A stretch of 64,000 nucleotides of DNA from Lampris incognitus (Eukaryota; Chordata; Actinopteri; Lampriformes; Lampridae): contig NC_079224.1 of the NCBI RefSeq assembly GCF_029633865.1, forward strand, positions 22,815,677 through 22,879,676. The letters run 5' to 3'. The position numbers and the translations under genes were made by a program. Below the pieces are notes generated by a model. It worked only from the letters and a program-made list of their open reading frames with translations. It was not told the DNA's origin and ran no database searches. Positions 1-64,000 of this stretch are shown piece after piece. Each line of letters starts with the position of its first letter. Within the stretch, counting starts at the first letter, position 1.

Positions 1-612
1 GTCTGTGCGGCCCTCCAAGGATATGCCTCCCCAGACCATCACTGACCCACCGCCAAACCGGTCATGCTGGAGGATGTTGCAGGCAGCAGAACGTTCTCCA
101 CAGCGTCTCCAGACTCTCTCACATCTGTCACATGTGTTCAGTGTGAACCTGCTCTCATCTGTGAAGAGCACAGGGCGCCAATGGCGAATCTGCCAACCAA
201 GATGTTCTCTGGCAAAGGTCAATCGGGCTGCACGGTGTTGGGCTGTGAGCACAGGCCCCAATTGTGGACGTCGGGCCCTCATACCATCCTCATGCATTCT
301 GTTTCTCACTGTTTGAGCAGAAACCTGCACATTAGTGGCCTGTTGAAGGTCGTTTTGTAGGGCTCCGGCAGTGCTCCTCCTGTTCCTCGTTGCACAAAGG
401 ACCAGATAGCGGTCCTGCTGCGGGGTTGTTGTCCTCCTGCGGCCCCCTCCACGTCTCCTGGTGTACTGGCCTGTCTCCTGGTACCTCCTCCATGCTCTGG
501 ACACTGTGCTGGGAGACACATCAAATCTTCTTGCCACAGCACGCATTGATGTGCCATCCTGGATGAGCTGCACTACCTGAGCAACTTCTGTAGGTTGCAG
601 ATACCGCCTCAT
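1..612 (-). CDS. Tc1-like transposase, N-terminal 204 residues, open to the window edge
   Basis: The cut-and-paste transposase binds the element's inverted repeats and moves it into TA sites. ATG is at 612-610 ([12 protein letters not shown]). I read 204 codons to the window edge without a stop. Residues 1-60 form a helix-turn-helix paired-like DNA-binding region ([20 protein letters not shown]), followed by the GRRR basic motif. The VLFTDESRF motif holds the first catalytic Asp of the DD34E triad and VMVWGGIS follows. The rest of the catalytic core is off the window. An open frame over this length suggests a young copy. Whether it is functional cannot be judged from half of it. Confidence 0.88.
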
Positions 613-908
613 GCCACCTCTAGTGGTGAGGGCGCTAGCAAAATGAAAAACTAACCAAAGATCGGCCAGAAAAGATGAGGACAGGCAAATGGTCTGTGGC
701 CACCACCTGCAAATCCATTCCTTTTATAGGGGTTGTCTTGCAAATTGTCTAATTTCCACCTGGTGGAAATGAGACAATTTACCAACAGGTGAAATTGATT
801 CACAAATCAGTGTTGCTTCCTAACTGGACAGGTTGATATCTCAAAAGTGTGATTGACTTGGAGCTACATTGCATTGCTTATGTGTTCCCTTTATTTTTTT
901 GAGCAGTG
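1..908 (-). mobile_element. Tc1/mariner DNA transposon, 5' half (cut by window edge)
   Basis: The element reads right to left. Its outer end is the inverted-repeat tip at 881-908, ending in GAGCAGTG and followed by the TA target dinucleotide at 909-910. I recognise this end, with its CACTGCTCAAAAAAATAAAG start, as a common fish Tc1-like element. The non-coding leader (about 613-880) is followed by the transposase frame starting at 612. The other half lies beyond the left edge, so the second inverted repeat and TSD cannot be checked. Confidence 0.9.
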
Positions 909-911
909 TAT

Positions 912-1045
912 ATAAATATATGATGGAACCAGCCAGGCAGGCAGCTCTCCGGTATTTTTGATTTCCACTACTTCCCAGTTCTTGAGGTCAATGTTGAAGG
1001 TGATCAGCGTTCGCTTGATACAGTCCTTGTAGCGATACAGTCCTT
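912..1045 (-). pseudogene. LINE reverse-transcriptase C-terminal remnant
   Basis: Read on the minus strand, about 1036-950 gives RYKDCIKRTLITFNIDLKNW. This resembles the C-terminal end of many fish non-LTR retrotransposon proteins (KRYKD...LK..NI....W). Only about 40 residues are visible and there is no RT core. The clade cannot be assigned. Confidence 0.35.
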
Positions 1046-1999
1046 GCAGCCAAGAACAGAGAGCTGCAGGAACGGGTCCACCCCCTACTATCCCCTGTTC
1101 ACGCTGTTCCTGTCTCTTCTATTCTCACCTTGGACTGTCAAGCCATCTTCGTTTCAAGCACACACCTTAATCTCTTGGAATGGATCCTCGGACACGAGAG
1201 ACACTACCAACGACGATATATATATATATATATGAAGATTGTTGTGTTGCGTTGTTATTCTATGATATGTACATTGAGAGAGTCATGAAACCAGAGTCAA
1301 ATTCCATGTAGTGCAAACCTACATGGCCAATAAACATGATTGTGATTCTCATATATGCATGTACCCATGTAACTGGTAAAATAAGGGGCTTCCGAGAATG
1401 GGCTATAGGAATTTACTTTTTTAAATTTTTTTAAAGAATGGTGGCTCATCCCTTGATAGAAGACCAGAGGAAACTGAGAAGACTGGATTGCGATGAACAG
1501 ACAAACAAACAAACAAACAAACAAACAAACAAACAAATAAATAATCAGTGCCAGCTTGTATAAGTGGGGAAACTCTTCCCTTTGTGATATCTATTATTTC
1601 AACGGGTCTTTTGATCTAGGAAAGTTTGGAACAGCGGAGATACCACTAGCCTCCACCAAATGTGCGTGTCACAAATCTTCTCTTGAGTTATACTGAAACT
1701 AACCTGTAAAAGACATGCGAGAGTAAATGTCATGCGTATCCCCTCATTAGTAGCCAGTTGTGGTATATTAAGAGTAATTTCAGGATACGGTTTTGTACAA
1801 TGATAGAGATTTGATCAAGTCTGCCATTTTGTCCAATCTTATCAACAGACTGTGTGTGTGTGTGTTGGGGGGTATTTTGATTGTGGCTTTAACTACATTT
1901 CTCTTTCAAACTTATTCGTAATTTCTCTCTGTCAATAACGTTCAACATTTGTCAAGACATTCTCTTAGACTCGCTGGAGCAACCTCACTGTGCGAACCT
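1046..1999. other. Intergenic DNA with simple repeats
   Basis: I see no gene here. It holds a short (TA)n run at 1216-1232 and a CAAA tetranucleotide array at about 1500-1541. The remainder is AT-rich unique-looking sequence. Confidence 0.5.
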
Positions 2000-2933
2000 T
2001 GGAAGAAGCGTTCGAATGAAAGTCTCTTGAAAGGCTTTAATTTGTAATGACGACACCAATCGATAATGGGTCCCGGAGCGAACCAGTCGAGCGGATCTTC
2101 GGCTGTCATTGGTCAGCTGTTTAAAAGGCGATGCGCCGCTTCCGGTCAACCGACCGACCCAGGTTCCTGTGTCACGTCGCGCATCGCTCATCACTCAAGT
2201 CGTGCGCAATTGCTGCTGCGCATGCTCCCCACGATGCAGCGCGGCTGCCCGTATGGCCATCTTGTCAAGAGTGAAGGAGGTAGCCGCCGCAGCTCAGCGT
2301 CTCATTGGTCTCAAATGTGAAATCTAAGGCCGCTTCCTCCTCAACTTTTTCGGCTCGGCTTCGAAGCAACAGTGTCGCTCGCTGAACAATCCCGGAGCTT
2401 TGTGAGTTGATTTGGCGGAAAGGGCCTCCTTTGAGAAGATGTCTTACATACTTGTCCCAACGTAAAGAGGGAGGGGGGAGTGTTTGCAGGCAGTCGGCAG
2501 CCAGTTTGCTTGACTTTGCTAGCTAGCTCCGCGAGGGCTGTGGGCCCGCCTCAGCCTAAAGTACCTCACACAGCTGGGCAACACACCCTGCGACAGCGGC
2601 CATCCGACAACTGCGGAACCAGGACGTCACCGACGCGGGCAGGCCAGTCTGGATGGGGCTCAGCTTTGGATCGATTAGTTAGAGACTATTTGTGTTGTTG
2701 GCAAACGCTAGGGTCCGCTGGACGAGACTAATTGAGTAGCCTCGCATGAAGAGCTCATAGAAATGCAACAGGAGACCCAGAGGAAGGATGGCGCAGATAC
2801 GTATTGATTGCACTTCGCTACACAAACCGAAATAGATGCAGATCCGCTGTTTTGATACAATTTAATTTCTTGATAGCCGATTTTTGACGGAATACATCCT
2901 TAGCCATTAGGGGGTTGTTAACAGGCTGTCAAT
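2000..2933 (+). promoter_or_regulatory. tsc22d2: Probable tsc22d2 promoter and 5' UTR
   Basis: This GC-richer interval precedes the tsc22d2 start codon. It contains an inverted CCAAT box (ATTGG, 2108-2112) followed at 2120 by a TATA-like TTTAAAAG, and a second ATTGG at about 2303. The spacing suits a transcription start near 2150, leaving a long 5' UTR to 2933. The start site is inferred from motifs only. Confidence 0.45.
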
Positions 2934-4840
2934 ATGTCGAAAATGCCGGCCAAAAAAAAGAGCTGTTTCCAGATCACAAGTGTGATACAGGCCCAGGTAG
3001 CGGCTAACAGTGCCACCGACGACACAGAGAGCCTGGACGATCCGGACGAGTCGCGGACTGAAGACGTCTCGTCTGAAATATTCGATGTGTCACGGGCCGA
3101 TTACGAGCCAGTGTGTGACAGAAGTTCATCCGAAGAGGCACTTAACAATGTAGGAGAGCCAGAGGCACCTAGCGGTATGGTACCACAACCCATATCTCAA
3201 GTTGGTAATTTTTCTTTATTGTCGAGCAATCCCAACGGGGGCATTCGAAAAGTAGGAGTGGCAGGCTCAACGATAGGCAGTCAGCAAGCCCTGGGAACTG
3301 CTGCTGCTGCTGCAACTAGTTTGCCCTTAATCACTCAGTCTGGGGTGATACAACAACAGGCCATTCCAGCAGTGGGCGGTGGGGCGACCAGTGTGTTGGC
3401 GAATACATCCCAGCCAGCCCCAATACCTAGTTCTACTCCTTCCTCTTCTACCACCACCTCCACGGCGAGTTGTAGCTCACGGTTCAGGGTCATTAAGCTT
3501 GATCATGGTACTGGGGAGCCCTTCAGAAGAGGTAGGTGGACATGCACCGAATTCTATGAGAAGGACTCTGAGAGCTCTGTTGCAAGCAGGACTGTAGATA
3601 GCATTCGGCATGCAAATGTAACAGTGGATACCAGTGCAGATAGAGACAGTGGGCTTGGGCATACAGGTGGTTCTGTGGTCACCCCCGCAACACACTCAGG
3701 TCAGGGCTTGGGCTCTGTGGCGGATACTTCACTCTCTGCCCCTCGCATGCATTCAGTGGAGACACAGCAACAACATATCCACCATCAAAGCTATGGTACT
3801 GGGCAACAGGGTGTGAGTGGGACCGCCACACAGAATGCGTTTTCCAGCAGCAAGCCTACAGTTGTTCCAGCTCAGCAGCAACAGCCAACAGCAGGAGGTC
3901 TCCAGTCCTCCACCCCACAGAACCTGCTGCCTGCAGGGCAGAACGGTCTGCCTCAAGGTAGTATCCATGTACAGAAGTCTCCTGTCATACCCTTGGCAGC
4001 ACAGCCCCAGCCTGTAGTCTATTCACCGCAGCAGCAGCCGCCCATGGTGCAGCAGCTTCCCCTGGGGCACCACCTGGCTGGCCAGCCCTCTGGGTTGATA
4101 CAGAAACAGACGGAATACTACCAACCGCACCAGCCTGCTTCCCTGCAGCCAGCAGTCACCGCTGGCCAGCTGCTACCAGTGGCAAACCCTTCTACAGGGT
4201 CCCAGCCAGTTGTACAAGGTCCTTCGCCAGTCATGACGCCAGCTGTTGGAGGAGCTTCTGTGCCAAGTCAGGTAGGAGAGATAGCTGTAACAGGAGGGGG
4301 ATCTCTACTTTCCAGCCACACAGCCCCAGGTCTTTTGCTGCAGCAGACCAGTGGAGGAATGGGAGGTGTTGGGGCCTCCAAGCTGGTCGGAGGGTCCACT
4401 CTCCTGCAGCAGAGTGTGGGTCAGTATGCCACTTCTTTACAGCCACAGCCCCATAGCCTCCACCCTACAACCCCCAGTGTACAAAACGTGCCTGCTGTCA
4501 CAGTGAACTCCAGTGTGCCCACTGCTGTGCCCAGTGCCTCAAGTGCAGCCATGCCAAACCTGACAACTTCTAGTTTGCCTCCAAGTCAGCAGTCTCAGTT
4601 GCCCTGCAGCAGTACAGGTGCTCCAGGGGGTTTGGGGGTGCAAGGACTCTCATCTGCTGGATTTGGACAGGTTGAAGCTGGGAGTGGAAGGAAGTCGGAA
4701 GGTCACGCCAACACCCAATTTCCTGTCATCTCTGGGAAGGACCTAATGAAGCCTCTGATTCCTGAGAGCCTTCAGCTCACCACGCCGACTGTCAACAGCC
4801 TGTTTGGAATACCCATACCTGTTGATGGGGATGAGGACAG
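2934..4840 (+). CDS. tsc22d2: tsc22d2 coding exon 1 (large)
   Basis: It encodes residues 1-635 plus two bases of the next codon. The donor is ACAG|GTAATA at 4840/4841, phase 2. It ends in [21 protein letters not shown], a conserved stretch just before the TSC box in the family. The open frame runs four bases past the donor to a TAA, which is read-through into the intron and not a real end. Confidence 0.95.
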
Positions 4841-7800
4841 GTAATATTCATTAACCTCATGCCACTCTGCTTTAGGCCTTTTATCTTACATGAATTGACA
4901 AAATACTAGGGTTCAGGGAACTCCAGAATTTTGTCACATTTAGAACACCATTGTGAGGCACTTTAGTCCAAATGTTTTATAGCTTTGAACAACTAGCAAT
5001 AAAGCCCAACTGGGTTTATTTCAATGTGAATTCGGTTTCTTACGACACAATGCAGTAGGTGCATTATTCTGAATTAGGAGAACTGTGGTTCTGCAGGCTT
5101 GTCATGGCAGATTAAATTAGGTCATTTGCAGTCATCCCAAGGGGGTGTGTCACAAGTGTTTGTGTTTTAGTGTATGTCAAGCTTGAGAGAGAGACTGTTG
5201 CTCTTTTTTTGGGGGGGGGCAAAATGATGGCATCACATTAATTCCTGTCATAGTGTGTATAAGGGAGTGATTTTTTTTGTTTTGTTGTGTTTATAAATGT
5301 GTACTGTAACAATTCTGGTCGTTATTGGAAACTTGGATGTCTCATATTTATCTAACTTCTAAATTACACTTCTGGGCAGTCTCTAAAGTGGTGTCTTGGC
5401 TCCGAAATTGATCTTTAGTAGCTTTTCTAGTTGCTACTGTGCATAGTCATCTAAGCATTCCAATAAGCGTATGAAAAACAAAAGTTGTACTCGGGGGGGG
5501 GGGGGGTACTTTCTAATACAAACATGGCGGAGTTTGAGTATGTTGCCTCATTTTATGATATCATGGTTTCCACTCAGCCCCAACAGGCTCTTCTCAGAAA
5601 AGTGTTTATAGGGGATTTTAGAGGATTGGCTGAATTAACTGTTGATTGGCTGACTGCTGTAGAAATTATGTTGGTTTTATTGTTAAAAATCTAGGGGATT
5701 GATCAGTTCCTCTTCTGTGATTGCATCAAGAAAATAACCAACAGCACACAACATTGCTGAAAGTTAGATAATTAAAGAATAATTGGTCATCTGGTTTAGA
5801 TTTAGTTGAGGGTAATTACCTAAACATGCCAGATTGGCTCCCAGTCTGTTTGTAAGTATAAACAATGTGATGATACAGGAAACGGCCTCTGCATGAGTAC
5901 AAAGATTAATTCATTTGAAGGTGTCACAGGATTTGCTTTCATTATTGTAGTGCCTATTCTTTGAATTCCAGCATAGCACAACTGAGGTTGTGCAGTTAGA
6001 TTTGGAGGGATTGGTAGGTAGGTGTGAGCGGAAATGGTAAAGTGCCTCAAATCTCTTGGTGGTTTCCATTTACATGCTTTATAGACCAGAATATGGGCAA
6101 CACATTCAGAGCACAAGCTCTGCTTTTTGCTCATATGTAGCTTGATGGCTTGAAGTTAGTTAATAAGCCTAAGATCATAGGTAATTCAGTGTGTCACATG
6201 GCCATGAAATATAATGTAGTCCTTCAGCTGTCAATTTGATGATTTTTAAAATCCTAAATTATTTGATTGGTGGTCTTCAAATTGGTTAATCATAAGGGCT
6301 GATCTAATGGTGTGGAAAACTAAAATTTTTGTGCACATGGAAAACTAGACTTTGTTATACTAGTTGCATCGTAACTTGATTAAAGTTACGATGCAACTAG
6401 TATAACTCCCTGTTGGAGTCTGAGCAGTGGTTAGTGTGTTTTGACATGAGTGGTCAGAAGCTGTATGCTTTTAAGTAGAGATGCACCAATCCACCTTTTC
6501 AGTTCCGATACCGAATTTGGATATGGATATCTACCGATACCTACCGATACTAGAGCTCCTTTTTCTTGAATGTTGTTTGTGGTGGTATTTATTTGTAAGG
6601 TTGACTAAGTGGTGATCTGCAAAACCAACTGGACATATGTTGCTCCTGACTAACCTGGTGTGAGAGTGTCTGGTGATACACCCTGTCTAGCCTGGCAGCA
6701 CTGACCCTGTTCCCTGAAACTCTTACCCATGTGTACTTTATGGCGTTTGAATTTTTTTATTCCCCAAGCATCAATGAAATCAAATTGTGACAGTAACCTG
6801 GATAAAGTGATGAAAGATTGTAAAGGTGGTTCTTCACTTGTCCTGTCCTTTCACTTGCCGTCACCGAGAGCCAGGAAAAGGAGGATGATAACATTGTCAT
6901 CCTCCTCCTCCTGGCTCGGTGACAGGTGGGTCCGCTGCCGCCTCTTCCGCGTCACTCTGCGCCTTCTGTCCAAGCGTGGCTGAAGCAGCTGCCGGGGAGG
7001 TTACGCAGGCAGCAGCACCACTGACTCCACGCACACTGGGTCCCTCTGATACAGTTACTACATCATCTTTGGCCATTTTATTTTTCTCCGAATTAATATG
7101 GAGTTTAGGAGACTCCAGGAATACATTTTGTGGGGTTTCACTTGTTTACTCGCGGCCATCGACCTCGTTACTTCCCCCTCCCTCCTCGCTACTTGCCCGC
7201 TTCAGCCGCCTAGTCAGTGGCTTCTGCATCCTCTGCTTCCCGCTTTCTATGCGGACAAGCAAAGTGTTTGTGTCCCACGTCCCCGCACTCAAAAAAAACT
7301 TCATTCTGCCTTAACTTACATATACCATTTTGGCTGGGCTTAAAATTGCATTGCATATTTATAATTCATGAAAACATCAGACTATGGAATCTAGATCAGT
7401 CGTGGATCGGCAACGTGAGTCCGATATCTGATGAGTGAATTATGTTAGTATTGGCTACTGATATTGGATCGGATCAGTCCCAACTCTACTTTTAAAGTGA
7501 ATTAAATGCATAGTACATTTTCCAATAGATTTCTACATGTTGTCAGAAGTTAAAGGACTGTGGCGTAAGTGGTGATCTTCACAGTAATATTCAATTTGCT
7601 AATGCTGCAACAGTTCCGAAGGGAATCGTATGAATACTGCATGGCCAGTTCCATTAACATTGGCTGGGGAGTGGTTTGCCTTCTCCTTTTCTATATGGAT
7701 GCTGTCTTTCATATATTGACTTTAGACACCAGCCTAGGCCAGGGATAGAATGCTTGTTTTAATGAAATGACTATCATAGTTGTCTTAGGGCTCTATTCCA

Positions 7801-8145
7801 AATAAGACCAATTATGCCACAATGAAATGAAAGCAGTAATTTAAAATTGCCGGTTGACAAACTTGCTTATTGTAAAATAACAAGCATAGTGTTTGGACCC
7901 ACTTGACTATTGCTTATGAGAAGATTCAACTCACAGGCTGATGAGAGCAGGGCTCTCTTACGACAGCAAGGCCCTATCAGAGAGTGAACAGTGGTCTTTC
8001 CATCATGCCCCCATTCTGCAGATAAGAGGCTCGTCACCGGGGCGTGTCAACCAACTGTGCTTGTCATCACGTTGTAGTCCAACTCTCTGGCTGTGGTAGT
8101 CAAGCTAAATCGGTGTTGTGTATATGTGTGTATATATATATAAAG

Positions 8146-8205
<60 letters not shown>

Positions 8206-11200
8206 CAACACCGATTTATATATGTACATGTAGCTTTTTCTCTGAAATTGTCAATGGTGTTGTGAGTGCTCAACTAATGAGGAGCGGAATATCAACACAG
8301 ATGCAGGAAAAAAGATTTTAATACTTTTTCCTGTATCTGCGTTGATATATATATATAATCCAGTGAGTCAAGTCAATTCTTTGAGACAGTACAAGCCTGT
8401 TTCATGTCATAAGCAATCAGCTGATGATTGCTTATGGCATGAAATAGACTTGTACTGTCTCATAAAGAATTTACTTGATTCACTGGATTATTTTGCTCCT
8501 TATTCGTTAAGCATTTTCCCTACTGTTGAGTGTTTCTTTGAACAAAGTTTTATTTATTTATTTATTCATTCATTCATTTATTTATTAAATGTCGCCTACA
8601 CTTGCTCTAGAAACATGTATGTCATGTCACCGCTGCTGTAGTATTGGTACATCGGTCTGTGCTTTTACACACAGCCCCACTGACTGACAGGGCAAGGTAG
8701 AACAGTTGTTTCTTACGTAAATGAAGTGCTGAATGACAGTCCAGAGCAGAAGTTGTATGTGGTATCCTCAGAAGTGGTGGCTGCAGAGAGGAATCTGTTG
8801 AGCCTCACTTGAGCAGGCATGTCAACTATGCCCAATAGTTTCTATATCACTCTCGCTCAAGTTTCCTCTTTCTGTCACTTGCTTGTCTCAATTTCTTGTT
8901 AATTTCTCTGTCTTTCTCCCTTGCTGCCTCCATTCCCCTCTCAAGTATCCTTGGGCGATTGGACAACTATATCAGCAATCGCCAATTGACTGAGTCCAAT
9001 CAGCGATTGTTGTTTTTTGTTTGCTTTTTTGGCTGGTTTTTGTCCTTGTTGGGCTGACGATGGCCAGTAAGAAAATGTTGACACATTGCCCAACCCTACT
9101 TTGTGCTCTGTGTTTCATAGTCTTGACATGTATCAGTATGACTGGGGCATGAGGCAGCACTGACATAAGTAGGGTAACCCCTTCCTTTGGTGTTTGCCAT
9201 CCCGAAAATTTCTCTGTTTTGGTCCCAGACAGACTACCTGAGTATTAGTAGCACACATGAACATTGGTGCACATGTACACACACACTGATTGCACATTTA
9301 AATCGTACATAGAACAAAATTGTCACATTATGCACAATGTGTGTACAGTGGACTGGTTTGGTATCACCAGTTATTTGGCGTTGTTTACTCCCCTCACCAT
9401 ACATACACACAGTCAAGTCAATTTTATTTGTATAGCTCAAGTGACCCTGGCAAGTAACTAAAGTGAAGCAGGCAAGGGATTGAAGTTGATGTATTCCTAA
9501 CAAAATTTGATACCCTCAGCCCATTTTTTTTCCCATTTGGCTTGTCAGCCGAATTCTCCATTCAGTATTTTTTTTTATTATTATTATTTTGCAGCGATTT
9601 TTATGTCTATGCGGAATTGACACACTGGGAGGAGTTTCTAAGGTTTTTGTGACATGAGTGATTTGTGAAAACTTATTTTGATCATCGCGTCATTCTGTGT
9701 ACAAGTCACTTCATGCTGGAAAGGTGCATCGTCCACATAATGCTAAGTAATTTGGAGTCTGACTCACTGGGGAGGTATAGGAGAGGCGCAGAGGAGTGGG
9801 GGGAAGGGTTTTATTAACACTGCGAATGAAGAGACTTTGTGTTGGACCAAGGGGGTGTGTCTGGAGAAGGGACGGGTTGACTGTGTGCTTGTGTGTGCAC
9901 TGCATGGGCACACATGTAAAGGGAGTTGGGTCCAATTATGGAGGAACAGTTGGTGTTGTAGGGTTACTTCCTGGAGAGAGTGGCCCACTTCACTGTAGAG
10001 AGCATATACATTTCACCTGGAAGTGTTTGCATGTGATAGAGCGACATAAGAGGAAGAGTGCACACAAAGCCTTTTGCTGTTTATCCAAACACTTTGCATA
10101 CTTTGGCAAACACTTTGAATCCAAAGGCTCATGATATATATATATATATAGATGTGTGTGTGTGTATGTGTGTGCATTAAAAAAAATCAAAATGGCAAAC
10201 CCTGTTAAACATTAGCCCCATTAGCATTAAACCCCTAACACTGCCAGTGTTATACTATTCTGCCCTTCCTTTTGAGTTGCAAAGGTACCACCTCCAGTGC
10301 CAGGGCAAAAAATTACCAGTAATCTTCTGCCCCTTCTTTAAACTGTTAAGCTGTGTGTACCATGCATGGTGTGTGAGTGAGTGCACACGCTTATCAAGTC
10401 CTCCATCCTGCCCCCCTGTTAGAGCCTTTAATGCTATTTAAAAAGAATGGTGCATTGTTCTGGGTGGACCGACTGCCAGTTTGTGTGTCTCTTAAAGTTT
10501 TCCCTCATTCGATGCCTCCACCCCAGGTATGGAGGGGTCTCTATTGTTCTAATGGGGAGAGGAACGTCAACTGCTCAGCTCTGGATTTTGTATTTTGTTT
10601 GAACTGTATTTTTAACGGAGAATGTATTGTACTGTGTGCACGTAAGCTTGGTTGTGGCTGTGTTTGTCGGCTGTGGTCTTCTTGTCAGCTAGTGGTATTG
10701 AAGTGGCTTAAAGGTTTCACAAAACCTGATTTTTGAGCTTTTTTGCTACCTTATTCCCCTCTGTATATCCCTTGCCTTATTTTCCTATCAGAGGTCTGAG
10801 ATGACCTCCTGTCACTGCTGCTGTGTCTTCTCATTGACTCAGCTTCTCAAGAAATGTGTCTCAATATTGAAATCTGGGTCACATTCAGGGGAACTCAAGT
10901 GTCTTAGGCTACATTTATGCTACACCTCAAATCTGTCCTACTTTTGCTAGTGGGGGCATAGTTATAGCGGATATTAGTCTGTTGGAAGACAACAGTTTGT
11001 GATTATAGATATTTTTAGGTCTCTGTATTTAGCCTTAACTCGAGCACGTATTGTAATTAGAGATGCAGTGATTGCATTTTTCTTGGCTGATTCCGATTTT
11101 TCTTTTTAAAGTCTGACCTGCCAATTCTGGTTTTGGCGGTTTCTGATATTTTTTTTCCCTACGAACTATAACTGAAAGCATACACAAACATTCCTGTGAC

Positions 11201-14200
11201 TTTTCTTTAATGGAAATGTCAATTATCAGGAATTGGGAACAATTTGTCATTTCTATCATGTACTTGCGTACACAAAAGGAACACATTCGTTTCACCCAGC
11301 CCACAGCAGTGCAACACAAAAGATAAAAACACGTATCCCAAATTTCCAAAAACGACACCACCAAAGCCACAAAAACCGAAAACAAAGAAAAAAACAAAAA
11401 CAAAAAAAAACTGTTAACAACACAGTCCATTCAGTGTAACACAGTACAAAAATTCCACTGTCCAGAGAACGAAGGCCAGCCAGGATGACTGAACTGCCGG
11501 TCTGCATGGGCTAGCAGTTAGCTTAGCCTGCCTCACTTCCACATCCTGTCAGACTGCCCGTGGTGCTTCTTCTTCAGGCGCAGCTCTGAACAGGGCTGTG
11601 GTCCCTGGGCCCACAGGACTCAGCAGACCAAGCTCTTTCAACTGATCCAACGCCAGCTCTCCCAGCCATTCAATGAAAAAAAAAAAATCGAAGCTCAAAA
11701 TAAAAACCTCACACGATGACACAAACTTAGAAGTGGACATGGATAAAGACATTGTCGGTACTGGGTGAAGCTGCTGCAAATGTGAGTTCGCGCCGCCATC
11801 TTCCCACACCACACCACGCCACACACAATTATATGTTCATAATAAAGCATTGACTGTTGGATAACTTTTCTCCAAAACGGCACCAGCTTACAGGACCTAC
11901 TCTCACTCAGACAAATCTCAAAATAATAAAGTGCTCCAGGTTACTGGACAGAGCTTTTTTTTGTACAAATAAAATCCAACTGAAAATAAATTGCAGTATG
12001 TATATCCCACGTTATCTAACATTTTTTACTTTCCCAAAGTAAACGGCGGTTTTCGATGACATGTTTTAGCGTGTGTGTGTGGCTGTGACGTTACTGTCTG
12101 TGCCGCAGTGTGTGTGATGGGAACCATCGTGTGGCGCATGCATGTAAGTTTGACTGGCACAGAATCTGATATATCTGAGACTGACCGGCGTGCTCGATCA
12201 AGCTAAAGATCAGTGCATCTCTAATTTTAATTGACCAGTGTTTTTTAAAAAAGTACTTGTAAAAAGTCTGTGTGATCACTTTTCATTTGCACGTTTGAGT
12301 CGGATCAGCATTGGGTCTTTTCACACTGATACCAGATATGGGCCACATTCAAAAATGAATGGGAACAATAAACCAAAAAAAAAAAAGTGAATTTGACTGT
12401 TGTTTGCAGTGTGCAAGTGGACTTGGAACCCTATGGCATTTCCACATGGGATCCTCGGGCTTGACCCATGCCACTGACACTAGAATTAAATTCTACAACC
12501 TGACAGACCACCATTCTCTTGCAGCGGCCATGTTGAAAGTTTACAGTGGGTGATTATGAGGCCCCTCACTGCAATCAGTTTCCCCAGCTCCTATCCAAAA
12601 CCTAGCTGAAGGAAACTCCCACAAGGCAGCTGAAATCTAAATAGTGTTGACCTACTTCTGCTGAGGATGCAAAGACTCGGGAGCAGCAGTATGACCTTTC
12701 AACACCCCCTCTAAGCTCCCCCACCCCCTAATGACCATACCCGCCTATTCACTTTTCTTCTCCTTGCCTAACTCCTGCTTGGTCTAACCTTCCTTCCTGT
12801 CCTGTTAACCTCCAACCCCACCCCTCGCCACTGCCTCCTCATTCGTCTGCCTTCTCGTTCTTTGCTCCCCAACTCGCTCCCTCCTCTAGCTCCTTTACTT
12901 TAACTTGCACCCCCCTACTCCACCCCTCCTTCCGTCTCAAAGCTGCTCTGGCTTTTCACATGTTCAGTGAGTTAGCAAAGTTATTAAGGGGTTCAGTGTC
13001 CTTAAACCAAGCCACTGACACAGCCATCTATCTATCTGCTGGCTCCGTGGCTCAGGCATGCTGGAGGTAACCAGTGTGCCATGCTCAAGATAGCCATCTG
13101 ACATCAGCCAACAAGAATGCATCGAACGGTTATTTTCATCTTCTGCTGGGGTCATACGCCTGCTTTGGGGGAGTATTGGGTTAGGGCCGAGCATGTGCAA
13201 CCATCAGTCTTTAGACAGAGGGTTTAGCTTACTTGTGGCAGGTTGTTCTCTCACGTTCTGTTTCTTCCCTTTAAGCCCACTCCCAAGTTTGAGGGAAACA
13301 CAGCATTTCCTCTGCTGCTTAACACACTTTTGAGGAGTATGTGTTGATTTACAAAGAGGGCCTTTCATAAATGGATATTGACACATTTCAGTTGAGCATC
13401 ACAAAGGGGACCATTGAGAGCTGCTACTTGAAAACAGAGGAGAATGACTCTTCCAGTTCTGACCTCATTTATGATGAGGTTGCTGGATCCAAGTCATCTG
13501 AGCTCAATGATTTCTCCAAGCCAACGTTGTGGTTACTTTGGACTCTGCTCTGAGAGGGACAGAGAGGAAGGTTGTCTCTGTGGGGGGTGGGGCAGTATGT
13601 GCATGTGTGTTTGAGGGTTTTGCAGCCTCTGCTCATGAAGTAAAATGAAGCAGAGGCATAGGGGGAGGTCTTTAAGAATGTTTAGTCATGAGGTAATGTG
13701 ACAAAGGGAGTTTGTGCCAGAGATTTCTAGGAAAAGAGCTTTGGCTCTGTTATGATATTCACACACATGCTATAAATCAGCTCCTCACTCCCCTGTGCGG
13801 TGTGTATACATGTGTATATATGTGAGCAAAATGTGGCATGTGTTGGCTTGTTCCTTTTGCACATAGATTTGTCCTGGTGTGCATGTGTTCATGTAGGTAT
13901 AAATGTTTGTTGGTGATGGATAAAAAGGGCAAGGAGAAAACAGAGGGAGTAGGATTTTAAAAATGAGTTGTGGCTGGCTAGTGTGTTTTTGTGTGCAAGT
14001 ATGTCCTTGTGCTTGTGTGTTCGTTGGGGGGGATTTCCTCTCTCCTTCCTGAGATGCACCCCAACACAGAACACAGTGTACTTGTGACCTGGATGGGTCC
14101 ATACTCAGGCATATAGGAGCTAATGCTAACCATGTGAGCCAGCCAGTCTTCTACCAATGTTGGAGGGAGACTGCAGGCCTATGGGAATTAACTTCACAAC

Positions 14201-17200
14201 AGCTTCAGCATTTGGCTTTAACAGAACGAGAAGTAATTTGACTATATGTTGAGTTTTTATTTTTTGTTGCTGTTATTATCACAGTTTTGTGTTTCGTCAT
14301 TTTAAATTTAAGATAACCTCAGTTTCTTACAGTATGAGTTAATATTCCTGTTTGCTTGCTTGGAACGAGTGATAGTCTACATACATGAATAAATGCAGTC
14401 AGGCTGTGCAAGTTTGCTAAGCTGCTGCCACCGTTGCACATACATTCCTCTAATCAGGATGTTTCTTGCTACTGCCAGGTCAGGGCTCCCTCTCCCTTCC
14501 TCTGTAGCTTTGTTGTCGTTATGTCCCTAAGACTTCAATTGAATCCTTACAGCCTGATTTTTCTGGGGGTGCATAACAAAACATTTTGAGAGAAGGAATG
14601 TTTGGAGGAGGAGGGATAAGTAGTGGGATGGATTCGAGGAAACACTTTTGAGATGCAAACTACAGTCTGTCTTCACCATTTCAATGCTCCTCTCTCTTGC
14701 TATCTCTCTCGCTATCTCCATTTCTGTCTCTATTTCTCTATCTCTCTCTTCCCCTTTCTGTTTTTTTTCTGAATCTGGTCGGCACAGGAACCCCTCCAAG
14801 GCTTTCTACCAGGCCTTCCAGTCTGGCAGCAGATTAAGGGACTCCAAGGCGCACAGTGATAGGTACAGTACTGGACTGGTTCGGACTGGACAGGCTTGCG
14901 AGTGTGTTACAGCAATGTGTGTGTGCGTGCGTGTGTGTGTGCGCGCGTGCGTATGTGTGATTGTGTGTGTGCACCTTGCTAAGTAGAAGTGGGATTTGCC
15001 TTGTCCATGTGCATGGTTGGAATATGGCAACAAAGCTTGGCAGCAAGGAAATTGGCCAAATGGACTTATTAACAGCGACTCTCTCTTCTCTGTCTGTCTT
15101 TCTGTAAAAGTACAAAGTGTCACCTGTGTGGCTTAACACGCTCAACTTAATTGCTTGTAGCACCAAATTGACCAAACATGCTTAAGGTTGCACGCATGCT
15201 ATCAGTAACCCCCTTGACGTAGGACCTTAACAGCAGCTTTGAAAATGCCTAGTTCCTGGTACATAATTCTTCATTTGAGTCACAGTTTCCTGTTAGTGCA
15301 TAAGGTCAAAGAGCTGAGCTCTGCAAGGAACAAATTTATTATTTTTATGTCTATCACAGGTACACCTGAAATGAGGGCTATGAAGCTCATTGTACTTTAA
15401 TATTTGGGTTTTTGACTTAGGCTGTCACTGTCACCTTCACATGATTGATGCACATGTTAGACAAGAAGACAAGAGTGGTGAACATTTTTAGATGCCTTGA
15501 GGAAAAATGAAAAAGGAAGTGTATGAAACCATTTCTGAATGGCAGGAAATGAAACTGTTTTTTAGAGAAATGTTGAGCTGACACACCATCACCAGCCACC
15601 AAGGAACTGTGCACACATGCAGTAATTTCATACCACACATTATTCCCAGCCCTGAGTACCTTGGACAATTATTTTTCTTTTTACCTGTTGGTGCCTCCCA
15701 ACAGAGTTGTTCCTGGAACAACATGCGCCTTATTCTCTCTCTGAGAACACAGGTCTACATGGTTGTGTTCTTGTTTCCAGAGGTTTAGTCCCACAAGTAA
15801 ACCAACATGTGTCATCAACAATCATGTGTCTTGTCATATTGTCCTTGAGTCAGATACTGAATGCCGCCCTTATCGGTCGCTGTCATTTCTATTGGCTAAA
15901 TGCCTAAACAGTATATTATATCAGCTTTTAACATGTCACTGACTCCACTTATTACTTGTACTGACCCATTGTGAATGGCAGCAGGATGGTAAACTTTGCA
16001 AGAGTAGTATTGCTTGAGTGCCGCGCTTCACTTCTTGCTTTGAACAGTGCTGCTGTGGGCACACAGTTCCGCCAAAAGTTGGTTTTGTTGCCATGGCGGC
16101 AAAGATGAGAGGCGCTTTGTTTGAGTCTTTGGTAAGTGTCAGCAGTGCACCCTGAGCTGTTTTCAGCCAGTGTATTGTATTAATTCTCATTTGTTATCCT
16201 GTACAATCCAGGCAAGTGTAGTCATTTGCTGTCACATGGCAGGGGTGCGAGAGTGCAAATTCTGTCCAAATAGAGTTTAAGGCTGCTGTTTTGAAAATGT
16301 CAACATCTTGCTAAAATTATCAAAATATACATATACGTGTTTTTCATGTTAGATCTTTGGACAGAACATTTTTAAGGAATTGTGTGCTTGTGCAGAATAA
16401 TGTCTGTCAAGTCTAGTGAAATTCACCTTTGAGGTGAATGATGGTGTCTTTGGGACATTCTGTGAGTTTAATTTTTATGAAGCAAATCTACTTTCAGTCA
16501 CAGAGGAAGTTGCTTTTTAATGTGATGGCCCTGTGATGGACTGGCGGCCTGTCCAGGGTGTCTCCCCGCCTGCTGCCCAAGGACTGCTGGGATAGGCACC
16601 AGCGTCCTGCAACCCTGACTAGGATAAGCGGCTTGGATAATGAATGAATGGACTCCAAAATCTAAGGCTAGTTATGGATTTTTGATTAAGGACAAGTGTC
16701 CCAGTCTGCAAAAAAATCAGTGAAATCATGTATAAACACTAAACCCTGGAACATAATGCCTGTTGTATTGAATGAGGTAACATTTGGCTGTAAACTCTCT
16801 ATATGCGCTGGTTTACCAATGCAGTGTTGTGATCCTAAGCATATATAATGGTTTCTGTTATGCCGTTTTATTTTGGTATGCATTTCCATGACATCCTGTA
16901 ACTAAGAGAAGGCTTTGTTAATCAGTTTTTAAAAAACCATGTCAACAAACATTCCAGTGCCTTCCAAATATACAATGTCACAGCGGCTTTAAGATACATT
17001 TAAATGGGCGTCTTGGTAGCGTAGCAGTCTATTCCGTTGCCTACCAAATCCCTGTGTTACCTCCGGCTTGGTCAGGCATCCCTACAGACACAATTAGCCG
17101 TGTCTGCAGGTGGGAAGCCGGATGTGGGTATATGTCCTGGGTCAGTCGGGGCGCCTGTTTGGGGGGGGCTGGGAGAAATAGTGTGATCCGCTCATGCGCT

Positions 17201-20200
17201 ACATCTCCCTTGTGAAACACCTCACTGTCAGGTGAAAAGAAGTGGCTGGCGACTCCACATGTATCGGAGGAGGCATGTGGTAGTCTGCAGCCATCCCCGG
17301 ATCGGCAGAGGGGGTGGAGCAGCAACCGGGACGGCTCGGAGAATAGGGCAAATGGCCAAGAACAATTGGGGGGGAAATAAAAAAGATGCACTTAAATAAC
17401 CAGTTTCTCCCACCCAAAGTGCTTCATCGGTAAACATGTATAAAGCTTATGTCTAGCGAGCAAGCCTTTGTAGGATCATGCTTAAAAATACCGCTTACGT
17501 CTAAGCGCGATGGCTATTGGGAAAAGCCCCGTCCCATACCTTTCGTGGCCATAAACTCACCTGCCTTGAATGCCTTTTATTAGCAAACTTTATTTTATAG
17601 CCATTGTTATATAGGGAACTACAAACTGTGCCTAAAAGTCTATAAAAGCCATCGCTGTCATTTTATGAGGTAAAGGTTACAGAGGAATCTGTTGCATAAT
17701 CAGTGGCGTGGTATGCTTTGTTCAAACCCTCGGCAGCATTCCTTTTCCTCTCTTCCTAGCCCTCGGCCCTCCGGGCTTCTGACTCCCCAAGAAGGGTGGG
17801 TTTTTACTGTGTAAACGGAGGAGTTAGCTTTTAGCTTTCACTCAATACATGCTTTGAAGTCATTGACACAAACCACAATTTCTAAACTGTGGCATGACAC
17901 AGAGGCTTCACTCATACAAATTCATGGGACTCATTATGGGGCTTTAAACCAGGCAAATTGGTGGTTGTGTTTAAAAAATGCATCACTTGTTCGTCCTGTG
18001 GCGTCTGAACTCTTCCCCAGTGCCCGTTGTTGTTTGCAGAGCCACTTTTGGGCACTAAAGGTGTCACAGGGTCCTTCAAAGCTACCACTTTGTCTTTGAT
18101 GGGTCGTTTTCCCTATCTTGGTTAGATGAAACGAGAACATTTTCAGCTGAAGTGATTCGACATATTCAGCTACAGCTCATCTAATCCATTTTGACTCTGG
18201 GGAGATTAAATTGCAGTTTTTCATCTCAGTTTAGTCTCCAGGCACTTTGAAAATCACACGCAAACTCGGGAATCGTCTTTGCTTGGTAGTTGTTTTTCAG
18301 TCCCCATAGTTACAAACCGACCGCTGGCCTGCCACATGTTCTTATGATAATGAAAACAACGGAGGCCTTTTAAGTGTTTTTTTTCCCTCCTGTTTTTAGT
18401 GCTTGGTTGAATCTTAGAATTGTTTCCTTGGCTCCTCATGAGCACTCATTGTTGACTCCATGCAGCAGCTATCCCAAAGAAGAAAACCTGCATATTTTCT
18501 TCAGCATGGCAGCAGATAATTAAGACATGATCATAGATTAAGATTACACACAACTTATATCTACTTTTTTTTTTCATAGGGTAGAAAGGCCTGTAACAAT
18601 CGTGAACCTTAAACACAATTACATGAGGTGTATTCACCTCTGCTTACGACATAAATTTAGTTTCCGAGTCTGCAGCTAGCCTCGCTGTTCTACTCATTCT
18701 CATTTGTCCCGGCACCACCAGACCCTTCTGTCTCATGGTTGTCCCCATTTTTCTCCTCACATTCAGTAAAAGCGAATAAATGGAAACTCCCCATTGTCTT
18801 TTTCTCACACCTTAATTGAGGACATTTGCCAGACTTTCTCTCTTGTGCCCAGTCTCTTCCACTAGTACACTGTCAGATTCTTGTGTTAATTACAGATGTA
18901 CTGTACTTCATTCAGTCATTTTGAGTATCCACAGGAAATGACATTTGGGAGTGTGTGTGTGTGTGTCTGTGTGTGTGTGTGTGTATGTATATGTATATAT
19001 ATACATACATACATACACACACACACACAAAGGTGAGCCAGACTACATCCAGATGTGGTCAGGAAGATCCGATCACAATACATTTACACCTTATGTTTTT
19101 TCTTGGGGCATCTGGGTGGCGTGGTGATCTATTCCGTTGCCTGCCAACACGGGGATCGGCGGTTCGAATCCCCGTGTTACGTCTGCCTTGGTCGGGCGTC
19201 CCTACAGACACAATTGGCCGTGTCTGCGGATTGGAAGCCGGATGTGGGTGTGTGTTCTGGTCGCTGCACTAGCGCCTCCTCTGGTCGATCAGCGCGCCTG
19301 TTCAGGGGGAAGGGGGAACTCGGGGGGGAATAGCATGATCCTCCCACTCACTATGTCGCCTTGGTGAAACTCCTCACTGTCAGGTGGGGGGAAGCGGCTG
19401 GCGACTCCACATGTATCGGAGGAGACGTGGTAGTCTGCAGCCCTCCCCGGATGGGGGGGGGGGGGCGAGGGACGGCTCGGAAGAGTGGGGTAATTGACCA
19501 AGTACAATTTGGGAGAAAAAGGGGGGGGGTTCCTTATCCGGATAACATGTCCGGGTAAAGATCACATTTAAATATCAGATGTAAATGGGGTTTATGGGTG
19601 GGGCTTGTGTGTGACAATTTAATTGAAGACACATTGGTTTACAGGGTGAAGTTGAGGTTTGCATTTTTTTTTCTTTTAGTTATGTACGAGAGATTTAGTA
19701 GGTGTTTAATTACTGAGCGCTGTTTCAGTGAATTTGAATTGGTTCTCTGTATTTGTAATTTTTTTAACTAAGGAGTGTTTGCCTGTGAAGGCTTGGTGAC
19801 ACATTTGTATCATGTACTTCGACTTGACTCATTATTTTCATTCAGGCAGCATTACTCAGTAACATTCTGTGACTATCTTTGGACAGAGCAGAAGTGAATA
19901 TTTGCGTGACAAGGATGTGAGTGACAGTGTTGCGTCGCTGCAACGATACGGGGGACATTCCTTCATGTGATGAGCCTGATGATAGGACTCTTGAGCGTGT
20001 CGCTTGCCTCGACAGCTGAAATAGATGTTGCAACAGGATGTGTTGTGCGGGGGGGGGGGGCTTCTATGGTCTACTGGTGTGGGCATGCACACTCACCTAC
20101 CACATGGTGGTGTGGTTGTGCTGGAGCAGAGGCTCTCAAGTTTTTCCACTTTGCTTCTCCCAAAGATGGTGACACCTCCCCATGGCTTACAATGCTAGTT

Positions 20201-23200
20201 AGTGAACAAACGTAGCTGCTGTTTTGTGATTTTCAGCCAGCTGTAATAAGCCATTTGCAACTCTGAAAATGAAATGAAAGCACCATCTGGTACCCTGATT
20301 AAGTACAAGAGGAGAAGGAGGAGCAGCAATGTGACAGTCCCTTTGACTTCCTCAGCTATTCGGCTTATATTTCATCTTACTATATGTGGAACCACTCGCC
20401 TGGCTTTATCGCCTCGAGTCATGCCCTGGCGTCCCTCTTAGTGCCGCTGCCGCCGTTACAGGAGCACCCCAGCTCAGCACAGATATGCCGTGCACCTCTT
20501 CCTACAAGCTGCCTCACACTGCAGGGTACCTTCATGGTAACGCCATCGACAGGCAGTCAGTGCCATCCACGTTTGTTTCGTATGGAGGACGCCACAGGTA
20601 ACGACCCGCCCTCTGTCTCTCATCACAGGCTGACCTGTCTGCACGACGTAATGTGCAAAGGTTCAATCAAGATTGTGATTTACATGTAAGAGGGTCAGTT
20701 GATTTGCGTGGAGTTTGTCGAATTTAATCTATTATTTTTTGTTGGTACTTTTTTTTTTGTCGTGTTTCTTTTCTGCAAACATTTCGATAGCAAGACCAAC
20801 ATTAAAGCTGCATGATTTTAGGGTCAAATATTGCCTTTATTTTAATCGGCATTGGTGTTGAACATCCCCCGCAAAGAAAAGCCCCTGTGGGGAAAAAAAA
20901 ACAAACTCAGTTGATTGCTGATCACGTTCTGTAGTTTCCCGCGAAATCTTTACTGGCCTACAAGAAGTGGCGTAACCTGTGTATTTACAGACTGGCATGT
21001 ATCTGTTGTTTAATACACAAATGGAAAAAAAACAACATCAGGAAATCAGTGTTAGCCATGCAGAACGACCCATCATTCAGGCGACATGAAATGGAGTTTT
21101 GTAAATCGCAGTCAATGAAAACAGTGAGCTGCATCATCTGCCGCCATTAAGCGGAAAGTCCCTTATGTATGCAGAATTAAATGGAAACCATGTGAAATTC
21201 TTCACACAGTGTGCATCACACAGGCTACTTTGAAACTATTGAATTGTATTCCAAATGTCTCCAAACTCTATGAGCTGACCTACACTGGTGTAAATGTGGT
21301 CCTTATGTATTATACTCCTTGCGTGAGATAAGTTGTAGAATGAATAATCTGTGATTATTTTTTTTACCTTTCACACATACCACTTGCATTCATTTGTTGT
21401 GAAGATGGTTTATGTACATTTTTCTTTTTGCTTCTGCTCTGCCGCAAAACTGCAGAAAATAATGGAGGAAAGTGCAGGAAAATATTTCTTTGTAAAAGCT
21501 TAGAGATGGGAAGAACTGATAAAATCATATCCAACACAACTTGCGTAGAAAGAATCAGATAATAATGTCATTAATCCTAACGTGATATTTACCCATCTTT
21601 TTTTTTTAACATTGTTTTGCAGTGCCTCTGGAACCAGTGTTGTTGCCATTGATAATAAAATTGAACAGGCTATGGTAAGTAACACTTTGTCTCTTGCTGT
21701 TTTGAAATGACAATTTGAAATGAATCAAATTCCAGGACTGATGGGCATCCAGTTAATGTAGCGGTCTATTCCATTGCCTACCATCCCGGGGATCACTGGT
21801 TCGAATCCCCGTGTTACCTCCGGCTTGGTTGGGCGTCCCTGCAGACACAATTGGCCGTGTCTGCGGGTGGGAAGCCGGATGTGGGTATGTGTCCTGGTTG
21901 CTGCACTATCGCCTCCTCTGGTCGGTCGGGGCGCCTGTTCAGGGGCATGGGGGAACAGCGTGATTCTCCCACGTGCTACGTCCCCTGGCGAAACTCCTCA
22001 CTGTTGGGTGAAAAGAAGTGGCTGGTGACTCCACATGCATCGGAGGAGACATGTGGTAGTCTGCAGCCCTCCCCGGATCGGCAGAGGGGGTGGAGCAGTG
22101 ACCGGGATGGCTGGGAAGAGTGGGGTAATTGGACGGATACAGTTGGGGAGAAAAAAAAGAGGCGGGGGGGACCAAACAAAAAACGAATGTTCAAATGGGG
22201 ACTGTCCAAATCAGTTATCTTTTGCTTGGTGAATTTCAGCAGTAAATTTAAAGGACGATGATAGGCAATGCAAAATAATTTTGTATGAACTCAGTCTCTT
22301 GTGGAAATTGTGATGCACCTGGTCTTTATTAGTGACGAGCATAACTGCTGGTGCTCACATTCTAGTTTGGGCACTCAATGTTCAGCCTCTGCCAAATAAT
22401 CAATTCAGCTAAAGTTATCTGATCTGATCACATTGATGTCCAAAACAATAACGTGAAGGTCTAATAGAAAGCTGACTGTTTTCAAAGGATAAACACCGAA
22501 ATTAACTCTGTTAATATCAAGTTAATTGTTAGATTCACCTGTTTATGACTAGCTATAGGTCTACTCATAGTTGAAAATAATGTAGCTTGCTATTACTCAT
22601 CCATTCCATCCATTATCCAAGCCGCTTATCCTGCTCTCAGGGTCGCGGGGGTGCTGGAATTGAACTTAATTTAAACTTTAAACATTATTAATAATTTTAA
22701 AGATAATTTCTGTTTAAGTCTCTGTTCTATCATTAATTCACTCTAGATTTTTTTTTATTACAATGGATAATCACGCACAAATTGTCAATCTTAAACACAT
22801 ACCCGTCTTATAAAACAACAAACGGATATCGTGGATAACATTGTCAAGGGTGTCTCCCTGCCTGCCACCCAATGACTGCTGGGATAGACTGCAGCATCCC
22901 CGTGACCCTGACAGCAGGATAAGCGGTTTGGATAATGGATAGATGGAAGTCAGGACTTTTGGTTTATTATAAAAGGGCAGGCACCCTGACAATGCTAAAA
23001 AATTGTTTCTATGGGCTGCCTTTGTGTCTTATTCATTCATATTTTGCTTTATAGCACCCACATCTAGATCTTATTTTCCTTGCCAAAAGTGCCTGCTTTA
23101 TATTTTCTGAATTATGTTTTTATTTCAGAGACAAGAGCCCTTTTTGTTTCCTGCAGAGCTTTTGCTTTTATGTGTAATAATACTGATCTAGACTGAATAT

Positions 23201-23747
23201 ACATGAACAACTGTAGCCTTTAGCAACGACTGTTGATCCATTTGGGAACATCTTGTCATTGTCTGCTGCATATGCTACATAACCCTATGTGGGGCATACA
23301 TGTACATGACTGTGCTGCCTCGGGTCACATCCTACATGATGTAACAGTATGTCGCCTCTCACCCTCTGCTCCCTTCTCCAGGATCTTGTGAAAAGCCATC
23401 TAATGTACGCAGTACGTGAGGAGGTGGAGGTCTTAAAGGAGCAGATAAAGGAGCTGTTTGAGAGGAACTCTATTTTGGAGCGGGAGAATGCTGTGCTGAA
23501 ATCTCTGGCCAACAGCGAACAGCTGTCTCAGCTGTCCACCCAGTCAGCAAGCAGCTCCAACAGTACTCCTCCCCAGCAAGGACTTGGCCAGGCCCAGCCG
23601 CCGCCCTTGACCCAGCTACAGGTCCAGGCTCCAACACAGCCCCAGCCTCAAATTCAACCCCAGCCTCAGTCACATCCACAGCAGCTCCAGACTAAACCTC
23701 AGCTTGATCCCAGCCAGCAAGTGCAACCCAACGTCACCTCCGCTTAA
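2934..23747 (+). CDS. tsc22d2: TSC22 domain family protein 2, whole gene (coding exons joined)
   Basis: TSC22D proteins are leucine-zipper regulators that dimerise through the TSC box and work in growth and stress signalling. The N terminus [17 protein letters not shown] and the acidic block with [20 protein letters not shown] (residues about 30-50) match TSC22D2 rather than D1, D3 or D4. A second conserved box ([20 protein letters not shown], about residues 182-201) follows. The middle is Q/P/S-rich and low in complexity. The C terminus has the TSC box ([32 protein letters not shown]) and leucine zipper, then a Q/P-rich tail. Coding exons are 2934-4840, 14788-14862 (cassette), 20442-20597 (cassette), 21623-21674 and 23382-23747. 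Without cassettes the frame is 774 codons plus stop; with both it is 851. The start has no upstream rival that matches the family. Confidence 0.95.
4841..6354. other. tsc22d2 intron 1, proximal part
   Basis: Intron 1 runs from 4841 to 14787. In this part I see only AT-rich intron sequence, a G-run at 5493-5506 and short homopolymers. There is no coding signal. Confidence 0.5.
6355..6405. repeat. Perfect inverted repeat, 23-bp arms, 5-base loop
   Basis: Arm 6355-6377 is the exact reverse complement of arm 6383-6405, with loop GATTA. It lies in tsc22d2 intron 1. No terminal element signature or target duplication is evident. Confidence 0.9.
6476..7488. mobile_element. Non-autonomous hAT-type element, TAGAGATGCA ends
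   Basis: The left end TAGAGATGCACCAATCC and a degraded right end (CAACTCTA) bound about 1 kb. Flanks are CTTTTAAG (6468-6475) and CTTTTAAA (7489-7496), an 8-bp target duplication with one mismatch, typical of hAT elements. Both ends carry subterminal repeats of GATATC/CCGATA type. It contains an inverted repeat at about 6863-6927 and a possible LINE ORF1 scrap, but no hAT transposase. Confidence 0.7.
7190..7300 (-). pseudogene. Zinc-knuckle scrap, possible LINE ORF1
   Basis: On the minus strand a short frame reads [18 protein letters not shown] and then stops. This has the G-x2-GH-x4-C core of the zinc knuckles in ORF1 of Tx1/L1-type LINEs, but the first Cys pair is incomplete because the upstream sequence is a poly-T run. 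It lies inside the hAT-type element at 6476-7488, so it may be captured or nested DNA. The call is tentative. Confidence 0.3.
7497..8100. other. tsc22d2 intron 1, no feature seen
   Basis: I see nothing but ordinary AT-rich intron sequence here. Confidence 0.5.
8107..8217. repeat. Hairpin with (CA)n/(TA)n microsatellite core
   Basis: Arms AAATCGGTGTTGTGTATA (near 8107) and TATATACAACACCGATTT (ending near 8217) are inverted copies. The space between holds (AC)n followed by (AT)n. Short apparent reading frames across it on both strands are repeat artefacts. Confidence 0.8.
8289..8350. repeat. Inverted repeat, about 24-bp arms
   Basis: ATATCAACACAGATGCAGGA and its near-exact inverse TCCTGTATCTGCGTTGATAT face each other around an A/T-rich loop. 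It sits immediately before a second, larger palindrome and is probably part of the same fold-back repeat. Confidence 0.8.
8355..8490. repeat. Long imperfect palindrome, about 65-bp arms
   Basis: The left arm starts ATAATCCAGTGAGTCAAGTC and the right arm ends GACTTG...CACTGGATTAT. The centre is CAATCAGCTGATGATTG. Arms differ at a few positions. The flanking segments GAGGAGCGGAATATC and TTTTGCTCCTTATTC suggest the 8275-8515 block is a single fold-back element. Confidence 0.8.
8491..11049. other. tsc22d2 intron 1, mostly unremarkable
   Basis: It contains a TTTA/TTCA tetranucleotide run at about 8549-8587. A short scrap at 9411-9440 (TCAATTTTATTTGTATAGC) is a tail shared by many fish retroposons. 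There is a (TA)n/(TG)n run at about 10133-10170. I see no coding signal. Confidence 0.45.
11058..12223. mobile_element. Non-autonomous hAT-type element, TAGAGATGCA ends
   Basis: The left end TAGAGATGCAGTGAT and the right end ATCAGTGCATCTCTA form inverted termini. Flanks ATTGTAAT (11050-11057) and ATTTTAAT (12224-12231) make an 8-bp target duplication with one mismatch. It is the same end family as the element at 6476-7488, but the inner sequence is different. No transposase is visible. A coding-like stretch at about 11560-11690 (minus strand) is unexplained. Confidence 0.75.
12232..14787. other. tsc22d2 intron 1, distal part
   Basis: It holds a C/T-rich block at about 12700-12950 and a strong pyrimidine tract at 14690-14770 that leads into the acceptor of cassette exon 2. 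A 60-codon open frame at 13371-13553 has no splice or homology support. I see no other feature. Confidence 0.45.
14788..14862 (+). CDS. tsc22d2: tsc22d2 cassette exon A (25 codons)
   Basis: The acceptor is GGCACAG|GAACCC and the donor is GATAG|GTACAG. It is 75 bp and phase 2 at both ends, so it can be included or skipped without changing frame. With exon 1 it reads [20 protein letters not shown] and then KAHSD. The long pyrimidine tract before it supports use. Whether it is constitutive in any tissue cannot be told from DNA. Confidence 0.75.
14863..16526. other. tsc22d2 intron, no feature beyond microsatellite
   Basis: A (GT)n/(GC) run lies at about 14915-14973. I see nothing else. Confidence 0.45.
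16527..16650 (-). repeat. Dispersed fish repeat (CCATTATCCAAACCGCTTATCC family)
   Basis: It contains the inverse of the segment seen at 41137-41264 and 50617-50745 (tgatggactggcggcctgtc ... ggataagcggcttggataat). It looks like a retroposon-derived interspersed repeat. The family name is not known to me. Confidence 0.6.
17006..17385 (+). mobile_element. tRNA-derived SINE, family 1, copy 1
   Basis: It starts GGGCGTCTTGGTAGCGTAGC, so the A-box-like TAGCGTAGCRG is present. The segment that carries the B box in sister copies is deleted here. The body (ACAATTAGCCGTGTCTGC ... CCACATGTATCGGAGGAGGC) matches the other copies, and the end is an A/G-rich tail. Confidence 0.75.
17386..19104. other. tsc22d2 intron with a TG/TA/CA microsatellite
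   Basis: A self-complementary (GT)n-(TA)n-(CA)n array lies at about 18951-19029. The rest is featureless intron. Confidence 0.45.
19105..19529 (+). mobile_element. tRNA-derived SINE, family 1, copy 2
   Basis: It has an A-box region GGTGGCGTGGTGATC and an intact B box GGTTCGAATCC at 19161-19171, giving a pol III internal promoter. The conserved body ends in a G/A-rich tail. Open frames across it are by-products of its GC-rich body. Confidence 0.8.
19530..20441. other. tsc22d2 intron, no feature seen
   Basis: Ordinary intron sequence with a G-run at 20049-20060. It ends at the acceptor of cassette exon B. Confidence 0.45.
20442..20597 (+). CDS. tsc22d2: tsc22d2 cassette exon B (52 codons), predicted
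   Basis: The acceptor is CCCTCTTAG|TGCCGC and the donor is CCACAG|GTAACG. It is 156 bp and phase 2 at both ends, matching the phase of every other junction between exon 1 and the TSC-box exon. In that frame it reads [18 protein letters not shown] and on to [14 protein letters not shown], with no stop. A second possible acceptor lies at GTTACAG|GAGC, but it would change the frame. No homolog is known to me. Support is phase and splice-site quality only. Confidence 0.55.
20598..21622. other. tsc22d2 intron, no feature seen
   Basis: AT-rich intron with no repeat or coding signal noticed. Confidence 0.45.
21623..21674 (+). CDS. tsc22d2: tsc22d2 TSC-box exon 1
   Basis: The acceptor is TTTTGCAG|TGCC and the donor is GCTATG|GTAAGT. 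It encodes [18 protein letters not shown], the invariant start of the TSC box. It enters at phase 2 and leaves at phase 0. Confidence 0.95.
21743..22168 (+). mobile_element. tRNA-derived SINE, family 1, copy 3
   Basis: B box GGTTCGAATCC is at 21798-21808 and the full conserved body follows, ending in an A/G-rich tail. It sits about 70 bp downstream of the TSC-box exon donor. Confidence 0.8.
22593..22950. repeat. Inverted pair of the CCATTATCCAAACCGCTTATCC repeat
   Basis: A plus-orientation head at 22593-22655 and an inverted piece at about 22838-22950 flank about 180 bp of AT-rich DNA. This looks like two truncated copies facing each other, or one copy with an internal inversion. Confidence 0.5.
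23382..23747 (+). CDS. tsc22d2: tsc22d2 last coding exon (TSC box 2, leucine zipper, tail)
   Basis: The acceptor is CTTCTCCAG|GATCTT. It encodes [20 protein letters not shown], the zipper with leucines in [19 protein letters not shown], then a Q/P-rich tail ending NVTSA and TAA at 23745-23747. The tail differs from mammalian D2 but has the same length class and composition. Confidence 0.95.
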
Positions 23748-25415
23748 AGTGTATCCTCCCTCTTTACTTCCCAGAGGGCAGAAAAAAGAGCATCTTCTCT
23801 ACAACTTATCGGAATTAGCGTAAAACATATTGGAATTAGCATATGTGAAATTGAAAAAAAAAAACTTCTTAGCCACCAGCTTGACCTCCAAGTACAGTGC
23901 TTGTGTGTGTATGCGTGTGTGCGTGCGTACGTGTGTCCGTCCGTGAGAGAGAGCAAGCCAGTGTGTTGAGTGAATTTATGTTTGAATGCATGTGTACTGT
24001 GGGCCTTTCCAGTGTTAATGCAATCATTGAGAGAAAGAACAGGATTGATAGCAGCAGAGTATCAGGGAAGATTATGGCTTTTTATCCTGGCCATTGTGCT
24101 GGACTTGCTAACTGGTTGACTGCTGGGACAAAGCCTGTAGACTGGTTGCCTGCCTCTTCTTGGACAAGGCTTGATCCAGACTTGCCTTTTGCCCCGATCT
24201 AAAGCTTGGACATGGAAGGGGAGTGGCACTGCTCACACAAGAGACAGATGGGAGTGACTGTCACAGAGAGTGATATTTTTCTAAATGAGATAATTGGGTG
24301 GGTGAAGCCGTGTATTTTTAGCCTTGCTGTTTCATGTTGTAAAAGTAAGAAGTGGGGGAGAGAGGGAGAGTCTATTTTTAGAGCGCCACCGCTGCCATTA
24401 CTCTTACATTTAAGTCTAACCCTTGCATCGGTCTTGAGTTCTACTGTTATTGTTTTAATTTATTACAGGGCTGCTATTTTCATAAATGAACAATGTCATG
24501 ACACCTGTTATAAAATAAACATAAGCCTTTTCCTCCATTGCCCCTCCTATTTCTTTTACAGCATTTTAAATGATTGGCCATATTTTCCAGGGGTATTCGG
24601 CCGTTTGAAAATGTAGGCATGGTAAAATAAATTCTGACAGACATTAAAACACTAAATTTTTCTTTTCTTGTGATGAATTGCCAATTTATAATCAAATTTA
24701 AGATCCAGTATGAATGTACTTTTTGTATAGTGTAAAGTATTAGTCTTGCAAGGTGACCACAGCCTGGTGATATGAAATCTCGTGATCAACCTGCAGTAGG
24801 CATTTGAAGATGACTTAGTTTATCAAACAATGAATTTTTGTTGCCATACCCCCCATCCCTGATAAAACGCCCACACCCTCATTCCTGTTTTTTTTCCCCA
24901 ATAATTTTTTCTTAAGGGTCAGGGGGGGAAAAGCTGTGAAATCCTTCAACCTACTTTGTAACCAAAGATGAAAAGCTGTGTAAATCAGTTATTTTTAAAT
25001 GCGCAGATGTATTTTTTTTTGTTACTTCCTTCTTCACAACAAAATATTTTGTTGCTGTTCAGCATGTTCTGCATGATCTGTACTCTTCAAACCACTTTCT
25101 GACCTCATTTTTATTCAGCACTCATTGTAAGATAGTCTGTGAACAATGTAAATGGGGATAAACACATGGAGCAAAGAGCTGGAGTTGGCAGAGAAAAAAT
25201 AACCTAGTGCTACAAACACTAGTCACAAAATGAAGTGAGCCATGTTTTCATTTAAATGGTGTTTCAATTTCATATGCCAATAGTTTTGTTACATTGCAAA
25301 TTTTAATGTATTTAAATAAAAGCAATATTCAGATTCCATTGCTTGTCAGAAGTTTGTCTTGTCAATCTGGCTGAAATCGGTGCATTAATAAATGCTACAT
25401 CTGCTCATTAATAAA
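23748..25415 (+). promoter_or_regulatory. tsc22d2: tsc22d2 3' UTR with candidate poly(A) signals
   Basis: AATAAA hexamers occur at 24514-24519, 25315-25320, 25387-25392 and 25410-25415. The last three are clustered, so most transcripts probably end near 25340-25440. The UTR is U-rich with several ATTTA-like stretches. Confidence 0.6.
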
Positions 25416-25676
25416 ACCTTGTGAAATGTTACTTATGAATATAGCAGCAAGCCATTTACTGTGATAGTTACACTTAGCATTGCCTCTGAGAATCTTGTGT
25501 TGCCTTTCCTTTAACCCTGAAGATTTTCTAAACTTTTCTGTTTTGTTCCGCTTGTAAATTACAAAAAAAAAAAATCCTGGACAAAAATAGTAGCGTTGTT
25601 TTTCCAGTAGATGGCACTGTTTGAAATGAAAACGACGCTAAACTGCTCCACAGGGAGTCTGATGCATACACTAGGC

Positions 25677-25917
25677 CAGCGTTTCCCAACCCAGTCCTCA
25701 AGGAACCCCTATCCTGCAGATTTTCATTGTAACCCTGCATAGCTATCCCTGGTTGTACTTACTCAACCAGTCATCTCACAGCACTTAATTATGCAAGTGT
25801 GCAACGTCTGACATAATTCGTTGCTGATTGGTTGAATAACTACAAACAGGTACCTATTCAGGATTGCAAAGAAAATCTGCAGGATAGGGGTTCCTTGAGG
25901 ACTGGGTTGGGAAACTG
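25677..25917. mobile_element. hAT MITE, 241 bp, perfect 8-bp TSD
   Basis: Inverted termini are CAGCGTTTCCCAACCCAGTC and its near-inverse ending GGGTTGGGAAACTG. The arms extend about 50 bp. Both flanks are CACTAGGC (25669-25676 and 25918-25925), a perfect 8-bp target duplication. It has no coding capacity. It lies between the converging tsc22d2 and fyttd1 3' ends. Confidence 0.92.
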
Positions 25918-25925
25918 CACTAGGC

Positions 25926-26388
25926 TGAAGCACCAATAAGTATGAGTTTTGAAAGAGAAGACAGTGTGGCATTTATTTGAACTAACATTACAAAACAACT
26001 TTTAGAAAGGTCAAAAAGCGATGGGTTAACATACGTGCCACCCTAAACTAGACAGCAGTCCTCTATATGGCAAGAGGGATTTCTTCCAAGAAGTCCTCAC
26101 TTTTGTGTTGACAGTCACAGGTACAATGACATCAATAAAAATAACCACAACCACAAAATAGTGTCCTCCATTAATAGCTGCACCCAGGAGTTCTCATAGC
26201 TGAGTAGTTATGCACTTGGAACTGGTATTTCTCCCTCAGTTAACCTCCTTTCTCTTAAGTTAAAGTAAAATCATTCCCAATAGGTCAGCGCAAGACTGGT
26301 CAGCACTATTCCATCCATCGGAAGGGTCCAGTATGTGAGTCTGAGCAGGGCAAAAAGGATTCCCAGTCCTTTTTCCTTGTGTCTCCAG
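25926..26388 (-). promoter_or_regulatory. fyttd1: fyttd1 3' UTR with poly(A) signal
   Basis: On the minus strand the sequence after the fyttd1 stop (26389) contains AATAAA at 25977-25972. This would place the transcript end about 30 bp from the MITE at 25677-25917. The end is inferred from the hexamer. Confidence 0.5.
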
Positions 26389-26490
26389 CTAGCCCACGGT
26401 AACAAATCTGCTGCCTTTATTGCTTTGTGCTGTGGCAGTGCGCTGATCTTTCAGGATGCGGAATCGCTCGTTCAAAGTCATCGCTGTCTG
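26389..26490 (-). CDS. fyttd1: fyttd1 last coding exon
   Basis: A tandem acceptor CACAG|CAG|ACAGCG lets the exon start at 26490 (adding Gln) or 26487. It encodes TAMTLNERFRILKDQRTATA then QSNKGSRFVTVG and TAG at 26391-26389. The Gln form matches mammalian GKQTGMTL best. Confidence 0.9.
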   Translation of the reverse strand, partial: QTAMTLNERFRILKDQRTATAQSNKGSRFVTVG

Positions 26491-29400
26491 CTGTGAGGGG
26501 GAAGAGGAGGAGACTTGTCAGCAAACCCCTACTAAAATTTTTCACTCAACTGCGAGCACAGAGTTTGATCTGGTGTACTTTCTTCAACTATTGTAATAGA
26601 AAAAGATAAATCGAAGTTCTCCAAGGGCCTTTTGAGAGGATAAATGACTCGGTAGGTGCCATGGTTTTGGAAGATTTGGAGCAGTGAGTCACTTAATTAT
26701 GACCCTCATAGGCCCGTGTACTTGCTCATAAAGAAAATCCAACCATCATTCCCTCACCGGTTTCCCAACACTGTTTATGTCAAACTGGAGAGCCACTCCT
26801 TTTGGCGTTTTCTTCTCTATAACACCCGTCTTCACTGGGACAAAGCTGACAGCTGGGGGGTGTAGGGACCATGCAGAGGGAGGCCTAGGGGAAGTTTGAG
26901 AGAAACTTAACGTTTATCGTTACACCCATGTTTGCAATGTGCCTTATGTGTATTGTGAAGAGTGGGGTTTCAATGCCACATGAAAATTTCTTGCACATAC
27001 AATGTGTTTAGCAATTGAGGACAACGCTGATTACAAAAAAAAATTACTTTCTGAACGTGCCGACACAACCAGTTATCTCATAAAGTGACAGTTAAGACAT
27101 TACGTGTTGTTTAAAGGATTCTGTTGGGTTTATATGGTTGGCAGTATTTACTCAGGCTGTGTTCTGGCTGTGGGGTTGTCGATCGATACTGTCAGGATTC
27201 CACTGCCATTCGTTGATGTGCGCCACCTGGTGGTAAAACGGAAGAAGGTAATATTACTGGATTGGCAAGATGTACCAGAGATAAAACAAATAACAATGTG
27301 CCCTAAAGTGTTGGACGAGGATTACCACTGACATCTCCCCCTTTTAAACATATGTCTCCATCAAATACACATACAACATGTTTTAAACCAACATATTTTG
27401 TCAGGTGTACAGCTAATGCTGAAAAAACATCTACAAATACTCACTGGCGAGTTCTGACCGGAGCTGTGCGCTGATTTGGCTTCTGCACCTGGGCATGAAT
27501 CTGAAGGGTGGAGAAATTTCACATGAGGAATAAACTCACAGTAGGAATAGTCACAGTAGGATCTATTCAATAAATAGCTTAGGTCATAAAGAGGCTTTCA
27601 GATAAGCTGTTGTATCTGCACACGTGCCTTTCATATAGTGAAATATAAGTGTGATCAATTCACACATATAAATATTCACAACATGATCTGTTACACTATA
27701 AATAGATCTAATGATACCCCTTACACCTGGATGTCAGAGCCCCCCTAGAAAACTGGAGGTAATAAATACCTTGAGCCCCCTACGGATGAGAAAGGTTGCC
27801 TGACGCGCCTCCCTCTGGGCCTGATGGACAGGTGGCAATGGTCTGTATCATTGAGATACAAGAATTAGTATCAAGAATATTACTAGTGTACTTCATATGA
27901 CATGCACTCTTGTGGCATTGTCCAGCTCCTTCTTTTTTTGGGGGGGGATTTTTTTTCTCCCCTTTTCTCCCCAATTGCACCCAGCCAATTAACCCACTCT
28001 TCTGAGGTGTACCAGTCGCTGCTCCACCCTCTCTGCTGATCCAGGGAGGGCTGCAGACTACAACATGTCTCCTCCAATACATGTGGGTCACCAGCCGCTT
28101 CTTTTCACCTGACAGTGAGTAGTTTCGCCAGGGGGACATAGCATGTGGGAGGAACACGCTATTCCCCCCAGTTCCTCCTCCCCCTGAACAAGCACCCCGA
28201 CCAGCCAGAGGAGGCGCTAGTGCAGCGGCCAGGTAACATACCCACATCCGGCTTCCCACCCACAGACACGGCCAATTGTGTCTGTAGGGATGCCCGACCA
28301 TGCTGGAGGTAACACAGGAATTCGATCCGGCGATCCCCATGTTGGTAGGCAATGGAATAGCCCGCCACGCTACCCGGACGCCAGCTCCTTTTTAATTTGA
28401 ACCTACTACCACTTGCCATTGGTGAGCTATCCATGGCACATGACATGCAGTCTTGGCTATGATACTACTTTTTGAAACTAAAGTGTCTGTAGGAGAAACA
28501 TGAACATATCTACTGACTTGCTCGTCATTTTGGATAAAAAGGTCTGCTAAACGAGAAAGTAAAATTCTAAATGTAACTAGTAGCTAATGGAAATTAATTC
28601 AACTTCACTTTGCATAATTTTATGTTTTCTTGTTTCCCCCACATGAAGAATCATTAATAAGACCCTGTTCGTATTTTTAGATCTCACCGTCTCTGCAGCT
28701 GAAATGGTCTCCTTACTGATGCTGTATTCTGGCCTCTCTGTGGGTCTGCTGCTCTGTAGCGCTTTCGTTGCACATCTGATCTTCTGTATTGGGCTTCATT
28801 GTATTGGATAAAAGGCCTTGTTTTCTGGATGGGGAAGTTTTAAAGTAAACAATTCATACAGGTGGAGTAAGGTCGACTTTTTGGATGTTTCACCATGTCA
28901 CTGTATCCTAAAATCTTCTGATCAGTTTATAGCTCCATGTGGCGTAATGAATGTAGCATAAACTCTTTATGACAGTTAGCTGCCTCCCACAAACTTCAAA
29001 AGGCCACTGACATGGTGGAAGTACAGATGCAGGGTACAAAAGCTGGATTCAGTTCTAGAATACGATGCCAGATAAATTGACTTTCTTTCAGTTATACTTG
29101 TCAATGTTTCTCCCCCTAGAAAATATAGCTAATACACCTAATATCCAGAGTCAGCCAATACAATTTGTATCACATAATGCATTTTAAGTGCCCTCATTTT
29201 TGTTTTACACTGATGTTTTGGATCCCATTAACTTCAGTTTTCCACAAGCACTTGCTTTCTTTCAGACACTGGGAGCTCCAACCCAATGAAGAAGAATGCT
29301 ACCAGAATTATTTTTTAGCCTTCTCATCTCCAACTGTGTGAGCCTTAGTATAACTTCCCCCAAGAAGTAAAAATTTAGCTGACATTGGGGTTAACAAGAT

Positions 29401-32400
29401 GAGGTATAGCATGCCAGTGTTTTGGGGGGGCTCAACATTTTTGCCTGCCTCCCTCACTTTCTTCACTCCCTTTTGTTATCTTTTGTTGGCCACCGTTAAA
29501 CTTTCTGCGGCCTTCCATTACTCGATGTTATAGACAGTATATCACTGTGGTAATCATTATTGCTGTCAGGCAAAAATCCCATACCTGCAAAGAAGCTTAC
29601 TTTACAGGAAGTGAAAAAAAGATTTCATCATTTTAAACCAAACATTACATTATTACAAGCTTTGGAAAACACGTTGCATTTGATTAGGAATATTGAGACA
29701 TTCACAAACTCTTAACTAGGTACCTATACATTCGGTTTACATATTAGAAAGAACATTGCCAAATTTGCAGATACGTTAATTTCGCCACCAGACAGCAATG
29801 TTCTGTTCTTAAAAAAAGCATGGAAATAAGGGTAGTCTCATCCCATGAATCGTTAAAATTATAGAAATGAACTTTCAGCAGAGAGGTAGAGAAATCAACT
29901 TTTGTTACATCTGCTCTCCTTTTTATTGAAAATGAAATCATTCATTTTCACAGAAAGTTAAATCAGTTCATCTGGACACATCGTTTATTGAGAGAAACGT
30001 TTCATCACTCATCTAAGTGACCTCTTCAGTCTCAACTGACTGCAGCTATTCCCATCCTTAGGATATGCACATCACATCTGCATATGAAACCGATTGTTGT
30101 TTTTCAGTGTTATGTTACTGTATTGTTTTTAAGGGTAGGGATACCTGCAATCATTTGAGACTGAAGAGGCCACTGCATAAAGCCACTTTATTTTGTCATT
30201 GTATCCTTACAACAAATTTGATCTCTGCATTTAACCCATCCTATTGTACAGGAGCAGTGGGCAGCCGTAGCGCCCAGGGACCAACTCCTGTTCTTCTTTC
30301 CATTGCCTTGGTCAAGGGCAAAGTCAGGAGTATTAACCCCAACAAGCATGTCTTTTTGATGGTGGGAGGAAACCGGAATATCCAGAGGAAACCCACGCAG
30401 ACACAGGGAGAACATGCAAACTTCACACAGAAAGGACCTGGGACGGCCTGGGGTTTGAACCCAAGACCTATGTTAACCACTGGGCATGGTGGCCCAGTGG
30501 TTAGCATATGACAACTGCTGTTAGAGGATCGGTTTTGGTCATTATGCAACTGTACTGTTTATAAGGTTGGGGATCCCCGCAGTTAGCTGAGACTGACAAA
30601 GTCAATTAGATGTTTGATGAAACGTTTCTCCCACTAAACCTTGTGTCCCGATGAACTGATTCAGCTTTTCTGGAATATGTAATATGTCCATAGAATTAAT
30701 GAAATAACCTCAAGTAAACTCGTAATCAATATGTACAACTATATCCATAGAATTAATGAAATAACCTCAAGTAACCTCGTAATCAATACATACAACTATA
30801 AAACTGTACCCACCAGTTAGGTTGATTTTACACAGTTCATTTGATTGAATCCTTATTCACTCTCATCAAAATTAATGTCACTGGCCCACTAAAATGCTGA
30901 GGAGCACAATGCACTAAATATGATTGAGGTAAGAATGTATGATAAAGCTCTTCTCTTCTGAAATACAAAGAGTTACAAATTGACTATACATTACATGGGC
31001 TTTAGCATTTGTTTTTCTTCCACCCTTACACTGGTGGCCAGTAATCATTTACCTTGTTCCACCAGCTCATCAGCAGGTTAAAGAATGCACTCAGTGAGTG
31101 AGCAGAGGGTGGCGTAAGAAGACATGACATATACAGGACAAGCACTGAGAACTTACATAGAAGAATCAACATTGACAGGTTTACTGGCAGATAGTCGCAG
31201 GGAGGACATCATTTTCAATTAATTCCCTCCCATTTTGCTTTTAAAACGTATCTTGGAAACAGAAAACTGACGGTGGATTTCTTTATCACTTACTGTCACA
31301 ATAATCACTTATAATCCACCAGCAGGGACAATGCATATGCATTAAAGCCAAGTGTCTTGATGCATGCTCAATAATCCAGGTAAGGAAATCCTAGAAAGTT
31401 GATTGAATCAGTTCATCTGTCCAGTTCATCTGGACATTTTTAGTGGGAGAAACATTTCATCATTCATCTAAGTGACTTCGTCAGTCTCAGCTGACTGTAG
31501 GTATCTTCAACCTTATAAACAGCATAATTGCATAATGACCGAAACCAACGATCTGTTCAGCCGTTATACAACTGTGCTGTTTTTAAGGTTGGGGATACCT
31601 GCAGTCACCTGAGACTGACGAAGTCACTTAGATGAATGATGAAATGTTTCTCCTACTAAACGTTGTGTCCAGATGAACTGATTCAACTTTCTGGGATTAA
31701 GGCCAAGTCTACCTTTCAGATGGTTACAAAATGAAGGCTCTTCTAAACTGATGATACCAGTGCCCCAACATACTTGGCTGGCCCTAGTGTGTATGATTTC
31801 CTGTAGTACCTGAGCAACTGCTGTCCTGTTGAGTAGGCTGGTGCCTTTCTGTAGCGCAGCTGGCCTCCTAGCTGCCAGTCCGGTGATGACCCCTTGACCA
31901 CGTCGTCGACCAACTGGGGGTGGGACCCTTCTGCCTCTCAACTTAGTTACTCTACCTCGTGACACACCACTCCCTGGAAAAGACATTGATGTACAGTGCC
32001 TTCAGAAAATATTCACCTCCCCTCCCATTGAACTTTTTCTTATTCGGTTCCCATTACACCATCAAACTTTAATGCATTGAAATATTTCTCCCTTCAGTAA
32101 CACAATGAATGCAACATATTTATAAAGCAAAAAAATCTTAAGAATTTTTTGAAAATAAAAGACAAACTGTTCATGCGCAAAAGTGTTAAAACCTCAAGAG
32201 TAATTTTTAGACAGACCTTCAGCAGCAATTAAAGCAGTGTGTCTTCAGGGGTACGTCTTTCTCAGACTGCAGAAGGTCAAATCCGCAAAGGACTGAAGAC
32301 ATTATACATCTAGTAGGGTCTAAAACCTCAATTCCGTGACCACTCTCTGGTTAACATGTTTTGATGATTTATTTGACTTCTATGGACCTTTTGAAAGAAA

Positions 32401-35098
32401 TTTAGCTCCCATGTCCCTCCCAAAAATCCCGGGCATTTTTGCTAGAGGGCCAAATCCAAGATGGCTGCCTGCGGCCATATTGAAAAATTAACTTTTGAAC
32501 CAGAGCACCTAGAATCATGGATGAGGACACTTTTTCATATAAGTCAACCATAAGGATTCTGATTCTGACAGTTTGACATTATGACATCATTTTGACCCAG
32601 AAATCCAAGATGGCCACCATCCAGTGGAGTGAAGATGTGAACGGGAAGGTGTTTTTCAGTGAACGTTGCCTATAAAAGACAACTTCTAAAGTACATTTTA
32701 TGTCTAAACTAAATTTTATCATTTAATCTGGTAGATCATGCTGTTACCCTTCAAATGATGTATAATACACCAAGGTTTAAACAACAATAACTTATAAAAT
32801 ATGGTAAACATGTAGCCTATACACCTGTCTGTTTGACGTTATGACATCATTTTGACCCAGAAATCAAAGATGGCCACTATCCTGTAGAGTGAAAACATAA
32901 CTTTGAATCCAGAATCCATGCCTACCAAATCACCATTATGTTCACTGAAAAGATAATGTCAAAACCCATTTTACCTTGGTACTACTGTACATTAAACAAA
33001 CTACCTTCATAAGGACCTCTTGCAGTATAATTGATGAATTCATGACAAGAAAACTAATAACTTCAAAATAAGCTCTTTTTATAGTGAACTTAACAATACA
33101 ACAACAACAAACAGCTGTCATTGAAACCTTAACACCAACAAGCTTAAAACATCACATGATCAGTCTGAATAAGAGCATTCTGAATCATCAGATTCCGATG
33201 GATCCCCCCTCCTCTTCTGTACATCATCATCTCCCTCCTCCTCCTCCTCACTGTCATCTTCCTCACTCTCTTCAGCTGGCTCTGGTGCAGATAGGTTGGC
33301 AAAGTCATCATTGTCAATGATGCAGATGCTTGGCTCTCCTTCAGCTATCTCGTTAGGACACACAGAACACCGCTCGAGGTCATGCGTGGCCCAGACATCA
33401 CGCAGGAGAAGCACATTTGGGTAGCTGATCCCCATGCCCAGCTTGTAGAAATAGTCAACAAGCTCCTTGCTGCGAGTGATCCCGTGAAGGGTGATGGTGG
33501 TATTGATGGCGGTAGTGGTGGGTCGCTTTGTGACATATTGTGTGATGAGAGAGCTGAGAGAGAGTGTGCTCGGAGATAGATCCACCCCCTCCTTCCCCCG
33601 CAAAGCAGACAGCAGCTGCACCATGAGAGGCGAGAGTTCTTCCTCCTCCTCTAGCTCCTCGACCTTCGGCGGCCATGGTACAAGTTTAATTGACTTGATG
33701 TCATCCCTGAGCCACTCAGCCACATTGTGAACCAGTTGCTCACTGCTGACACCAATGGAGGAAAGTGCTGCTTCCACATATGAACCACCCCCAGACGTGT
33801 CATAGACTAGGTTGCTCTGGTTCTTGAGGGCGGGAGTGGAAGCCGACCTTGCCCTCAAACTCCCGGGTCAGGATGTCTTTGATGTAGGATGACTTGATCC
33901 TGGATGTTGGGAAGCCATACTGAGAGATGATGGAGCTGTAGTCTTTGAGGAGGCTCTGCAGTGACCTTAGCTCATGTTCCTCAAAGATGACTGTTCTTAT
34001 GTGGTCAAAGAAGATAGACTGAGCCTCATGGAGAGTGACATTTTGCATGTGTGGAAGTTTGTCATCTTCACTCATTTTCTGATAATTACGCACATATTTC
34101 AACCAGCATTTTAAGTGATATCTGATCTCAAGTGCGTAGGGCTGATCAGCGGCAGAATCGATCAGACAGTTTATTCTGTCTCGCATTTTCTGATGTTCCA
34201 AGGTCACTGTGTGGCTCTTGAAAACTGCCCATGCGTGATCATACGAAATCAGCTTCAACTTTGATTCTGGGTGCTTGACTGACTCAGTCTTACAGCACCA
34301 GACACATTTTGTTTTATCATGTATCTGCCCTAGACTCGATCGCAGCCGTTTGGTAGCTGGAGCCGCAACTGGGGAAGAAACATCAGAAATAGATGAAGAC
34401 TGAGATTGGCATTCATCAACTTCTCGTTTTTTCTGTCTTTTCTGGGCCTGTTCCAGTTTCTTGACATTCCATAAGGTCAGCGTACATGTATCATGGACAC
34501 ATTGTCCGACGGGATCTTTATCCCAATCAACAGTTAGTTTCATGGACATTTCCAAACTTGTCAAGACCGCTCCATAACAGGGTCCTTTTCTTGATATTTT
34601 CCCACCTCTGAATTGAGGAAATGGAATCAGTGGCTTCATCACAAAGCCTGCCACACTGGAGGACACATGGAGTCTGATGAATTATATGCTGTCTATTTGT
34701 CCCTGTAAGTTGATTGATTTCTTCCATTCTCAAGCAGTTATGTACATCTCTACTGTTCCATTCACCTATAGGCAAAAACAAAAAACAAGTTTGCTCAGGG
34801 TGATTTTCTATGATGGTACATTAGTTTATAGTTTAAGTATTGCTTAATTGAACTGGTGCTTTTTTTCAACCGAGGCCATCTCCAAAAATTAAATAATGTA
34901 CTTTAAGTTGATACTTTAATGTAATATAACAATATAACAATGTATATACTTCACACAAAAGTTTTATAAAATCAGGTGATTCGTGATTAAAGTCATGTGC
35001 ATTTTTGCCAACCAGCCCTATCACAGCATTGGTTGGCACAATGTTAAAATGTGATCAAAATCACTAGCTAGCTATGCTAGTTTATGAACAGTTGTTAA

Positions 35099-35134
<36 letters not shown>

Positions 35135-35522
35135 TGAATATGTATAGCCTATGAAACACACACTATTAATGCTGTGCACCTGCTTGTGTGTGTGTGTGAG
35201 CTAAAGTTAGCAACTAGTAGCGATTGTGATCAAGCTAGCAAATATGAAATGTGATTAGCCTTTATTAGCTAACAAATATTATTTATTATTATTAATATCA
35301 ACACAATGATAAAAATATCATGAAAACTGTGATACTTACTTTAGTCTCAGGATCAAAAGAGTGTGATGACCGCGGAATAGGCTAATAATTATCTAGCTAG
35401 CTAGACAATTTTCTGAAAGGTCATGACCACAATATTTTTGAAGGGACAGTAACTAACAGCCTATTAGTTGGCCAGCCCTGACCCGCAACCCCGTCACGCA
35501 AGCACGCAAGCACGCACGCACC

Positions 35523-35571
<49 letters not shown>

Positions 35572-37050
35572 CACAGGAGGCACAGACAGGTATAGGCTAC
35601 ATGTTTACCATATTTTATAAGTTATTGTTGTTTAAACCTTGGTGTATTATACATCATTTGAAAGGTAACAGCATGATCTACCAGAATAAATGATAAAATA
35701 TAGTTTCAAAGTAGAATCTACTTTAGAAGTTGTCTTTTAAAGGCAACGTTCACTGAAAAACACCTTCCCGTTCACATCTTCACTCCACTGGATGGTGGCC
35801 ATCTTGGATTTCTGGGTCAAAATGATGTCATAATGTCAAACTGTCAGAATCAGAATCCTCATGGTTGACTTATATGAAAAAGTGTCTTCATCCATGATTC
35901 TAGGTGCTCTGGTTCAAAAGTTAATTTTTCAATATGGCCACAGGCAGCCATCTTGGATTTGGCCCTCTAGCAAAAATGCCCGGGATTTTTGGGAGGGACA
36001 TGGGAGCTAAATTTCTTTCAAAAGGTCCATAGAAGTCAAATAAATCATCAAAACATGTTAACCAGAGAGTGGTCACGGAATTGAGGTTTTAGACCCTACT
36101 AATCTCTGGGCAGTTTTCCCATTTAAGACACTAAGCATTGCAACTCTGAATGTTGTAGCTGGTCTTTTGGTCACTTCTCTGACAATTACAAGATTTGTCA
36201 GTTTGTTCAATTAAGTTAGAAGGGCTGGTGTTGGTAGTGCCTGTGTTGTGCCTTAATGTTTTCTCATTTGTTTCAATGAGCAATGAGTGCACACAGAAAT
36301 GCTTTGCCAATCTTTTCATAACATTCTCCGGCATTTAACCTGCTAGCAACTCCAATTTAATCCACTGATACAAAGGGCGTGAATGATCAAATAAGTGAGT
36401 TTCAGATTTTTATTTCTGGTATATTTCCGAAGGCCACTAAATACTTCGTTTCCTTCTGATATTATGAACGGATACTTCCTTAAGATACAACGAAGATTCC
36501 ATTTCAATTTGACTTCGTAACACAGCAAAACAAGAGACACCCAATGTGGACACATCATTTCTGAAGCCACTGTAGTAGACACCAAGGCCGTTTTTAATTG
36601 TAAAAGGCTTAAAACGACGGGACTTCAAGGGATGGGGGGGGGGGACAATCGTATACACACCTCTTTGGACCGGCCCTCCTGCTCTTGTGATCCCCTTTCC
36701 CTGGGCTGTACGACCTTTCTTCGGTACTGGCCTGCGGTTCCCGATGGCCCGTCTCCTTCTTGACTGTTGCTCTTTTTTATTCAGGCGAATAATGTCATCT
36801 GTTGGAGAAAAAATAAAAGACACGGGCAAAATACTGCAGATGAGCAATGTGATTTTCTGATGAGTGTCAATGCATTAAAAGTGCAAATACAAACGAACTA
36901 AAATGGTTGCTTAAATAGGCGAGTGTCTTAACTAGTAATGCCGTTATTACTAGGTTAAACTGGAGCCGAGGCCTTACCTAAAGACATATCGACCTTATCA
37001 GGCACCGCTGATTTTTTCCCGCGCCCAGCAGTAGATCCATTTTCGCTCAT
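26389..37050 (-). CDS. fyttd1: UAP56-interacting factor (forty-two-three domain containing 1), whole gene
   Basis: FYTTD1/UIF is a nuclear adaptor that binds the RNA helicase UAP56 (DDX39B) and helps load NXF1 onto mRNA for export. The N terminus contains the UAP56-binding motif KVDMSLDDIIRLNKKEQ. The middle is Arg/Gly-rich and basic (GRRRGQGVITGLAARRP; RQATFLIRRGLK). The end has TLTVSIDNP-like ILTVSIDNP, TPKGVALQFDINSVGK and the C-terminal MTLNERFRILKDQR ... GSRFVTVG, all matching vertebrate UIF. Nine coding exons on the minus strand are 37050-36978, 36798-36661, 31973-31810, 28824-28688, 27842-27770, 27488-27445, 27226-27152, 26845-26758 and 26490-26389. Phases join throughout to 297 codons plus TAG; the human protein is slightly longer. 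Intron 2 (36660-31974) is swollen by a 3.8-kb transposon. Confidence 0.93.
26758..26845 (-). CDS. fyttd1: fyttd1 coding exon 8
   Basis: The acceptor is GCTGTCAG|CTTTGT and the donor is AAACCG|GTGAGG. It encodes VKTGVIEKKTPKGVALQF and then DINSVGKP. An upstream AG (CCCCCAG|CTG) also exists but gives the wrong phase. Confidence 0.85.
27152..27226 (-). CDS. fyttd1: fyttd1 coding exon 7
   Basis: The acceptor is CCACCAG|GTGGCG and the donor is CCTGA|GTAAAT. It encodes QWRTSTNGSGILTVSIDNPT then ARTQP. WRTSTxxGGILTVSIDNP is conserved in UIF. Confidence 0.88.
   Translation of the reverse strand: MAHINEWQWNPDSIDRQPHSQNTA
27445..27488 (-). CDS. fyttd1: fyttd1 coding exon 6 (44 bp)
   Basis: The acceptor is TGCCCAG|GTGCAG and the donor is CGCCA|GTGAGT. 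It encodes VQKPNQRTAPVRTR plus two bases. It is shorter than the equivalent part of the mammalian protein. Confidence 0.8.
27770..27842 (-). CDS. fyttd1: fyttd1 coding exon 5
   Basis: The acceptor is GATACAG|ACCATT and the donor is CTCAAG|GTATTT. It encodes PLPPVHQAQREARQATFLI then RRGLK. RQATFLxRRGLK is a family hallmark. A second AG at CCATCAG|GCC would keep the local frame but not join exon 4 in phase. Confidence 0.85.
27935..28382 (-). mobile_element. tRNA-derived SINE, family 1, copy 4 (fyttd1 intron 4)
   Basis: A minus-strand copy. The head GGCGTCCGGGTAGCGTGGCG is at the right end, followed by a B-box relative near 28325 and the full body to a T-rich left end (tail). It produces a spurious 190-codon frame. 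Confidence 0.8.
28688..28824 (-). CDS. fyttd1: fyttd1 coding exon 4
   Basis: The acceptor is CCATCCAG|AAAACA, phase 0, and the donor is GAGACG|GTGAGA, phase 2. The product runs through EAQYRRSDVQRKRYRAADPQ to VRRPFQLQRR, aligning with the mammalian QY...KRKAN...LKRPSQLSRK segment. Confidence 0.82.
28825..29952. other. fyttd1 intron 3, distal part
   Basis: I see no feature in this stretch. Confidence 0.45.
29953..30672. mobile_element. Penelope-like terminal repeats, interrupted by a SINE
   Basis: Segments 29953-30175 and about 30515-30672 carry the CAGTTCATCTGGACACA ... GAAACGTTTCATCACTCATC repeat found at 31358-31700, 38112-38290 and 45978-46607. The last of these is linked to a Penelope-like coding scrap. 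The two pieces lie on either side of a family-2 SINE. Confidence 0.55.
30176..30505 (-). mobile_element. tRNA-derived SINE, family 2
   Basis: A minus-strand copy. The B-box inverse GGGTTTGAACCC lies near 30450 and the head (ACTGGGCCACCATGCC inverse) near 30490. The body GGGAGAACATGCAAACTTC matches the copy at 60893-61262. Confidence 0.75.
30683..30796. repeat. Two-unit tandem repeat, 57-bp unit
   Basis: Units 30683-30739 and 30740-30796 both start TATRTCCATAGAATTAATGA and differ at only a few positions. Confidence 0.85.
30797..31357. other. fyttd1 intron 3, no feature seen
   Basis: I see no gene or clear repeat here. Confidence 0.45.
31358..31700. mobile_element. Penelope-like fold-back repeat
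   Basis: It starts TGCATGCTCAATAATCCAGG and the second half inverts the first (GAAACATTTCATCATTCATC ... GATGAATGATGAAATGTTTC). A CATAATTGC/GTTATACAACTG spacer lies between. It is the same family as 45978-46607. Confidence 0.6.
31810..31973 (-). CDS. fyttd1: fyttd1 coding exon 3
   Basis: The acceptor is CTTTTCCAG|GGAGTG and the donor is GCTCAG|GTACTA. It encodes an RG-rich segment with VGRRRGQGVITGLAARRP, matching GVITGLAAR of mammalian UIF, and LLNRTAVAQ. It leaves at phase 0. Confidence 0.9.
31992..32290. mobile_element. Tc1/mariner end fragment
   Basis: TACAGTGCCTTCAGAAAATA begins at a TA and is the known outer end of a fish Tc1-type element. About 290 bp of its leader, including the CTTCAGGGGTACGTCTTTCTC stretch, is present. 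The opposite end is absent. Confidence 0.6.
32311..36101 (-). mobile_element. DNA transposon with about 520-bp inverted repeats, superfamily unresolved
   Basis: Left repeat 32311-32831 and right repeat 35583-36101 are near-identical inverses, starting TAGTAGGGTCTAAAACCTCA. ATC flanks both ends (32308-32310 and 36102-36104), suggesting a 3-bp target duplication. An extra degenerate copy of inner-repeat sequence lies at 32832-32900. The body encodes a broken protein on the minus strand (33160-34781) and contains (TG)n at 35102-35131 and (CA)n at 35528-35568. It lies in fyttd1 intron 2. Long repeats with a 3-bp duplication do not fit hAT, Tc1 or Harbinger. Academ-like is one possibility. Confidence 0.8.
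33160..34781 (-). pseudogene. Transposon-encoded protein of unplaced family, frameshifted and shortened
   Basis: This resembles a multicopy protein family I know from fish and invertebrate genomes but cannot name. The order is a Cys-rich head (VLQCGRLC) with SSIQRWENIKKRTLLWSGLD, then VDWDKDPVGQCVHDTC, KCVWCCKTE...KHPESKLK, HLKCWLKYVRNY, and after it LVYDTSGGGSYVEAALSSIG and TRSKELVDYFYKLGMGISYP to CSVCPNEIAEGEP and IIDNDDF. It then ends in an acidic tail (SEEDDSEEEEEGDDD). Relatives continue long past IIDNDDF, so the catalytic part seems deleted. The frame changes near 34525 and near 33830, so it cannot make one protein. The many Cys and His residues suggest zinc-binding modules. Confidence 0.6.
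36105..36660. other. fyttd1 intron 2, between transposon and exon 2
   Basis: Unassigned sequence with a G-run at 36635-36643. Short open frames have no recognisable product. Confidence 0.45.
36661..36798 (-). CDS. fyttd1: fyttd1 coding exon 2
   Basis: The acceptor is CAACAG|ATGACA and the donor is AAAGAG|GTGTGT, phase 1 to phase 1. It completes DDIIRLNKKEQ and adds a basic, Gly-rich stretch (RRRRAIGNRRPVPKKGR). Confidence 0.9.
36978..37050 (-). CDS. fyttd1: fyttd1 coding exon 1
   Basis: ATG is at 37050-37048. It encodes MSENGSTAGRGKKSAVPDKV then DMSL plus one base. The donor is TTTAG|GTAAGG. The UAP56-binding motif is split between this exon and the next. Confidence 0.9.
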
Positions 37051-37819
37051 GCTTCAAAAATAAGTTTAAAAGTTAACTATAGAAAAGACGCGTTATTACT
37101 AGGTTGTTTGCTTCTTGCTAGCCTTGCCTATGCACTAAGCCAGCTTCTTCTCTTTCGGTTTTATGGCAGGTGGCAACCAGCGTTAAGATGCATTACCGCC
37201 ACCTACCCTACCCTACGCTAGCGCAGCAACAGCCACAGGATGACTTAAACCTCCCCTCTACGCAACACGTACGTTTTACGTCATGACGTACGTTTTTCCC
37301 TACAGGAATATGGGAAGTGTAGTCTCATGGGCCAACGTGTTATACACAGCCTCTGTTACAAAACCCGGAGCACTCACGTGTATTTTGTTGCTTGTGTAAG
37401 GGTCTGCGGGTGTAGTGGTTGTAAGTGCATTTGGTTACTCTAGCCGACTGCGTATTTTGATTTTCGTTGTCACTTTCCTCGCACAATCTCAACCAGGCAT
37501 CGGTATTTGCGTCTTTTCTCTTTATGTACGTACCACTGTATGCAAGAGGTAAGTTGATTAGGGTTAACATCTAATTGCAGCCTTTCTGTCTTCTCTGTAG
37601 TGATTCTCGATAGAGAATGCTTTGTTGGCTGTATTTTGAACATACGCATGTTTTTTTCCTGCAAAGTGGAGCAATTGGAAAAGTTTGATCTTTAACATTC
37701 ATTGACGACGAATCACTCTCCTTATTTTAAGGCACATATTGAGGATTTCGACGCACGAAAAACAGAAAGGCTTCCTGCTACTCGCATCCTTGACAAAGTT
37801 ATTCTGCAGCAAAATCACC
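37051..37819. promoter_or_regulatory. Bidirectional promoter interval, fyttd1 / phr
   Basis: The start codons of fyttd1 (37050, minus) and phr (37820, plus) are 769 bp apart. The interval contains a perfect 14-bp palindrome TACGTCATGACGTA at 37277-37290, with two overlapping CRE-type half sites (ACGTCA/TGACGT), and an E-box CACGTG at 37375-37380. In teleosts, DNA-repair photolyase genes are known to be induced by light through bZIP (D-box) and E-box elements. Assigning these sites that role is inference. No TATA box is obvious for either gene. Confidence 0.55.
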
Positions 37820-38072
37820 ATGCCACGCCAAAAACGCAAGGCAAGTGCTGAATCCACAGCTTCTGATGCCAAGAGGAAGTTGGTTCCATCGAAAGAGGGG
37901 ATAAGGGAGAGAACAGAGGGCTGGCTGCAGGAGAAAGTCACAGAGAAGAGGACAGAGAACAAAGATTTGAAATTTAATCCAAAGCGCCTCCGTTTTGTGT
38001 CAGAATCTCACAAGCTCAAACAGAGTTCGGCTGGTGTTCTTTACTGGATGTCAAGGGACCACAGAGTTCACG
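37820..38072 (+). CDS. phr: phr coding exon 1
   Basis: It encodes residues 1-84. The donor is GTTCACG|GTAAAA, phase 1. It contains the basic N terminus and the start of the photolyase domain ([16 protein letters not shown]). Confidence 0.93.
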
Positions 38073-41000
38073 GTAAAAAAAATTGAAACAGGCCACATTT
38101 ACACCAGAGAATAATGTCTTTATGCATGCTCAATGATCCATGTAAGGAAATCACAGAAAGTTGGATCAGTTCATCTGTGACCCCTTCAGTGTCTGTCAGT
38201 TGAGACCAAAGAAGTCACCTAGATGAGTGATGAAACGTTTCTCTCAATAAACATTTTGTCCAGATGAAATGATTCAACTTTCTGTGACCAGAGAAGAATA
38301 TTTCTGCATTGCCAATGTTTTGTTTGCCTTCTGTGTTGCAGATAACTGGGCCCTTATCCATGCTCAGAAGCTGGCTGTGGCAGAGAAGCTACCCCTGCAC
38401 ATCTGTGTCTGTCTGTTTGCCCCAAAATCCAAATTGTCTACTATCCGGCATTATAGTTTCATGTTAAAGGGTCTTGAAGAAGTTGCTAAGGTAAAGATGC
38501 TAAAGGCTGTGGTTTTTAACAGAGCATCATTCCCTGTATGTTTCCCTGCTCAGATGGCTGGGCTATTAAATAAAGCTAGTTAATATTTAACACATGGAGG
38601 GAAAATGATGAACGCAAACTGGATGAAACAGATGGAGCCCAAAACCCACATTACAGTCAATTTATAAGGTCTTCTTGACTGATGAATGCACCGGATATGA
38701 GTGGGACTAAATACACATCCTAGTCTAGGGCCATGCTTATGTTGTGCACCCAACCCACAGGAATGCCAGGCTCTTGACATTCAGTTCCACCTTCTTCATG
38801 GTGCAGCAGGCGAGGTGCTGCCTGGGTTTGTGTCAGACCAGGGTTTTGGGGCTGTGGTGACAGATTTCTCCCCTCTCAGAGAACCTCTGCAGTCATTGGA
38901 GGATGTCAAAAAGAAGCTTGCAGCGGACATCCCTTTCATACAGGTACAAAATCTTACCTCCCCTTCTCACTTTTTGATGGTAACATTAATCCTGAGTTCT
39001 TGATTAGTTTCCTTGCCTTTACTCATATATTCCTTGGCCTCTGGAGTTGCCCTCGGTCAGATGATAATAACTTGTAACCCAGAAAGGGGGCATGCATCCC
39101 ATATTAAGAAAAATGTCCCTTGCACTTACTCATAAACATGAATCACAACAATTTCCTTTCCATAGGTTGATGCCCACAATGTTGTGCCTTGCTGGTTAGC
39201 ATCGAACAAGCTTGAGTACTCTGCCAGGACCATCAGGGGAAAGATCACCAAACTTCTTCCAGAGTTTCTCACCGAGTTTCCTCTGGTTGACAAACACCCA
39301 TATACAGCCACTAGAACTGCCAAGGTACCTGCCAAAAACTGCCTGAAGAGCTCTGTTAATAACATTGTGGTTAACAGAAACATGTTTCTGTTTAGTATAT
39401 GCATGTTCTTTGTAGCTGTCGATTAAATGACAAAAAGGATACTAATATGCAAAAAAAGAAGAAAAACCACAAGACTTGTGTGTCTACTAAAAATTTACTA
39501 CAAGATACTTTTTGGGTTTGGTCACGACAACAAATTAATTACTTTTAAGTTCTTAAGAGTGATGCAACAATTCTCTTTATGACAAAAATGCCAAACAGCT
39601 TTTAGGATTTTTTTTCTTTCCTAAACCCTTACATTGGAGCCCTTGAGATATAGGATTTCACCACACTGTTGTGACTTTGGTACTTTTACTGGTGTAAATG
39701 TTCCTTACCCTCTCAGCCGAAGGTAAAAGACTTAAGTCCAGAACACACTGGCACCGATTGACATGTGTTAAGAGGGACGCCCCTATTCATTTCAATATAA
39801 AATCAGTGCACTGGTGGCATCTAGCATCTGCTTGATACACATCTCCTTGACACACTGTGACTGCTCAAATCCATTTTTTGTTCTTCAGCATCAACGCTCT
39901 TACAGATTCATATTTTCTTTGGAAAAAGGATCTTTGAGCAGCACTTTACATATTTGATGCATGTTGGCTGTCATTTGACTTGCCGCTCTGTTTCCGAGCT
40001 GGTGTGTTTTCGGCTTTTAAAGACAGGAGGCGGCGCTCTGGAGGTGGCAGAGTTGAAGATGCTAAGATTTTAATTGGGAGTGACGAAGGAGGACAGGATT
40101 AGGAACGAGTATATTAGAGGGACAGCTCAGGTTGGACAGTTTGTAGACAAAGCAAGAGAGGCAAGATTGAGATGATTTGGACATGCATGGAGGAGAGATG
40201 CTGGGTATATTGGAAGAGGGATGTTTAAGATGGAGCTGCCAGGGAAGAGGAAAAGAAGAAGGCCAAACAGCAGGTGTATGGATGTGGTGAGGGAGGATAT
40301 GTAGGTGACAAAGGAAGATGCAGAGACAGGAAGAGATGGAAACGGATGACCCGCTGTGGTGACCCCTAACGGGAGCAGCCAAAAGTAGTAGTAGTAGTAG
40401 TAGTAGTGTTTTGGGCTTTTAGTATTTATCCGCACCTTCTGATGTACATACTTCACAAAAACATGAAAACCTTTTCTAGGTTACCGCTGATAAACCTAAT
40501 CTTTTGACTGTGACCATTTTTCTAAATTCTCTCCCCTCCCCTGTCTTTATCATACAGCCAGTGGACTGGGACAAAGCCCTGGCCTCTCTGCAGGTGGACA
40601 AAGCAGTGGGAGAAGTAGAGTGGGCAAAGCCTGGTGCAGCAGCAGGGATGGCTATGCTGGAGTCCTTCATCGACATGCGCCTTAAACAGTTTGCTACCCA
40701 GCGTAACGACCCAAACTCGGTTGCTCTCAGCCAGCTCTCTCCCTGGATCCGCTTTGGTCAGTGTTTGGAAATATATTAAAAAAAAAAAATCAGTGAAAAG
40801 GGGGGGGGATTCTCCAGCGTAGCAGGAGTCACATTGGTGTTTTCTACGTGAGGAGGACCTCACGATCACGGAAAGCCTGGAAATTATGTATATGAAATGT
40901 GAAAACTATGCCCTAGACCTTGTTTGTTCATGTCAGACACTTAAAGTATAACAAATAATATTTAAAGGTATATCTTGACAAATATTTGTGGAATTAGGAC

Positions 41001-44000
41001 TGTTCTCGTGGAAGAGTGATTGAAATCATAGAAGTTGATTAACAGGAGGGGATGAGGGAATTTATTTCATACAATGAGCACAGCATTAGATTTAGACATC
41101 ACAAATCCATTGCTCTCCGGTCCCATTGTCTATGGCCATCCATCCATTGTCCAAACCGCCCATCCTGCTCTCAGGGTCGTGGGGATGCTGGAGCCTATCC
41201 CAGCAGTCATTGGGCAGCAGGCAGGGAGACACCCTGGACAGGCCGCCAGTCCATCACAGGGCAATGTCTGTCATCATCATTAAATCATGGTATTGCACTA
41301 CTTAAAAAAAAGATATATGTATACAAAATATAAAGTGCATTGACAGGACTTCAAAAAAATATCCATGCAAAGTGGAAGTGCTCAGTATTGTGCTTAAAAG
41401 CACCACGTTCATCAACCATCTTTCCTACTGCTCCGCTCATGCCATGAAATCTCATTTCTTTCTCTTCTTTCCTCCTTTTGTCAATCCCTTGCTCCTTCTC
41501 CTCAGGTCAGTTGTCACCCCAGCGAGCGGCCATCGAGGTGCAGCAGGGTGGCAAGAATGCTGGCGAGTCCGTCTCCTCTTATATTGAGGAGTTGGTTGTC
41601 CGCAGGGAGCTGACTGACAACTTTTGCTTCTACAACAAGAAATATGACAGCGTGAAAGGTCAGCAAAGAGCCCAAGTTTTTTGGTTTTTTTTTTTTTGCC
41701 ACGGTAACTGTACCATTGCTCAACTTGTTTCCATGTTGTTGTTGTTTCCCAAAGGAATGTTAATACCACAATCGTAAAGTGTACAAACAGGGCGTCCGGG
41801 TAGTGTAGCGGTCTATTCCATTGCCTGCCAACACAGGGCTCGTCGGTTCAAATCCCTATGTTACCTCTGGCTTGGTTGGACATTCCTACAGACACAATTG
41901 GCCGTGTCTGTGGGTGGGGAGCTGGATGTGGGTATGTGTCCTGGTTGCTGCACTAGTGCCTCCTCTGGTCGGGCGGGGCGCCTGTTTGGGGGGAGGGGGA
42001 ACTGGGAGGAATAGCGTGATCCTCCCACATGCTACGTCCCACTGGCAAAACTCCTCACTGTCAGGTGAAAAGAAGCAGCTGGCGACTCCACATGTATCGG
42101 AGGAGGCATGTGGTAGTCTGCAGCCCTCCCCAGATCGGCAGAGGGGGTGGAGCAGTGACCGGGACGGCTTGAAAGAGTGAGGTGATTAGCCAAGTACAAT
42201 TGGGAAGAAAAAGGGGGGTAATCCAAAAATAAAGTATACAAATGGATTGATCCATCTTTTTCATGAAAGTTTTCCACAACGGTTGTAGCATTAGCCAGTT
42301 TTGTCTAGCCGTATATACCATTTTATAATGCTGCTTTGTGGTCTCTGGTGGGTCCAGGTGCAAATGAGTGGGCACAGAAGACCTTGAAAGATCATGCCAA
42401 AGACCCCAGGCCATACATCTACACATGTGAACAGCTGGAGAAATCCAAGACCCATGACAAGCTGTGGAATGCGGCCCAGGTACGCTGTTCACCTGCAAAA
42501 CACTTTCAACAGATCTCTCCGTTTATTCCTCAAGGTTACAAAAAAGGATGGTCTAGATCAGGGGTCTCCAACCTTCTTTCCTCTGAGAGCTACTTTTACG
42601 AAATGAAAATGGCCGAGAGCTACTCGTGTTTTGTAACATTTATTCTCATAGCTCATTTCAACCTAAACAAACTGAATCAGCTTGTTTTGCCTGAACATTC
42701 ACAAAATGTTGGTTTCCACAACTCACATTTTGTATTAAAACATCCCAAGTGTATTTAATTCACCTGCATGTGCGTTTTGTATTTCTGCATGCATTTCTTT
42801 CTAGTCTATCTCACACTATCAAATTGAAATATGAATGCTGTCAAAACAAAATGCAATTACAAATACACAGATATTATTACTTACTCACTTGTCATTTTGT
42901 TATATCTGTCCACATGTCACTGTATCACTTCACAAGAGTATTCACATGTACAGTTGTATGTGTGATGTGTATTCAGTCTTTTGTAGTTAGTGAGATGACT
43001 GGCACTGCATGGAGTCAACAAGAGAGGTGTATGCTGGAGTGTATCCACTCAGGTTCACTCTTATGGAGTCATTTAAATGTTCATCTGTCAGTCTTGTTCT
43101 GAATTTTGGTTTCATGACATTCATGTCAGAAAAGGCAGACTCACAGAGGTATGTAGACCCAAACAAAGCAGACATTTTCAGAGCTGCTTGGTGAAGATTC
43201 TTATAGTTATCTGGCTCTACTAAGCTCCAGAAATGCTGAGAATGCTGTTGAGTCTTTAACTGCACATTATTTTGAAGGTTTATTACCTCAATTTTCATTT
43301 CTACAGGATCAACACAGAAAAGTTCAGCAATCTGTCCTGAAATCTCACTTATGTCCACATCCATGAAGGGGTTGGCCATAAATGTCACACAGGGCTCAAG
43401 TTTCTCAAAGTCACTGAATCTGTCTGCAAACTCCTGTCACAGCCTTGACAGGAGGTCACAATACTTGGAAAAATTTAAAATGCTGGCTGCACCTGTGTGA
43501 CTTTCCAACATCTTTGAGACACAGGGGAAGTGCTGAAACCTTTTGTTTTTCACTTGCTGAATGTGCAATGACAGTTTTGCTCTGAACGCATTGACAGCAC
43601 TGATCATATCAGATATGTTTTTATCTTTGCCTTGTAACTGTAGGTTCAGGTCATTAATTTTCTCAGTTACATCTGTTAGGAAAGCAAGATCAAGTAGCCA
43701 CTCTGCATCAGATAATAGGGTGGTATCCTCCTCCCTCGTTTCCATAAATGCCTCGATTTCATCCAGCAAGGAAAGAAAGCGCTGTAGTATCTTACCCCGA
43801 CTTAGCCATCTGACTTCAGTGTGGAGGAGGAGATCCCCATGCTCCGCAGAGCATTCCTCCAGCAACAGCTTGAAGCTCCGGTGTTGCTTAGCCTTTGCTC
43901 GAATGGAGTTGATGATCTTAACAACAGGTGCCATCACACGGTCAAATTCCATAACTTTTGCGCATATAGCCTGCTGGTGAATGATGCAGTGATAGTTCAA

Positions 44001-47000
44001 AAACTTTGGAAAGTCCAGGTCCGCTTTGCAGTGCGCAATAAATCCTGAGTGACGACCTGTCATAGCAGGGGCTCCATCAGTTGTTACAGACACCAGCTTT
44101 TCCATAGGGATCTTTTGTTCTACAAAGTAGTCCTTCACTGCATTGTAAATATCAACTCCCCTGGTTGTGGTTTTCAGTGGAAGTAAGGTCAAAAACTCTT
44201 CTTTGGTGGAAAAGTCATCAAACACCATCCGAATGAACACAGCTAGCTGGGCTGTATCACTGGAGTCGACAGACTCACCATACTGAATTGAAAACCATTT
44301 GCACCTGTTCGTGTCCGAGTCTAGCTGTTTTACCGCATCCAGACAGCGCAGACGCTCTCCTTGCCACAGTATTAGCACCAAGTTGTACATCAGCAATAGC
44401 AGACAACATTTCTGTCTTACTTTTATTGTCCCTGAATAACGTTTCAGCCACCGCAGTCGTAGCCTCCTTTACAATCCCGCCGTCGGTGAAGGACTTTTTG
44501 TGCTTCGTTAAGATGTGCGCCACTTTAAACGAAGCCTCTGTTGCTGCATTGGCCTTCTTCGTTGGTCTTGTGAATAGAGACTTTTGTCTTTGAAGCATAG
44601 TTTTCAGCTCCTTTATCTTCTCTTTTCGTAGACTGCTACCTGCAGGGAAGTCCCGTGAAAAATTGCTGTGGACTTTGGTGAAATGGCGCTCCGCGTTACA
44701 TCTTTTACCAACTGACACGCTAGCTCCGTAGATCAGACACACAAACTTGTCGTTTACATTCGTGAAACAAAACTCTGTTTCCCACTCTCCGTGAAAATAG
44801 TATGTTTTTAGCCTCTTACTAGTATGGGTAGCTGCCGCGGTCATGGTTGCTGTCCATCTCACATCACCACTGACTCATCAAGCTTGACAGCAGTGCAACT
44901 GTTTGATTGACAACTAATTGGCAAATAATCATTTTGTGTAAGGAGGGGGTGGGACACCTGTGAATTTGATTGGATATAAATGTAAGCAGGTTTTCCAAGT
45001 GACCAAACAAATATGACTCATCAAGTTTTCAAATTTATGAAAGATTCATTAACCCTTTGGTGAGCTACTTGGAAAGGGGCCGCGAGCTACTGGTAGCTCG
45101 CGAGCGACGTGTTGGAGACCCCTGGTCTAGATGAAGCATCTAGACCATCCTTTTTTGTAACCTTGGGCTACTTGATAAAACAGACAGCAGTCTATTTTTT
45201 TGGCCCCTTATTGCCTTTTTATATACAGGAAAAGTCAACTGAGCATATATTCATGTTCTTTTTTTTTTTAAGCTGAATTCTGCTTCACATTTTGACTTTT
45301 TTTTTTTCATTCAGTTGCACACATTCCACATTAGGAGTTTTCCATACAAACGCAGCTTTTTTTTGTCACCAAATGTTTGCAAATTGTATTCGTATGTTGA
45401 ACACTTAACATCCAATGCAGCAGTTTGGGGCCAGAAGACCCCTGTTCAAAAGCACCTCAATTTTCCTTGATGAGGACAGGAAAGTGCTGGTCATTTACTT
45501 CCCCCACCAGGTTCAGATTTGAACTGTCCATTCCCAACAAGTCTACTTCCTCTAACCCATAGTAATCCTCTGTTTTTAGCCGGTTAAAGTTTTACTTTAG
45601 TCGTAGTTCAAGCTGGGCAATCGGATCAAAAAAATTCATACCTGTTTGTAAAATGAGTGATTTTTGGTGCTGTACATCACAGTGCTATTTTTAGTTGTTG
45701 AGTAGAAGCTGTATTCTTTTGCTTCCAAGTGAAAGCTAAATACATGTGAGGGCTAATTGTAGAAAAATGTTGTTATTTTCAAAACATGACAACACCTTTC
45801 ATGAAACCACATTTAATTTTCAGCTGTGCTATTTGTCAGCATGTCCTAACCATACGATACGCCATAGCATGTGTGACGTCCTTTTGTGGATGTTCATAGC
45901 TGAAAGTTACAGAGATGGAACAGGAACAGAAGTTCATTGGTTGCTATGGGTTTATTGATGTACTATCTCTCCCTTGTAACAGAAAGTTGAATCAGTTCAT
46001 CTGGACACAACGTTTACTGACAGAAACGTTTCATCACCCATCTAAGTGACCTCTTCAGTCTCAACTGACAGCAGGTATCCCACCCTTATAAACAATACAT
46101 TGGTATAACAACCAAAAACAACAATCAGTTTCATATGCAAATCACCGTGACCATTAACTACAGTTTCAATGGCAATGTGTACTATTCACAGAGGATTTGG
46201 GAATGTTTGCAATCACAGCATTGTAAGATGGTGACAGATGTACTTAGCTTAGCTTTCTGGCTTTGACAAATGCCCAGTTGGGATAACCACACTAACCAGG
46301 GCCTGTTTAATGTGGGATTTCTGCCCTTCCTCAACCGCTGTGTCGATGGACAGGATACTGTGATTAGTACACATTGCCATTAAAACTCGAGTTAATGCTC
46401 ATGGTAATTTGCATATGAAACCGATCGTTTTCGGTTGTTATGCTGCTGTATTGTTTATAAGGTGGCGATACCTGCAGTTAGTTGAGACTGAAGAGGTCAC
46501 CTAGATGAGTGATGAAACGTTTCTCTCTCAATAAATGTTGTGTCCAGATGAACTGATTCAGCTTTCTGTGATTTTCTTACCTGGATTATTGAGCATGCAT
46601 AAAGACCTATCTCTCCCTTAGTACCAAATGGTTACTGAGGGGAAAATGCATGGTTTCCTGAGGATGTACTGGGCCAAGAAGATCCTGGAGTGGACCTCCT
46701 CACCAGAAGAGGCACTCTCAATAGCCCTTTACCTCAATGACCGCTATGAGCTGGATGGACAGGACCCTAATGGCTTTGTTGGTAAGGCACAATATAAATT
46801 GTTCATGTCCCAAAAGGTGGCATTTCCTTACATTAATTTCTTGTTTAAATGATTTTTCATCTCTTCTGCAGGTTGCATGTGGTCCATTTGTGGGATCCAT
46901 GACCAGGGATGGGCAGAGAGACCTATCTTTGGAAAGATTCGCTATATGAACTACAAGGGCTGCCTTCGCAAGTTTGATGTGGCCAGCTTTGAGAGGAAGT

Positions 47001-47020
47001 ACTTCCCCAAAAACCTTTAA
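37820..47020 (+). CDS. phr: Class II CPD photolyase, whole gene
   Basis: This FAD enzyme uses blue/near-UV light to split cyclobutane pyrimidine dimers in DNA, in the nucleus. Nine coding exons (37820-38072, 38342-38490, 38761-38943, 39166-39324, 40558-40756, 41506-41658, 42358-42479, 46622-46781, 46872-47020) join in phase to 508 codons plus TAA, a normal length for class II enzymes. The basic N terminus (MPRQKRK, DAKRK) is a likely nuclear signal. The antenna-type alpha/beta domain starts [12 protein letters not shown]. The FAD domain carries [58 protein letters not shown] and [20 protein letters not shown], which are class II signatures. All conserved blocks are intact. ATG 37820 has a good context (ATCACCATG). 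Intron 7 holds a hAT element and a Penelope-like remnant. Confidence 0.96.
38112..38290. mobile_element. Short Penelope-like fold-back repeat
   Basis: TGCATGCTCAATGATCCATG ... CAGTTCATCTG, then inverted sequence to GATGAAACGTTTCTCTCAAT. It lies in phr intron 1 and is a shortened copy of the 31358-31700 family. Confidence 0.55.
38342..38490 (+). CDS. phr: phr coding exon 2
   Basis: The acceptor is GTTGCAG|ATAACT and the donor is GCTAAG|GTAAAG. It encodes [20 protein letters not shown] to KGLEEVAK, about residues 85-134. Confidence 0.93.
38761..38943 (+). CDS. phr: phr coding exon 3
   Basis: The acceptor is CCCACAG|GAATGC and the donor is ATACAG|GTACAA, 61 codons in phase 0. It includes [16 protein letters not shown] and [11 protein letters not shown]. 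Confidence 0.93.
39166..39324 (+). CDS. phr: phr coding exon 4
   Basis: The acceptor is TCCATAG|GTTGAT and the donor is GCCAAG|GTACCT, 53 codons. It includes [20 protein letters not shown] and RTIRGKI, a conserved class II block. Confidence 0.93.
39325..40049. other. phr intron 4, no feature seen
   Basis: Ordinary intron sequence up to a LINE tail at 40050. Confidence 0.45.
40050..40405 (+). mobile_element. LINE 3' end with (TAG)n tail
   Basis: A decayed frame reads [20 protein letters not shown] and [13 protein letters not shown] with stops between. It is followed by CCCCTAACGGGAGCAGCCAAAAG and a TAG trinucleotide run. This is the usual C-terminus plus 3' UTR of an RTE-type fish LINE, 5' truncated as is common. 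Confidence 0.65.
40558..40756 (+). CDS. phr: phr coding exon 5
   Basis: The acceptor is CATACAG|CCAGTG and the donor is CTTTG|GTCAGT, phase 1. It encodes [14 protein letters not shown] to [18 protein letters not shown], the start of the FAD domain. Confidence 0.93.
41137..41264 (+). repeat. Dispersed fish repeat (CCATTATCCAAACCGCTTATCC family)
   Basis: It reads CATCCATCCATTGTCCAAAC then CTGCTCTCAGGGTCGTGGGG and ends CCAGTCCATCACAGGGC. It lies in phr intron 5. Confidence 0.65.
41506..41658 (+). CDS. phr: phr coding exon 6
   Basis: The acceptor is CCTCAG|GTCAGT and the donor is GAAAG|GTCAGC. It encodes [20 protein letters not shown] and [20 protein letters not shown], an FAD-contact region. 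Confidence 0.93.
41790..42217 (+). mobile_element. tRNA-derived SINE, family 1, copy 5 (phr intron 6)
   Basis: It starts GGGCGTCCGGGTAGTGTAGC (A box) with a B-box variant GGTTCAAATCC near 41845, a full body and an A/G-rich tail. Confidence 0.82.
42358..42479 (+). CDS. phr: phr coding exon 7
   Basis: The acceptor is GGTCCAG|GTGCAA and the donor is GCCCAG|GTACGC. It encodes [16 protein letters not shown] and [15 protein letters not shown]. Confidence 0.93.
42559..45124 (-). mobile_element. hAT transposon, 2566 bp, perfect TIRs and TSD
   Basis: Termini CAGGGGTCTCCAAC (42559-42572) and GTTGGAGACCCCTG (45111-45124) are perfect inverted repeats. Both flanks are GTCTAGAT (42551-42558 and 45125-45132), a perfect 8-bp duplication. 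Subterminal GAGCTACT motifs occur at both ends. It carries a transposase reading right to left (pseudogene below). It sits in phr intron 7, about 80 bp past the exon 7 donor, opposite to phr transcription. Confidence 0.95.
42987..44862 (-). pseudogene. hAT transposase (SCAND3/GTF2IRD2-like group), frameshift and one stop
   Basis: The first part (44862-44275) has a BED-like zinc finger: FVCLIYG ... [10 protein letters not shown], with Tyr where the second Cys of C-x2-C is expected. The middle (to 43437) carries [47 protein letters not shown] and EVRWLSRGK, all hAT core motifs. The last part (43388-42987) has the C-terminal dimerisation region with [20 protein letters not shown]. The frame shifts near 44340 and an in-frame TGA lies at 43439-43437. 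Host genes such as GTF2IRD2, ZBED5 and SCAND3 descend from related elements, but here the inverted repeats mark it as a transposon. Confidence 0.9.
45133..45977. other. phr intron 7, between hAT and Penelope-like remnant
   Basis: It begins with the right arm of the palindrome split by the hAT element (45138-45165). The rest has poly-T runs and no gene signal. Confidence 0.5.
45978..46607 (-). mobile_element. Penelope-like element remnant with inverted terminal repeats
   Basis: Ends 45978-46190 and about 46370-46607 are inverted copies (CAGTTCATCTGGACACAACG ... GTTGTGTCCAGATGAACTG). Between them the minus strand codes fragments such as [12 protein letters not shown] and [13 protein letters not shown], which resemble the region before the GIY-YIG domain of Penelope-like retroelements. 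It is badly broken and lacks RT. The right end lies 15 bp before the exon 8 acceptor. Confidence 0.6.
46622..46781 (+). CDS. phr: phr coding exon 8
   Basis: The acceptor is CTCCCTTAG|TACCAA and the donor is TTTGTTG|GTAAGG. It encodes [18 protein letters not shown], the class II signature, and [16 protein letters not shown]. Confidence 0.94.
46872..47020 (+). CDS. phr: phr last coding exon
   Basis: The acceptor is TTCTGCAG|GTTGCA. It encodes [20 protein letters not shown] and ends [11 protein letters not shown] at 47018-47020. Confidence 0.94.
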
Positions 47021-47616
47021 GGTGAAATATATGAAAACGTTGAGGACTAGGAAAATGTTTCAGGGCTTCGGTGTCATACTGTATCTCTTCCTCTTATCTC
47101 AGGAAACTTCCGTTTTGGTATTGGAAATAATTTCTTTTGAAGATGAAGCATGCGTTTAGATAAAGGCTATGGAGAATGTCACAGTAACTGTTTTAATACT
47201 CAAGATTGTTGTTTATGGTTCGGTTTACTGTGTTGATTGAGAAATTTACAATGAATCATGGTAGCTAAACCCTCCATCTTAGATGATCCCAGAGTCCATG
47301 ATGTATACATATTAAACATTAGATTAAGTTTGTCGAGATGCAACCTTTCCATACTTTTTATTGTTTTGATATTACTGTATCTTGTTAGTATAACTGTTTA
47401 ATTTCACTAAGTTTTTCCAATGTATGTTTATTTGTATTTTTTTAGTAAGTTGTTGGTTTTGTGAATAAAACTGCCGTTATTTCACTGCTTGGTGTATTCT
47501 TCTGAGAATTTCGATATAACTTTCCAAAAAAAAACCTTTTCTTCTTCTTTTTTTTAGATTTTCCCCCTTTTTCTCCCCAATTATACCTGACCAATTACCC
47601 TATTTTCCCGAGCCCC
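47021..47616 (+). promoter_or_regulatory. phr: phr 3' UTR, poly(A) signal and truncated SINE
   Basis: AATAAA at 47464-47469 is the likely poly(A) signal. About 47379-47616, including this signal, is repeated at about 49148-49400. The last 60 bp (from about 47560) are a minus-strand fragment of the family-1 SINE (copy 7). Confidence 0.7.
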
Positions 47617-49147
47617 ATACGCCCTGCGGAAGCTGACAGATAGACAACTCTTCCTCCAATCACCATGCTTAAGAGGGTGCTTAGTTCCACTCCGTTTAAT
47701 GGTTGACTGGAAGTAGCCACCCTCTTCAGCATGGTGATTGGAGGAGGAGTTGTCTATCTGCCAGCTTATGCAGGGCGTATAGGGGTGGCAGAATAGTAAA
47801 ACGACAGCTTCCGAACGGGCTGAGATACAGCAGAGCAGGACAGTGTCATCACAACAGAACAGGCTTACAACAGAACACCAGCTTAACCATCAGGCTTCCA
47901 TGACATTATTGAAGAACAGAAGTCACAATCCCCAAACAGCTTTATTACCTGGTCTGGCAGGTCAGCAACATCTAAACGCTGTCGCGGCTCCTCTGCTAGC
48001 TCAGCGGCTGCCATAGCCTTTGCAGAGGCCGAAGAGGCCAAAGCTAAAGTAAAATATGCAGATTAAAATGCAAAAAGCACACTTGGATGCAGAGAAAGTA
48101 TGCTTAGATGCACAACTTGATGTCCTAAATGCTGAAAAAAAAACAGCAGCAGCAGCAGTTGCAAAGGCCGAAGCATTGGTGGCAGCCCTCGTGTGCGACA
48201 AAGAATCGGACTTAGAGTTGAAAATTGATGTAGGACTCAGTGCTCATGATTTTGCTCAGCGAACCAATGACTATGCTGAAGAGCAGACCAGACTACGGAC
48301 CGACACTCAGGCAGACTCGGTCATGATATCAGAAGAGCCAAGGCCACCACCAGTGCCTTCCCAAATGCATGGCCTAGACACAGACAGTAGCTTTCCTCAT
48401 AGCAAGCCATCTACAAGGGCCACCTATGATGTTGAAACAAATTTCCCTAGTGGACACGCAGTCAGCGTAGAGAGACAAGTTACCTACTCTGATGCAAATG
48501 CCACCAGGCCATCACAAACCACAGAGCATTCAGTTTTAGAGAGCAGACGTACAAAGCTTATTTCGGCCATGTCAGGCCACCTGAGAATCATAGTTACTTA
48601 CCCACAGATACTCCCCACCATGGTGAGGTGCAGGCACCAGCCCTAACTCCAGTGCCACAATCTCAGACTTACCCACAGGTCAAGCCACACCCACCTTCAC
48701 CAAAAACACATGCCCAGTTTCCTGTTAGCACCGCACAGGCTCACTATGGAGACAATCAGAATATGTCTGATCTTGTTAGGTTCATGGCATGTAGAGAAGT
48801 TATCGCCACAGGCCTACTGCAGTTTGATGATCGCCCAGAAAATTATAGGGCCTGGAAAGCGTAATTCTTGAACACCATAATAGGCCTGCACCTCTCAGTT
48901 AAAGAAGAGATGGATCTCCTAGTTAAGCAGAGTCAAGAGAACAAGCAAAACTGATAAGAGCTGTACATGTCTATAACCCAGAAAAGGGGCTGCAGATGAT
49001 TTGGCAGCAACTTGATGAATGGTTGCCTACTTCCAGTCAACCATTAAATGGAGTGGAACTAAACACCCTCTTCAGTGTGGTGATTGGAGGAGGAGTTGTC
49101 TATCTGCCAGTTTATACAGGGCGTAGAGGGGTGGCAGAATAAATATA
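47617..49147 (+). mobile_element. LTR retroelement fossil, BEL/Pao-like gag region
   Basis: This is a broken fossil. A gag-like coding region lies at about 48056-48864, Ala/Lys-rich with coiled-coil character at first, Pro-rich next, then GLLQFDDRPENYRAWKA, typical of BEL/Pao-type gag. A segment of about 80 bp occurs in the same orientation at about 47715-47797 and 49064-49142, with an inverted copy at about 47617-47703, so the ends are rearranged. No pol is visible. It has a few breaks and is mostly deleted. Divergence of the flanking duplicated DNA suggests an old insertion. Confidence 0.55.
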
Positions 49148-49340
49148 ACTATCTTGTTAGTATGACTGTTTAATTTACTTAAAGTTTTTCCAATGTGTGT
49201 TTATTCTTTGTTTAAAAAGTTGTTGGTTTTGTGAATAAAACTGTTATTTCACCGCTTGGTGTATTCTCCTGAGAATTTAGATATAACCCCCCCAAAAAAA
49301 AAACCCTTCTTTTCTTATTTTTTAATTTATTTTTTTATAG
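49148..49340 (+). repeat. Second copy of the phr 3' UTR segment
   Basis: It matches about 47379-47560 with scattered differences and includes another AATAAA (near 49235). It continues directly into a full-length SINE, as the first copy does into a truncated one. Confidence 0.85.
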
Positions 49341-49778
49341 ACCCCCCCCCTTTTTTTTCTCCCCAGTTGTACCTGACCAATTACCCTATTTTCCGAGCCA
49401 TCCCGGTCACTGCTCCACCCCCTCTGCCGATCTGGGGAGGGCTGCAGACTACCACATGCCTCCTCTGATACATGTGGAGTCGCCAGCCGCTTCTTTTCAC
49501 CTGACAGTGAGGAGTTTCGCCAGGGGGACGTAGCATGTGGGAGGATCACGCTATTCCCCCCCAGTTCCCCCTTGCCCCTGAACAGGCACCCTGACTGACC
49601 AGAGGAGGCGCTAGTGCAGCGACCAGGACACATACCCACATACGGCTTGCCACCTGCAGACATGGCCAATTGTGTCTGTAGGGATGCCCGATCAAGCTGG
49701 AGGTAACACGGGGATTCAAACTGGCGATCCCTGTGTTGGTAGGCAACAGAATAGACCGCTACGCTACCCAGACGCCCC
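49341..49778 (-). mobile_element. tRNA-derived SINE, family 1, copy 6
   Basis: A full minus-strand copy. The head is at 49778 (GGGGCGTCTGGGTAGCGTAG inverse), with a degenerate B box near 49720 and a T/C-rich tail at the left. Confidence 0.82.
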
Positions 49779-50616
49779 TACATTTTTCATTCTTAATTGT
49801 CCACACAAAGTCAAATCAATGACAAATTGTTATATATTTTCAGTTGTTTTCAAATATTCACTTTCCACTTTTTGTATAACTTAAAAACCTTTAAAAAAAA
49901 GTAATTTCATATTAATTCTTACCACGCTCTTCCATCGGTGCTTTATCCCTTCACTCAAAACAATCTCATCCACAGTAGACTTCTTGAGACTTGAGACTTA
50001 TTCAGATTAACACAGACAAATCTGATTTGCTTTCCTATCTTTCCAAAAATCAAATTTTTCAGTGTGACTGTCCACACTGTTATTTGTAAGTGGCCAAATT
50101 GGATTCATGTGTTCAGACAGTTGTAATTTGCTGACTTATTTACGAGGGTTGCTTTAGCAATGACATAGGCATGCACATGCTGACCACTGGTGCGTTTTTT
50201 AATGATTCTGGGTTCATCAAGTTGTCGGTATGAAGGGACGTTAACGCCGCTATTTGTAGTGCCATTGTTGTTAGACAGACATAGGTGACCATGTGCTATG
50301 GCATGCCAAGCATATGCAAATTTACCTATAACCAATTACTACACCAGGTGATTTGTCCTCATACTGCATACTCTTGGCACACTATGGCACAGACGTGTCT
50401 ACTTTAGAAAGTCCATGTATAGCATAGTCGAATAAATGGCGCTTTGTATTTGGTTGCTTTTTTCATGTTTATTTCACTTGCTTCATGTTTGCATCCCATC
50501 AGGTTAAACCACCAGCATCAACTGTAACTTCACATTCACCCTGCCCTAAGATTGGTCCGTGGGTGCTTGGGCCCCTGTGCACCCATGCGGTCGGAGCCTA
50601 TCGATGTGAACACAAT
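49779..50616. other. Intergenic, no feature seen
   Basis: AT-rich unique-looking sequence with no coding signal. Confidence 0.45.
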
Positions 50617-50745
50617 GTCCATCCATCCATTATCCAAACTGCTTATCCTGCTCTCAGGGTCGTGGGGATGCTGGAGCCTATCCCAGCAGTCATTGGGCAC
50701 GAGGTGGGGAGACGCCCTGGACAGGCCTCCAGTCCATCACAGATG
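50617..50745 (+). repeat. Dispersed fish repeat (CCATTATCCAAACCGCTTATCC family)
   Basis: It starts CCATCCATCCATTATCCAAA and ends CCAGTCCATCACAG, the same order as 41137-41264. Confidence 0.65.
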
Positions 50746-51339
50746 AACACAATGTGAGGTAACATTTTTGGATATGCAAGAGAACTGGTGGCTGGTGAAG
50801 ACATATAATCGGAAGTTTGGTGAATTGTTTTATTTCGAAAGGTGCCTTAGAATTTGGCCTGCATGAAGCCCCCCTCACCACCACCACCACTCGAATGACA
50901 TCAGCAGAAAGTGTTGAGTGGGGTGGCCAAACGGGTCAGTGATTTTTTTGGGGTTGGATACTCAAATTGTGCTTAAGATTTTGAGTAACTGCAACTGCAG
51001 CTTAAATAGTTGTACAGTCAAGAGGATGAATGGACATTATGTGGTAAAGTAATTCAAATTACTTTTTGGAAGAAATATAATAGGAATCCTGTTTGAGGTC
51101 ATAGAGAATTGAAAACATTGTGCTCAAGTCATCTTTGCCGTCTCCATTATTTTATGGTGGTTACTGTATTTGCAGACGGCTCTATGGTGGAGTAATGAAA
51201 TATCTGGCATCAAAATCAGGGCCTGTAATTGTGAGGCCTTTTGTAAGAATTGTAGGAATGCTAATCTGAGGCTAATGTAAGCTCAGATCAAAGTTGTTAT
51301 TGTTATGTGACCTGACCACCAACACAAAAACAAAACAAA
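50746..51339. other. Intergenic, no feature seen
   Basis: I see no gene or repeat here. Confidence 0.45.
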
Positions 51340-52584
51340 ACATGTGTTTGGTCACGTGCATGTGTGTGTGTGTGTGTGTGTGTGTGTCTGTTTGTTTGTT
51401 TATCTGTCCGCAAATAATCTCGCATATTACTGGACCTGTCAGCCTAAATGTTTTTGTGCACAGTTGTGAGTGTATGATCAAGAACCTCTTGTGGTTGTAG
51501 TGATTCAGAACCTTTAAAAAAAACAATTTCTTGCACTACCCCCGCTCCCTCTCTTCATTCACTCTCTTGCTTACTCGACCAGCGCTGCTCTCTGTCGCTG
51601 CCCAATCTGAGTCAACTGTAGACGTGAGTTGCGCATGCGCATGGTTGACTTAGATCGGGTAGCAACAGTATGAGTTGACAGTAAACAAGAAGTCGATCAT
51701 ATTTCGCAAGTCAGCAAATCATTCACTGCTGATCTCAGCACAGGAGGACTGGTGGAACACTGGATTAAACAAAAATAATAACCTTTGTCTTTAGTTTCAT
51801 AATATAATATAGCTGGGTAAACCATTTACACTTACACATGTAAGACTCCCATCTACGGTTGACTCAGATTGGGCAGCAACATGATCAAAGGTTATTAACA
51901 GAATTAAAAAATGTGCAAGTTATAAAGGAACAACTTCCTCTAGGTTGCAGTCAAACAGGAAGTGTTGCATATTCTTGTCACTGCCTGGTCTGAGTCAATC
52001 GTAGATGTGAGTTGTGCATGCGCGAGTGTAAGTTGTTTAGCCAGCTTTATTATATTATGAAAATAAAGACAGGGTTAGGGTCTGACCAAAATGGTTGCAC
52101 AGAAAACCTTTTCTTTTTGGAAAGAGCAAGTTCATATTAGACCTGATCACATTTGTGCAAGGGTCCGCCTAGGAGGCTGCACAACCGGCAAAATGTTTTC
52201 ATTAGGTAGACTTAGTTTGAGCGCTGCATATTAACAACTTTCTTTTTCCATATTTCCCATTCAGTCTACTTGGGCGCCGCACAAAAGTCTTATAATGGCA
52301 GGAAAAACACTAGTTTTTCTGTCCGTGTGTGTGTGTATCTGTCCCACATACTCGCATACAAGCTTGCATACTACTGGGCCTGTCAGCCTAATATTTTTTG
52401 TGCACAGTTATAATTGTATGGTCAAGGACCTCTCATTGTTACGGTGATTCAAAACCTTTGAAAAAACTGTTTTATACCACAATTGAGTGCTGACTCCTCA
52501 GCCGGTTGTCGCCTAAATCTGAGCACTGGAGAAGGGGAGATACACCTGGCGGGGTTCTGCACACTACCTAGTGCACTCTTCTAG
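51340..52584 (+). repeat. Local direct repeats with a Helitron-like 3' end
   Basis: Two diverged direct copies lie at about 51385-51530 and 52318-52480. Both contain (TG)n, CTGTCC and ACTGGACCTGTCAGCCTAA or a close variant. Between them the motif CTGAGTCAACTGTAGACGTG recurs in variants near 51607, 51850 and 51990. The right end has a short hairpin (CACTACCTAGTG, 52562-52573) followed 7 bases later by CTAG|T at 52581-52585, as in Helitron termini. No Rep/helicase gene and no certain 5' end are visible. Confidence 0.35.
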
Positions 52585-52585
52585 T

Positions 52586-53454
52586 TATTATTCTTTTTCT
52601 TTAGACGGTGGAGTGGCAACAGTGGTGTCCACTTATTTATTCAAGATAGCCTTGACTACCCCCTAAATCTGCCCTGCTATATTATCTCTGCATTCGACCA
52701 TGAAAGGCTCCTCTCTTGGCTCTCTTCCATGTGTCCTTGTGTCATGATTTGTTTTTGTTGTAGCTGTGTGAGGTGGGGAGAAACTCTTGTGATCCATTCT
52801 GATTCAAACTGAGATGCATCTGCAGAAATGCAATATGAACTGAATAGCAAACAGCATATGACTGTGGGTTGAATCTGATTTTAAAAAAAAATCAGATTAA
52901 AACCTCAGTCGCATGTCGTTGTCGTTTGTATCTGTATACTACAGAAAAGCAATCAGATGTTAAAAAAATGGATTTGGGGTGCAAGACTGAATGTTGCCAA
53001 CCATCAATTAGGCCTAAATCTGTTGTTTCCTTTGCTTAAAATGTTATGTTGGTCACTGAGGATCTGATGCAATGAATCGAGTTTATTAATCAAAGTGCGT
53101 ACATATCCTCTTAAACAGGACACAAATGTTTGTGTGATTTATTTTCAAGTGTGTCGCATTAGAAATAATGTAGCTCTACCCCTATGTAATTAACTGTACC
53201 CTCAAAAACTTGATAAAAGCAATTTTTGCAGGTTAAAATGTTTGTTGCTACACCTCTGAAATTACAATGTGAAAACTCTTTTCTTTGTAGTCTAGCCTTT
53301 TTTCCCAAATTAATTAATCTGAGAAGAATTTGTCTTTCAGGGTAGTACTTTCCCCCCCCCCTTCCAATTAACTAGCTCAGTCCTGGGGAATGACACCACA
53401 GTGTGACGTATTGCGCCTAAAAAAAAAACTCCCTCGCCTTTTTTTCGGGTGGTG
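52586..53454. other. Intergenic, no feature seen
   Basis: Unassigned sequence with a C-run near 53351. Confidence 0.45.
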
Positions 53455-53649
53455 TGTGTCTTCCTCAAGCTCAGGTTCTTTACTTGAGGCCTGGGAGTTT
53501 GAGGGTTCTGTGCAGCATCTTAGCTGTTCTTAGGACTGCACTCTTCTGGACAGAGACTGCAGATGTTGTTCCTGGAATCTGCTGGAGCCACTCTCACAGT
53601 TTGGGGGTCACAGCCCCTAGTGCTCCTATTACCACTGGGAGTACTGTGG

Positions 53650-54580
53650 ATTTCAATACACTCCAACTGCAGCAGCTCCGTCTGGAGACCTCCGTCCCCA
53701 GACAGCTCTGTGCTCAGACAAGCCAATGATGTGCCGGAAACAAGGCACGTTCCACTATCCCAGCTACACATGCCCCCAGACAGAATGTATGCTCCACAGG
53801 CTCCCATGTCAACGATGCAAACCCCTCAAGCAACCAGGCAGGGCCCACCAGCTTCTATACCCACCCTGGTATACCTCCAGACCACAGAGCCTGTTCTCCC
53901 AACCACAACACATATGCCACAGACCCAAATGAACAGTATGCATGCCCTGCCCACCCCCTTGTATGCTCCCGAAGCCACCATGTATGAATCACTGATTCCC
54001 CAGTTTCAAGCACCCCTTCCTGCCATACCAACGTCCGTGGACCGCTACCAGACCGTGTCAACCCTGGTAGTGCCTACCCTGGGACCGGCAGGATACAGCC
54101 CTGCCAGTCTACACCCGCTAGTTTAACACAGATACACCAAGTGAAGAATGTGCCAGTTTTCAATGGAAATCCTGACTATAAAATCCTCATTGAAGATTGG
54201 ATACATGATATGCAGTATCTCTTCTTGATGCTGCAGGGCTGCCCACAATGCTTTGTTTTGCAATAACAGCAGCTCATCTTCTCAGTGTAGGCGGGTTAAG
54301 GTCAGACCTATATTGAGGCTACTAAATGCCTAAAATGTGATATCAGTGTGTATAGAATGTATTTTTGTAGTATCAAATTACAAATGGTCTTTTGATTAAA
54401 TACATTTTCTCATACCAGTGTTTTGTATTTCATTTTGATACATTTGATGAGCAAGTTTTTTGTAATTTTTAACAAAATACTTTGACGTATTTGTGCCCAT
54501 CTCTGTCTATCAGTGTGTTGAACACCACAATGGTCTTTTTTTATATATATAAATGGCAAGATTAAATAACATCAGTCAAT
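53650..54580 (+). mobile_element. LTR-element fossil, gag-like piece inside the LINE
   Basis: A broken fossil. A Pro/Gln/Met-rich coding-like stretch (about 53700-54120, with repeated APQA/PQAT-type motifs) is followed near 54160-54240 by a segment resembling the start of a retroelement gag core. No LTR pair, protease or RT is visible. It occupies the place where about 130 codons of the host LINE are missing. The family is uncertain and the boundaries are approximate. Confidence 0.4.
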
Positions 54581-55704
54581 CATCACCATCGCCTCTGTGC
54601 TGTCCTTCAGTCCAGCCTTTTCTAGCCGCTGGCAGGATTTATTGATATCAGCTACATCTTCTATCTGTCGATGGTACAGCCCATGGAGGGGCATGATTGA
54701 TCTTCCATTAGCTCCTCTTCTTCTTCTTCCTCCACACTCTGTCTTCTGCTGCCTGAGGTACTCACTCAGCAGTTCATCCTGGGGGCGGGGGCGGGGTCGG
54801 GGGTGTGTTTGCTCTTTCTGATGTACTCATGGATGTTCCTTGTTTCATCCTGGATAGTGGCCCTGACACTCACTAACCCTCGGCCCCCATCTTTTCACTT
54901 ATCATACAGTCTCAGGCTGCTGGACTTCAGGTGGAACCCTCCGTGCATTTTGAGGAGTTCGTTGTCCTGATATCTGTGGCCTTTATCTCCTCCTTTGGCC
55001 AGTTTATTATTTCAGCTGGGTATCTGATGACTAGTAGGTCATATGTGTTGATGGCGGCTTGGATCTTATTCTTCCCATTGAGTGGGCTCCTCAGGACTTG
55101 TCTCACTCTCTGGAGGTATTTGGCTGTAGCTGACCTTGCTGCCTCCTGGTGGTTTCCATTTGCCTGTGGAATACCCAGGTACTTCTAACTGTCCTGTATG
55201 TCTGTTGTCCTGCCATCTGATAATTCAACCCCTTCAGTGCTCACCACCTTTCCTCTTTTTGCCACCATTCGACTGCACTTGTCCAGTCTGAATGACATCC
55301 TGATGTGATTGCTGTAGATCCTGGATCAGCGAGTCAATGTCTCGCTCATTCCTGGTATACAGCTTGATGTCATCCATGTATTCATTATTCCCATCGATCA
55401 TGTGACTTTTTCATCCCACCATGTTGGATCACAACTTAGCTGTGGAAACGTGTAGCAACTGTTTGTTTATTCTATGCAACGTGTGTTCTCACCGCTTGTT
55501 TTTGCTCGAAAGTACGTTTATAAGTTAAGAAAAGTTCATTCTTACTTTTTAAAATTATTGCCTGTTGCCATTTGTTATCTAGAGAACAGTTTTGTTTTTA
55601 AACTTGATAAGTACCTGGCTCTGACAGAAGTAGGAAACATTCTTCAAGTTAGTGCATACTGTTTTAGGCCATAAGCCTAACCGATCAAAAGGAGTTCACC
55701 AGTC

Positions 55705-56094
55705 ATGGTTAACTTTTGTGCAATCGTTGGGTGTTCAAACAGAATTGGAAGGGACAAGAAATCTTTTTTCAGATTACCAAAAGTTATCACACATCAAGGT
55801 GAAGATGCAAAATTAATTTCAGAAGATAGATGAGCCATCTGGTAAACTCGGATTAGCAGATCAGATTTGACCACGGAGAAGCAAACCAACATCAGAGTTT
55901 GTTCAGATCACTTCGTCACTGGGAAACCAGCTGCTCTTTTCAACAAGGCGAACATAGACTGGGCACCTGCTTTAAACTTGGGACACAACAAATTCAGGCC
56001 TCCTGCAGATTCATCACTGAAAAGAATTGTTAGAGGTCAAAAACGGAAACAACAACAGGCAAACCAAGATGAGGGCAGTAGTGAAACTATATAA
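55705..56094 (+). pseudogene. THAP DNA-binding domain of an ISL2EU transposase
   Basis: MVNFCAIVGCSNRIGRDKKS starts a THAP domain: C-x4-C, the FFRLPK strand, then RVCSDHF for the second C-x2-H pair. Two in-frame stops (near 55827 and 55839) lie between these halves. It ends soon after at 56094 and the DDE catalytic part is absent. Confidence 0.8.
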
Positions 56095-57389
56095 GTGAGG
56101 GTAACAAATTCTCTTGATGAGGCTTTGAGAAGGGCACTTGATATTTGCCCTACAGCAAGATTTTAATGTTGATGAGGAAATATATCCTGCCTTGAATTGT
56201 AGCCAAAGCTTAGATTTTGCCTGTTCCTGAGTTTGCTCTTCAACACATTTAATTTGCTCATCAGTTACACTCAGGTCAATCTTTCTAGTGTGATCAATTA
56301 ATTGTTCGTATGTCATGGCATATGTTTCTTCATCATTTAGTTCTGATAAAACCTTTGGCATCCACCTATTCAATGATGCTGGGCTGTAGCTATCTGAATA
56401 TGGCTCAATCAGTGAAAGAATAACAGGTTTCTGTTTGTTTCCACTGAGACTTTTGTAAAACTTTGTAGTTTCATCATGTGTTGGAGGAGGTACTGCTGTA
56501 GTGGAAGATGGCTGGGTATTTCTTTGCCTCACTTGCCTTGTTCAATTGTAAGGTCCAAGTTTCTCTTCTTAGATTTAGGAGCAGTGAAGTCTATTTCAGA
56601 CACCATACTGTAGGGTACCTTTTCCAAAGACGGAGGAAACATCCAGTATGCTTTCTTCTCTGTGAATGTTTTCGAACCCCTGATTCTTACTGTTGCCTCT
56701 ATGGCAAAGAGGAGAGCTGCAACATGAGTACATGACTCACCAAGGCCTGCCATACAATTGCAATGTCCAGCTAAAATTTGCCCATCCTTTTTTGAAATTA
56801 TCCAGGGGTAGAGGGCTGTTTCATTCATTCTTTGTGAGTGGCATACCTGGAAAGAAGTAAGATAAGAAATTGTAATTGAATAGCATTTAAAGTAGGCATC
56901 TAAGGTATCAAATGAATTGCACATTCCTTGTTGATAATTAGAGCAAATGATATCAAAATAAATAATGAAAGCAAAGTTTGTTTAAGTTTGGACAATAACT
57001 TTAACCCTTGCTTTATTGGACAGGGTCCATTTCAAATGAATGCATAGTACAGAGGAATTAAATATTTTCTCAAGTTATCTTACCCTGTAATGAACAAGGA
57101 TGTTCCCATTAGAGGCTTTAAGCAATGATATTTCTTTAACCCATCCTCACAAGAATTGATTGTAGGCCTCTAGACTCTTGAAATTCTTAAGTTCTTCATG
57201 GGTGTAGGCACTCTTTGTAAATAGCAGGTAGTTCTGATTCTGATTCACAATATCTGGATAAGTTAATGTAGGATATTCATCTAGGCTTGTGGTCCAGTTC
57301 TTTTTAGGAACAACATATGGATCCATGCCATCCACTAAGATTATCTTCTCTCGATATCGTTTTTTTAGCTTTTTGCTCGAGCGAATCAA
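56014..57389 (-). pseudogene. SWIM zinc finger / YqaJ-like nuclease protein, fragmented
   Basis: Order on the minus strand: KKRYREKIILVDGMDPYVVP and NYLLFTKSAYTHEELKNF (57389-57147); a SWIM finger GHCNCMAGLGESCTHVAALL (56924-56529, C-x-C...C-x-H); then LYSFTTA-ended sequence with KSLSGNKQKPVILSLIEPYS and [20 protein letters not shown] (56532-56014), the start of a YqaJ-type exonuclease domain. It is interrupted by stops and frame changes and cut before the nuclease active site. Such proteins accompany the transposase in ISL2EU elements. Confidence 0.75.
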
Positions 57390-58645
57390 AATAGTTCTTT
57401 AGACATGCCGTTATAGGCCTAAATGATTGAATCCCAAATAACAAGCAAAGAGCAAAACTTCTTTTAGTAAGTCAGAGCCAGCAAGGTACTTCTCAAGTTA
57501 AAAAAAAAAACTGTTCCCTAGACACCAAATGGCAGCAGACAATAATTTTACGAAGTAAGGATGAACTTTTCTAAACTTTTAGATGTACTTGTGAGCAAAA
57601 ACAAAGCAGCGAGAACACACACTGCATAGAATAAACAAATGGTTGCTACACGTATCCACAGCTAGGTTGTGATCCAACATGGCAGCAACGATAAAGTCAT
57701 GTGACCAGTCGGAATAATGGATAGGAGGTGGCTGATGGTACCTGCACTTCTGAACCTGTATCCATATCCATACTTTGTGATGATCTGACTGAAGGGGTTC
57801 AGGCCTGTGCAGAACAGCAGTGGGGACAGTGCATCACCTTGGTATATGCCACATTTGATGGTTACCTGTGTGATTGTCTTTAAGTTGGCCTCTAGTGTTG
57901 TTTTTCACTGCTGCGTTAAGTCGTCTTCATGTTTGAAACTCGTCATTGGATGTCGGCCACTGTGATGATAACTGGTTCTTATTCTGGGATATTGCTGTGG
58001 TCTGCTCTTAGACCCCACCAGCCGCCAGGCATTGGTATTGTGTGATGCCTCCTTTTCCGATATATCCTTCCAGTATTGCTCAGTCTCTGCTCTGGGTGGG
58101 TCTGATGTTTTTCCCTTGTTACTCTGCAGCTGGGAGTACACTTAGGATGGTTCTTTGAGGAACAGGCCATTTACTCTTTTAGCTTCAACTTCTCTAGTGT
58201 ATCTCTTCAGCCTAGTGGCCAGAGCTGTGAGCCTTTGTTTGGTAGTTTCCAGGGCCTCACTTACAGACAGCTTGCTGTACTTCTTCAACCAGGGCCTGTC
58301 TTTCATCACACTTTTTTGCACCTCTGTTAACTGGCTAATATCTCTCCATGCTGCTTTGATCTTGGCTTCCAGCCTTCTCTTCCATGGAGGGTACTGTTGG
58401 TGACCTGTGCTCTTTATCCTGTACCCAAGCATCTCCAAGATTACGGTAACAGTGGCATATACAAACTCTTTAGTCTCTGTTATGGTGACAGTTGAGATGC
58501 TGCATAAAGCTGTATTCACATCTGCAAGCAGGCTTTGTGATGGTACTTTGTCACTGTATATATATATATGTTTGCTCTTTTTATCATCATCATCATTAAG
58601 GTTGAACATTCCTTTTACTAAGAATGGCTGCTCATACACACAAAA

Positions 58646-60171
58646 ATGAATTCCATTTTTACTTTATAAAATGTGATTGTTGGGTCCTACAACTACTAAA
58701 ACCTCCCAGCTTTCAGATAATAGAAGGACATCTTTATTATAACATGCCAGCCAAACAGATCAATCTGCTAGTTGGTTTTGCTTTATCTGTAATGTTACAT
58801 TACGCATTTGACACACCTTCTCCACCTGTTGGCCAAATGTCCAACAAACAGGGTCATTATTTTCCTGATAGAGACCAGTATGGGTGTGCAAGCCGAAAAG
58901 GATCCCCATATATAGATAGTCCTCCTCAGGCTAAGTATAAACAGATGTGTCATGTATTATGCAAGCCTTGTTAATAGTGTTTGGGAAATAGAGTCACATA
59001 CTCTCAAAATCATTATTTCACTGATGGGTGAGCATAGACACAAATTAATTATTTTGGTGGTAGGCCTTATGTTTGGGTCATTTTAAAGACTAAAGCACTT
59101 CTGAATAACTTTATAGTTTGCAACAAAGGTGGACATTTTAGATAACAGAACAATGACCATCATCCAGATTTAAAACCACAGTGCTGAAGTATGTGACATG
59201 GGTCTTAGCCTATTAAATCAAAAATGGTGTCCTGGGCTTGGGCATCTTATTAGCATGGTCAGCGTCTAGTGAGTTGAAGTACAGCATATGATGTCTTTGG
59301 CGGAGAGACATGTCAGACTACACTCTCAAAGTTTTACGAATTGATTTATCCAGCCTCACATTGCTAAGAATAGCTCCGCTAACATTAATATTTTGTATTT
59401 CCATTTCACTCGAATGGCTCGGGTTGGTGGCTGCTACGGTTCAGCCGGGTGAATCTGAAGTCTTTCCCAATAAGCTGTTTTATGTTGCTTACATTACCAG
59501 ACCAGCAGCTCTAACAACATCCCAGGCTGCTTAAAAAAACATTTTCATGGCTTATGTAAAACATGATCATTATTACCTCTGCAGTCAAATGAGTTACAGA
59601 AGTGCACAAGCATAAAATTATAAGCATACGAACAAAATCAGCAGAATTGTAGCTTGGAAGTGGATTGAAGGGACAGCTAATCTCAGTCTCTATAAAACTC
59701 ATCATACAAGGAGAAAACTTAATCAACGTGGCACTGACATTTTACACAATATTTAACATTTTGTAATCTAGCAGATGCTTACAAGAGGGAGAAAAATTAA
59801 TTCACAGAAAAAGAGACTGAGAAATTTGTGTGCCACTACAAGGCATCATAGAGCACTAAATATTCATCATGTCATAGCCAAGAAGGCATGACATGTCAAG
59901 TGCCTTTTAATGTAAGTGCCCTACGATCATCAATAGGGATCGATATGAGGTTCAAGTTACAAAGTAGATGGAAAATGCCACATATTATCACAGCTGTATA
60001 ATTTAGAGTAAATATGTTAGGTGCATGCAGTAGAAAGGCTCAATATTAATAGAAGACCTCAGTAATAGTAAATGATACATATTAGCTGGACAATGCCACA
60101 AATGAGTTGGAGTCATCGATTGGGACCATGTATTGACCTGGGAAAGCAGCATTAGAATAGAATAGAATACA
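58646..60171. other. Intergenic, no recognisable feature
   Basis: AT-rich sequence. A 74-codon frame at 59310-59534 has no homology that I recognise. Confidence 0.4.
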
Positions 60172-60365
60172 TTTTATTTGTCATTTGTACGTACATACAG
60201 TGAAATTCACTTTCTGTATTTAACTCATCCTAGCTATGTAGCTAGCAGCACTAGGCAGCTGCTGTGCAGCACCCGGGGACCAACTCCAGTTCTTCTTTCC
60301 ACTGCCTTGGTCAGGGGCACAGACAGGAGTATCAACCCTAACATAAATGTCTTTTTGACATGTAT
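60172..60365 (-). mobile_element. tRNA-derived SINE, family 2, partial
   Basis: The 3' half of the family-2 body on the minus strand (CATTTTATTTGTCATTTG ... CCGGGGACCAACTCCAGTTC). The tRNA-like head is missing. Confidence 0.65.
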
Positions 60366-60494
60366 GTTAGGGTTGATACATATACACCACTTTCCTGTAT
60401 GCAGCCCTTTATTAGCTATCATTATTTACCTTTTTCAGTGTTTTGGTGAGTTTGGTCGTGTTTGGTGAAAGCGACAGGCATGGGTGCAAGTCCA

Positions 60495-60775
60495 TGAATA
60501 CTGGGTTGGCATCCAGCACTTTAGCTGTGGCTCATCCATAGGGTTAGTGGTTGTGTCAGGAAGGGCATCCGGCGTAATATTTTACCAGATCATTATGCGG
60601 GTTGACAGAACCATGCTGGATTGGTCGAGGCTCCATGCAGAATTGGCTGATACCCGGGTTGACAATGGCCACCACTGGTGCTGTACCCTCACAGGGAGCT
60701 GATAGGAACTGTACAATCTTCTGTAGCGATCCCTGAGAAACAGGGAGCAAGTCGAAAGAAGAAAAAGAAGTGTTT
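60495..60775 (+). mobile_element. RTE-type LINE 3' UTR with (GAA)n tail
   Basis: GTCAGGAAGGGCATCCGGCG ... CTGTAGCGATCCCTGAGAAACAGGGAGCAAG followed by GAAAGAAGAAAAAGAAG. This is a 3' end common to fish RTE LINEs. There is no coding sequence. Confidence 0.6.
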
Positions 60776-60892
60776 TGGTGAGTCAGTGTGGACTATGATA
60801 TTCACCAGTGTCTCACATATAGTTTACTCATTGTGAGCTTATTGCACCTGCCGCTCTTGTATAATGCTCTTGTTATGGACAACACATACAAT

Positions 60893-61262
60893 GGGTGGCA
60901 CGGTGGCGCAATGGTTAGTGCTGTCGCCTCACAGTTCTGGGTTCGAACTCCGGGGTTGTCCAAACTCGGGAGTCAGCCTAGGTTGTCCTCTGTGTGGAGT
61001 TTGCATGTTCTCCCTGTGTCTATGGTGGGTTTTCTCCAGGTGCTCCGGTTTCCCCCTCCAACAAACAAGACTTGCATGTTAGGGTTAATACTCCTGTCTG
61101 TGCCCCTGACCAAGATAATAATAAGAAGTAATAGAAAGAAGAACTGGAGTTGGTCCCCGGGTGCTGCATGGCAGCTGCCCACTGCTCCTAGCTACGCAGC
61201 TGGGATGGGTTAAATGCAGAGCGTAATTTCCCTACGGGGATCAATAAAGTATCTCAAAATGA
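60893..61262 (+). mobile_element. tRNA-derived SINE, family 2, full copy
   Basis: The head GGTGGCACGGTGGCGCAATG has an A box (TGGCGCAATGG) and B box GGTTCGAACTC near 60942. The body contains GAGTTTGCATGTTCTCCCTG and ends GGGATCAATAAAGTATCTC. Confidence 0.8.
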
Positions 61263-61992
61263 AGCAAAAAGAAATACTGGCGAGAGTTGGCCATACAATA
61301 AGAATAAGTGAAATGATAAAAGGAAGGAAAATAAATTTGTTCTAATGGTCATAGAAAAACATTTTTGTCATTTAGCATGCTTTCCTCAAAGGAAAATTAA
61401 TCAATTAAACTCCAGCATCTGCTGGCCTTAAATTTGCAGTCATCATATGATTTTTTTTTTCATAATCTTAATTTTTCCCTCTTCTTTAAATGTTTTCTCG
61501 AATCTTAAATCTTTCAGAGCCTCTCCAGGATATAACATTTTTTAAAGTGCAGCACTGTACCCCAAAAAAATATTACTTTAGATTAGAATGATGATAATAA
61601 CAACAATAAAACAGGGAGGACAAAAACACGTAAAACAAAATAAAAACTTCCATCATGTAAATTGTTAACAGTAAAATGGACGTTCATGAAAACGAGTTTT
61701 CTCTTGACTCTTAAATTTACAAAGGCTCTCATTTTATCAGCAAAACTGTTCCAGAGTTTAGGAGCACTGATTGTAAATGCTGTTCACCTTTTTGCCTCGA
61801 TCTCGACTTGGGGAAAGTTGAAGGAGATTTGTCTGTGAATCTAACATGAAGCTTTTGTTCAAATTGAAATAAAAGCTCTATGATATAAGCTGGGCCAAAA
61901 CCAAAGGAGACTGGTGCTGAGCGTGCACACCTGGAGATGCTAGTACCAGTATCTAATTGTGGATGAAGCTATGCATGAAACAGATCCCAGTC
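61263..61992. other. Intergenic, no feature seen
   Basis: AT-rich sequence with no gene signal. Confidence 0.45.
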
Positions 61993-63545
61993 TCACACAG
62001 AGGTGAGGAGACTGGCTACTGATCTGGGCTGTGACTTGAGCTGCTCACCAGCCCTGACAAAGGTAATGTTCCTCTGTCCGTGGGCTTGTTCGTTGTTGGC
62101 CGTGGCTTTGGAGATGCCCTGTGCGACTGTTTTCAAAACCTGATCATGTCGCCAGCAGTATTGGCCCTCCCCCAGGGGAGATGGGCAACTGCTGAGGATG
62201 TGTTCGAGTGACTCTTTTCCAGGGCACAGAGGACATGAACGAGAATCAATCTTGCCCCAGAGATGGAGATTTGCTGGGCTAGGTAGAATACCATACACAG
62301 CTTGTACCATGAACTTGATCCACGGTGGTTCTGCTTGCCAGATATCTGGCCAGGATATATTCCTCTCCAGCGCACCCTCCCACCTTGTCCATGCTCCCTG
62401 CTGCTACATGCCCAGCATTCTGCTGGTCCTTTCCTCCTCGATACTTGCCTGCACTACCTCCAGAACTAGATGGCGTCTGTCCTTGCCATGGGCCTTATAA
62501 CGAGGTTGTGGGATGGCTCCCAGCCCTGGCCATCCAGTTGCCTCCATGTCTCAGTCGAGACTTTGGTATCTCCAGGCCTTCCTAGGATCTCAATTTCCGG
62601 CCTGCCTGTACCATAATGCCTGCTGATGCCACTCTAGAGTCCTTAGAGTCCCGATAGAGCAGTATCTCTCTTGTGGGGAAAACCCTGAACTCCTCATTGA
62701 GGCTGCTGATAGGGAGCTGGAGTTTGTTGCTCCTCCCATACAGTGCTGCACTGCAAAGGCTGTGTGACAGACCCAGCCATCTCCAGAGGTAGCAACTGAT
62801 CTTCCTCTCCAAGGTCTCCACTGTCGACAGGGTTACCTCATAAACCAGCAGAGGCCAGAGGACTCGGGGTAAGATGCCATGTTGGTAAATCCAAGCCTTG
62901 AACCTGCCAGGTAAACCAGACTTGGCTACTGTGGTGAGCCAAGTCTCACACTCCTTAATGGTTGCTTGGATTGCCGCTGCATCCCTAAGGCTACAGTCAA
63001 AAACCTTGCCTAGACTATTGACTGATTTCTCAGCAATGGATGGGATTGCAGTGCCATCCAAAAAGAAGTGAAACCAGTCCACCACGTTTACCCTCTACAA
63101 CACCATGGCACTGGATTTGGCTGGTTTAAAACATCCTCACCCAGGAGATGAGCTTCTCCAGGCCCTTGAGGATCCACGTACCACCAGACACAGATGATGT
63201 GGCGACAGTGAGGTCATCCATAAAGGCTCTGATGGGGGGCTGCCAAACACCAGACTTGGACAGAGGGCCTCTGCACTTATTTTCAGCTGCCTTGACCACC
63301 ATATTCATGGCAAGGGTGAAGAGTGTAACTGAGATGGTACACCCAGTTATAATCCCCTTCTCCAGCTGGTGCCAGTCAGATGTTATGTTCCCAGAAGTGA
63401 CTCTGAGGCTGAAGTTCCCATAGTAGTTCAGTATGAGGTCCTTGATCTTACTGGGTACATGGTGTCAGTCCAGGTTAGTCTCGATCAGCTTGTGGGGTAT
63501 TGAGCTGTATGCGTTGGCAAGGTCAAGCCAAAGCACAACTAGGTC
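61993..63545 (-). mobile_element. LINE, C-terminal half of RT and zinc-finger region
   Basis: It reads right to left. Near 63540-63330 are RT pieces (IITGC). RT box AFMDDLTVATSSV (F-M-D-D) follows at about 63230. Then come PGRFKAWIYQHGILPRVLWP and WRWLGLSHSLCSAALYGRSN (63085-62582), QQGAWTRWEGALERNISWPD, and a C-terminal CPLCPGKESLEHILSSCP finger (62310-61993). Only a few stops are visible. The clade is uncertain and is different from the R4-like LINE to its left. It is 5' truncated at about 63545. Confidence 0.75.
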
Positions 63546-64000
63546 ACCCTTACCTTCGTGCGCAACACTTCACAAGTTATATTATTAGTTCACCTCACAA
63601 TTTACAGTGCATTTGTACTCCTAAAAGAACTTTTATAATACAAACTAGCAAGAGCACTAGACGAACTCACCTTCCCCACAGATGGCCATTAGCAGAGTGA
63701 GGAAGGGGAGCGCGCAGTAATTATTATGTATGCTAAATTTGAGCAAATCAAAATCAATTTGCTATGCTGTCGACCAAAATCTCCAAGCCTCCCTCTCTAA
63801 CCCCCCCCCCCAACCCCATTACAATTTCTGTTGAGAAACTCATCTGTTCTTTATTGGTTTCAGTAAAAAAATGACCAAATTAATTCTGGGATTGTATTGA
63901 TCACCGTCAATGAGACTGAAATATCATCTGACTTGACACCTGTAACAACAAAAACAATGAAACAGAATGCGTTTTTAAAAATCCATATCCATGGCATCCG
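63546..64000. other. Intergenic, no feature seen
   Basis: Unassigned AT-rich sequence with a C-run near 63800. Confidence 0.45.

Follow-up and report, generated by a model that had tools for sequence, protein, structure and literature searches.

A probable dead, internally deleted DNA transposon with long terminal inverted repeats in Lampris incognitus

The described transposon groups closest to the locus considered here can be compared with it through the size of their target-site duplications and through their termini. In PMC10045372, duplications of 3 or 4 bp are given for AcademX and of 9 or 10 bp for AcademH; Zator, which is related to prokaryotic ISAzo13, appears with 3-bp duplications, Harbinger/ISL2EU and their relatives (PHIS) with none or with 1–4 bp, and IS3EU with TA..TA termini and usually 6-bp duplications. 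EnSpm/CACTA and relatives (CMCT) have duplications of 2–5 bp and mostly CA..TG termini according to PMC12730594, and the Repbase rule for non-autonomous elements, as worded in PMC4455052, is that terminal positions 1–11 align to a member of equal duplication length. Set beside these values, the element described below, with ATC on both sides, has a putative 3-bp duplication that would match AcademX and Zator and lie within the ranges of Harbinger/ISL2EU and EnSpm/CACTA, and it shares TA..TA termini with IS3EU. Unlike EnSpm/CACTA, its termini read TA..TA or GT..AC rather than CA..TG; unlike IS3EU, its flanks agree over 3 (or 2) bp instead of 6 bp; and unlike Academ/AcademX, no DDE core or XPG nuclease is seen in it. 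None of its three gene pieces has a Pfam match at cut-off, a lack that does not exclude Zator since the core appears to be missing in the element. Academ elements encode one large protein, which we count as a likeness, and the usual 3-bp site of Harbinger is TWA, as against ATC here. A long cysteine-rich N-terminus is not known from Zator.

The window analyzed is a single stretch of 64 kb of Lampris incognitus DNA, to which all positions refer; the element spans 32311–36101 (3,791 bp), and BLAST finds one copy of it in the window. Its features are listed in Table 1. The two arms pair with 13 mismatches across 512 nt ungapped, and BLAST lengthens the alignment to 522 columns (97.1%; 32311–32832 with 35582–36101). 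Complementarity ends at 32311 and 36101, the adjoining bases being C at 32310 and A at 36102, and chance is no serious explanation for an inverted repeat of 512 nt at 97%. The first-pass annotation had described nearly identical inverted repeats of about 520 bp bounding a 3.8-kb element flanked by ATC, a description that these measurements bear out. The mismatches are unevenly spread, with 3 across the outer 361 positions against 10 across the inner 151 (p = 0.0005 by Fisher's test, for a boundary picked post hoc), a pattern that partial homogenisation of the arms' outer parts might explain in this single copy. Folded as single-stranded DNA, the outermost 160 nt of the arm formed no hairpin more stable than those of shuffled sequences (z +1.09; 172 of the 200 folded equally well or better), and no palindrome in the left arm exceeded the threshold of a scan. 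Mutually complementary TG and CA tracts lie inside the element by the right arm, at 35104–35132 and 35528–35569.

Table 1. Positions in the window of the element, its flanks and its gene pieces
Feature	Position	Strand	Evidence or remark
End of older Tc1-like element, left flank, outside the element	31992–32266	.	Scores 146 in local alignment to a Tc1-like sequence; 200 shuffles reach at most 44
ATC, left copy of putative 3-bp target duplication	32308–32310	.	Alternative: TA at 32311–32312
Left terminal inverted repeat	32311–32822	+	Against right arm, 512 nt with 13 mismatches; to 32832 with indel
AAATCCAAGATGGC motif, left arm, site 1	32452–32469	+	Pattern match
69-nt unit in left arm	32565–32633	+	Direct repeat at 32825–32893; 62/69 identical
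AAATCCAAGATGGC motif, further site	32601–32618	+	
69-nt unit, extra copy at inner end of left arm	32825–32893	+	Repeat listing, BLAST
AAATCCAAGATGGC motif, further site	32861–32878	+	
Acidic C-terminal tail directly after IIDNDDF	33163–33300	-	Presumed junction of a putative internal deletion
Gene piece 3, stop-free span, frame 1	33163–33867	-	CSVC (33358–33369), IIDNDDF (33301–33321), acidic tail, stop 33160–33162
Gene piece 2, stop-free span, frame 0	33803–34681	-	VHDTC (34484–34498), CVWC (34295–34306), YHLKC (34106–34120)
Gene piece 1, stop-free span, frame 2	34530–34820	-	CVLQC (34653–34667), WSGLDKF (34554–34574)
Right terminal inverted repeat	35590–36101	-	Pairs with left arm; to 35582 with indel
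AAATCCAAGATGGC motif, further site	35794–35811	-	
AAATCCAAGATGGC motif, further site	35943–35960	-	
ATC, right copy of putative 3-bp target duplication	36102–36104	.	Alternative: TA at 36100–36101

A short motif recurs in the element. Written as AAATC(C/A)AAGATGGC(C/T), it has five sites in the 64-kb window, all five of them within the element, and an 18-base version allowing up to 2 mismatches recovers the same five, shuffled sequences giving a mean of 0.11 and a largest count of 2. The five sites amount to less independent evidence than their number suggests: two follow automatically, as mirror images, from the inverted repeat, and another lies in the 69-nt duplication. A second extra copy of the 69-nt unit was not found beside the right arm, either in the repeat listing or by BLAST. 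The repeated AAATCCAAGATGGC motif may represent candidate transposase-binding repeats.

Confined to the interior is a minus-strand gene that survives as overlapping stretches without stops, one in each of three frames, along which the Cys/His and other motifs follow one another in consistent order. As its reading frame is interrupted at least twice, this gene copy is probably dead; inspection by eye showed no case of introns as the cause of the frame shifts. A splice-acceptor-like CTATAG was noticed by eye in gene piece 1 (34766–34771). The protein with a Cys/His pattern and an IIDNDDF-type motif proposed in the first-pass annotation is recovered as far as its motifs are concerned, but these are distributed over three frames rather than carried by a single open reading frame; that the protein ends in an acidic tail, as also claimed there, is confirmed, IIDNDDF running straight into an acidic stretch and then a stop. 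The remaining gene contains no catalytic residue set. We take the protein to belong to a widespread animal family, whose fish and cnidarian members presumably continue for many hundreds of residues beyond DNDD(F/W) before Cys-rich and acidic ends. Because these presumed relatives run on past DNDD(F/W), the middle of the gene is probably missing, and it is plausible that the catalytic or central part was deleted, as would suit a gene that stops in an acidic tail right behind IIDNDDF. What the element keeps is probably the N-terminal, zinc-binding part of a transposase, which may also bind DNA.

Taken together, these features make it highly probable that the element is a non-autonomous and now dead copy, shortened by an internal deletion, of a cut-and-paste DNA transposon with long inverted repeats. 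This is supported by inverted repeats that stop at ATC flanks, by an interior gene with ordered motifs, by the location of all five motif sites inside the element and by the duplications of 3 or 4 bp reported for AcademX; short direct duplications (3 or 2 bp) bounding the inverted repeats are as in transposons of this type. Points against it are the lack of a catalytic residue set and of Pfam matches at cut-off in the gene pieces, and the presence of one copy in the window, which leaves movement presumptive. A single copy could also be expected if a pseudogene had merely been enclosed in an inverted segmental duplication, with no transposon involved; we consider this very improbable, since complementarity breaks off abruptly at matched ATC flanks, a subterminal motif is repeated and the gene layout is, by eye, transposase-like. 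The exact position of the ends is a closer matter. The junctions read ...TATACATC/TAGTAGGG on the left and CCCTACTA/ATCTCTGG on the right, the slash marking the element boundary, so that ATC adjoins the element at both ends, and flank agreement beyond the inverted repeats is limited to these 3 bp. The ends themselves, however, read TA..TA, and a self-complementary TA would pass as part of the inverted repeat: TA being its own reverse complement, the true termini could be GTAGGG..CCCTAC, flanked by a TA duplication and belonging to a TA-targeting group, with the ATC match a coincidence. This would require a chance match of two 3-mers, expected at 0.018 (about 1.8%) at window composition, as against a chance TA end under an ATC duplication, TA making up 0.057 of dinucleotides at the same composition, and the comparison favours ATC by about 3:1; moreover, proteins of this kind are not known from TA groups, which we count against TA-flanked ends. 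We regard a TA duplication as unlikely, and a 3-bp ATC duplication as the simplest and likely interpretation. The 3-bp duplication of the first-pass annotation thus stands as regards ATC on both sides, and has a competitor in TA. An ATC duplication would imply the pre-insertion site CATCTCTGG, CATCTCTGGG, whereas a TA duplication would instead imply CATCTAATC, CATCTAATCTCTGGG. The older Tc1-like end in the left flank decides nothing on the empty site, because the right flank, compared with the Tc1-like sequence, did not exceed shuffles and three joins all score 146.

If the element is such a deletion derivative, its full-length parent would have encoded one long transposase, consisting of an N-terminal zinc- and DNA-binding region, a catalytic core starting near IIDNDDF and an acidic C-terminus. 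The core has apparently been lost here, the frame that is left is interrupted at least twice, and mobilisation, if any, would probably occur in trans, a supplied transposase recognising the long inverted repeats and the repeated AAATC(C/A)AAGATGGC motif. Insertion would take place at a staggered cut, most likely of 3 bp.

As to the superfamily, Academ, which the first-pass annotation had named as one to test, remains the best candidate, but we stop short of assigning the element to it. That it arose by deletion from an AcademX transposon, a type combining a DDE transposase with an XPG-type nuclease and 3–4 bp duplications, is a tentative assignment to which we give somewhat less than an even chance. 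Fish and cnidarian relatives presumably have the same N-terminal motifs and DNDD(F/W), followed by an 'SPDTDVFVL' region that we take for XPG-like, and it is because of these relatives, and not of any test, that AcademX is ranked first. Neither XPG nor DDE is seen in the remaining pieces; for the XPG-type nuclease, none of the three gene pieces matched a Pfam model at cut-off, this copy seeming to be without the part that would hold the domain. Up to E=10, a composite sequence of the presumed XPG-like region matched nothing in Pfam or PDB, and one of the presumed catalytic region nothing in Pfam, so that the link through these relatives is itself unsupported. The ATC flanks agree with the 3–4 bp given for AcademX in PMC10045372, but the same text gives sizes that also fit for Zator (3 bp) and Harbinger-type groups (0–4 bp), so that duplication size alone does not single out Academ. 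Rather unlikely, in our estimate, is membership in a large group of animal transposons that lacks a superfamily name and possesses its own DNDD-type core. The gene pieces match no Pfam family at cut-off, and the strings IDNDDF, WSGLDKF, WRGLDKF and GLDKFG were not found in the papers searched, as would suit such a group; Pfam, however, is not meant to cover every transposase, and motif strings are seldom printed in the text of papers, so that these absences carry little weight. On the suggestion in the first-pass annotation of a poorly described system, the results speak neither for nor against. We hold it unlikely that the more specific form of this proposal applies in full, namely a relic of a widespread animal group defined by an unnamed core with a D-N-D-D start, inverted repeats of about 520 bp, repeated subterminal sites containing AAGATGGC, and 3-bp duplications. 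As it stands, one broken copy of a DNA transposon matters little, and since it is single and broken there is little to test on it. Should full-length relatives share its ends and carry an XPG-type nuclease, AcademX would gain a family; should they carry another core, an unnamed superfamily would emerge among 'uncharacterised' animal proteins.

Database searches for relatives yielded no identification. All three gene pieces were without a Pfam match at cut-off; DUF7025, which scored 14.8 bits where 27 are required (E=0.035), was discarded as an identity, as was an ARM model at E=1.5. Searching PDB with gene piece 2 gave nothing of note, two matching chains at E=0.83 being taken as chance. In IMG/VR, an exact 28-mer of the inverted-repeat end had no match, and peptide patterns of gene pieces 3 and 2 were fitted by 324 and 7 stretches, respectively, none of which was confirmed. 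Searches by tblastn found no relative of gene piece 2 among PLSDB plasmids and none of gene piece 3 among INPHARED phages. With regard to the presumed relatives, the composite of the catalytic region fitted two IMG/VR stretches, neither confirmed, and the GELH..FA..AIG and Cys-tail patterns had no match in IMG/VR. Four GTDB matches to GELH..FA..AIG, three with internal stops and one open, showed by eye no other part of the family and were put down to chance; likewise rejected was the single IMG/VR match to a DTDVF pattern, which lies in a frame full of stops on a contig with, by eye, phage-like open reading frames. As IMG/VR, GTDB, PLSDB and INPHARED cover microbes, viruses and their mobile elements, their silence says little on animals. 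In the literature, the word 'Academ' is absent from the main text of PMC9341512, on zebrafish transposable elements.

Several other features were recorded in the 64-kb window. On the minus strand, a relic at 56017–56541 and 56532–56981 matches Viral_alk_exo (PF01771) with 24.8 bits, above the cut-off of 20 (E=1.1e-5). The open reading frame beside it has no Pfam match and contains a CNCMAG...CTHVAAL stretch, which we take to resemble a SWIM zinc finger, and the region 56017–56981 is possibly another mobile element, with an exonuclease. Also on the minus strand are a hAT transposon relic (42990–44874), in which Dimer_Tnp_hAT is just over the cut-off and DUF4371 and zf-C2H2_12 are under it, and a weak zf-RVT match (61996–62403; E=1.2e-4, 23.1 bits, under the cut-off of 27.5) that is possibly a LINE relic. 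On the plus strand, the open reading frames 2922–4844, for which Pfam gave no match, and 23340–23747 presumably resemble exons of a TSC22-domain family gene, which would point to a vertebrate host, probably a fish, as do other gene fragments and repeats in the window. A dispersed repeat occurs in at least six places and in both orientations (17047–17336, 19106–19488, 21743–22112, 27981–28397, 41790–42169 and 49372–49791), the listed units being 61–95% alike. Another family of dispersed repeats, at 29945–31699, 38195–38287 and 45974–46541, has copies close by in direct and in inverted orientation and stops about 300 bp short of the Tc1-like end to the left of the element.
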